IMG/VR virus record: IMGVR_UViG_3300012936_000110 | Location: 1 to 29,303 of that record | Reading direction: 5' to 3' (one strand) | DNA from: a virus | Length of the DNA stretch: 29,303 nt | Shown: piece by piece, positions 1 through 29,303 of the stretch | Layout of the letters: each line of letters starts with the position of its first letter | Position numbering within the stretch: position 1 is the first letter of the stretch | Position numbers and translations under genes: made by a program | The notes under the pieces: generated by a model | Databases searched by the model: none | Told to the model about the DNA's origin: nothing | Seen by the model: only the letters and a program-made list of their open reading frames with translations

Positions 1-336
1 ATCTGTTCTTAATATATCAACAATCTTATTTGCTAATACAGTAGGAGTTTCTTGCCCCATTAAGTGTTTGTACTTCTTTGCCCAAGTATAAGAAGAGTCA
101 CAACCTTTTTCCCAAACAGGAAGATCTTCAACTCTCTTTACCTGACTTACATCATAATCTAAAAATGGCAAATCATATGTTTCTGGATTAGTTGGATCTA
201 TTTGCCCAAACCCACTACATTGTAAGTTACAAAGAAAAAATCTTATCCAAGCAGTCGGAACACCTGTATAGTGTCCTTCTCCTTGAATACTGTGAAAGAT
301 TTCACTGTAATAATATTTCTTCTCTGCTTTGTCCAT
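1..336 (-). CDS. queE: 7-carboxy-7-deazaguanine synthase QueE (3' end beyond window)
   Basis: Radical SAM enzyme that converts 6-carboxy-tetrahydropterin to 7-carboxy-7-deazaguanine, the committed step towards preQ0. I read 112 residues from ATG 336. The N-terminus has the QueE signature SIQGEGHYTGVP (16-27) followed by RFFLCNLQC, with cluster cysteines C36 and C40; a third lies in KGCDSSYTW (C79), matching the CDTKHTW element of bacterial QueE. The spacing is CX3C-X38-C, so about 36 extra residues sit between the second and third cysteines compared with the usual CX3CX2C. The start is supported by AGGA eight bases upstream and a one-base gap after the preceding stop. The C-terminal part lies past base 1. 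FolE is four genes upstream in the same direction, consistent with one pathway. Confidence 0.88.
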   Translation of the reverse strand, partial: MDKAEKKYYYSEIFHSIQGEGHYTGVPTAWIRFFLCNLQCSGFGQIDPTNPETYDLPFLDYDVSQVKRVEDLPVWEKGCDSSYTWAKKYKHLMGQETPTVLANKIVDILRTD

Positions 337-337
337 T

Positions 338-526
338 TTAGTCCTGCAAACTTGCAAGAGGTTCATTTACATAACTATCGTTGTAATCACCATTACTATG
401 AAAGTTACGAGTGCTAGTATCCTTAACAAGTACACCGTCTTTGATTCTATATGTAGTGTATTCTGCTTTGATTACACCTTCAGTACTTCTTTCAATATGT
501 TCTTTCATAGGTCCTTCCCCAATCAT
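338..526 (-). CDS. Conserved-looking small phage protein, 62 aa
   Basis: I do not recognise a domain. The protein is short and hydrophilic, with a middle of alternating polar and hydrophobic residues (VIKAEYTTYRIKDGVLVKDT) that suggests a small beta-rich fold. A longer reading frame extends to 586, but ATG 526 is preferred: it has GAGGAG nine bases upstream and overlaps the previous stop as TAATG. It lies between a small membrane protein and queE in the run beginning at folE, so it is probably co-transcribed with the deazaguanine genes. No role can be inferred beyond that. Confidence 0.7.
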   Translation of the reverse strand: MIGEGPMKEHIERSTEGVIKAEYTTYRIKDGVLVKDTSTRNFHSNGDYNDSYVNEPLASLQD

Positions 527-759
527 TATACAATCTCCTCTACAATGCCTAATACTTCTGCTAGGAAAAATACTGCACCTGAACACATCATTAAAAATCC
601 AACTTCAGTAATAAAGAAGTCAGTGTACATTATTTCTCCAGTCCATAAATTAAATCCTGCCCAAGCAAGTAAGCCTGATGCTACAAATCTAAAAATGCTC
701 TTAACCAGACTCACGGCAAAATGCCCTGCACCTGGATCTTTTGTTGCTACTTTTTTCAT
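526..759 (-). CDS. Small membrane protein, 77 aa
   Basis: Two hydrophobic stretches, roughly residues 15-35 (SLVKSIFRFVASGLLAWAGF) and 45-70 (a Phe/Met/Ala-rich run ending FFLAEVLGI), fit two membrane-spanning helices separated by a short loop (NLWTGEIMYTD). The start ATG 759 is chosen over a longer frame to 843 because AAGGAT sits just upstream and the folE stop is one base away; the longer frame would run deep into folE. No family is recognised. It is embedded between folE and queE and may be carried along with them. Confidence 0.7.
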   Translation of the reverse strand: MKKVATKDPGAGHFAVSLVKSIFRFVASGLLAWAGFNLWTGEIMYTDFFITEVGFLMMCSGAVFFLAEVLGIVEEIV

Positions 760-760
760 A

Positions 761-1447
761 TTAATCCTTTGAGAACTCTTGTTGTAATTTAACATTATCA
801 ATAAACTCTTTTTTAGTTGCTGGATCATTTTTAAATGCTCCACGTAAAACAGTAGTCTGTGTTAAAGAACTATGTGCTTTAATACCTCTGTTTTCACAAC
901 AACCATGAGTTGCCTGTACATAAACACCTACGTGTTCACTACCTGTCTCTCTTTGTATTGCATCTGCAATCATAACATTAAGTTCTTCTTGTAGTGTTCC
1001 TCGCATAGCACACCATTGTGCAATACGAGTATATTTGCTAAGACCTAATAATTTAGGACCAGCAATAATACCAATATATGCCACACCTTTTACAGTCTGG
1101 TGATGATGTGAACACAAACTTGTAAGTTCGCTTCTCACAACAAGCATACCTTCATAACCACCTTCTATGTAGTTAGGAAAGGCACTAGGGTTAGGCATCT
1201 TGTCATATCTACCAGACATAATCTCGTTGATATACATCTTTGCCATACGCCTAGCAGTATCCATACTGTTAGGATCTGTTTCTGTGTCGATTAATAATTT
1301 TTGTAAGACATTTTCAAATGCAGGAATGGCTTCTTCAATGATTGCTTGTTTGTCGCCTTCTTCAAGCACTTCACTGATATTGTCATTTGCCCAATACCTT
1401 ATGTTTTTGTCTTTAAGCCTTTGTATAATTTCTTTTGTTTTGCTCAA
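761..1447 (-). CDS. folE: GTP cyclohydrolase I (FolE)
   Basis: Converts GTP to 7,8-dihydroneopterin triphosphate, the entry point both for folate and for 7-deazaguanine (preQ0) synthesis. In the 228-residue form the zinc ligands are visible as LCSHHHQTVKG (C112 and H115) and THGCCENRG (C183 or C184), matching bacterial C110/H113/C181. The substrate-binding region around GLSKYTRIAQW is intact and length is normal. The frame is open to a TTG at 1489, but that lies about four bases past the expected transcription start; TTG 1447 has GGAGAA six bases upstream and is preferred. A consensus sigma70 promoter (1501-1529) reads into it. With QueE downstream and the DpdA-like gene at 9573-11120, DNA modification is a likelier purpose than folate. 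Confidence 0.95.
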   Translation of the reverse strand: MSKTKEIIQRLKDKNIRYWANDNISEVLEEGDKQAIIEEAIPAFENVLQKLLIDTETDPNSMDTARRMAKMYINEIMSGRYDKMPNPSAFPNYIEGGYEGMLVVRSELTSLCSHHHQTVKGVAYIGIIAGPKLLGLSKYTRIAQWCAMRGTLQEELNVMIADAIQRETGSEHVGVYVQATHGCCENRGIKAHSSLTQTTVLRGAFKNDPATKKEFIDNVKLQQEFSKD

Positions 1448-1500
1448 TTTACTTCTCCGAGTTATAGACGTGGATGTCTCCGCGTTCAAATATACTTTAC

Positions 1501-1529
1501 AGTATATACGTTATTTAGGTTTTTGTCAA
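1501..1529 (-). promoter_or_regulatory. Sigma70-type promoter for folE
   Basis: On the minus strand TTGACA (1524-1529), a 17-base spacer and TATACT (1501-1506). It sits in the only real gap between the 72-aa gene and folE and would give a leader of about 45 bases to TTG 1447. Confidence 0.85.
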
Positions 1530-1542
1530 GTTTTTTATGCAC

Positions 1543-1761
1543 TTAGAAATACTTTTTGAGCATTTCAATTTGATCATCATACTCGGCAATAACCTTAAGT
1601 TCTTTTTCAATCGAATCCAATACATCAGGATGTTCACCAACACCTGCGGCATTCTTCAAAAAGATTTCAACATTCATTGCGTGTTTATGAATGTGTCCTT
1701 CTGCGTGTTTGATTAAAGCCTCTATTGTATTGTCTCTGCTATATTCGCCAACTTTACTCAT
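1543..1761 (-). CDS. Small alpha-helical phage protein, 72 aa
   Basis: The protein is predicted mostly helical, with a His-rich stretch (HAEGHIHKHAMNVEIF, about residues 19-34) and a charged C-terminal helix ending EMLKKYF. Similar small His-containing helical proteins are, as I recall, common in marine T4-like phages, but I know no function. Start ATG 1761 has AAAGGA upstream and overlaps the stop of the SGNH-like gene. It is the last gene before the folE promoter. Confidence 0.75.
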   Translation of the reverse strand: MSKVGEYSRDNTIEALIKHAEGHIHKHAMNVEIFLKNAAGVGEHPDVLDSIEKELKVIAEYDDQIEMLKKYF

Positions 1762-2618
1762 TACTGTTCCTTTCCAAACTGTGATGGTAGATATTTACTT
1801 GCTATAATCTCATGAACTTCTTTATTATAGTGTTCGTCATCTATCGTTTTTGTACCAATATTAGTATCCAAGTTTTGTAGAAACCAACTTTCTACATCTT
1901 GTTTTGCAACTTCCATTAAGTCGAATTTAAAGAAGTCATTTAAATTCTCAGGAATGAAAGTCCATTTATTCAAAGCAAACACTTTGAAACTTGCTCCATT
2001 GTTACGACACAACTCTTGCATAATATATAACTCTTTAGCAAACTCACGTTGTGCTTTTAGGCTCATAAGTTCCATCCAAGTTTTTACAGTCATATACGGA
2101 ACTGATCTTAAATCAGGATCGCCCATCATAAACCTTGGATCAAATTTTACAGTAAACTTACAATTATTTTGAAAGTCTACTGGATAAGCCTGCATCGGAA
2201 TATCAAATACATCTTGTTCTTTATTATGAATTCTTTTAATCCATAAATCAATATTACCTTTTTTATGTTCTAGTGCATATAATTCATCTAATGGAATCAT
2301 TTTTTCATAGTGTTGAGGATAGTGCATACTCAATCTAAATCTATTCCAATATGTATTCTGTACAACAACTTCTTTTATATCATCATATTTTTTAAATAGA
2401 AAACTTAACCATTCGCTATATTCCCACCAACCGTTACTAGGATTAGCAAATATAACTCCGTCAGCACCTTTATTGTTTATATAGTATTCTGCCCAGTTGT
2501 TATCATTCCATTTACCACTAAAAGGCCAAGTTTCTAAATTCCAATCTTGTTCATTATCTGGTAAGTCACCAACATGATATCCGCAGGTATGACTGCAACC
2601 TAACGCCGCGATTCTCAT
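1761..2618 (-). CDS. SGNH/GDSL-hydrolase-like phage protein
   Basis: Of 285 residues, the N-terminus MRIAALGCSHTCG resembles SGNH block I, with Ser9 as possible nucleophile (GCS in place of GDS). Near the C-terminus TIDDEHYNKEVHEII provides the D-x-x-H pair (D260 and H263) expected of block V. The order and spacing fit an esterase/acylhydrolase fold. Between them lies a Trp/Tyr-rich segment (SNGWWEYSEWLSFLFKKY, about 61-78) containing a candidate oxyanion Asn. The substrate is unknown; capsular or lipid acyl groups are possible. The start overlaps the HIT gene stop as ATGA. The fold is an inference from motifs only. Confidence 0.6.
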   Translation of the reverse strand: MRIAALGCSHTCGYHVGDLPDNEQDWNLETWPFSGKWNDNNWAEYYINNKGADGVIFANPSNGWWEYSEWLSFLFKKYDDIKEVVVQNTYWNRFRLSMHYPQHYEKMIPLDELYALEHKKGNIDLWIKRIHNKEQDVFDIPMQAYPVDFQNNCKFTVKFDPRFMMGDPDLRSVPYMTVKTWMELMSLKAQREFAKELYIMQELCRNNGASFKVFALNKWTFIPENLNDFFKFDLMEVAKQDVESWFLQNLDTNIGTKTIDDEHYNKEVHEIIASKYLPSQFGKEQ

Positions 2619-3037
2619 TCTGCAAGTATCCTTTCTTGTGCTTCTAGTATTTCTTCTGTTGTAAAAATACCATTACGTCTATTTGCTTCTTTATCAACAT
2701 ATTTTTGTTTTTCTGGAATGACGCCTCGAACACCACCTTTAGGATCTTTCATGTCGCCTTCACGTCTTGGTATCAAGTGTACGTGTGGATACATTACAGT
2801 TTGTCCTGCTTGTTTACCAACGTTTTGTCCTATGTTAAATGCATCACAATATCCACGTTCAACCCAATCATATCCCCATTTATAAGCGGCAGTGAAACAA
2901 GCGGTTAAGTGTTCCCAGTCTTCTACCTTAGGAACAAATAGAACGTGTCCTTCTGTAACAGGAAACTTGTCCTTAAAAACAGTAAATTGTTTTGTATCTA
3001 CTAATACATCTTTCCAAGGTGTTTCTTCAAATTTCAT
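2615..3037 (-). CDS. HIT-family nucleotide hydrolase/transferase
   Basis: The protein has 140 residues. The HIT motif is YPHVHLIPRREGD (H-phi-H-phi-phi), preceded by the family element FPVTEGHVLFVPK and by GQNVGKQAGQTV. The first His of the canonical HxHxH is replaced by Tyr; the two remaining include the catalytic His. HIT proteins hydrolyse or transfer nucleoside monophosphates from phosphoramidates or dinucleotides. Three in-frame starts exist (TTG 3046, ATG 3043, ATG 3037); ATG 3037 is best placed behind GGA. It overlaps the 75-aa gene upstream and the SGNH-like gene downstream. The actual substrate cannot be told. Confidence 0.85.
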   Translation of the reverse strand: MKFEETPWKDVLVDTKQFTVFKDKFPVTEGHVLFVPKVEDWEHLTACFTAAYKWGYDWVERGYCDAFNIGQNVGKQAGQTVMYPHVHLIPRREGDMKDPKGGVRGVIPEKQKYVDKEANRRNGIFTTEEILEAQERILAE

Positions 3038-3254
3038 TATCATCAATCCATTCTATTACAGGTAACAAAGTGTGCAATCTTCTTCTAGCCTCGTCTTTTG
3101 TAGTTGCAGGAACATAAGCAGTTCCTAAACCATTTTGAATTTCTAATCCTATATCACTATTAGTATCATTCTTTGTCATATGAAATACTTCTGTAATCTT
3201 AAAAGACAAAGAATATACTTTTGTTCTTGCCGGAAATTTAATCACGTTTGACAT
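3027..3254 (-). CDS. Small protein of unknown function, 75 aa
   Basis: Begins MSNVIKFPARTKVYSL, a basic N-terminus, and ends in an acidic WIDDNEI. No domain is recognised. The central GLGTAYVPATTKDEARRRLH suggests a strand-helix arrangement. It overlaps the preceding 236-aa gene by 17 bases and the HIT gene by 11. A consensus promoter (3314-3342) lies just upstream, inside the preceding gene, and could drive it separately. Confidence 0.65.
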   Translation of the reverse strand: MSNVIKFPARTKVYSLSFKITEVFHMTKNDTNSDIGLEIQNGLGTAYVPATTKDEARRRLHTLLPVIEWIDDNEI

Positions 3255-3948
3255 CAGGTATCTCCTTAATCAAACGTTTGGGTCGTAATTTTAATGCTCT
3301 GTTCATTAAATTAATTATACCACCTTTTTTGAATTGTGTCAAGTGATCTTTTCTTTCCAATTCGCGTATGATTTCTGGAGTAAACTCTGTTTCAACAAGT
3401 TTGATGGGTTCTGTCAATTTTGGTGTTGTAAACTTAACATAACACAAAGGATCGCCTCTTTTGATGTTTATGCTATCACCAATTTTATCAAACACAAATC
3501 CCCAACTTATACTTCTTATCCATTTCTGTATATCGAAACTTCCTCCTATAACATTGTTCTTCCATTTTGCATTGTGCATAAAGGGTGGTGTAATTTCCAT
3601 TAAACATGGAGAGTCTGCAACAAACAAATATTTTAAACTAAATTGAAACATTTGTTTATTAGTATCATAACAGTCTTCTTCTGGGTGTACTGTTATTAAA
3701 TTTTGTAATTGATGTGTATCTACTTCATCACTTGTTATTTCTATGCCTTTGTCTGTGCTAGATGCTTTAAAGTTAATTGGACTTTTAAGTACATAATAAG
3801 AATTAAACCAAGATGTAAAAGACGGACAATCTATTACACCTCTGTTACTATAATTCTTATTTGTAACTTTTATTTTGTTTAGTTTTTCAGGCTCCATTAC
3901 AAGTAATTCTGGAATAGCACCTGTCCAACACCAACCAACTTTAATCAT
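3238..3948 (-). CDS. Uncharacterised phage protein, 236 aa
   Basis: I do not recognise a named family. The sequence looks beta-rich with many aromatics; notable elements are DCPSFTSWFNSYYVLKSP (about 40-57) and an RGDPLCYVKF segment near residue 164. The C-terminal tail is strongly basic (LMNRALKLRPKRLIKEI), a possible nucleic-acid or membrane contact. The start ATG 3948 has AGGA upstream and lies inside the end of the phosphoribosyltransferase gene. Codons of its tail contain a perfect sigma70 promoter. Confidence 0.65.
   Translation of the reverse strand: MIKVGWCWTGAIPELLVMEPEKLNKIKVTNKNYSNRGVIDCPSFTSWFNSYYVLKSPINFKASSTDKGIEITSDEVDTHQLQNLITVHPEEDCYDTNKQMFQFSLKYLFVADSPCLMEITPPFMHNAKWKNNVIGGSFDIQKWIRSISWGFVFDKIGDSINIKRGDPLCYVKFTTPKLTEPIKLVETEFTPEIIRELERKDHLTQFKKGGIINLMNRALKLRPKRLIKEIPDVKRD
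3314..3342 (-). promoter_or_regulatory. Consensus sigma70 promoter inside a coding region
   Basis: TTGACA (3337-3342), 17 bases, TATAAT (3314-3319), a complete consensus on the minus strand. It lies in the last 100 bases of the 236-aa gene and would transcribe the 75-aa gene, HIT and SGNH-like genes. Confidence 0.7.
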
Positions 3949-4501
3949 AACTTCCTACGTTTTCCCAAGGATAAACTAACCATACATCTTCTTCTGCTTT
4001 ATTTACTTCATGACAATGATAGTTAGTGTCAGCAAAATTGCTTGATAAATTTTCTGTTAATACTGCAAATCTAACATTTTTACCCCAAACAGTTTCCCAT
4101 GACGGCTCATCAGGTAAACAAGTAGATTGCCAATCTTTTTTAATCCAATTAAATGTTGCTCCTGTATCATTGATGTCATCTACAATTAATATATTTTTAC
4201 GTAGACTAGGATCCCATCTTGAACCTTGTATTTTTGTTACTTCTGGATTACCATTGTAACCAAATGCATCTTCGCTCATCCAGGCATTAGATTCGCTATC
4301 TCTATTATCGTCACGTAAACTTACTTTCAATGCTTCACAACGTATGCCAGTCATGTTACTAATAATAGTTGCTGGCACATTACCACCACGTGTAATACCT
4401 ACTATGTAGTCAGGTGTCCAGTTGTCTGCATACATATTTTTTACAATCTGTACACACATATTTTCTACATCATTCCAAGTGTAGTAGTGTTTTTTAATCA
4501 T
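3941..4501 (-). CDS. Phosphoribosyltransferase
   Basis: The protein has 186 residues. The PRPP-binding loop is plain: NILIVDDINDTGATF, the 13-residue PRTase motif with DD in place of ED. An upstream DYIVGITRGGNVPA provides the PPi loop and second strand, and EALKVSLRDDNR the flexible-loop region. These features put it with xanthine/hypoxanthine-type purine salvage enzymes or with PRTase domains of nucleotide recycling. A reading frame extends to 4537, but ATG 4501 has a strong AAGGAG upstream and avoids running into the oxygenase gene. It could recycle purines from degraded host DNA; the exact base is not determinable. Confidence 0.85.
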   Translation of the reverse strand: MIKKHYYTWNDVENMCVQIVKNMYADNWTPDYIVGITRGGNVPATIISNMTGIRCEALKVSLRDDNRDSESNAWMSEDAFGYNGNPEVTKIQGSRWDPSLRKNILIVDDINDTGATFNWIKKDWQSTCLPDEPSWETVWGKNVRFAVLTENLSSNFADTNYHCHEVNKAEEDVWLVYPWENVGSYD

Positions 4502-4529
4502 ATTTGCTCCTTGTGGAAATTGCCAAGCA

Positions 4530-5705
4530 TTAAACACTTTCCTTCCTTTTGAAGTTTCCGCTTATGCAATATCTATTTTTTCCGCTTACGTTTTTACCTG
4601 TGTAATGTGGAATACTGCTTTTAAAAATTAGTAACATACCTGTTGTAGGTACAATTTGCTTTTCGTATGTGTCTGTGTTTGCAAATACTTTAAAATGTAA
4701 ATTACCTTGTTTAGGCTCAATATTAGGATAGTACACAAAAGATAAATCACTGCCATGATGATTATGAAATGTTGTACTACCATTAGTTTCAGTAAGATGA
4801 GTCCATACCCCTGTTAGTTCGTGTTCGCCATACTTGTCTGTAACTATTCTTTCTATTTCATCAGTAAGTAATTTACAAGCAGGACCGTCTGGGTATATTA
4901 AATCTTCATAGTGTGTATCTTCTGGATTGTTGTCTATTCTATTATCTAATGTATTGTTTATTTCTTCTAATACTTTTGTATTATCTACATTAGTAATATT
5001 AGTTTCAAATACACTTATATTAGCAACACTATGATCTATTTCCTTAATAGGCAAAGGCGGAATATATGCATCTTCATTCCAAGGATATGTTTCTGGATAT
5101 CCCATTCTAATTGCACCTTGTAGTTTACCATGCACATCTTCGTCATATGCAACAAACTTAAACGTAGGAGTAAACCTATGTGCATCTCTTAAAGGTGTAG
5201 CAGTATGTAAGATATTGCTTTTCCACATAAGCATTCTACCTGGAATAGGTGGTATAGCATAAATTAATGGATAATCTTTATCGCCTTCTAACTTACCTTC
5301 TTCTTTTAAATTTGTAATAAACTTTGTTTCGCCGCCATCATTTATGTCCCAAGTTTCATTTGCATAAAACATAAAGGTATATGCATCTTCTCTTTCATCA
5401 TCAACGTGATAAAAAGCAGGTTCTCTTGGAGCAAAAATATTTGCGTGTGATCTCTTTAAAATATATCCATGCACTTCTGGACAATGCTTTTCTACAAATT
5501 CCCAAAGAGTATGAAATATTTTTGTACCTAAATAATCACCTGTACTCATTCCTGTTGGAGGCAAATCAACATTATCAACTTCACCAAATAAGTATGGTAA
5601 GTTTTTTACATCCATAACTAGTTCATGTAGTTCAGGCGGAATAAACACATCATCATATATGATCATTTTTCCATTAAGAAGTTTTGATATTACTGGATCA
5701 TTCAT
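4530..5705 (-). CDS. Tandem double-domain 2OG-Fe(II) oxygenase-like protein
   Basis: The protein has 391 residues with two oxygenase-like halves. Domain 1 (about 10-190) has H100-x-D102 in FYHVDDERED, the distal H167 in SNILHTATPL and R177, the full 2-His-1-carboxylate set plus 2OG-binding Arg, with GGETKF between. Domain 2 (about 225-390) has HNHHGSDLSFVYYP (H314/H316), PTTGMLLIFKSSIPH (H367) and a downstream Arg in KNRYCISGNF. Prolyl-hydroxylase-like domains of this sort hydroxylate proteins or nucleic acids. The two halves differ in type, so this looks like a fusion rather than a simple duplication. The start overlaps the cupin gene as ATGA. The substrate is unknown. Confidence 0.8.
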   Translation of the reverse strand: MNDPVISKLLNGKMIIYDDVFIPPELHELVMDVKNLPYLFGEVDNVDLPPTGMSTGDYLGTKIFHTLWEFVEKHCPEVHGYILKRSHANIFAPREPAFYHVDDEREDAYTFMFYANETWDINDGGETKFITNLKEEGKLEGDKDYPLIYAIPPIPGRMLMWKSNILHTATPLRDAHRFTPTFKFVAYDEDVHGKLQGAIRMGYPETYPWNEDAYIPPLPIKEIDHSVANISVFETNITNVDNTKVLEEINNTLDNRIDNNPEDTHYEDLIYPDGPACKLLTDEIERIVTDKYGEHELTGVWTHLTETNGSTTFHNHHGSDLSFVYYPNIEPKQGNLHFKVFANTDTYEKQIVPTTGMLLIFKSSIPHYTGKNVSGKNRYCISGNFKRKESV

Positions 5706-6151
5706 CCTTGATTATGCCTTGGGTCTGTTTGTTGTAAATAGATTTGATTTTGTACCCAAATACCATCTTTAACAAATCCCCAATCCTTTCTTTTCTTTGC
5801 CATATAGAATATGCTCCAACAAGGAATTTCATTTCCGTCTTTGTCTTTTGCAAGTTCTAGCCAATGCAGATCTTCTGCCTTTCTAAATCTTATGTGTCCA
5901 GGTCCTCTCCAAAACTTTCCTTCTGGAGTATGTTCCCAGTATCCGCCTTTTAATATCATAGCACCCCAATCCCATGGATGATCATGTAGTGTTGGTTCAT
6001 CACTTACTAAAACTTTGTGAAGTGTAACATTAAAAGGAAAGTCATTTCTATCTTTTAAGAATATATAGTAACGAATAAGATAAGGTATTGTACCTGTTCT
6101 ATCTGTAATAATACGTTTCCTATCCTTAAAAAAGTTAAAAAGGTGCTTCAT
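5702..6151 (-). CDS. Cupin-like protein, 149 aa
   Basis: The core contains the cupin metal-site element TLHDHPWDWGAMILKGGYWE (about 54-73), with two His in HDH and a following Gly-rich strand, and RGPGHIRFRKAEDLHWLEL as second motif with a further His. This arrangement fits a single small cupin barrel as used by sugar isomerases and cysteine-dioxygenase-like proteins. The enzyme activity is not predictable. It sits directly before the double oxygenase gene with a 4-base overlap, and both may act on the same target. Confidence 0.7.
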   Translation of the reverse strand: MKHLFNFFKDRKRIITDRTGTIPYLIRYYIFLKDRNDFPFNVTLHKVLVSDEPTLHDHPWDWGAMILKGGYWEHTPEGKFWRGPGHIRFRKAEDLHWLELAKDKDGNEIPCWSIFYMAKKRKDWGFVKDGIWVQNQIYLQQTDPRHNQG

Positions 6152-6530
6152 CTTTATCTTCTTTCTGCGACTTATAGTCGTCTACACATAGTCTATATAC
6201 TTCTACAAATCTATCATATTGTAGTTTCAAAGCAGGATATAAATCAATCATATCCTCAATTCTATACTTACTTGGCCAAGTATCATCACCTGTATCTAAG
6301 TTACCAAATGATGGTGCAAAGTCTGTGCTTGTATCAAATGTAAGTGTTGTTCCACTGTTAAGTGCATCTTCATCTAGAGTGTAGTCTGATGGTGCAGTAT
6401 ATGTAATGTTGTAGTCGTTATTTGTTGAAACAATACCACCGACAGTTGTACAGGCAGTTGTACAGGCACTTGTATAAGTCTCATCGCCTATACTGATAGT
6501 AAATTTTTCGTTAAGTTCTTTCTTGGTCAT
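6135..6530 (-). CDS. Uncharacterised phage protein, 131 aa
   Basis: The first two thirds are rich in Thr, Ser, Asp and Tyr (for example TYTSACTTACTTVGG, about 18-32, a short internal near-repeat ACTTACTT), as in small virion decoration or fibre-like proteins. The C-terminal third changes character to a helical KYRIEDMIDLYPALKLQYDR element and an acidic tail (SQKEDKDEAPF). No named family is recognised. It overlaps the glycosyltransferase upstream by 20 bases and the cupin gene downstream by 17. Confidence 0.6.
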   Translation of the reverse strand: MTKKELNEKFTISIGDETYTSACTTACTTVGGIVSTNNDYNITYTAPSDYTLDEDALNSGTTLTFDTSTDFAPSFGNLDTGDDTWPSKYRIEDMIDLYPALKLQYDRFVEVYRLCVDDYKSQKEDKDEAPF

Positions 6531-7593
6531 TTATTGCCCCATATAATGCTTTACCACTGAAAAACTTATCTTGTAATACTTTTGTTTGTTTAGAAAGTGC
6601 AGGCAAGTATTTTTCATAGTTTTCCATATAGTCTTTAATTTTACTTATTACTGCTTCTCTGTGTTTTTCATAAGACTGAAAACTTTCAGTCCATTCACTT
6701 GGATATTTAAATTCATCAAGTGCCATTTCACTGTAACTTAATCTATCAGGAACCATTGGAATAGTATTAACTAATGCACCTTCATACCAACTAATACCAA
6801 GTGTTTCTTGCAAATTAGCACTAAACACCAACTTTGCTTCACCTAGTAAATTATGATATTCGTTCTTTGTAAGTGTTCTTTCTTGACAAATAACTAATTC
6901 ATAATCATATAAGTGTTCTTTTAAATCTCTAAATATTTCTGGTTGTTTTTCTGGAGCAACTCTATGTGGGAATAAAATAATATCTTTTTTAGGCATACCT
7001 TTGTAACTATCTAAACTATTCTTTAGATATTCCATAGGCCAGCCAACACGTTGTATTTTGCTTTTATCTGTGCTTAATCCTACATAGTTGCCAACTTCTT
7101 TAAATGCATCTACAAAAATGTTTATGTGGAAATCACTAGCATAAAAGTTATTATCATAACATTCAAACATAGAACGTTCTGCATTTCTAACCCAAGGCTT
7201 ATCACCAATAAGTCTTCCTAAAAAGTCCGCAGGATCGTAACTGCCGGCGTGCCACAAGCCACCCACTTTAATTTTAACTCCGAGCAGTTCAGCCATATAT
7301 TTAAGTTGGATAACAGTAGGATTCCAAGCATCAGTATAAAGAAAGTAATCGCCATCTTTAATTTCGCCATTACAAAACTTCTCCCCAATGATTTCTAGTT
7401 GTTTACTTTTGTAAACATTTGTCCCACCAAAGTTAAGAAATGCCCCAGGCGTAGTAGCCTGAGGCGTCTCTCCTCCACTTATAACTTCGACATTAGAGTT
7501 AGTTGCACGTTTTAATTGCTTTGGAAGATAATCTTTCCATTGCTTTGTGTAACGTGTATCTACTGCTTCAATGTCAACGATATAAATGGTCAA
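6511..7593 (-). CDS. GT-B fold glycosyltransferase
   Basis: The protein has 360 residues. The second half shows the GT4-like layout: DIILFPHRVAPEKQPEIF (about 204-221), then YELVICQERTL, LLGEAKLVFSANLQETLGIS and the donor-site region WYEGALVNTIPMVPDRLSYSE. The N-terminal half has the acceptor domain with LYTDAWNPTVIQLKYMAELL. The start is TTG 7593: it has AAGGAG six bases upstream and overlaps the previous stop as TTGA. Such enzymes in phages glycosylate DNA bases, host surface sugars or virion proteins; nothing here decides which. Because this phage may carry a modified base, DNA cannot be excluded as acceptor. Confidence 0.8.
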   Translation of the reverse strand: MTIYIVDIEAVDTRYTKQWKDYLPKQLKRATNSNVEVISGGETPQATTPGAFLNFGGTNVYKSKQLEIIGEKFCNGEIKDGDYFLYTDAWNPTVIQLKYMAELLGVKIKVGGLWHAGSYDPADFLGRLIGDKPWVRNAERSMFECYDNNFYASDFHINIFVDAFKEVGNYVGLSTDKSKIQRVGWPMEYLKNSLDSYKGMPKKDIILFPHRVAPEKQPEIFRDLKEHLYDYELVICQERTLTKNEYHNLLGEAKLVFSANLQETLGISWYEGALVNTIPMVPDRLSYSEMALDEFKYPSEWTESFQSYEKHREAVISKIKDYMENYEKYLPALSKQTKVLQDKFFSGKALYGAINDQERT

Positions 7594-7793
7594 TGCATTC
7601 TCCTTTTGTTTCCAAACCTTCTTGGCTTACGCAGTTTGGAAGGATCTAAGTATAATTGCCAAATCTTAGATTTAGTATTATACAAATCTTTTTCATCAAA
7701 CGTAAAACCATACGTTTGACAAAAATAGCGGTAAGAATCAAGATCGTCGAAAATCTTTACGATCTCTGGATGCTCTTCCCAGTAGGTCTTCAT
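7590..7793 (-). CDS. Small basic protein, 67 aa
   Basis: Helical N-terminus (MKTYWEEHPEIVKIFDDLDS) with a Tyr/Phe-rich centre (YRYFCQTYGFTF) and a basic end (KLRKPRRFGNKRRMH) that could contact nucleic acid. ATG 7793 is chosen over the frame to 7856 because AGAAGGA precedes it and it clears the upstream gene. No family recognised. It is part of the run from the QueD-like gene to the glycosyltransferase. Confidence 0.65.
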   Translation of the reverse strand: MKTYWEEHPEIVKIFDDLDSYRYFCQTYGFTFDEKDLYNTKSKIWQLYLDPSKLRKPRRFGNKRRMH

Positions 7794-7806
7794 TTTCTGG
7801 TTCCTT

Positions 7807-8247
7807 CTATTTGTAGTATTCAATATGTGCACCGTTCTCTCCGTCTTCGGACACATCTATATGAACTTCTCTTCCAGGATATTTTGTGTTGATTTGATTG
7901 TACAAATCATCACTCATCATTTCACAACTTTTATAATCTAATTCAAGTGTCTTCTCCTCATAAAGTTTTTCTAACCATCTCTTGAATTGTATAAACTCGA
8001 TATCTCTGTCATTGTGTGTTACAGAAATAGCGACTTTAAAGTGAAAGATGTGTCTGTGTGGATAACCTAAAAACGACACATCATACTCATCACCAGTTGC
8101 TAGATTAGGATCATCTAATGCCGCCGGATATTTATGGATACCTTCTTTTCTAAAAGTAACCCAAATCATTCTTTTTGCTGTATTCATAGTTTTATCTTTT
8201 CTGTCTTTTTCAAACTGTTCTTGTATTAATCTATCAGTTATACTCAT
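7807..8247 (-). CDS. QueD/PTPS-like T-fold protein lacking the usual catalytic Cys
   Basis: Its 146 residues align in order with 6-carboxytetrahydropterin synthase landmarks. H38 in GIHKYPAAL could be the first zinc His, and H64-R-H66 in YPHRHIFHF replaces HGH with both metal His kept. NDRDIEFIQFKRW resembles the MVMDFGDLK strand-helix, and VSEDGENGAHIEY resembles the VSETPTSGAEY end with E134. The nucleophile Cys expected four residues before the HxH is Leu60, and the catalytic His of LDH is Tyr105. I infer a T-fold protein of the pterin/deazaguanine group with altered chemistry or a binding role. A promoter (8248-8276) abuts it. ATG 8247 or an internal ATG 8187 could be the start. Confidence 0.55.
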   Translation of the reverse strand: MSITDRLIQEQFEKDRKDKTMNTAKRMIWVTFRKEGIHKYPAALDDPNLATGDEYDVSFLGYPHRHIFHFKVAISVTHNDRDIEFIQFKRWLEKLYEEKTLELDYKSCEMMSDDLYNQINTKYPGREVHIDVSEDGENGAHIEYYK

Positions 8248-8276
8248 AATATACTACCTTTTGCCTCCGTTGTCAA
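8248..8276 (-). promoter_or_regulatory. Sigma70-type promoter for the QueD-like gene
   Basis: TTGACA (8271-8276), 17 bases, TATATT (8248-8253) on the minus strand. The -10 touches ATG 8247, so transcripts starting here would be nearly leaderless for that ATG; the internal ATG 8187 may then be used. Confidence 0.7.
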
Positions 8277-8772
8277 CCGGATTATCTTCCTCATATTCAC
8301 TCCAACTTGTGAATTTCTTACGTTCCAATAAGTCGTGTATTTGATGTACCCATACACCTGGATTGGAAAATTTAAAGTCTGTATCATCAATTTTGATACA
8401 AGCATTATAGTTTAATTGATTTATATAAGGCAACTTAATGCTTATTTGACTTATAAAGTTCTGTCTTTCATTGAATCCATTTTCTAGCACCCAATCATGA
8501 TATTTTACATCATAATCTAAAGTAACCATATACTTCTTATCCAATAAACCATAAACTAGTTCTTCCCAATCTTCTTTAGGAACAAAACTTTGGTTAGCAC
8601 CTAGATAGATATGATCTACGTGTGTTTCTTCTGCTTTGGCAATAACTTCTTCTAAAGGTCTACAACCTACAACAAACAATGTGTCCATGTCATATGCAGG
8701 AGTTCTTTCTACTTCAAACCCTGTGAAATAAACTACATTTTCGTCTACACCTGATGCATAATCTCTTTTCAT
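8254..8772 (-). CDS. Uncharacterised protein, 172 aa, upstream of the QueD-like gene
   Basis: Elements include TLFVVGCRPLEEVIAKAEE, HIYLGANQSFVP, KYMVTLDYDVKYHDWVLENGF and FISQISIKLPYI, a repeated strand-then-helix pattern that could be part of an alpha/beta barrel. No radical SAM cysteines or other catalytic motif is visible. I recall this type of protein as conserved in marine T4-like phages but without a known role. It has its own upstream promoter-like site and is followed after six bases by the QueD-like gene, so a link with deazaguanine synthesis is possible but unproven. Confidence 0.65.
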   Translation of the reverse strand: MKRDYASGVDENVVYFTGFEVERTPAYDMDTLFVVGCRPLEEVIAKAEETHVDHIYLGANQSFVPKEDWEELVYGLLDKKYMVTLDYDVKYHDWVLENGFNERQNFISQISIKLPYINQLNYNACIKIDDTDFKFSNPGVWVHQIHDLLERKKFTSWSEYEEDNPVDNGGKR

Positions 8773-8778
8773 ATTATT

Positions 8779-8807
8779 ATATTAACCTCATAGTGTTGGA
8801 TTGTCAA
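8779..8807 (-). promoter_or_regulatory. Probable sigma70 promoter for the 172-aa gene
   Basis: TTGACA (8802-8807), 17 bases, TAATAT (8779-8784, 4 of 6 to consensus); a TATAAT overlaps but at 20 bases. Weaker than the other promoters of this window. Confidence 0.5.
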
Positions 8808-9375
8808 GAGCAGATCCTGACAAATCGCAATTAAAAGCAATACTAATTCTATCATTATTGCTAAAGTTATCTTTTACTTGATGATTTATCCACCCAGGAA
8901 AACTAATAAGCATTCCTTCTTTTGGTGTCACAGTATATCTTGTACCATTAAATTCATTACCCATACCAACTAGTTTTGGCGGTAAAGCATATTCAGTAGT
9001 CTGTGCTGGTGGAAATAAAACCAAATCGCCACAGTTTTGATCTGCTTTAATATAATATACACAGGCTGTAAAGTGTCTTGGGTGCATATGAGTTTCATTA
9101 ATGTTCTGTGGATGTTCTAAAGGTCGTGTTACATTTAACCATGCTTGATTAACTTTTATTTCACAATCTTCTACTAAACCCCAAAGCATTGTTAACTTCT
9201 TACAATGTAAGTTTACTGCTTCAAGTAAATCCGAAAGTTCTTTGTCATGTAAATTTAAGTGACTGCTTTGATTGTTTGGACCTGCTTTTTTGTAGGCATA
9301 CTTCATCAAACTATTATTGTTAATAGTTAGATTCTCCCGCGAAAACGGAGTAGTAAATAATGGAGTAGTCTCCAT
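8788..9375 (-). CDS. 2OG-Fe(II) oxygenase superfamily protein (family 5 type)
   Basis: The protein has 195 residues and starts METTPLFTTPF, the usual beginning of this family. The iron site is H96-M-H98 in NETHMHPRHF and H155 in FPGWINHQV, with R166 in NDRISIAFNCDL as the 2OG-binding Arg. VYYIKADQNCGDLVLFPP fills the middle. These proteins hydroxylate unknown targets in marine phages. ATG 9375 is preferred to the frame start at 9432 because it clears the upstream small gene and matches the family N-terminus. It is the last gene of the clamp/transglycosylase run, so a role in tailoring modified DNA is conceivable but only by position. Confidence 0.85.
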   Translation of the reverse strand: METTPLFTTPFSRENLTINNNSLMKYAYKKAGPNNQSSHLNLHDKELSDLLEAVNLHCKKLTMLWGLVEDCEIKVNQAWLNVTRPLEHPQNINETHMHPRHFTACVYYIKADQNCGDLVLFPPAQTTEYALPPKLVGMGNEFNGTRYTVTPKEGMLISFPGWINHQVKDNFSNNDRISIAFNCDLSGSALDNPTL

Positions 9376-9385
9376 TCCTACTTCG

Positions 9386-9589
9386 TTAGGATCTATTGAG
9401 TCCCAAGGTTTTTTTAACATCTTCGATTGCATCTTTTATCGCTAGTTTAATTTTCTTATGCCTTTGTAATATTTCTTTGCCTGTCCATGATCTATCTTGC
9501 CTACGTTCTTTTTCCATTTGTTCAACTTTTTTATGATAGTAAGTGAACTCTTTTTCCAATGTGCCTAACTTTTTAGATTTGTGGGCCAT
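9386..9589 (-). CDS. Small basic coiled-coil-like protein, 67 aa
   Basis: Highly charged and helical throughout (KLGTLEKEFTYYHKKVEQM, then KERRQDRSWTGKEILQRHKK), with heptad-like spacing suggesting a short coiled coil. Start ATG 9589 has GGAACT upstream and overlaps the transglycosylase gene by 17 bases. No family recognised. Tight linkage between the DpdA-like gene and an oxygenase makes it a candidate accessory subunit. Confidence 0.65.
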   Translation of the reverse strand: MAHKSKKLGTLEKEFTYYHKKVEQMEKERRQDRSWTGKEILQRHKKIKLAIKDAIEDVKKTLGLNRS

Positions 9590-11120
9590 TTTCTAGTTCC
9601 TCCAGTTTATTGTTTTCTTCTTCAGTAAACTCCTCTGCAGGTTCTGTTTTTGTAGCAGAGTCTGAAGTTTCCTCGAATAGGTTTGCGAACTGCGTACTTG
9701 CATTAATAGTTCGTTTACCTGTTGCTCCTCTAGTGCCAATAATTGACATCCAGAATCTTGAAAATTCTTCTATTACTGCATTCGCTTCGTCTCTGTTGTC
9801 AGTTGCGAATATTGCCTCCACAACATCACGGAAAAATAACCTGTCAAACCGCTCTTCCACAAGCATTGACGGAATGATTCCATTGTCGTATTGTCTATTT
9901 GCTTCTTGGACGGCGTTGATGTGCATCCAAACATTGTGTCCCATTTGTATTGCATAACTAAAACTATCCCAACTTGTTTTACCTTCTTTACCTATTTTAT
10001 TTAGGTCACCTGGTGCATATATACAAACATCTTTAGCATTAAGTCCTTTAGTAATAGGACTATCTAAGAAACTTGAATGTTTGCCTTCTCTAACAAAAGC
10101 ATCAGCAAAAGGTGTTGTATCAGTTGCAAGTGCCTTGTCATCAATACTAGGCACCATTCTGTAAACCCATTTGGTTCTGTCTTTTGTTTCTAGTTCACAA
10201 TATACTTGACCATTTGCAGTTGCCAAGAAAGGACTTGCACAATCAAATGTAATTGTAAAGTTTTCATTGTGATATTTTCTTACTGCTCTTTGTACATCTG
10301 TAAGAAGTGTTGCCCACTCTAGTTTACTTGTACCTAAGAAGTGCATAAAGTCATGTTTACCTTTTTCAAGTAATCCATCAAAACGTAATGCAACAAGACG
10401 TTTAAGAGCAAGATGAATATCACACATATTCTGTCCACCCATACTCCAACCATTAAAGTGATCTGTATATTTTTTAGGATCACAGTAGTCTTTCATTTGC
10501 TGATACCAATCTTCTGCGTCAGCATGATTTTCACCTTGTAATACATTTAAGAACTTACAATTACCATTACGATTTTTCATAAAGTAATCATTGTTTATTC
10601 TAGTGGCCGCTACTGCTTCTTGATATGTACTAATACCTGTTGCTTTTACACCCGCAGGAGAACGAGATACCCAAGCCGGAATATCAAGTATCATACCATA
10701 ATCCATGTATGCGTCCATCCAAGTTAAAACTTGTTCACGTTTCTTTTTTGCTTTAGGGCAATTAGGATCTTTCCAGTCACCTTCCCATACACCCTTACCT
10801 ATTTGGAAACCACCTGAATCACCTAACAACCAAGAGTTTTGTCTATCACGATCACGTACCATTAGTTCTTTAGAAACATCTTTATTAACATCTAAGTCGG
10901 CGTGTCCTGCCGAATACAAACTCCATTTGTATTCAAACATACTCTTGCTAGGATTTAGCCAGTTCATGCTTTCTACTTCATTTGGAAAGTTAGATGGTAT
11001 TCGTGACTTTTCTACATATTCTTCTCTACGTTGCTTACCAATGAAGGTTGCAAAGAATCCGCTAATCGCTGGAAGAAAAATTGCGTAGTCTTTTTGTTCT
11101 TGTGTTAGGTTAGTATTCAA
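9573..11120 (-). CDS. dpdA: DpdA-like guanine transglycosylase (TGT superfamily)
   Basis: DpdA enzymes exchange guanine in DNA for a 7-deazaguanine base such as preQ0. The 515 residues contain TGT landmarks in order: LLGDSGGFQIG (D101-S-G-G-F-Q106), LDIPAW (145-150), NVLQGE (192-197), GWSMGG (224-229), HFLGTS (260-265) and ITFDCASPF with D283 in the place of the TGT nucleophile. The CxCxxC...H zinc site of tRNA TGT is not visible after it, arguing for the phage DNA branch over a tRNA enzyme. The C-terminal 45 residues are acidic and probably disordered, with QFANLFEE (477-484) resembling a clamp-binding motif. The gene overlaps its upstream neighbour as ATGA and is in the gp45 operon. FolE, QueE and a QueD-like protein elsewhere in the window support the function. 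Confidence 0.8.
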   Translation of the reverse strand: MNTNLTQEQKDYAIFLPAISGFFATFIGKQRREEYVEKSRIPSNFPNEVESMNWLNPSKSMFEYKWSLYSAGHADLDVNKDVSKELMVRDRDRQNSWLLGDSGGFQIGKGVWEGDWKDPNCPKAKKKREQVLTWMDAYMDYGMILDIPAWVSRSPAGVKATGISTYQEAVAATRINNDYFMKNRNGNCKFLNVLQGENHADAEDWYQQMKDYCDPKKYTDHFNGWSMGGQNMCDIHLALKRLVALRFDGLLEKGKHDFMHFLGTSKLEWATLLTDVQRAVRKYHNENFTITFDCASPFLATANGQVYCELETKDRTKWVYRMVPSIDDKALATDTTPFADAFVREGKHSSFLDSPITKGLNAKDVCIYAPGDLNKIGKEGKTSWDSFSYAIQMGHNVWMHINAVQEANRQYDNGIIPSMLVEERFDRLFFRDVVEAIFATDNRDEANAVIEEFSRFWMSIIGTRGATGKRTINASTQFANLFEETSDSATKTEPAEEFTEEENNKLEELENGPQI

Positions 11121-11317
11121 TCTAGTTCCGTCCTTACAATGTGTTTTCTTAGTGCTCTTACAAGTTCTTCGATTTTGTCTATCACTGCAATCATATCTCT
11201 ATCAGTAATATACTTTTGTCTTTCACGAAGTTTGTCATACTCCTTTAGGGGAATTGTAACCATACTTTGTTCATTTTCCCAAGTAGCATCACTGTCTCTT
11301 TCATCAACACTCGTCAT
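11117..11317 (-). CDS. Small helical protein between gp45 and dpdA, 66 aa
   Basis: After an acidic N-terminus (MTSVDERDSDATWENEQ) comes a charged helical region (LKEYDKLRERQKYITDRDM and DKIEELVRALRKHIVR), likely a coiled coil. ATG 11317 has AGGAG four bases upstream, where the SD overlaps the gp45 stop (TAGGAG), implying translational coupling to the clamp. It overlaps dpdA by four bases. No family recognised. Confidence 0.65.
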   Translation of the reverse strand: MTSVDERDSDATWENEQSMVTIPLKEYDKLRERQKYITDRDMIAVIDKIEELVRALRKHIVRTELD

Positions 11318-11324
11318 ACAACTC

Positions 11325-12056
11325 CTATTTAGATTGTGCTGGCAAAATGTAATCATAGTTAGCAAGTCCGCTATCTACACTAATTTGCATCGCACCTTGA
11401 TCTGAGATCTTCATATTAATTTTACCATCAAGTCCAAGTATTGCTTGAACCTGTGTTACTGGCCAACTCCAAGTGTGTTTTAGTTCACCACCTACTGATG
11501 GTTGAAAAATAAACTCACCTGCGTGTGTGCTTTGATCACCAAATGCAAACACAAGGTTACCGTTGTCTGTTTTAACATTAAACACAGTTTCCTCTGTATG
11601 TGCCGCACTTTGTAATTTCATTCTATTGATACTAGCAACACTTGGCTCAAATTCTACTTCCCAACTTGCGCCTTTAAACTTAACACTCTTAAGTTTTTCT
11701 TCAATAATTGCTTTGTTCATAAAGCGATAATCATTTTTAAAGTCACCGCCTTCGTTTTCAAAGTGAATATGTGTAGGAACTGTTTCTCCGTTCCTTTCCT
11801 GTTGTTCTACAGAAATCTTTGCATTCTTTTGATACTCTGGATTCTTTAAGTGTAATGCTAACTTGTCTAAGTTAGGCATACCAAACACACCGTTAAATTC
11901 TGTAACGTTGCTATTTGTATTCGCAGTTAAGATAACACTTCTATCTTCTGCCATACTTTCGATACCTGTTGCTTGATCGTCACTTGTAACTTTCACTAGA
12001 TTCAAGAAACCTAAGGAATGTGTATGAGCAACAATATCTTGTAAAATGTCCTTCAT
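11325..12056 (-). CDS. 45: Sliding clamp, T4 gp45-like
   Basis: DNA polymerase processivity ring that in T4 also recruits the late sigma complex. The 243 residues (T4 gp45 has 228) follow the marine T4-like clamp pattern: N-terminal helix MKDILQDIVAHTHSLGFLNL, alternating strands and helices, and a C-terminal strand ending MQISVDSGLANYDYILPAQ. Identification is by overall similarity as I recall it and by context with gp43, exonuclease and DsbA-like genes. AGGAG precedes ATG 12056 and a strong promoter (12081-12109) lies directly upstream, so it heads the operon that contains dpdA. Confidence 0.85.
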   Translation of the reverse strand: MKDILQDIVAHTHSLGFLNLVKVTSDDQATGIESMAEDRSVILTANTNSNVTEFNGVFGMPNLDKLALHLKNPEYQKNAKISVEQQERNGETVPTHIHFENEGGDFKNDYRFMNKAIIEEKLKSVKFKGASWEVEFEPSVASINRMKLQSAAHTEETVFNVKTDNGNLVFAFGDQSTHAGEFIFQPSVGGELKHTWSWPVTQVQAILGLDGKINMKISDQGAMQISVDSGLANYDYILPAQSK

Positions 12057-12070
12057 TGGGTTTTCTCCTG

Positions 12071-12829
12071 TTAATTGTTTATTATATTTAGGTTTTGTGG
12101 AAAAGTCAAGTCTCTTTTTTGTTTAAGGTATTCAAAAAGTTTTACTTTTGGTTCCCAACCTAAATCTCGTAATTTCGAAATGTCAGCAATATTATCTAAC
12201 CTTTCGTGTTCATCACCAATTCGTTCTTCAACCTTTATGTTGAAAAAGTCGGTAATCTCTTTTAAAGGTGTACTGATACCTGTTCCAATATCAAATACTC
12301 CTGAAACTTGTTGTGTTAATAAAAATTTAATTGCTTCACAAACATCACTTATATGGATAAAGTCTCTTTTATGGTTTGTGTTAATAAATGAAATGTCTTT
12401 TCTAAATAAACGAGGTATAAACATATTGGGCCTTTGCTGACTGTCATTGTATATAGTGCAAAAACGCAATCCTATGCTACCTTCTGGCGCCATGCGTTCA
12501 ACTGTATATTTTGAAAGTGCATAAGGATTTCTATCAGGTTCTTTTGCAGTACTCGAACTAGCATATAATATTTTTGTATTTTTAAAATGCTCAAATAATC
12601 TTTTGGTTGCTAATACATTGTTTCGCCAATAAGCATCTGGATCAACTAGACTTGGTCTAATTCCACTACTTGCCGCTAAATGAATTACTGCATCAACTTC
12701 ATAGTTTAAATCACAAGTAAGTAAATCTTGTCCGGCACTTTTATCAATAGTATAAATTTGATGCCCTAGTAAATGTTTTACTAGTTCACTGCCTACAAAT
12801 CCTTTACTACCTGTAACTAATATTTTCAT
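12071..12829 (-). CDS. NAD-dependent epimerase/dehydratase (extended SDR)
   Basis: The protein has 252 residues. The Rossmann motif is GSKGFVG (7-13, GxxGxxG), followed by AVIHLAASSG and catalytic SSST with Y103-x3-K107 in NPYALSKYTVE. The later FDIGTGISTPLKEI is the usual substrate-domain element of nucleotide-sugar epimerases. The product sugar is unknown. The start overlaps the glycosylase-like gene stop by four bases. Its last 35 bases contain the promoter of the clamp gene. It may work with the glycosyltransferase at 6511-7593, but they are in different operons. Confidence 0.88.
   Translation of the reverse strand: MKILVTGSKGFVGSELVKHLLGHQIYTIDKSAGQDLLTCDLNYEVDAVIHLAASSGIRPSLVDPDAYWRNNVLATKRLFEHFKNTKILYASSSTAKEPDRNPYALSKYTVERMAPEGSIGLRFCTIYNDSQQRPNMFIPRLFRKDISFINTNHKRDFIHISDVCEAIKFLLTQQVSGVFDIGTGISTPLKEITDFFNIKVEERIGDEHERLDNIADISKLRDLGWEPKVKLFEYLKQKRDLTFPQNLNIINN
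12081..12109 (-). promoter_or_regulatory. Sigma70-type promoter for the gp45-dpdA operon
   Basis: TTGACT (12104-12109), 17 bases, TATAAT (12081-12086) on the minus strand, within the end of the epimerase gene and 25 bases upstream of the clamp ATG, with AGGAGA in between. Confidence 0.82.
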
Positions 12830-13215
12830 GCAAATTCTTCTCTAATGTATCTTTGTAATTCGTGATCACCTACATTGTTAGGAATACGTTTTTTGTAAAA
12901 TAACTCGTAACTGTCGGAACCATACTTGCCTATGCCATATAGTTCTGTAGCATCTTCTCCATCCCAATCACCAAACTGTTCACTCATTCGATACAATCTT
13001 TCTGCTCTTACTTTACGCATACCTAATGGAGCAATTACTTCTTCTATTTGATTCTTAGTTGCATGAAGTAAGGCATTGTGTGTAGGCCATTTAGCAAAGA
13101 ACTTAGGCAGTACTGCTTTAACTTGTTTACGATTAGTTAAGTTAAGGCAAATAACACCAACCATATGTTGCCATACATTATCTACTTGTTGTTGTACCAT
13201 TAGATGATCTTTCAT
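12826..13215 (-). CDS. MBD4-like HhH-GPD DNA glycosylase
   Basis: The protein has 129 residues. VICLNLTNRKQVKAVLPKFF, then PLGMRKVRAERL, the helix-hairpin-helix ELYGIGKYGSDSYELF (91-106), and the catalytic Asp D117 in VGDHELQRYI match, in order and spacing, the glycosylase domain of MBD4 (ELHGIGKYGNDSYRIF...DHKLNKY). MBD4 removes T or U from G mismatches. There is no iron-sulphur cluster and the length equals a bare catalytic domain. It is in the replication region, overlapping genes on both sides by four bases. The substrate in this phage could be a deaminated or foreign base. Confidence 0.8.
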   Translation of the reverse strand: MKDHLMVQQQVDNVWQHMVGVICLNLTNRKQVKAVLPKFFAKWPTHNALLHATKNQIEEVIAPLGMRKVRAERLYRMSEQFGDWDGEDATELYGIGKYGSDSYELFYKKRIPNNVGDHELQRYIREEFA

Positions 13216-13403
13216 TTCTTTTTATATCCTGCCTTTATTGCATTTTCAAATCTATCGTTAGCATCATTTACACTACAAGTTAATTCTTCTTTGAAATCAT
13301 TATATACATAATAGTAAGTGATATGAGCAGTTTCTTCTTTTAAAACAAATTGTATAGTATCTTTTCCTTTTACAAGTTTGCAAGTTTCTGCTTGATATCT
13401 CAT
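13212..13403 (-). CDS. Small protein of unknown function, 63 aa
   Basis: A beta-rich centre (TIQFVLKEETAHITYYYVYN) and a short helical end (ANDRFENAIKAGYKKK). No family recognised. The start overlaps the exonuclease stop as ATGA and its own stop overlaps the glycosylase start, so the three are translationally coupled. Confidence 0.6.
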   Translation of the reverse strand: MRYQAETCKLVKGKDTIQFVLKEETAHITYYYVYNDFKEELTCSVNDANDRFENAIKAGYKKK

Positions 13404-13939
13404 CTTTTCTTTACTCCAAAATGATTAAAAGTAGACTGTATACACTTTGCTTGGTAATAACAATCTGCCAAGGCATTGTGAGCATCTTCTTGTATTGCTT
13501 TTCGTGGATCACTTGGCATCATACTAAACACAGTTCTACTATCACGTATCTGCCAATAGTTCCACGGTGCTGGTTTGCCTAGTTGCTTGTATAAATTTTG
13601 TAAGATAGCATAATCAAACAAAGGACCTTGGCACCAAAGTTCATCTAAACCAACGCACCACTTGTTTAATGTTTTAGTAAGTTCATCAACACTTACTCTG
13701 TCATGATCACCTAGTGCTTCTTCCCTAATGTGTGGTTCTTGTCTACCCCACCATTCTAAAGTGTTTTCATCTACTTCTCTACCCATAGCAGTTTGTTCAT
13801 CAACATCTACTCTTAGATAAAGACCTGAATGTGGTTCTTCTTCTTTATAAGGATCAAACTTTATTGCTCCTATTGTAAGGATAGCACACTCAGGATTAAC
13901 TCCAAGTGTTTCTAAGTCTATCATTCCATGTGTTGCCAT
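13400..13939 (-). CDS. dexA: DEDDh 3'-5' exonuclease, DexA/RNase T-like
   Basis: The protein has 179 residues with the four acidic ligands and general base visible: D8 and E10 in MIDLETLG, D109 in GPLFDYAIL, and H154 and D159 in EDAHNALADC. This is the DEDDh fold of DnaQ/RNase T and of T4 DexA, which degrades DNA. Compared with T4 DexA (227 residues) it is compact. It lies just after the polymerase gene with one small gene between them. The symbol rests on context and fold; it could act on RNA instead. Confidence 0.8.
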   Translation of the reverse strand: MATHGMIDLETLGVNPECAILTIGAIKFDPYKEEEPHSGLYLRVDVDEQTAMGREVDENTLEWWGRQEPHIREEALGDHDRVSVDELTKTLNKWCVGLDELWCQGPLFDYAILQNLYKQLGKPAPWNYWQIRDSRTVFSMMPSDPRKAIQEDAHNALADCYYQAKCIQSTFNHFGVKKR

Positions 13940-13940
13940 A

Positions 13941-14075
13941 TTACACCAACTTCATTAAAATTATTACTTGTAAAACTAAAACTGCAATAGGTACAATAGT
14001 TCTAATTAGTTCCATAGTATGATTGTACTCATCTAGTTTTCTTTCAAGTTTATTTCTTTCTTTTTTAAGTTTCAT
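13941..14075 (-). CDS. Small single-span membrane protein, 44 aa
   Basis: Basic N-terminal helix (MKLKKERNKLERKLDEYNH) followed by one hydrophobic helix (TIVPIAVLVLQVIILMKLV) at the C-terminus: a tail-anchored layout. ATG 14075 has GGGGAG upstream, built into the last codons of gp43 (GGG GAG TAA), so it is coupled to the polymerase. The reading frame to 14138 would run into gp43. Function unknown. Confidence 0.65.
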   Translation of the reverse strand: MKLKKERNKLERKLDEYNHTMELIRTIVPIAVLVLQVIILMKLV

Positions 14076-14076
14076 A

Positions 14077-16746
14077 TTACTCCCCAAAGTCAAATAGGTT
14101 ATTAAAAGTATTTTTTTGTTGTGTACTATTAATATCATATTCTAGCACACCAATTAAGTTGTCTAGTTTATTATCAATAATAGTACTTTCCATTGCATCA
14201 TCATCAAATGGAAGTTCTTTAAACCAATCAGGAATACGTAGTTCATCTGTTGGATAAGCAACACTAGTATAACCTAATGGATTCTGTTTAAGTTTACAAA
14301 CAATAACTTTCATACCGTCAACAATTTCTTGACTGTATTTGTCACCGTTCATACGTTTTAAATTATTCCAATTGATACTTGCTCTAACGTGTCCAGGCAT
14401 ATTAGTCTTACCATCACGTTGTTCTTTTCTTAAATACTCGCCAATTTTATTTGCACGTTTAGGTGAGCCTTTTTCATAACCTGGCCTTAGTTTGAATTCT
14501 GTCCTAAATTCTGTAATACGATTTAATATTTCTTTTTCAGTTTTTTCTTGCAACACCATCATCAAAAGTTCACTTAAAAACTCTTGCATAAACACAGGAG
14601 TATCAGAACGTTTAAGATCAAGACCCATTGCTTTTACTTTACCTGGCTTACCTTCAACGTCTTTACGTTCACCTTCTTCATCATAAATTAGTGCGGCATA
14701 TCTTTTCTTTGTAATATACAATCCTGTTTCTGCAACAATTTCTCTACCTGCCGCAATAACATCTGATCTGCTCTTTGGACAATGAAATGCTTTCATCATA
14801 AAGTCTTCAAAAGATTTGTTTGCTTCTCCACATACTTGATCATACAACTTAATAACACTATCTTTTGTCCAAGGAATATTGCCGTTGTTTATGTCTGCCT
14901 TTAGTATAGGAAATGCACTAAAATACACAGAGTCTGTATCACCATATATCACACTCTTACCTACGTGATCATATGTACCTGTAATAACTTCATTTACTTT
15001 TGCCGCCATATGTTTTGCAATTTGTCTACCAGTAAGTGTAGTAGATTGTCCAATACGTGGGTCAAAGAATCTACATCCTGGATTTAGAATTGCACCATAT
15101 AAACTATTTAGGTTAATCTTTTTAACAAGTTGTCTTTTATCCCAAAACGCAATCTCGATTTTATTACCTGCTTCAATGGCTTTCTTTTTCATAGCCTGCA
15201 ATTCTTTACGTTCTGAATACCAACGTTTTAGTAGTCCAGGTATAACTCCATCAAACTCATTTGTAAGTATGGTTCCATTAGCAGTAAGCATCCAAGGATT
15301 GTTGCTATCAAAAATAATTTTATGAACTTCTGCGGCACTATAAACCTGTGCATCACCATTCTCCCAATCAATAGTAATGTCAACATCTTTACGTTTCTCC
15401 ATTACTGCTTCATATTCTAGTGTACCAAACTTACCTTCCCAAGCACCTGCAAATGACTTTTTCTGTAATGTCATTTGATCTTCAATGAATGCCTGTGTAT
15501 CAGTTGGCCTTAGTTGTCCAACAATAGTTGCTGGATCCATATTCAATGCTCTAATAACAGATGGATATAGTGAATTCAAGTCCATTGAACCTATCCACTT
15601 ATGTACACCTTTTTTAGGAAACGCCACATAAGCACCTGCCGCCGGATCACTACCTGGCTCTCTGTGTACTCTATTAGGAACTTGTAGTCCTCTATGATGT
15701 GCTTCATTGATAATTGCTTGTTCTGTAACTGCGACAGCACCCATAGTAGTTTGTAGCAACACAGTATTGGCGTGTGCAAGTTCATTACTTAAATCAATAA
15801 ACTTTAGTTTCTTATCAAGTTTATCAAGTAGTGCAACGTCTTGTCTATTATATTCAATGAACTTTTTAAAGTCATTGTTATAAAGTTGATCTAATGTACC
15901 TTCATAAACTGTTTTATTTTCACCAACTTCCATTTCACCAATAGCATCAAGTCTATAAGTGTGTCTTTCTTCATATGTGTATTTTCTATACAGTTCTAAA
16001 CTATCTAAGTGTACACGACCAACTAGATCATAAGTTTCACTCTTACGACCATATCTTTCAAATTCTCTTTTCTTAGGCAGTTGTTTCCATAAACAAAAAC
16101 GTCTTGTATCATCTTTACTTAAAACTCTAGCAACACGATTCACAGTATAAGGAATATCATAACCTTCACTGTTCCAACCACTTAAAATATCTGCATCTTG
16201 AATACTGTCTAAAAATGCTTGTAACATATCTCCTTCATTATCATATAGATATGTGTTATCAAACTCTGCTACTTGTTCTTTTGCTTCTTCCATAGTAAGT
16301 CCTTTAGGAGGCATAGCAAACGTAACAAGTGCGTCTAACCATTGTAAGTGTACAGTGATTGCAGTAATTGGCATAAACGGATCGCTTGGATCAGCAAATC
16401 CACGTTCTGGATCAAAGTCTGTCTCAATATCAAAAAATGCTACATTAAGTTTAGGAGCATCTACGTTTAAGTAGTTTTCACTTAAACATTGAAATATTGG
16501 ATTGACATCACTTTCAAATAAGTCCTTGCCTTTGTTAATAGCAAGTTCTTTTCTAAATTGTTTTGTATTTCTTGCAACTATTCTTGTAAGCGGATCACCA
16601 AAGATGCTTTTGTGTTTACCTTTAGGATCTTTATAATAGAATGTATATTTTATTGGAAATTCTTGATAACTTCTTTTGCCATCTTTACGTTCAACGACTC
16701 TAATAATGTCTTGGTCTCGATCAAAAATTGCATCTACGTAACTCAT
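14077..16746 (-). CDS. 43: DNA polymerase, family B (gp43)
   Basis: Replicative polymerase of 889 residues, near T4 gp43 (898). Exonuclease motifs: D106/E108 in FFDIETD, D197 in GWNSEGYDIPY, D303 in YNRQDVALL. Polymerase motifs: A with D389 in SMDLNSLYPS, B in KINLNSLYGAI (about 543-553), C in YGDTDSVYF with D603 and D605. A KKRYAALIY element follows. The C-terminus TFNNLFDFGE resembles the clamp-binding tail of T4 gp43. AGGAGA precedes ATG 16746, and a 5-base-pair hairpin with an eight-base loop lies three bases upstream of it, a likely autoregulatory operator. No sigma70-like site was seen directly upstream, so it is probably transcribed from the 17908-17936 promoter. Confidence 0.97.
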   Translation of the reverse strand: MSYVDAIFDRDQDIIRVVERKDGKRSYQEFPIKYTFYYKDPKGKHKSIFGDPLTRIVARNTKQFRKELAINKGKDLFESDVNPIFQCLSENYLNVDAPKLNVAFFDIETDFDPERGFADPSDPFMPITAITVHLQWLDALVTFAMPPKGLTMEEAKEQVAEFDNTYLYDNEGDMLQAFLDSIQDADILSGWNSEGYDIPYTVNRVARVLSKDDTRRFCLWKQLPKKREFERYGRKSETYDLVGRVHLDSLELYRKYTYEERHTYRLDAIGEMEVGENKTVYEGTLDQLYNNDFKKFIEYNRQDVALLDKLDKKLKFIDLSNELAHANTVLLQTTMGAVAVTEQAIINEAHHRGLQVPNRVHREPGSDPAAGAYVAFPKKGVHKWIGSMDLNSLYPSVIRALNMDPATIVGQLRPTDTQAFIEDQMTLQKKSFAGAWEGKFGTLEYEAVMEKRKDVDITIDWENGDAQVYSAAEVHKIIFDSNNPWMLTANGTILTNEFDGVIPGLLKRWYSERKELQAMKKKAIEAGNKIEIAFWDKRQLVKKINLNSLYGAILNPGCRFFDPRIGQSTTLTGRQIAKHMAAKVNEVITGTYDHVGKSVIYGDTDSVYFSAFPILKADINNGNIPWTKDSVIKLYDQVCGEANKSFEDFMMKAFHCPKSRSDVIAAGREIVAETGLYITKKRYAALIYDEEGERKDVEGKPGKVKAMGLDLKRSDTPVFMQEFLSELLMMVLQEKTEKEILNRITEFRTEFKLRPGYEKGSPKRANKIGEYLRKEQRDGKTNMPGHVRASINWNNLKRMNGDKYSQEIVDGMKVIVCKLKQNPLGYTSVAYPTDELRIPDWFKELPFDDDAMESTIIDNKLDNLIGVLEYDINSTQQKNTFNNLFDFGE

Positions 16747-16759
16747 TTTTTCTCCTGTA

Positions 16760-16777
16760 TGTCATTTGAGGCTGACA
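16760..16777 (-). promoter_or_regulatory. Putative gp43 translational operator hairpin
   Basis: On the mRNA, TGTCA-GCCTCAAA-TGACA: a perfect five-base-pair stem with an eight-base loop, three bases before AGGAGA of gene 43. T4 gp43 represses its own translation through a hairpin of the same stem and loop size beside its ribosome site. The loop sequence differs. Confidence 0.5.
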
Positions 16778-16815
16778 AATACCAAACTGTCGCTTGTGGC
16801 CGACTGTACCTTGCT

Positions 16816-17076
16816 CTAATAAATCCAGTCACTGACTAGACCAATAATATAAATTATTGTAAGTCCTGCGTTTAAAACAATCAAGGACTTTTCTTTCCAA
16901 AGATAACCTACTAATACCCAACCCAAGTTGGAAACAGTAAATGCATAACTATACCAAGGGTATAAGTTAAATGCCGCCATTGTTGCCGCTCCTATTAGTG
17001 TAGCGGTAAACAACCATGCTAATCCTTGATATGGTTTAGCCTGTGTACCTTTTGTTTCTAAAATATTCTTTGTCAT
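16816..17076 (-). CDS. Small membrane protein, 86 aa
   Basis: Three hydrophobic segments fit membrane helices (about 22-38 GLAWLFTATLIGAATMA, 47-65 WYSYAFTVSNLGWVLVGYL, 68-84 SLIVLNAGLTIIYIIGL). ATG 17076 has AAGG upstream; the frame to 17091 extends further into the HAD gene, which already overlaps. The pattern G-x5-W-K/R-x2-S-x-IVVL recurs in the 91-aa protein two genes upstream, suggesting divergent paralogues. No named family. Confidence 0.7.
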   Translation of the reverse strand: MTKNILETKGTQAKPYQGLAWLFTATLIGAATMAAFNLYPWYSYAFTVSNLGWVLVGYLWKEKSLIVLNAGLTIIYIIGLVSDWIY

Positions 17077-17347
17077 TTTGTGCCTTATCATCTATCCATA
17101 TATCGTAATGTGGTTTGCCTAATTTAAGGGTAGTAAACTTAACTCCCCAACTGAGTAATTGTGCCTTTGTAAAACCTTGCCAGTCTGTGCCTGACTTTGC
17201 TCCTCTGGCTGTCCAATAATGTATTTCGTTGCCTTCTTCATATAACTTATTAAAGTGATCAATACGGTCTTGTATTGGTCGACTATCTTCATAATTATTA
17301 CCTTCAGTATAACATATAGTTCCGTCTATGTCAACCATATAAATCAT
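17036..17347 (-). CDS. Small HAD-superfamily phosphatase-like protein
   Basis: The protein has 103 residues. Motif I is MVDIDGTICYT (D6-x-D8), motif II is YWTARG, followed by KPHYDIWIDDKA with the DD of motif IV. It resembles the short capless HAD proteins such as KdsC-like or polynucleotide phosphatase-like enzymes. ATG 17347 has GGAG nine bases upstream and overlaps the preceding stop as ATGA. Its first codons contain a sigma70-like promoter (17306-17334). Possible substrates are sugar phosphates or nucleic acid ends. Confidence 0.8.
   Translation of the reverse strand: MIYMVDIDGTICYTEGNNYEDSRPIQDRIDHFNKLYEEGNEIHYWTARGAKSGTDWQGFTKAQLLSWGVKFTTLKLGKPHYDIWIDDKAQNDKEYFRNKRYTG
17306..17334 (-). 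promoter_or_regulatory. Promoter-like sequence inside the HAD gene
   Basis: TTGACA (17329-17334), 17 bases, TATACT (17306-17311). It falls on the conserved codons for V-D...Y-T of the HAD motif I region, so codon constraint may explain part of it; it would read into the 86-aa membrane gene and gp43. Confidence 0.45.
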
Positions 17348-17619
17348 CCAAACAATCTCCAAAGTGCTATTGTGTTCATAGTAATGAACCACGCGGTAAG
17401 TACAACAATCCAAGCACTATTTCTACGCCATGCTCCTATAAATCCTGCTACACTACCTATCCAATAAAATGGAATAAAAATATCAGGTCGTGGTAATAAA
17501 ACTGTCCAGGTTAGAATAGCACTTCCTATGATTACTGCTATTGCACTAACCATTTCAAAGTAAAATGCTATTGGATCTGTGTTATAACTTATTTTCCAAA
17601 AATTAATTACCGCGTTCAA
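17344..17619 (-). CDS. Small membrane protein, 91 aa
   Basis: Three hydrophobic stretches (about 20-42 MVSAIAVIIGSAILTWTVLL, 47-64 IFIPFYWIGSVAGFIGAW, 69-88 AWIVVLTAWFITMNTIALW) fit membrane helices. The frame starts with TTG 17619, two bases after the DsbA-like stop region and without a strong SD; ATG 17553 is an alternative. It is similar in pattern to the 86-aa protein at 16816-17076. Confidence 0.6.
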   Translation of the reverse strand: MNAVINFWKISYNTDPIAFYFEMVSAIAVIIGSAILTWTVLLPRPDIFIPFYWIGSVAGFIGAWRRNSAWIVVLTAWFITMNTIALWRLFG

Positions 17620-17622
17620 AAC

Positions 17623-17883
17623 TTACTTGTCCTTGCCGACTGTAACAACTAGTGTTTCTAAATCTTCAAAATCACTTGAAACTTTGCCCCAGTCACCTTT
17701 GTGTGCAACTTTGATCGCTTTGTTAATCAATGCTGGTTTGATGTTTAGTTCTTCTGCTACTGCTTTTACAGTATCTTTAAGACCCATGCTAAGGTCTTCA
17801 ACTTCTTGCATAACTGTTACGCCTTCATTTACGAGACGTTCAAGTTTTGCTTTCTCTTCGGCTCCATATACTCTATCGCTCAT
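17623..17883 (-). CDS. dsbA: DsbA-like double-stranded DNA-binding protein
   Basis: T4 DsbA binds double-stranded DNA and stimulates late transcription. This 86-residue protein (T4: 89) keeps the same layout: a helical N-terminus, then AEELNIKPALINKAIKVAHKG, corresponding to the T4 segment DELGVDGKMFNRLLALYHKD, then an acidic DFEDLETLVVTV tail region. The match is by eye and covers the C-terminal half best. It sits between an oxygenase and the polymerase cluster and has its own consensus promoter and AGGAGA. Confidence 0.65.
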   Translation of the reverse strand: MSDRVYGAEEKAKLERLVNEGVTVMQEVEDLSMGLKDTVKAVAEELNIKPALINKAIKVAHKGDWGKVSSDFEDLETLVVTVGKDK

Positions 17884-17907
17884 TGTTTTCTCCTAATTAG
17901 TGTTTGT

Positions 17908-17936
17908 ATTATATACTATAATTCTCTTTGTGTCAA
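17908..17936 (-). promoter_or_regulatory. Consensus sigma70 promoter for dsbA and downstream
   Basis: TTGACA (17931-17936), 17 bases, TATAAT (17908-17913), followed by AGGAGA and the dsbA-like ATG at 17883. The stop codon of the preceding oxygenase gene lies inside the -35. Confidence 0.88.
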
Positions 17937-18469
17937 GTTGCTTGTGGTCTTTTAATTGCAATATTTCCACTTACAATAATTCTTTCTTTATCAATTTCTT
18001 GTTTTGGCACACTATGACTTACCCAACCTGGAAAAATAATAATTAAACCTGTTTCTGGTTTAATTGCTCTTTCGGCAGTAGGAAATACCAAAGGTGCACA
18101 AAATGGACTAGCATCTACATAATAAACAAAACTCCATGTAGCAGGATGATGTGCGTGTGGTAAAGTTTCTTCACCTTGTCTATAAACTGCACCCCAACAA
18201 TCAGTTGCAAAAAATTCACCTTGCGGTAATGGATTAGATCCATTTGTAATCAACTCAATAGCAAAGTCTATAATTTTTTTGAACTCAACATCGTTTTGCA
18301 TTGTCCATTTAGTCATATCTGCTTTTACATTTGTTTTTCTATATTGCTGATCACCTTGTTCTTTTATCTTACTTGTAAGAACTGGTCTGACAACTTCTGC
18401 ATCAGGATACATTCCTGTAAACACTTCTGCTGTTTCCAAAAATTGTAAATGCTGTACGTGGGGGTCCAT
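17933..18469 (-). CDS. 2OG-Fe(II) oxygenase superfamily protein
   Basis: The protein has 178 residues. H105-A-H107 in TLPHAHHPATWSFVYYVDA and H152 in IIFPGWVSHSV supply the iron site; R163 in KERIIVSGNIAIK is the 2OG-binding Arg. The layout equals that of the oxygenase at 8788-9375, so the two are distant homologues. The frame begins at GTG 18490; ATG 18469, just after the previous stop, gives a family-like N-terminus but has no clear SD, so the start is uncertain. The substrate is unknown. Confidence 0.82.
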   Translation of the reverse strand: MDPHVQHLQFLETAEVFTGMYPDAEVVRPVLTSKIKEQGDQQYRKTNVKADMTKWTMQNDVEFKKIIDFAIELITNGSNPLPQGEFFATDCWGAVYRQGEETLPHAHHPATWSFVYYVDASPFCAPLVFPTAERAIKPETGLIIIFPGWVSHSVPKQEIDKERIIVSGNIAIKRPQAT

Positions 18470-18470
18470 G

Positions 18471-19082
18471 CTAGTATTTAATAAAAGCACCTATACGTCC
18501 ATGGACATCTGGATAATCTATGTATTGGTAACCTTTAGGAGGATTTTTATCTTGTCCTTCCCACACAGGAATAAATTCTTTTCTATTGTCCGGAAAGTCT
18601 GGATTGGATCTAAAATGTGCTTCAATTAATTTCCCACCAATAAACTCGCAGTTGATAATTGGTTTGTTCTTGAACTGTTCTAAAACTTTTGGCAAAGGTA
18701 CAACATCATCTGTCTTTACCCATTTGTCCCATTTAATTAAAGTACTTTTCTTTTTAAATCCTTCTACACACAACCACTGCTCACCATATCTATAATCTAC
18801 AGACAAGTGTCTACCCTCAAACCATTCACACCAAAAACTTCCGTGTGGTAAATGCATTGTGTATTTTTCAAGTGTAACTTTTTTAGCACCAAGTCCAAGT
18901 CCTAGTACATTGACACAAGGTTTAACAATATAAAAGTTTGGTTTAGGTACATCTATACCTGCTGGACCACAGGTATATCCTAGTTTACGTGATAAAATTA
19001 ATTTGTCGTATATCCAAAGTTCGTCAGGGTCTGCGTTCTGCCAATAAATGTCTTCTTCTGTATCGTCATATATCGTTGCCAT
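18471..19082 (-). CDS. Uncharacterised protein with possible ATP-grasp features, 203 aa
   Basis: The N-terminal part has ELWIYDKLILSRKLGYTCGP (21-40) and NFYIVKPCVNVLGLGLG, and the C-terminal part INCEFIGGKLIEAHFRSNPDF. The latter resembles the end of ATP-grasp ligases, where Glu and Arg/Asn bind ATP-Mg, and YIVKP resembles the ATP-binding Lys strand. The protein is short for a full ATP-grasp ligase and the glycine loop is not convincing. It ends immediately before an oxygenase gene. Confidence 0.55.
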   Translation of the reverse strand: MATIYDDTEEDIYWQNADPDELWIYDKLILSRKLGYTCGPAGIDVPKPNFYIVKPCVNVLGLGLGAKKVTLEKYTMHLPHGSFWCEWFEGRHLSVDYRYGEQWLCVEGFKKKSTLIKWDKWVKTDDVVPLPKVLEQFKNKPIINCEFIGGKLIEAHFRSNPDFPDNRKEFIPVWEGQDKNPPKGYQYIDYPDVHGRIGAFIKY

Positions 19083-19257
19083 TTACTTTTGCATAGGCCT
19101 CCTCAAAACCTTCTTCATATATGTATGCTTCTTCATTTGACCATACACGTTTTAAATAACTATCATAGCAACCTAATATACAAGATTCTGTGGCGTTAAA
19201 ATGTCCTTTTACAATCCAAAAAAGTCTATATGCTTCTTTGCGTTTAACTGGATCCAC
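19066..19257 (-). CDS. Small protein of unknown function, 63 aa
   Basis: Helical, rich in Tyr and Glu (LGCYDSYLKRVWSNEEAYIY). No family recognised. It overlaps its upstream neighbour by 14 bases and its downstream neighbour by 17, as expected of a real gene in this crowded layout. Confidence 0.6.
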   Translation of the reverse strand: MDPVKRKEAYRLFWIVKGHFNATESCILGCYDSYLKRVWSNEEAYIYEEGFEEAYAKVNGNDI

Positions 19258-19897
19258 TTTCCTCGTCCTTTGTTTTGTATTGCCATTCGTCAGTATGACC
19301 TACTGACCATTTAGGAGTGTTTTCGACTGTATAGTTTTGTGAACAAACTTTAAAGTCTGGCATCAAACGTTTCTCAGGGATTAAACTTTGATCAGTCCAA
19401 ATAACTCTATTGTTAGGTTGAGCCGCGAATTGACCATTGTCTAATTTAATTACGTTAAAGGATTTGTGTTCAGGATCGTGTTCTGAAAAGTTAGTATCTA
19501 TTGTGTTGTTATCTCTATGGCAAGTATCAAGAGTAAACATATATTCACCCTTGTGCATTTTCTTATCTTTGCCAAAGAATTCACAATCACATAACATTGG
19601 TTTTTTAATTACTGTGATATCGTAATCAAAGCAATCCCATATCTGTAATGTATCTAACGAAAGTTGATCTTCAGGATTGTAATCTGTTTTCCACACAAAA
19701 GCACTGATTGGTAGTTTATCAAATAGTGCTCCATATTCTGTGAGTAATGTTTCGAAGTAAAGTGCTTTACCTTGTATGCTTCTTATACTAATCCATATAC
19801 CAGGAGTAAGTTCCCCATGACCTTTTTGCAAATCGTATAAGTATTCTTTCTTTACATATACTTCAATTGGCGGTAGGTTATGCACTAGAAAAGCCAT
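19244..19897 (-). CDS. Uncharacterised phage protein, 217 aa
   Basis: Mixed alpha/beta composition with conserved-looking stretches GELTPGIWISIRSIQGKALY (about 29-48), a Cys-containing MLCDCEFFGKDKKMHKGEYM and a Trp-containing C-terminus. I recall similar proteins in marine T4-like phages but no role. ATG 19897 is preceded by GAGGAG and by a late-type promoter motif AATAAATACTATT about 27 bases upstream, so it may be expressed late. Confidence 0.65.
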   Translation of the reverse strand: MAFLVHNLPPIEVYVKKEYLYDLQKGHGELTPGIWISIRSIQGKALYFETLLTEYGALFDKLPISAFVWKTDYNPEDQLSLDTLQIWDCFDYDITVIKKPMLCDCEFFGKDKKMHKGEYMFTLDTCHRDNNTIDTNFSEHDPEHKSFNVIKLDNGQFAAQPNNRVIWTDQSLIPEKRLMPDFKVCSQNYTVENTPKWSVGHTDEWQYKTKDEESGSS

Positions 19898-19924
19898 AGT
19901 ACTCCTCGGTTTAATTAATAATAG

Positions 19925-19941
19925 TATTTATTTTATTTATT
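19925..19941 (-). promoter_or_regulatory. Late-promoter-like sites (T4 type), two overlapping copies
   Basis: On the minus strand AATAAATA at 19925-19932, continuing CTATT, matches the extended T4 late consensus TATAAATACTATT except at the first base. A second AATAAATA is at 19934-19941. They precede the 217-aa gene, whose SD GAGGAG lies downstream. Confidence 0.6.
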
Positions 19942-20764
19942 GAGATTGTGCTTGTTTCATCAACTGTTTGAACTTGGTCATTAGTTGAGGATTTGAAAGT
20001 ATTGCTTGGATGCCCTGAGCATACGGGGCTATTGCTTTGATAATATTTGGTGGTAGTGTTTCTCCTGCGGCAACTTTATCAAGTCCTTTTGCCACCATTG
20101 CACCACTGCCTTTACCACCCATTACACCTTTTAACGCAGTTGCCTTTTGAGCAACCTGTTGTGTAACTTTTGGATCTGGTTTTGCTGGTGCTTGATCCAT
20201 TCCTGGCGCTGGAGGTGCCTCTGCAATACTTGGATCAAAATATGGATTATAACTATCACCTAAAAATGCTTGTCCTTTTGACTGAGCGTTTTTAAATTTA
20301 TTCCACCCATCATTTGGTTTGAGTGTTGTTTTTCCATCTGTTGATTTCCAGTCTGTACCTGTCCAAGTGTATACTACACCTTTACTATTAAAACCACTGC
20401 CTACTTTTAATTTGTCTGGACTGTTTACTGGTGGCTCTTTAGCCACTGTTGGTTTAACAGTTCCTACTTTAGGTGCAGATGCTTTAGCAGATGCTTTAGC
20501 ATTTGGCTTTGCTGTTGCGGGTTGTTTGCCTTGAATATAATCATCTGTTTCTTTGTCTTTAATACCGGCATCAGGCACGTTCATATCACTGCCTCTGGAA
20601 AACTTTTTATTTACTGCTTTGTTTAATTTACCTAGGAAGTTACCTACTGCTCCAGTACGTACTGCTTGATCGGCCTTACCTGCAATCGCTTTGGTATTGA
20701 GCCAACCGCCTGGGGGTGCTTCATTGATTCCTTCGAACTCTTCTGTTAAGTCCTCAAGTTTCAA
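19937..20764 (-). CDS. Ala/Pro/Lys-rich probable virion protein, 275 aa
   Basis: The N-terminus MKLEDLTEEFEGINEAPPGG contains L-T-E at 6-8 and I-N-E|A at 13-16, resembling T4 gp21 protease sites after a capsid-targeting peptide. The middle is low complexity (Lys/Ala/Pro, about 80-115), then VYTWTGTDWKSTDGKTTL suggests a small SH3- or WW-like strand pair. The C-terminal third is helical, Gly/Ala-rich and ends LMTKFKQLMKQAQSQ. The start is TTG 20764, with AGGAG six bases upstream. A scaffold, core or internal head protein is the best guess. Confidence 0.65.
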   Translation of the reverse strand: MKLEDLTEEFEGINEAPPGGWLNTKAIAGKADQAVRTGAVGNFLGKLNKAVNKKFSRGSDMNVPDAGIKDKETDDYIQGKQPATAKPNAKASAKASAPKVGTVKPTVAKEPPVNSPDKLKVGSGFNSKGVVYTWTGTDWKSTDGKTTLKPNDGWNKFKNAQSKGQAFLGDSYNPYFDPSIAEAPPAPGMDQAPAKPDPKVTQQVAQKATALKGVMGGKGSGAMVAKGLDKVAAGETLPPNIIKAIAPYAQGIQAILSNPQLMTKFKQLMKQAQSQ

Positions 20765-20765
20765 C

Positions 20766-21203
20766 TTACTCTCCTAGTTTTTTAGATAATTGTGATGCTA
20801 GTGTATTTTTGTATGCAACAAACACTGATTCGTCTTTTTTGTTCATTGCTTTTTTGATTGCTTTATCTTTTGCTTTCATGTAATCATCTGAATCAATATC
20901 GCCATCACCGTCTTGGTCTTTCTTTTTACCTTCGCCGATACTTGCTTCTTCGTACTTCATTTGATAGTCTAAGTGATGATAAACTGAACCTAAGTAGTCT
21001 GCCGCTTTAGTAATCTTAGCCGCTACCCAGCCATCTAAGCCTTCTGCTTCAGATACATTTTTAAGCATCTCGTGTAACTTGATTGAATATTTTGCAGTCT
21101 TGTAAAGATCTGATCTAGCCATTTGCACTTCGTGATCTGACTCTACTTTTTGAGCCATATCTGCTAAACCTTCTCTAAGTTTTTGTTTTTCTTCTTTGCT
21201 CAT
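20766..21203 (-). CDS. Helical probable virion protein with a calcium-binding loop, 145 aa
   Basis: A helical N-terminal domain (about 1-85), then a canonical EF-hand/dockerin-like loop in KKKDQDGDGDIDSDDY (D96, D98, D100, I103, D107), then a basic helix ending SKKLGE. Only one such loop is present. AAGGAA precedes ATG 21203 and a late-promoter-like CATAAATACTAG lies upstream. The protein has no (L/I)xE peptide at the very N-terminus except KLREG (9-13). A capsid-core or head-completion role would fit but is inferred from neighbours. Confidence 0.65.
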   Translation of the reverse strand: MSKEEKQKLREGLADMAQKVESDHEVQMARSDLYKTAKYSIKLHEMLKNVSEAEGLDGWVAAKITKAADYLGSVYHHLDYQMKYEEASIGEGKKKDQDGDGDIDSDDYMKAKDKAIKKAMNKKDESVFVAYKNTLASQLSKKLGE

Positions 21204-21222
21204 TTTATCACTTCCTTACTAG

Positions 21223-21230
21223 TATTTATG
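21223..21230 (-). promoter_or_regulatory. Late-promoter-like site
   Basis: CATAAATA followed by CTAGT on the minus strand, 20 bases before ATG 21203. It overlaps the stop codon of the preceding 63-aa gene. Confidence 0.55.
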
Positions 21231-21417
21231 TTCTTTTCATCGGCGCACCAAATAAAGAGACATCTTTCATATCTAGTGCATTATCAGTTGGTTTCTGCTT
21301 TTTAGGCTTCTTTTTGCTGTTTGCAATATGTGGATTTGCCACAGTAGCAATATTACCAGCCACAGTTGCACCTGGTGTAGCAGTTTCTCTAACACTTGTA
21401 AGTTCTCTTAAACGCAT
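21226..21417 (-). CDS. Small basic probable virion protein, 63 aa
   Basis: The N-terminus MRLRELTSVRETATPG is similar to those of its neighbours (MRFKEISEG, MLLRHLTEN). The rest is Ala/Thr/Val-rich then strongly basic (SKKKPKKQKPTDN). ATG 21417 is only five bases after a late-type GATAAATA, so its transcript may be nearly leaderless; AGGA 11 bases upstream is the only SD candidate. Function unknown; an internal head protein is possible. Confidence 0.6.
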   Translation of the reverse strand: MRLRELTSVRETATPGATVAGNIATVANPHIANSKKKPKKQKPTDNALDMKDVSLFGAPMKRT

Positions 21418-21421
21418 AGTA

Positions 21422-22777
21422 CTATTTATCCTGCATTAACTTTAATATTTCTTTTAAAGTACCCTTCATAAGTCTTACTTTTACCTGTGTTTCGCCCATC
21501 ATTTTAAGCACATCGTATCTGTGATGCCCATTAACAATAAAGCCTAGTTTGTCTATTGTAAGCGGTGCATAATTACCTTCTGTAACTCTTTCAATCTGCT
21601 TTGCTAACTTATCCCAACTTCTGTGTCTTTGTACAGGTCTTAAAATTCCAATATGTATGTAACCTTCTTTTTCAACAAATTCATTTAAATCATTCTCTTT
21701 TACTTGTGGAGGTGCTTTACCCTGTGTTAAAGGATGGTGGTTTAAATGCTCATATCCGTCTGCTGTTAGGTCGTAGCCTTCTTTTGCTAGTTTTGTAGCA
21801 GTAGCATACATAACCGCCTTATAATCGTCACCATAACGGCTTTTGAAATCTTTAGTTGCTTTTTTCATACCTTTTACAATACGTTCTTTTTCCTTTTCTT
21901 CACCTTTAGAAAGTTCACGTTCATTTGCAGGCTTCTCAAAATATTTTTTCAAATTCATAGCAGTCCTTTCAAATTTGTGGTCCTTGTGTTTGAATCCAAC
22001 ACCGCCTGCCGCTTCCCACTTGGCTATATTAGTTCCAAAGTCATCAATCAATATATTAGGTGTGCCATCTGGTTGAGTGGCATATTTTGCCTTGTTTGAG
22101 TTTATGATAATTTCCTTTGGAGGAAAAGAAGTAAGATTTTTTTCTGCCCATTCACGTTTGCTAGGTTCTACTCTAGGATCGTCTGCCAATGGAGCACTTA
22201 ATATTGTATAATCGCCTTTAATATCTTTTATTATTCCAAGTAACTTATCTGCATTAGGTGCCTTTGGTAATTTAATCCAAAAATCTTCTGTATCTCTGAT
22301 TTTTTGTAGTGCGGCATTTATGTCTTTAATTTCACGCCAATTACTTACACCTAAAAGTTTTGTCCAAGGACCAAAGAAATCAACTAATACTCCGTCCATG
22401 TCTACGTATATTTCACTTGCACTAGATAGTTCTTTTGCAGTTACTTCGTTTGCTTTATTATTACCTTTGTTTTTAAAATCAAATCTGTTGTTAGGACCTT
22501 TGCCCGGCTTATGTATTAAACCCATAGGCTTAATTGTTTGGGGCATTATTTTCCATTCATCTGTTTTTGACTCTGCCATACCTAAATTAAATAATTTATT
22601 AGGATCACTATTTTTGTGAGCCTTTTTATGCATAGTATACACTGGTACACCGTTTTTGTCAACCTTTAATCCAAGTTTAGCGGCCTGCTTTTTGATTTCA
22701 TTAGGACCTACATCTGGTGTTGTGTTTACACCAGGAACGACTAATCCTACTCCTTCTGAAATCTCTTTGAATCTCAT
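21422..22777 (-). CDS. HAD 5'-nucleotidase/ParB-like multidomain protein, possibly packaged
   Basis: The protein has 451 residues. The N-terminus MRFKEISEG has I-S-E|G (6-9) like a T4 prohead protease site. The HAD domain (about 120-280) resembles NT5C deoxynucleotidases: D126/D128 in YVDMDGVLVDF, ILSAPL (192-197), K207, DD245-246 in ILIDDFGTN. Next comes a phage-type element, RYGDDYKAVMYATATKLA (314-331). The C-terminus (about 365-451) contains FIVNGHHRYDVLKMMGE, a ParB/sulfiredoxin-like NGHHR motif (436-440). It might dephosphorylate nucleotides or cut DNA. The start overlaps its upstream neighbour as ATGA. An internal promoter-like site lies at 22634-22662. Assignments are from motifs. Confidence 0.75.
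   Translation of the reverse strand: MRFKEISEGVGLVVPGVNTTPDVGPNEIKKQAAKLGLKVDKNGVPVYTMHKKAHKNSDPNKLFNLGMAESKTDEWKIMPQTIKPMGLIHKPGKGPNNRFDFKNKGNNKANEVTAKELSSASEIYVDMDGVLVDFFGPWTKLLGVSNWREIKDINAALQKIRDTEDFWIKLPKAPNADKLLGIIKDIKGDYTILSAPLADDPRVEPSKREWAEKNLTSFPPKEIIINSNKAKYATQPDGTPNILIDDFGTNIAKWEAAGGVGFKHKDHKFERTAMNLKKYFEKPANERELSKGEEKEKERIVKGMKKATKDFKSRYGDDYKAVMYATATKLAKEGYDLTADGYEHLNHHPLTQGKAPPQVKENDLNEFVEKEGYIHIGILRPVQRHRSWDKLAKQIERVTEGNYAPLTIDKLGFIVNGHHRYDVLKMMGETQVKVRLMKGTLKEILKLMQDK
21423..21430 (-). promoter_or_regulatory. Late-promoter-like site overlapping a stop codon
   Basis: GATAAATA on the minus strand, formed by the last Asp and Lys codons and the stop (GAT AAA TAG) of the 451-aa gene, five bases before ATG 21417. 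Confidence 0.55.
22634..22662 (-). promoter_or_regulatory. Promoter-like sequence inside the 451-aa gene
   Basis: TTGACA (22657-22662), 17 bases, TATACT (22634-22639) within codons 39-48 of the HAD/ParB-like gene. It would transcribe the downstream virion genes independently of late promoters. Confidence 0.45.
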
Positions 22778-22992
22778 TTCTTTTTACGCCCTCTAAATTG
22801 AACTTGCCCTGTCATGTAAGGTTTTGAAAACCAAAGTTTAAACCAGTCTTTGTCTCCTGGCTTAATACCCATATCTCTTTCTTTTTGTTTTAGTGCAGTT
22901 GCAGTAATGCTAGGATTTTCATCTATTTTGTATTCAGTGTATCCTTGAAACTCATTAATACCTGCTAATTTTTTTAATGTATCTATGTCCAT
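22774..22992 (-). CDS. Small basic probable virion protein, 72 aa
   Basis: The N-terminus MDIDTLKKLAGINEFQGYTE contains I-N-E (12-14), again like a prohead protease site. The centre is charged and the C-terminus reads WFSKPYMTGQVQFRGRKKK, strongly basic. The start overlaps the stop of the 40-aa gene as TAATG. No family recognised. Confidence 0.65.
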   Translation of the reverse strand: MDIDTLKKLAGINEFQGYTEYKIDENPSITATALKQKERDMGIKPGDKDWFKLWFSKPYMTGQVQFRGRKKK

Positions 22993-23114
22993 TACTTCTT
23001 TTTCTTTCTACCTGCACAATGAGCCTTTTGTGAAAATCCTTTAGGATTAGAGCAGTTAATACTTTTCTTATACTTGTTGCTCCATTTTTCCTTTATAAAC
23101 TCTCTTGCTCTCAT
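22992..23114 (-). CDS. Tiny basic Cys-containing protein, 40 aa
   Basis: This short gene reads MRAREFIKEKWSNKYKKS, then INCSNPKGFSQKAHCAG, then RKKKK. It begins at ATG 23114 in an ATGA overlap with the nucleotidyltransferase stop and ends in a TAATG overlap with the 72-aa gene, so its frame is fixed by both neighbours. FIKE (6-9) resembles a capsid-targeting/protease site. The two Cys and the NPKGF...H element resemble the NPARRKSF...C end of the 124-aa protein at 24480. About one third of its residues are Lys or Arg: a DNA-associated head peptide is plausible. Confidence 0.65.
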   Translation of the reverse strand: MRAREFIKEKWSNKYKKSINCSNPKGFSQKAHCAGRKKKK

Positions 23115-24148
23115 TTTTTCTTCTTTTTGCCTTTGTGCATATTAATAAACCAATTTGCTAATTGTTTATCTCTGGGTGTTGCGTTCTTTTTAGATTTTAA
23201 TTTCTTTGCTTTTGATAATGTTACTTTGCCTTTTACTTTTGCTTTTAAACTACCTTTGTCTCCAGGATTTTTACCATCAGCAAAGTTTTCATCTTGTTTC
23301 CAATCAAACTTAATACCTAAGTTTTTAAATAAGTTAGCAGTTGTTTTTGCACTTCTTAATGCCTTTTGCATTAGTTCTTGATTTTCTTTTTCTTGTCCAT
23401 CATAAAAACGTAAAAATCTATTTGCTTGATCAGGTGCAATAAAAATTTTACCACCTACTGTAATCTCATCTGGATTAGCATTCCAACTTAAAGGAAAAGG
23501 TTCATTGTCTTTTCTGCTTGAAATATTATTAAGCACATCTAGTTTAGGCTTTTGCTGTTTTACAATTAATTCATCTAAGTCTTGTTCACTTATGCCCATA
23601 CCTGAACGTACTGCATCGTACATATCTTTTGCTAATTTTTCATCACCTGCAACACCGTCTTTGAATTCATCAAACTCACCTTTGTTTGCATGGTAACGCA
23701 TTTTACTTGCACTCATTCCTTCTGCACCTTCGGCGTCAGGATCTCTTTCTCCAGCATTTACTATTTCAATAATGTCAAAATTATATTCAACACCGTTATA
23801 CTTTTTTAATAATTCGTCAAAACTTTTTACTCTATCACTTCCTGCTACATATACAATTTTTGTATAACCTAAACTTTCTAATTTTTTCATAGCATCAATG
23901 ATAGTTCTTACACCATCACTACCTATGGTAATATCTGCACCAAAACTTTTTTGTGCGAATGAAACTTTTTGTTGATGTGTTAAAGGATCTGTTGCTGGTT
24001 TTTGTGTATGACTTAAAAATAGAAAATGATCACCAGGAATAGATTTAATTTTATCTACTAGTTTCTTGTGTCCTATTGTTGGAGGATTAAGTCTTCCGAA
24101 TGCAAATACAGCCGACTTCTGATTCTCTGTTAGATGTCTTAGAAGCAT
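23111..24148 (-). CDS. Nucleotidyltransferase (NMN adenylyltransferase-like) with basic tail
   Basis: The protein has 345 residues. The domain at about 12-170 has FGRLNPPTIGHKKLV, the cytidylyltransferase-fold ATP motif in the TIGH form of HxGH; VYVAGSDRVKSF; and GMSASKMRYHA, corresponding to the ISxTxxR site. It may make NAD or activate a sugar or lipid head group. The C-terminal half has a different composition and ends in a very Lys-rich tail. The N-terminus MLLRHLTENQ carries L-T-E (6-8). AAGGTG precedes ATG 24148. Packaging with the genome, as for T4 Alt, is an inference. Confidence 0.78.
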   Translation of the reverse strand: MLLRHLTENQKSAVFAFGRLNPPTIGHKKLVDKIKSIPGDHFLFLSHTQKPATDPLTHQQKVSFAQKSFGADITIGSDGVRTIIDAMKKLESLGYTKIVYVAGSDRVKSFDELLKKYNGVEYNFDIIEIVNAGERDPDAEGAEGMSASKMRYHANKGEFDEFKDGVAGDEKLAKDMYDAVRSGMGISEQDLDELIVKQQKPKLDVLNNISSRKDNEPFPLSWNANPDEITVGGKIFIAPDQANRFLRFYDGQEKENQELMQKALRSAKTTANLFKNLGIKFDWKQDENFADGKNPGDKGSLKAKVKGKVTLSKAKKLKSKKNATPRDKQLANWFINMHKGKKKKK

Positions 24149-24486
24149 TAGTAATCACCTTTTCTCATCGACTCCATTTCTTCTCCATAGATTTTTTCTG
24201 CTAAAGATAAAACTTCTTCTTGTGCTAGTAAATCATCTGGACGTTTAGGTAAATCGTATTTGTTGCAATAATGCTTAACACCTTTGTTAATCATATCCAT
24301 TAAATCTTCTGGGCCTATAGATTCACCTTTTTGCAATTTGTCTTGACAACCACACATAGTTGGGTAATATTGTTTCCTATAAAACATAGGATCGTTTTTC
24401 ATATGTGTATGCAAATCGTGAACAATACTAAAATTTAGTTTATTGTCGTCCTGTTCGCTATCATGGAATTCATTTATTTTTACCAT
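24148..24486 (-). CDS. Conserved-type phage protein, 112 aa
   Basis: The N-terminus is MVKINEFHDSEQ (I-N-E at 4-6), then VHDLHTHMKNDPMFYRKQYY, and a helical acidic C-terminus (AEKIYGEEMESMRKGDY). Two Cys in PTMCGCQDK and one in HYCNKYD could bind metal together with the His. I recall close relatives in marine T4-like phages without a function. ATG 24486 has GGAG ten bases upstream and overlaps the previous gene. Confidence 0.7.
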   Translation of the reverse strand: MVKINEFHDSEQDDNKLNFSIVHDLHTHMKNDPMFYRKQYYPTMCGCQDKLQKGESIGPEDLMDMINKGVKHYCNKYDLPKRPDDLLAQEEVLSLAEKIYGEEMESMRKGDY

Positions 24487-24854
24487 TTACGACAACTCCA
24501 ATATCTTGCTTTAGTTCTTGGTCCTGGATTATCACAATTATGTCTAGCACGGAAACTTTTTCTACGTGCTGGATTAGATTTTTTAATTCTCATATTAGGA
24601 TCACCAAAATTTACTTTTTTAATGTTCTTTGTTTTAGGATCTTTAACGTATACTTTGAACTTCTTGACGTCACCTTGCATAGGTTTGCCAAGTTTTACTT
24701 TACGTCCTCTGTACTCCGCTTCGTCAACAATCTCGTCATCGTTGAAGTACATATCACCGTAAGCATAATAAAAGTCATTACCTTCATAGGTTTCTTCAGG
24801 GTATAAATCCCTTTCTTGTATTTCACCTAGATAGTCTTTAAAAGATTTAGTCAT
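24480..24854 (-). CDS. Basic Cys-containing probable head protein, 124 aa
   Basis: The N-terminus MTKSFKDYLGEIQERD resembles T4 internal-protein leaders (MKTYQEFIxEA) and has L-G-E and I-Q-E. The acidic middle is followed by a basic tail: KKSNPARRKSFRARHNCDNP and then GPRTKARYWSCRKW, with two Cys and many Arg. GAGGT lies before ATG 24854, and a late-promoter-like GATAAATA precedes that. A DNA-contacting structural or core protein is likely but unproven. Confidence 0.7.
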   Translation of the reverse strand: MTKSFKDYLGEIQERDLYPEETYEGNDFYYAYGDMYFNDDEIVDEAEYRGRKVKLGKPMQGDVKKFKVYVKDPKTKNIKKVNFGDPNMRIKKSNPARRKSFRARHNCDNPGPRTKARYWSCRKW

Positions 24855-24869
24855 AGCAATATTACCTCA

Positions 24870-24881
24870 TAATACGTATTA
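24870..24881. repeat. Perfect 12-base palindrome TAATACGTATTA
   Basis: Lies in the leader between the late-type promoter (24886-24893) and the SD of the 124-aa gene. It is short and AT-rich, so may be chance, or it may bind a regulator. Confidence 0.4.
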
Positions 24882-24885
24882 CAAG

Positions 24886-24893
24886 TATTTATC
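24886..24893 (-). promoter_or_regulatory. Late-promoter-like site
   Basis: GATAAATA followed by CTTGT on the minus strand, in the gap between the 90-aa and 124-aa genes; leader of about 30 bases to ATG 24854. Confidence 0.6.
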
Positions 24894-24901
24894 AATATAT
24901 G

Positions 24902-25174
24902 CTATATGCTGATTTCTATATCGAAGTTGCTATAACCCTGATCAAACAGTTTATTTGCTAGTAAATTTGCTACTTCGCTGGATTCATCTTCGCTTAATGC
25001 TTTATGTAATCCTACTGTAACGACTGTTTTATCGCCTTCTGTTTCGTATGATTCATAATCTGTTAAGTCTTCTAATAACCCAGGTTCTGCTGATTCTAGT
25101 ACCGTATCAATAAGATATTCATCTACTTCAGGAGCATCTTTGTTTTCAAATACTATGCTTATAAAGTTCTTCAT
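24902..25174 (-). CDS. Acidic protein of unknown function, 90 aa
   Basis: Very acidic (many Glu and Asp), with a leader MKNFISIVFENKD (V-F-E at 8-10). The body reads like a small alpha/beta protein (TVVTVGLHKAL and YSNFDIEISI strands around a helix). A near-perfect SD, AGGAGG, lies before ATG 25174. No family recognised. Confidence 0.65.
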   Translation of the reverse strand: MKNFISIVFENKDAPEVDEYLIDTVLESAEPGLLEDLTDYESYETEGDKTVVTVGLHKALSEDESSEVANLLANKLFDQGYSNFDIEISI

Positions 25175-25182
25175 AAATCCTC

Positions 25183-25536
25183 CTAGTGGTTTAATAATAC
25201 ACTCTGCACAGAGCCATCTGTCCAGTTACTTACTATTGCTCTTACCCATACAAAGTTACCTGTAAAGTTCTTAAAAATAGTGCCATCTACAGATGAACCA
25301 TGTGTATGATCTGTGCCTGTTATATCAAACCAGTCAGTACTTGCTGGGTCAATTGCAAGTGTACCTTGCATTTTAATTGTGCCTAAAAATCCTGTAAGAT
25401 TATACTGCACCGTGTGGAAACCATCGGCTCTACCGTAGTATCCGTCACCTTTATATTTGTCACCAGTGACAGTTTGAATTGTGCTATCACCCGGGTGAGT
25501 TTGTTGACTCATTATTATTGTACTATTGCTGGACAT
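25183..25536 (-). CDS. Beta-rich probable virion protein, 117 aa
   Basis: Gly, Thr and aromatic rich, with GRADGFHTVQYNLTGFLGTI and TDWFDITGTDHTHGSS, a strand-rich composition typical of tail or head decoration proteins. ATG 25536 lies five bases after a late-type GATAAATA and lacks an SD; ATG 25512 (MSQQTHPGDST) may be the true start. The function is a guess from composition and late promoter. Confidence 0.6.
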   Translation of the reverse strand: MSSNSTIIMSQQTHPGDSTIQTVTGDKYKGDGYYGRADGFHTVQYNLTGFLGTIKMQGTLAIDPASTDWFDITGTDHTHGSSVDGTIFKNFTGNFVWVRAIVSNWTDGSVQSVLLNH

Positions 25537-25540
25537 ACAA

Positions 25541-26209
25541 CTATTTATCTGTTTCTACGTATACTACTTTGTCTTGTCTAAGCAGTCCTTTGTCTAAAAA
25601 TAAACTAATCATAGTAACTGCACCTTCATTTTTAACCCATATATAACGGCCTTTAAGGTCAAAACCACGTTTTAAATCTCGTATCAGAGCATCTCCTGCC
25701 TTTGCTTTATCTTTGTTTGCTACTAACCAATCTGCAAGTGCAGGATCTCCTTTACCTTGTAATGTAATCCTTATAGACCAAGGCCAGGATCTTTTACGTA
25801 TAATAGTATTTTTGTCTATGTCTATATTATCAGGTGGAGCAAAGAATATAGTTTCAGCATTTAATTTCTTACCAAATCTACGTAGCCAATCTTTATTATT
25901 AGAGAACACAGATAACCAAATACTTTCGCATCTTACCATAAAATCTTCACCACGTTCTAGTGTAGTTTGTATGATAGTCAAATCCTCTGCGTCATTTACA
26001 GGAACAGGTCTTGACTGAGCAAATCTAATACGTGGTCCGTACTTGAATACATACTGTCCTTCTTCTTTTTCATTTGTTAGAATCTCGTCAATTCTAGTTT
26101 TTGAATAATCTAATCTTTTGTTTCTAAAAATGAAGGCTACGGTATTCTTTACAAGTAGTTTATACTTGTATTTGTCGTAGAATAGTTTATATGTAGTATC
26201 AAACTTCAT
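25541..26209 (-). CDS. Uncharacterised phage protein, 222 aa
   Basis: Mixed, rather basic protein with Trp-containing elements such as RSWPWSIRITLQGKGDPALA (about 139-158) and GRYIWVKNEGAVTMISLFLD (about 188-207). I recall relatives in marine phages without function. ATG 26209 is within the end of the ClpA-like gene, with AAGGA 11 bases upstream. Its last codons form the late-promoter-like GATAAATA. Confidence 0.6.
   Translation of the reverse strand: MKFDTTYKLFYDKYKYKLLVKNTVAFIFRNKRLDYSKTRIDEILTNEKEEGQYVFKYGPRIRFAQSRPVPVNDAEDLTIIQTTLERGEDFMVRCESIWLSVFSNNKDWLRRFGKKLNAETIFFAPPDNIDIDKNTIIRKRSWPWSIRITLQGKGDPALADWLVANKDKAKAGDALIRDLKRGFDLKGRYIWVKNEGAVTMISLFLDKGLLRQDKVVYVETDK
25542..25549 (-). promoter_or_regulatory. 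Late-promoter-like site overlapping a stop codon
   Basis: GATAAATA formed by the terminal Asp-Lys-stop codons (GAT AAA TAG) of the 222-aa gene, five bases before ATG 25536; the same arrangement as at 21423-21430. Confidence 0.55.
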
Positions 26210-28448
26210 CTGCTATTTTTTCCTTAACCTCAGTATTTAATATATACTTTTCATCTTTATAGTCTATATTTAATACGCCGCCGTCTTTAAGGTTTCCAAA
26301 TAGCAACATTTTAGATAGTGGAGTTTTTAGTTCTTTATCAATAATACGTTGTAAAGGTCTAGCACCCATTTTGCTATCAAAACCTTGCTCAACTAATTGA
26401 TCTATTGCTTCATCGGTAATAGTAACTGACACATCTTTTTCTTTAAGCATATCTTTAAGTATCACTAAGAACTTACCTACAATTTTAAGCATTGTATTCT
26501 TATCTAGTTTACCAAATGTCATTATACCGTCAAGTCTATTTCTAAATTCTGGTGGAAAAAACTTTTTAAGTTCTTTGTCTTCGTATTCTTTTTCCATAGT
26601 GCCACCAAACCCTATGTTATTTTGTTCTGCTTCTTGTGAACCTAAGTTAGTAGTCATGATCAAAACAATATTTCTACAATCTGCCTGTTTACCATTAGAC
26701 CCTGTAACAAAACCATTGTCCATGATTTGGAGTAATAAACTAGAAACATCAGGGTGTGCTTTTTCTATTTCATCTAATAACAATACACAATTAGGTGCTT
26801 CTTGTAATTTAGTAATTAATAGTCCTGCATTTTCTTCAAAACCTACATAACCTGGAGGTGAGCCAATAAGTTTAGCAACAGAATGCTTCTCTTGATATTC
26901 ACTCATATCAAATCTTACTAGTTTTACACCTAAATTACTTGCAAGTTGTCTAGCAGTTTCAGTTTTACCAACACCAGTTGGACCCATAAACACAAAAGAA
27001 CCAACAGGTTTGTTTTCTTCTTTAAGTCCTGCTTGTGAAACGTGTATTTTATCTGTAATAGCATCAATACATTCGTCTTGTCCGTAAACTTCTGCTTTCA
27101 AGTTCTTTTCTAAGTTTGCTAAATTGCTTGTTTCAGTTTCAGCAATCTGTTCTACAGGCATTTGCACCGCCTTTGCAAGTTCAAACTGAATGCTGTCCTC
27201 AGTAACTTCTTTGTCACCTTTAACTTTTTTCAATTTAAATCTTGCACAGGCACAATCAATTAAGTCAATTGCTTTATCAGGCAATTTTTTGTCAGACTGA
27301 TATTTGACACTTAATTTGATTGAAGCATCTACAGCCTCCTCAGTGATGTTAACACTATGGAACTGCTCGTAGTATTTTTTAATTCCCATTAAAATTTGTC
27401 TTGTAATCTCTTTACTAGGTTCATCTATTGTAACTCTAGCAAATCTTCTCATTAAAGCACGGTCTTTTTCAAAATATTTTCTATATTCTTCCCACGTAGT
27501 ACTTGCTACAACTTTAATATTGCCTTTTGTAAGGATAGGTTTGAGCATATTAGCAAGATCATTACTGTTTGATCCGCCACCAGCACCTGCACCACTTATC
27601 ATATGTGCTTCATCTATGAATACAATAGTGTTACCTCGCTTCTTTAATCCTGCCATTACAAGTTTAAAACGTTCTTCAAAGTCACCTCTATACTTAGACC
27701 CTGCTAACATAGATCCTATATCTAAGTTGTATACACTATAATCTTTTAAGAATTCTGGTACTGCACCATTAACAATATTCCATGCAAGTCCTTCAGCGAT
27801 AGCAGTTTTACCTACTCCTGGATCACCTACAAGTAATACATTATTCTTACTTCTACGTCCAAGTGCAAGGGCAATACTTTCTAGTTCCTCAACTCTACCT
27901 ATTACAGGATCAATTTTTCCTGTTTCAACTTCTGCGTTTAGATTAGTTGTATATGAACGTAATGCTCGTTGAGCCATACCAGCCATTTCTTCATCTTCAA
28001 ATGAAGTTTCAACTTCGCTATGTATGTAATCTTGGAATCTTTCTTTATCAATTTTTGCTTCGTTGATATAATATAATGCCCAACTTTTCTTTTCACTGAA
28101 CATACTTAAAAATACGTCTTGTATTTCAATTAAATTTCTACCACTGAATAAAACCTGTGTAAATGCTCTGTTTAACACACGTTCTACTGCCTGTGTTTTC
28201 TTAGGCTTAAACTTTTTGCTTTTGTCAGTACGGATTATATCATCACATTTTACTTTGAGATAATTTTCTACGTTCTTTTTTATAAATTCTGGATCAGCAC
28301 CCGAACCACTTACTACATTTGCGAATGTTTCATCACAAAGCATACTAAACAGTAAATGCTCAATTGTTACATAGTCGTGATTTAACTTTTTAGCAGTATC
28401 AATTGCTTTATCAAATACACCTTGTAAACTTTCACTGGGTTCAACCAT
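26199..28448 (-). CDS. clpA: ClpA-like AAA+ protein unfoldase
   Basis: The protein has 749 residues, near E. coli ClpA (758). A Clp N-domain (about 1-150) carries LNHDYVTIEHLL. AAA module 1 has GDPGVGKTA (Walker A, 208-216), VFIDEAH (Walker B) and sensor ASTTWEEYRKYF. AAA module 2 has GPTGVGKTE (489-497) and LLLDEIEKAHP. A hydrophobic IGF sits at 612-614 in EQNNIGFGG, where E. coli ClpA has the ClpP-docking IGL loop (617-619). No coiled-coil M-domain like that of ClpB is present. No phage ClpP is in view, so it may use host ClpP. Start ATG 28448 overlaps the deformylase stop (TAATG) with GGAG upstream. Confidence 0.93.
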   Translation of the reverse strand: MVEPSESLQGVFDKAIDTAKKLNHDYVTIEHLLFSMLCDETFANVVSGSGADPEFIKKNVENYLKVKCDDIIRTDKSKKFKPKKTQAVERVLNRAFTQVLFSGRNLIEIQDVFLSMFSEKKSWALYYINEAKIDKERFQDYIHSEVETSFEDEEMAGMAQRALRSYTTNLNAEVETGKIDPVIGRVEELESIALALGRRSKNNVLLVGDPGVGKTAIAEGLAWNIVNGAVPEFLKDYSVYNLDIGSMLAGSKYRGDFEERFKLVMAGLKKRGNTIVFIDEAHMISGAGAGGGSNSNDLANMLKPILTKGNIKVVASTTWEEYRKYFEKDRALMRRFARVTIDEPSKEITRQILMGIKKYYEQFHSVNITEEAVDASIKLSVKYQSDKKLPDKAIDLIDCACARFKLKKVKGDKEVTEDSIQFELAKAVQMPVEQIAETETSNLANLEKNLKAEVYGQDECIDAITDKIHVSQAGLKEENKPVGSFVFMGPTGVGKTETARQLASNLGVKLVRFDMSEYQEKHSVAKLIGSPPGYVGFEENAGLLITKLQEAPNCVLLLDEIEKAHPDVSSLLLQIMDNGFVTGSNGKQADCRNIVLIMTTNLGSQEAEQNNIGFGGTMEKEYEDKELKKFFPPEFRNRLDGIMTFGKLDKNTMLKIVGKFLVILKDMLKEKDVSVTITDEAIDQLVEQGFDSKMGARPLQRIIDKELKTPLSKMLLFGNLKDGGVLNIDYKDEKYILNTEVKEKIADEV

Positions 28449-28966
28449 TAACTTTTCTCCGTAAATCTTTTAATCAACTTTTGTTGTTTCTTTTTTGCCA
28501 TATCAAGTTTTAATTTAGATACTCTATCTATAAAATTTATTCCGTAAAGATGATCATACTCGTGACCAAAGATTCTAGCATTCCATCCTACAAGTTCTAG
28601 TGTACACTCTTTTGCGTTAGAGTCAAGACATTCTACTACCAAACCGTAAGGTCTTTTTACCTTTAAGTATAGTAATGGAAAACTTAAACACCCTTCTTCT
28701 CCTATAATAGTTTCTTCAGTTACTTTTACGATCTTTGGATTAATAACTGCAAAACTTTTATTGTCTTCATATCCTTTTAATCCTTCAGGCTTCATTACAA
28801 AGATTTGACCTTCAAAAGCAACTTGGTTAGCGGCAAGACCTACACCTTGGTGCTTGTCCATAATTTCTATCATTTCTTTTTCAACTTCTTTGGCATCATG
28901 CTTTTCGAAATCAAAAGGATTTACCTTTTTTTCTAACCAACTATTAGGATATGTTACCAGTTTCAT
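28448..28966 (-). CDS. def: Peptide deformylase
   Basis: Removes the formyl group from new proteins. All three motifs are present in 172 residues: GVGLAANQV (41-49), EGCLSFP with zinc ligand C93, and GHEYDHLYG with H135, catalytic E136 and H139. It seems full length and active, and the last 40 residues are lysine-rich. Marine phages often carry this enzyme. The start overlaps the end of the DnaJ-like gene by 23 bases with only a weak SD, so translation may be coupled. Confidence 0.95.
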   Translation of the reverse strand: MKLVTYPNSWLEKKVNPFDFEKHDAKEVEKEMIEIMDKHQGVGLAANQVAFEGQIFVMKPEGLKGYEDNKSFAVINPKIVKVTEETIIGEEGCLSFPLLYLKVKRPYGLVVECLDSNAKECTLELVGWNARIFGHEYDHLYGINFIDRVSKLKLDMAKKKQQKLIKRFTEKS

Positions 28967-29303
28967 TCTTTATCTTTCTTATTTTGTTTAAAATATTTTC
29001 ATCTACAATTTTTGGAGTAATTGCCTTTACAGTTACAAATAAATTGCCTGTTTGTCCACTTCTTCTATCAGGAAGACCCTGTCCGTGAACACTAAAAGTT
29101 GTGCCTGAATTAGTACCAGGAGGAACAGTTAATTTAATACTTCTATTATGAATAGTTTGTATCAAAATATTTGTGCCTAGTACAAGATCGAAAACGTTTA
29201 TGTTTTGATCTATATATAAATTTATCCCATCTAATTTAAAGCGATGGTGGTTCTTGACTCTTACTAATACATATAAATCACCACGTGGCCTATTTGGTAT
29301 TTG
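28944..29303 (-). CDS. DnaJ/CbpA-like C-terminal domain (5' end beyond window)
   Basis: I read 119 residues, open at the right edge. RPRGDLYVLVRVKNHHRFKLDGINLY (written as RPRGDLYVL and VKNHHRFKLDG in frame) matches the DnaJ client-binding domain II beginning (RGDLYV...H..F.RDG.DLY). LTVPPGTNSGTTFSVHGQGL is the matching later strand and loop with the usual G-x-G-L. The J-domain and any zinc domain would lie past base 29303. It is followed by peptide deformylase and ClpA-like genes, which suits a phage proteostasis cluster. A short ORF reading from TTG 29165 is only the end of this gene. Confidence 0.82.
   Translation of the reverse strand, partial: QIPNRPRGDLYVLVRVKNHHRFKLDGINLYIDQNINVFDLVLGTNILIQTIHNRSIKLTVPPGTNSGTTFSVHGQGLPDRRSGQTGNLFVTVKAITPKIVDENILNKIRKIKNETGNIS

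Follow-up and report, generated by a model that had tools for sequence, protein, structure and literature searches.

The described systems closest to the viral locus analyzed here include the tRNA TGTs (PF01702), the DpdA enzymes of phages 9g and nt-1, and E. coli QueD. DpdA2 of Vibrio phage nt-1 (YP_008125322) belongs to the TGT superfamily and exhibits the motif order DSGG, G-rich, HxLG, (F/Y)D; nt-1 is reported to contain dPreQ0 (PMC6884629). According to a review, some jumbo phages are predicted to incorporate deazaguanine (PMC13282480). The T4 DNA glucosyltransferases reportedly attach a sugar to a base that is itself an unusual constituent of DNA (PMC13216743).

The DNA investigated is a stretch of 29,303 nucleotides (the window) of the virus record IMGVR_UViG_3300012936_000110, which ends where the window ends. 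A preliminary description had assigned FolE, QueE, a DpdA-like transglycosylase and a QueD-like protein; all four are encoded on the minus strand, as are the further genes treated below. They had been called scattered over the left half, which applies to the window, but close relatives share a conserved block that includes the transglycosylase and the QueD-like protein. Of the possible interpretations of these genes, a 7-deazaguanine pathway directed at DNA has the best support, and virion DNA would accordingly be modified. In its specific form, a phage module that modifies DNA with 7-deazaguanine through a new DpdA subfamily and includes a glycosylation step, we give this reading a probability of about 0.62. 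FolE and QueE, with QueD activity from host or phage, would lead to 7-carboxy-7-deazaguanine (CDG) or a derivative, which the transglycosylase would exchange for guanine in the phage DNA by the base-exchange mechanism of TGT. A GT4-type glycosyltransferase would then add a sugar onto the inserted base, and the resulting DNA might be protected from restriction.

The transglycosylase of 515 amino acids is encoded at 9573–11120, as described before, and its TGT fold and motifs are backed by profile comparison and structure. Sequence searches of Pfam, PHROGs, NCBIfam, PADLOC and the PDB gave no match, and PF01702 matches none of 35 family members. Since PF01702 also finds nothing in the records of phages 9g and nt-1, these blanks are not evidence against a TGT, nor does a missing PF01702 match separate DpdA from other families. 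Comparison of the AlphaFold model with TGT by VIA yielded a Z score of 19.7 (4.5 Å over 311 residues), all 50 matches listed being TGT. In Foldseek the first 20 matches were TGT as well, with modest TM values (0.32–0.41, normalized to the query). Other TIM-barrel glycosidases or designs account for three of the 24 matches below 1e-3. As modelled, the protein is a TGT-superfamily enzyme with a TGT-type (beta/alpha)8 barrel.

With hhalign the family did not group with the tRNA TGTs: its profile is nearer to DpdA2 (E 1.8e-12, probability 97.7) than to TGT (E 2.8e-7), unrelated profile pairs giving E of about 0.5. The DpdA2 profile was built from nt-1 and 9 of 10 loci, the TGT profile from 18 of 19 TGT loci, one having been excluded by a motif filter. 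In ten isolate loci the HMMs of the family and of DpdA2 cross-match weakly (8e-5 and 1.8e-4), and the TGT HMM detects neither. The motif order of DpdA2 from nt-1 is shared, whereas pairwise BLAST similarity to it is not meaningful. The role proposed for the enzyme is that of 9g DpdA; comparison of the family with the single 9g sequence gave E 0.061 over 16 columns, and BLAST nothing useful. Three aspartates, D101, D146 and D293, are invariant in an alignment of 35 hand-chosen members and are paired by hhalign with Asp residues of TGT, which we take to be Asp102, Asp156 and Asp280. By this correspondence Asp293 would act as nucleophile, and Asp101 and Asp146 would recognize the base. Q195 is invariant in a second alignment of 32 members, is replaced by Ser in PA5oct and by His in PhiXhv-15, and lies in hhalign one residue off the TGT Gln, presumably the base-pocket residue Gln203. 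The TGT zinc motif CxCxxC is lacking in all 35 family members, in 10 of 10 DpdA2 sequences and in 6 of 18 TGTs (sequences as cut), the other 12 TGTs having it.

Because the homology to DpdA2 is distant, the enzyme was filed as a sister subfamily and not as DpdA2. It is a candidate new DpdA subfamily, proposed from sequence comparison with DpdA2, 9g DpdA and TGT; DpdA3, DpdA4 and DpdL are reportedly described in Cui 2023 and a 2024 review. A function as DNA 7-deazaguanine transglycosylase is very probable. At least 594 relatives were found in viral contigs in one scan.

For the synteny analysis, 157 loci from two lists of at most the best 80 each were reduced to 121 distinct ones. Presence was defined as a tblastn match anywhere in the locus, and each gene was counted only over those loci long enough to contain it. 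The block conserved in close relatives comprises DNA polymerase, sliding clamp, transglycosylase, the protein at 8254–8772, the QueD-fold protein and the glycosyltransferase. Among the matches listed, the glycosyltransferase occurred in all 74 viral loci that extend 4.5 kb or more in the downstream direction, the QueD-fold protein in 88 of 89 and the protein at 8254–8772 in 103 of 104, while clamp (112/112) and polymerase (71/71) were always found. As these 121 loci are close relatives among the matches listed, their synteny does not represent independent evidence. In the window the polymerase is located at 14077–16746 (PHROG 262, 1.2e-196) and the clamp at 11325–12056; the latter was identified by similarity to a protein of Phosso that carries a sliding-clamp annotation (E 1e-40), its own PHROG being one of unknown function. 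A nucleotide-sugar epimerase at 12071–12829 (PF01370, 8.6e-25; PHROG 540, nucleotide-sugar epimerase, 1.1e-43) is an optional member, present in 54 of 102 viral loci among the matches listed, and a possible source of the sugar donor.

Two members of the block, the glycosyltransferase at 6511–7593 and the protein at 8254–8772, had been overlooked in the preliminary description. The latter, of unknown function, shows an HMM match (8.9e-28) to the gene immediately before DpdA2 in phage ACP17; no relation to the Phosso 'glycosylase' XYS97380 was detectable.

The identity of FolE was confirmed (PF01227, 2.1e-37, over cut-off; PHROG 2197, 8.7e-42), although with 138.6 bits it stays below the cut-off of 202 of the NCBIfam FolE equivalog. 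Its reading frame extends over 761–1489 with a TTG start instead of the 761–1447 given earlier. The assignment of QueE could be retained as that of a QueE-like, probable radical SAM protein (7-carboxy-7-deazaguanine synthase; PHROG 2076 'QueE-like', 2.2e-20), with an open frame of 1–366 instead of 1–336. The protein is truncated by the first base of the window, so that its 3' end lies outside and 122 of about 300 amino acids are present; on this truncated protein the NCBIfam QueE models reach 1e-5 and weaker, far under cut-off. Its cysteines are found in CxxxC and, following an insertion of about 36 amino acids, in CDSSYTW, which carries the third Cys; the insertion recurs in the six viral-contig relatives displayed. 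FolE was detected in 18 and QueE in 17 of 22 records, and FolE also in ten of ten further records (five viral contigs, PA5oct, Phosso, Vibrio 2.275.O, PhiXhv-15 and nt-1). In favour of a 7-deazaguanine module, the transglycosylase family member of Vibrio 2.275.O is accompanied by QueC, QueF, FolE, QueD and a QueE match.

The lack of QueC in the window, stated before, holds for the entire 29,303-nt record. No QueC over the Pfam cut-off was found in 32 contigs of close relatives, mostly fragments (22 searched at an E limit of 0.001 and 10 at 0.01), nor in PA5oct or Phosso, in contrast to nt-1, which has QueC. The search recovered all three records with annotated QueC (9g, nt-1 and Vibrio 2.275.O), and PhiXhv-15 carries the gene too. 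Sub-threshold matches in 4 of the 32 contigs are PP-loop proteins (two were inspected) and were not counted. Since QueC passes the cut-off in none of these 32 contigs, production of preQ0 by the phage itself, as suggested earlier, is doubtful; a host QueC could supply the missing step.

For the protein at 7807–8247 the QueD/PTPS fold was substantiated, but not its designation as a plain QueD. The AlphaFold model (pLDDT 90.6) retrieved QueD/PTPS in 18 of 18 Foldseek matches below 1e-3 and gave a VIA Z score of 12.2 to E. coli QueD, with which it shares the zinc-ligand histidines in the alignment. The catalytic Cys and the Asp-His pair, however, are missing in all 14 relatives aligned, and for this reason the protein was not filed as QueD. 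In profile comparison no signal came from a QueD profile of three sequences (0.54), and a larger one gave 7.6e-4 at probability 25 (controls 0.1–0.3); the fold decided the assignment. In ACP17, RHph_I1_18 and phiST, relatives of the protein have a second gene nearby that is annotated as QueD/PTPS; four of 22 records contain the canonical QueD/PTPS domain PF01242, and in the loci L167 and L201 the transglycosylase is immediately followed by a QueD match. In place of the usual QueD reaction, the protein probably carries out a further step on an intermediate of the pterin or 7-deazaguanine type, and a CDG decarboxylase, presumably the enzyme called DpdL, is a candidate identity.

The GT4-like glycosyltransferase (6511–7593) is a predicted decorator of the inserted base. 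PF00534 (Glycos_transf_1) matches 8 of 16 family members weakly (best 1.1e-3) and not the member in the window; E263 and E271, invariant in the alignment, are spaced as EX7E, which we take to be the GT4 motif. No PDB relative was found by sequence. With this weak Pfam match and no PDB relative the acceptor is a guess, and we lean only slightly towards the inserted 7-deazaguanine base. The PA5oct counterpart (43% identity, E 6e-98) adjoins the transglycosylase, and in phages ACP17 and X1 the glycosyltransferase adjoins DpdA2, accompanied by the QueD-fold protein. In eight bacterial loci the genes of transglycosylase, glycosyltransferase and a Vut_1/YhhQ-type transporter are neighbours. Altogether the family was found in 19 phage records, 16 of them among the 17 records with the DpdA-like enzyme; the remaining three comprise two records of the single phage ACP17, one of which was examined, and that of X1. 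The distance to the transglycosylase amounts to about 171 kb in Phosso and about 92 kb in PhiXhv-15. Vibrio AUS03050 and Phosso XYS97598 were rejected as family members after comparison. A PIG-L deacetylase, sought in 20 records, was matched in PhiXhv-15 only.

These associations bear on an ordinary preQ0-type modification, in which the phage boosts CDG, preQ0 is formed by host QueC and inserted by the DpdA-like enzyme, and the glycosyltransferase has a different target, such as the cell surface, a protein or an unrelated phage glycan. Distant members of the transglycosylase family reside in phages with QueC, namely PhiXhv-15 and Vibrio 2.275.O, the latter also having QueF, and in Vibrio 2.275.O no glycosyltransferase of this family was found. 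The transporter gene of the bacterial loci would fit uptake of a free deazaguanine base. We nevertheless consider this alternative unlikely, as the glycosyltransferase accompanies both DpdA subfamilies, being a direct neighbour of the transglycosylase in PA5oct, ACP17, X1 and eight bacterial loci, and QueC is missing over cut-off in the 32 contigs of close relatives, PA5oct and Phosso. Vibrio 2.275.O lacks such a glycosyltransferase, and PhiXhv-15 has a distant one alongside QueC, so that the two genes are not mutually exclusive.

In animal tRNA, mannosyl- and galactosyl-queuosine occur. By analogy, the enzyme might be a variant of the tRNA-modifying TGT and the glycosyltransferase might produce a glycosylated queuosine-like tRNA base; FolE and QueE serve queuosine synthesis too, and the fold is that of TGT. 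This is very improbable, though, given a profile nearer to DpdA2 and the tie of the glycosyltransferase family to DpdA2, whose carrier nt-1 is reported to contain dPreQ0 (PMC6884629). Each of the 19 bacterial genomes searched carries a separate normal TGT besides the family member. Moreover, clamp and polymerase genes lie nearby in the viral loci among the matches listed, and in ACP17 and X1 the polymerase is a few kb away. That FolE and QueE, which occur in many phages, are auxiliary genes raising host folate or queuosine without nucleic-acid modification is least credible of all, leaving the transglycosylase fold, the kept catalytic aspartates and the replication genes nearby in the viral loci unexplained.

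Returning to the glycosylated DNA modification, the transglycosylase relatives with a glycosyltransferase partner are hints of an undescribed sugar-decorated DNA base. The chance that a glycosylated 7-deazaguanine base, perhaps built on the carboxy form in lineages without QueC, is made in DNA by the viruses treated here, by jumbo phages resembling PA5oct and by several bacterial loci is close to even, and we put this forward tentatively. Titles and abstract beginnings among the literature matches listed, with few subscription papers, contained no report of glycosylated 7-deazaguanine in DNA or of deazaguanine in PA5oct-like phages. The likeness to the T4 enzymes is one of the proposed scheme, the substrate here being a putative 7-deazaguanine.

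Since the transglycosylase was missed by four annotation libraries despite its many viral-contig relatives, the extent to which uncultured viruses modify their DNA with deazaguanine may be underestimated. The sugar step, if real, would occur in the sequenced isolates PA5oct, Paride, Phosso, ACP17 and X1, where it is testable by mass spectrometry. It would then constitute a hitherto undescribed class of hypermodified DNA bases, a purine counterpart of the glucosylated cytosine of T4 and a DNA counterpart of glycosyl-queuosine.

For the 515-aa protein encoded at 9573–11120 (minus strand), searches of four model libraries (Pfam, PHROGs, NCBIfam, PADLOC) and of PDB sequences gave no match. It is a TGT-superfamily enzyme, as first assigned from sequence, since profile comparison, an AlphaFold model with structure search and invariant Asp residues agree. 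A profile of 35 family members aligned with one of 18 bacterial TGTs at E 2.8e-7 and with one of the DpdA2 of phage nt-1 plus nine relatives at E 1.8e-12, unrelated control pairs giving E values of about 0.5. When ten loci were searched with HMMER, the family profile matched the DpdA2 of Acidovorax phage ACP17 (8e-5) and the DpdA2 profile matched a Vibrio member of the DpdA-like family (1.8e-4); a TGT profile matched neither group there. A PDB search with the family profile returned ten weak matches (E 0.59 to 1.8), nine of them TGTs. With the AlphaFold model (pLDDT 86), the top 20 Foldseek matches were all TGTs with modest TM-scores, as were 50 of 50 among the matches listed by VIA-align (best Z 19.7). 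D101, D146 and D293 are invariant across the 35 members and presumably correspond to Asp102, Asp156 and Asp280 of TGT, whereas Q195, invariant in 32 members, is not kept in PA5oct or PhiXhv-15. We propose that the window transglycosylase represents a new subfamily.

The gene set of the preliminary description (FolE, QueE, the DpdA-like enzyme and a QueD-like protein) was incomplete, as it omitted a putative glycosyltransferase partner encoded at 6511–7593. PF00534 matched 8 of 16 members of the family of this protein, with 1.1e-3 as the best value, which is a weak indication of GT4. Among the matches listed, which comprise 121 distinct viral loci, the glycosyltransferase occurred in all 74 loci with at least 4.5 kb downstream, the clamp (11325–12056) in 112/112, the polymerase (14077–16746) in 71/71, the protein of 8254–8772 in 103/104, the QueD-fold protein (7807–8247) in 88/89, FolE in 49/54, QueE in 24/28 and the nucleotide-sugar epimerase (12071–12829) in 54/102. 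Because these loci are close relatives, the stronger evidence for the partnership comes from elsewhere. The glycosyltransferase was found in 19 phage records, 16 of which are among the 17 records with a DpdA-like enzyme; the remaining three are two records of ACP17, one of which was read, and one of X1. Vibrio 2.275.O, the sole DpdA-like record of the 17 without it, carries QueC, QueF, FolE, QueD and a QueE match. In the window, 2OG-Fe(II) oxygenase domains were also observed at 4530–5705 and 8788–9432, one protein being double-domain.

In PA5oct the glycosyltransferase (43% identity) directly follows the transglycosylase; the QueD-fold protein comes next, and QueE lies about 1.3 kb beyond it. 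The QueD-fold protein, glycosyltransferase, FolE and QueE of Phosso lie close to polymerase and clamp, about 171 kb from its transglycosylase. ACP17 and X1 carry DpdA2 (E 4e-61 and 6e-55), which the glycosyltransferase adjoins with the QueD-fold protein alongside; ACP17 also holds a homolog of the 8254–8772 protein. In PhiXhv-15 a distant glycosyltransferase, separated from the transglycosylase of that phage by about 92 kb, adjoins a protein containing QueC. At this site of the Xanthomonas phage (L287:4659-7893), the related glycosyltransferase adjoins a PIG-L deacetylase as well as an aminotransferase-annotated protein, a region of which matches QueC. The terms 'DNA modif' and 'deaza' are absent from the main text, at least, of the paper on the PA5oct-like phage Paride (PMC10761892).

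Scanning of bacterial genomes for the DpdA-like enzyme revealed 47 loci, 42 of which (L205–L246) were clustered. In eight of these 42 (L206, L210, L219, L231, L234, L235, L236, L239) the genes for transglycosylase and glycosyltransferase are contiguous with one that resembles a transporter gene. The Vut_1 identity of the transporter was confirmed in L210; in the genome search, with genes placed by coordinates, Vut_1 was over cut-off in L206 and L210 and below it in L235, and the other five assignments derive from sequence clustering. Integrase-family genes occur in five of the eight loci. L231, L234, L235, L236 and L239 additionally hold a gene that resembles sensor kinases, judged from a Pfam search of a single representative, with, by our reading, a response regulator upstream. 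A normal TGT was present in all 19 bacterial genomes searched (20 requested). Clustered DpdA-like genes without the glycosyltransferase often stand beside one of two large families of about 500–900 aa (c2, c5), representatives of which gave no Pfam match. On contigs of one 'Bacilli' MAG (L244, L246) the DpdA-like gene is very distant and is accompanied by FolE, QueD- and QueC-HMM matches and by a gene resembling QueE; in L244 the latter is a 592-aa ORF that appears to contain an intein.

FolE is certain in the window (761–1489; Pfam, PHROGs and NCBIfam searches). A QueE gene, truncated to 1–366, is supported by PHROGs search. Its cluster cysteines (CNLxC ... CDSSYTW) have about 38 residues between the second and the third, as in L096–L100 and L103 of the same lineage, in contrast to two residues in the QueE of Phosso and ACP17. 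Six records of relatives (G003, G005, G014, G017, G019, G020) each hold five or six extra radical-SAM-like matches beyond QueE. The "QueD-like" label of 7807–8247 holds for the fold: the predicted model (pLDDT 90.6) gave QueD or PTPS in 18 of 18 Foldseek matches below 1e-3 and Z 12.2 against E. coli QueD, with three zinc-ligand histidines and a Glu late in the sequence aligned. It probably does not hold for plain QueD, as the Cys and Asp-His of QueD were not found in 14 of 14 aligned relatives. Ordinary annotated QueD or PTPS lies nearby in ACP17, RHph_I1_18 and phiST, so that the protein likely has another job; it has the QueD fold but is probably not QueD itself. One candidate identity is DpdL, a CDG decarboxylase.

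The virus record of 29,303 bases and the window share the same end. Among phage records, the window DNA polymerase is closest to the polymerases of large-genome phages, including Agrobacterium phage Atu_ph07 and Sinorhizobium phage Phosso, the latter at 51% identity. QueC (PF06508) was over cut-off in none of 22 records and none of ten further contigs of close relatives, nor was it found in PA5oct or Phosso. The search that covered the ten contigs also recovered QueC in the three records where it is annotated (9g, nt-1, Vibrio 2.275.O) and in PhiXhv-15. Weak sub-threshold PP-loop proteins occurred in 4 of the 32 contigs; as these are mostly fragments (longest 256 kb), the absence of QueC from close relatives is not proof. 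In the loci L082 and L083, outside the modification block, we observed PP-loop proteins that resemble QueC but are divergent and have a Cys-rich tail; the one in L083 is flanked by ORFs that we read as radical-SAM-like.

We infer a route in which GTP would be converted to CDG or a derivative, which would enter DNA by base exchange and might then be glycosylated. DNA is favoured over tRNA as the target by the replication genes nearby and the link to DpdA2. The nucleoside dPreQ0 has been reported in phage nt-1, a carrier of DpdA2 (PMC6884629); the main text of that paper contains neither 'cyanophage' nor 'Synechococcus'. We place the window system among the 7-deazaguanine systems known from phages, as a new variant with a proposed new transglycosylase subfamily, QueC unseen in close relatives, and a glycosyltransferase partner. 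The glycosyltransferase partner predicts a previously undescribed base.

Follow-up and report, generated by a model that had tools for sequence, protein, structure and literature searches.

The gene considered here lies on the minus strand of a 29,303-base IMG/VR virus record, a 29 kb fragment of its genome that we call the window throughout, and encodes a small T-fold protein of a marine phage, with relatives in at least 598 IMG/VR stretches, in 25-27 GenBank phage records, and in 19 bacterial or archaeal assemblies (Table 1). A PHROGs profile search matched residues 24-144 to phrog_17812 (E = 5e-35), for which PHROGs assigns no function and whose best matches were proteins of phages phi13:1 and ACP17; no Pfam or NCBIfam model matched the protein. 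The N-terminal extensions carried by some members (Bakedbeans and others) contain no known domain, and fusions hence provide no functional clue; in BFVD, fusions of the family appear under the names "alcohol dehydrogenase" and "AAA." The family is large, has no characterised member, and adjoins the phage enzyme that inserts modified guanine into DNA.

Table 1. Genes of the window and selected codons of the T-fold gene. Locus counts refer to 188 T-fold family loci, including the window and a few duplicates, many of them cut short
Feature	Position	Strand	Remark
T-fold protein gene (phrog_17812)	7807..8247	minus	real ORF, 146 aa, read 8247 to 7807
His38 codon, metal ligand 1 (= QueD H16)	8134..8136	minus	invariant, 52/52
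Leu60 codon, in place of nucleophile Cys27	8068..8070	minus	Leu in 52/52
His64-Arg65-His66 codons, metal ligands 2 and 3 (= QueD H31, H33)	8050..8058	minus	invariant, 52/52
His78 to Glu84 codons	7996..8016	minus	family-specific invariant H78, R81, E84 (alignment)
Tyr105 codon, in place of catalytic His71	7933..7935	minus	variable
Ser107-Cys108-Glu109 codons	7921..7929	minus	Ser and Glu invariant; Cys in 47/52
Glu134 codon, pterin/purine anchor (= QueD E110)	7846..7848	minus	invariant, 52/52
QueE, N-terminal part	1..366	minus	runs off window end; phrog_2076, E = 2e-20
FolE, GTP cyclohydrolase I	761..1489	minus	Pfam PF01227, E = 2e-37
Phosphoribosyltransferase	3941..4537	minus	Pfam PF00156, E = 7e-9
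GT-B glycosyltransferase-like protein	6511..7593	minus	homologue in 159/188 loci, within 500 bp in 116
Conserved neighbour, no assigned function	8254..8772	minus	121/188 loci, mostly directly upstream
DpdA-type transglycosylase	9573..11120	minus	GDSGGFQ with D100, D292 in TFDCASPF; homologue in 154/188 loci

Genes surrounding the T-fold gene

Within the loci counted in Table 1, a DpdA-like gene lies no more than 3 kb from the T-fold gene in 145. The DpdA assignment draws on the ACP17 copy, which matches TGT (TIGR00449, E = 5e-7), and on the two Asp motifs. The DpdA of X1 matches a KVP40 protein (E = 7e-38; DpdA2-like) that is taken to be DpdA2 of the nt-1 group, as described in PMC6884629. In Ahp1, D479, phi13:1, and MA9V-3, the neighbour is a homologue of the DpdA annotated in Flavobacterium phage immuto (E = 2e-10 from Ahp1, which links to D479 and phi13:1), and in Roos it weakly resembles the transglycosylase of phi47:1, with ParB present in both clusters. 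The occurrence of one small family beside three DpdA types that are dissimilar in sequence is strong evidence for its membership in the DpdA pathway. No DpdA was identified adjoining the T-fold gene of RHph_I1_18 or Bakedbeans.

Several other genes recur around the T-fold gene or lie close to it in the window. The conserved neighbour at 8254-8772 belongs to a family of about 170 residues that is within 500 bp of the T-fold gene in 94 loci, occurs also in ACP17, and had zero database matches; its AlphaFold2 model (pLDDT 88.9) bears a weak likeness to TIM-barrel proteins, including Escherichia coli QueE (E = 0.36). Three 2OG-Fe(II) oxygenase-like proteins (4530-5705, 8788-9432, and 17933-18490, minus strand; PF13640, PF13759) are encoded in the window, two of which border the T-fold cluster, as is an HhH-GPD DNA glycosylase (12826-13215, minus strand; PF00730, E = 5e-7). 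The T-fold gene of phage Phosso is immediately preceded by one annotated "glycosylase" (locus L081, 19379-19912). Bacterial clusters that combine the glycosyltransferase, T-fold, and DpdA genes were found in Magnetospirillum (L174, L175, L176, L178, L185), Aurantimonas (L179), and Methylobacterium (L182). Those of Magnetospirillum also encode a small protein as well as a second QueD, and in M. aberrantis another QueE-like gene lies at a distance of about 16 kb; an integrase-like gene lies near one cluster (L176), and the bacterial clusters may be either prophages or DNA-modification islands.

Predicted fold and active site

An AlphaFold2 model built from 52 diverse family members reached a mean pLDDT of 93.7 and has the strand-strand-helix-helix-strand-strand (bbaabb) order of a T-fold. 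The first 27 Foldseek matches in the PDB were PTPS, QueD, or an uncharacterised protein, led by PTPS/QueD (E = 4e-5, probability 1.00), and weaker matches included GTP cyclohydrolase IB, dihydroneopterin aldolase, and QueF-like. Profile-profile comparison with QueDs (P = 8e-4) paired H38, E109, and E134 with QueD H16, E86, and E110; this alignment slips by two columns at HRH/HGH, where direct matching of the HxH motifs pairs L60 with Cys27. Single-sequence Pfam scans missed the PF01242 cut-off (best E = 0.015, no family member passing), and a PDB sequence search with the family profile returned bacterioferritin matches only, which we judged to be chance. The likeness to QueD exceeds chance, though the sequence similarity is weak. 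A preliminary description of this DNA had proposed a QueD-like T-fold protein at this position, with structure prediction as a check, and the open reading frame, the predicted T-fold, and the QueD and PTPS structures that are its nearest solved relatives confirm that proposal.

Conservation was assessed over 52 diverse family rows with identity down to about 35%. Fifteen residues are invariant in all 52: H38, L60, H64, R65, H66, F68, H78, R81, E84, F85, S107, E109, E134, D135, and E137. With QueD and PTPS (PF01242) the protein has in common, besides the fold, the three metal-binding His residues, the anchoring Glu, and a Ser-x-Glu motif at helix 2. It differs from them in the Leu that stands for the nucleophilic Cys, in a catalytic His that is not conserved, in an inter-helix loop about 8 residues shorter, in the extra invariant H78, R81, and E84, and in falling short of the Pfam cut-off while coexisting with QueD.

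The earlier claims about these residues were thus largely borne out, with two corrections. Leu60 does occupy the nucleophile position, and the metal site is intact, although all three of its His ligands are retained and not just two. The catalytic His is indeed not kept, but its reported replacement by Tyr105 is better worded as a lack of conservation, as the position holds His in 20 rows, Tyr in 17, Phe in six, and other residues in nine. At position 104, Asp occurs in 33 rows and Asn in 15, and the catalytic Asp-His pair was not found as a feature of the family. Tyr105 itself is ruled out as a catalytic residue by its variability, and so is Cys108 as a substitute nucleophile, given that this position, the sole Cys of the protein, is Val in five of the 52 rows. 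The same two observations, Leu60 and a dispensable Cys108, separate the family from QueF and QueF-like (archaeosine synthase), which share the T-fold and work on a deazaguanine at its 7-substituent, as free base or in RNA; the QueF motif and a preQ0 pathway are also missing here. H78, R81, E84, S107, and E109 are invariant together with the metal triad, which speaks for an active site, and the aligned sequences appear to reflect a change in its chemistry and not decay.

Pathway context and coexistence with QueD

FolE and QueE were present in all 10 isolate phage genomes first examined and also in MA9V-3, which bears out the suggested link to the pathway these enzymes belong to. FolE, QueD, and QueE together produce 7-carboxy-7-deazaguanine (CDG). 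The enzyme used next by other phages, QueC (PF06508), was not found in 10 of 12 isolate lineages with the T-fold gene (Phosso, PA5oct, RHph_I1_18, Ahp1, phi13:1, Bakedbeans, BUCT-ZZ01, ACP17, MA9V-3, and Roos), and the match in X1 was below threshold; the QueC of phage Ps15, serving as a control, was recovered (E = 1.5e-8). A phmmer search with Ps15 QueC found zero relatives in the 188 T-fold family loci, and some metagenomic contigs gave weak, distant PF06508 matches. Vibrio phage D479 carries the T-fold gene and encodes a QueC-like PP-loop protein with a CGKCAKC motif (L224, 511-1344, minus strand), and QueD was not detected in it.

Ps15, from the genus closest to ACP17 (PMC9025141), has the gene order FolE..phosphoribosyltransferase-QueC-DpdA-QueE between DNA polymerase/RecA and helicase, and no member of the T-fold family was found in it. 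At the matching place, X1 has FolE..glycosyltransferase-DpdA-T-fold-QueE and ACP17 has QueD-FolE..DpdA-glycosyltransferase-T-fold-QueE; in these syntenic phages, the T-fold gene and the glycosyltransferase gene occupy the place of QueC. Faecalibacterium phage Roos (L218) unites the T-fold gene, a DpdA-like protein, ParB, and a queuosine-precursor transporter (TIGR00697, E = 2e-34) in one cluster, and FolE, QueD, and QueE were not found in this phage. In Roos, the T-fold protein may therefore receive a base taken up from outside in place of CDG, which would broaden or alter the proposed substrate, and the Roos cluster is possibly a salvage version of the pathway.

The preliminary description had also raised the idea that the protein fills a missing QueD step, and had advised a search for a true queD elsewhere. 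The window itself carries little weight in this matter, being a 29 kb fragment. When whole isolate records were searched with PF01242, QueD was found in Phosso, PA5oct, RHph_I1_18, phi13:1, Bakedbeans, BUCT-ZZ01, ACP17, X1, and MA9V-3, and weakly in Ahp1; none was found in D479 or Roos. The coexisting QueDs examined keep Cys27, Asp70, His71, and Glu110 (in Ahp1 the Asp-His stretch alone aligned), and a QueD with its Cys, Asp, and His accompanies the T-fold family in nine of the 12 isolate lineages. Among 17 contigs of the clade to which the window belongs, five reach at least 56 kb upstream and three of these encode QueD, 53, 45, and 55 kb upstream of the T-fold gene (G005, G006, and G016, respectively); on the other two, with 60-68 kb of upstream sequence, QueD was not detected. 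In Magnetospirillum, the second QueD lies inside the T-fold cluster itself.

These canonical QueDs speak against the substitute reading. A QueD/CPH4 synthase working without Cys and His would account for the QueD fold and metal site and for the genomes and contigs in which QueD went undetected, but the frequency of an intact QueD in isolates and close relatives, and the fact that CPH4 can also come from the host, make it very unlikely in our judgement. PTPS-III enzymes of Plasmodium and bacteria carry Glu in place of the catalytic Cys, and the idea of a PTPS-III-type variant likewise found no support: the PTPS fold without the catalytic Cys is common to both, but the T-fold protein has an invariant Leu there and lacks a folate context. 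That it supplies folate synthesis with 6-hydroxymethyl-dihydropterin as a PTPS-III or DHNA-like enzyme, a reading compatible with the T-fold and the nearby FolE, is exceedingly improbable given its linkage to QueE and DpdA and not to folate genes. A finishing step of the phage DNA disguise, as yet uncharacterised, is more likely than a stand-in for QueD.

The QueDs of these phages have a peculiarity of their own. A widespread phage type keeps Cys27, His31, Asp70, His71, and Glu110 and has Phe or Tyr at metal-binding position 16 and Tyr at position 33 (motif xHCxxxHGY; loci L193, L191, L190, L188, L189, L214, L231, L240, L241, L242, L243, and L244), which leaves its metal binding unexplained. 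This mirror image of the T-fold protein prompted the idea of a composite active site formed by the two proteins. We rejected it: QueC phages that lack the T-fold gene (Iggy, Ps15, RHEph04, Motura, and phi47:1) have the same HGY-type QueD, as does immuto, and the complementarity is a coincidence.

Proposed reaction and competing explanations

The T-fold protein probably acts on a 7-deazaguanine after QueE. The fuller proposal is that, in the pathway by which phages modify DNA with 7-deazaguanine, it is a catalytically active enzyme at the fork that QueC serves in other phages; in our view this has about an even chance of being correct. Its status as an enzyme, its substrate (CDG, free or already in DNA), and decarboxylation are what we infer from the T-fold, the conserved metal triad and Glu, the lost QueD catalytic residues, the genomic linkage, the coexistence with QueD, and the usual absence of QueC. 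Where QueC is missing, the enzyme that follows QueE has to take CDG, or dCDG in DNA, as its substrate. Glu134 would hold the base, as QueD holds pterin, and the 7-substituent would be placed at the metal bound by H38, H64, and H66, close to R81 and H78, new invariants where helix 1 starts and candidate holders of the carboxylate. In the simplest outcome, the carboxyl group would be removed from CDG to give 7-deazaguanine, which the neighbouring DpdA would exchange into DNA.

Decarboxylation specifically is a tentative choice, to which we give somewhat less than an even chance. We know of no metal-dependent T-fold decarboxylase. Work by Cui et al. from 2023 reportedly described dDG and dCDG in phages and named a predicted CDG decarboxylase DpdL, with the same predicted position in a pathway of FolE, QueD, QueE, and DpdA that omits QueC and yields 7-deazaguanine; the 10 isolate lineages without QueC fit this context. 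The T-fold protein may perform the DpdL step, which we offer as a lead from pathway position and not as a result. A natural precedent for the chemistry, in a different fold, is proposed to lie in the tubercidin pathway, in which a UbiD-type enzyme with the nucleotide as its substrate is assigned the matching step (PMC6112128). Counting against our main reading are D479, with its QueC-like PP-loop protein and undetected QueD, and Roos, which lacks FolE, QueD, and QueE.

The glycosyltransferase neighbour lacks an explanation if the product is plain 7-deazaguanine, which counts against decarboxylation; it occurs in roughly half of the isolate lineages and points there to an additional step or to another one. 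The T-fold protein could instead make an acceptor for sugar or phosphate, converting the 7-substituent (reducing it to hydroxymethyl, for instance, much as QueF reduces a nitrile) so that the adjacent glycosyltransferase could decorate it and glycosylated 7-deazaguanine would result in DNA. The frequency and closeness of the glycosyltransferase gene (Table 1), its 36-48% identity from marine phages to Magnetospirillum, and a small P-loop kinase in the adjacent place in Cellulophaga and Chryseobacterium phages (two Bacteroidota phages) favour such a role. However, RHph_I1_18, Ahp1, Bakedbeans, D479, phi13:1, and Roos, all with identical active-site residues, showed no glycosyltransferase homologue inside or close to the cluster, no nucleotide-cofactor motif was recognised in the T-fold protein, and another base could be the glycosyltransferase's target. 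We regard this acceptor-making role as unlikely, and less likely than the main reading. Distinctly improbable is the more specific version in which the T-fold protein and the glycosyltransferase jointly turn CDG into a glycosylated 7-deazaguanine that DpdA puts into DNA, a modification undescribed in the literature searched, in marine phages and in the chromosomal clusters of Magnetospirillum, Aurantimonas, and Methylobacterium. Equally doubtful is a non-catalytic role, as a subunit or carrier from which bound CDG or pterin would pass to DpdA or the glycosyltransferase; the lost Cys/His pair, the constantly small size, and the association with DpdAs of several sequence types would suit a carrier, but a full metal triad and at least five more polar or charged residues, invariant down to about 35% identity, exceed what a carrier needs.

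If the proposed post-QueE role is correct, an unnamed and large phage family with hundreds of IMG/VR copies would gain a function, and a QueC-skipping branch of the 7-deazaguanine pathway would be defined. The proposal also makes a testable prediction for the cultured phages phiST, ACP17, and PA5oct/Paride. A natural comparison pair is phiST, with the T-fold gene, versus Flavobacterium phage immuto, which has FolE, QueD, QueE, and a DpdA of the phiST type and in which the T-fold gene was not found.

Phosphoribosyltransferases are a further recurrent component, annotated within the deazaguanine clusters of BUCT-ZZ01, Ps15, and immuto and seen, besides the window copy, at L087 (5468-5929), L226 (4818-5189), and L244 (5921-6316). 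In tubercidin synthesis, TubE couples CDG with PRPP (PMC6112128); by analogy with this precedent, and given the recurrent phosphoribosyltransferases, it is conceivable that DNA modification proceeds through a nucleotide.
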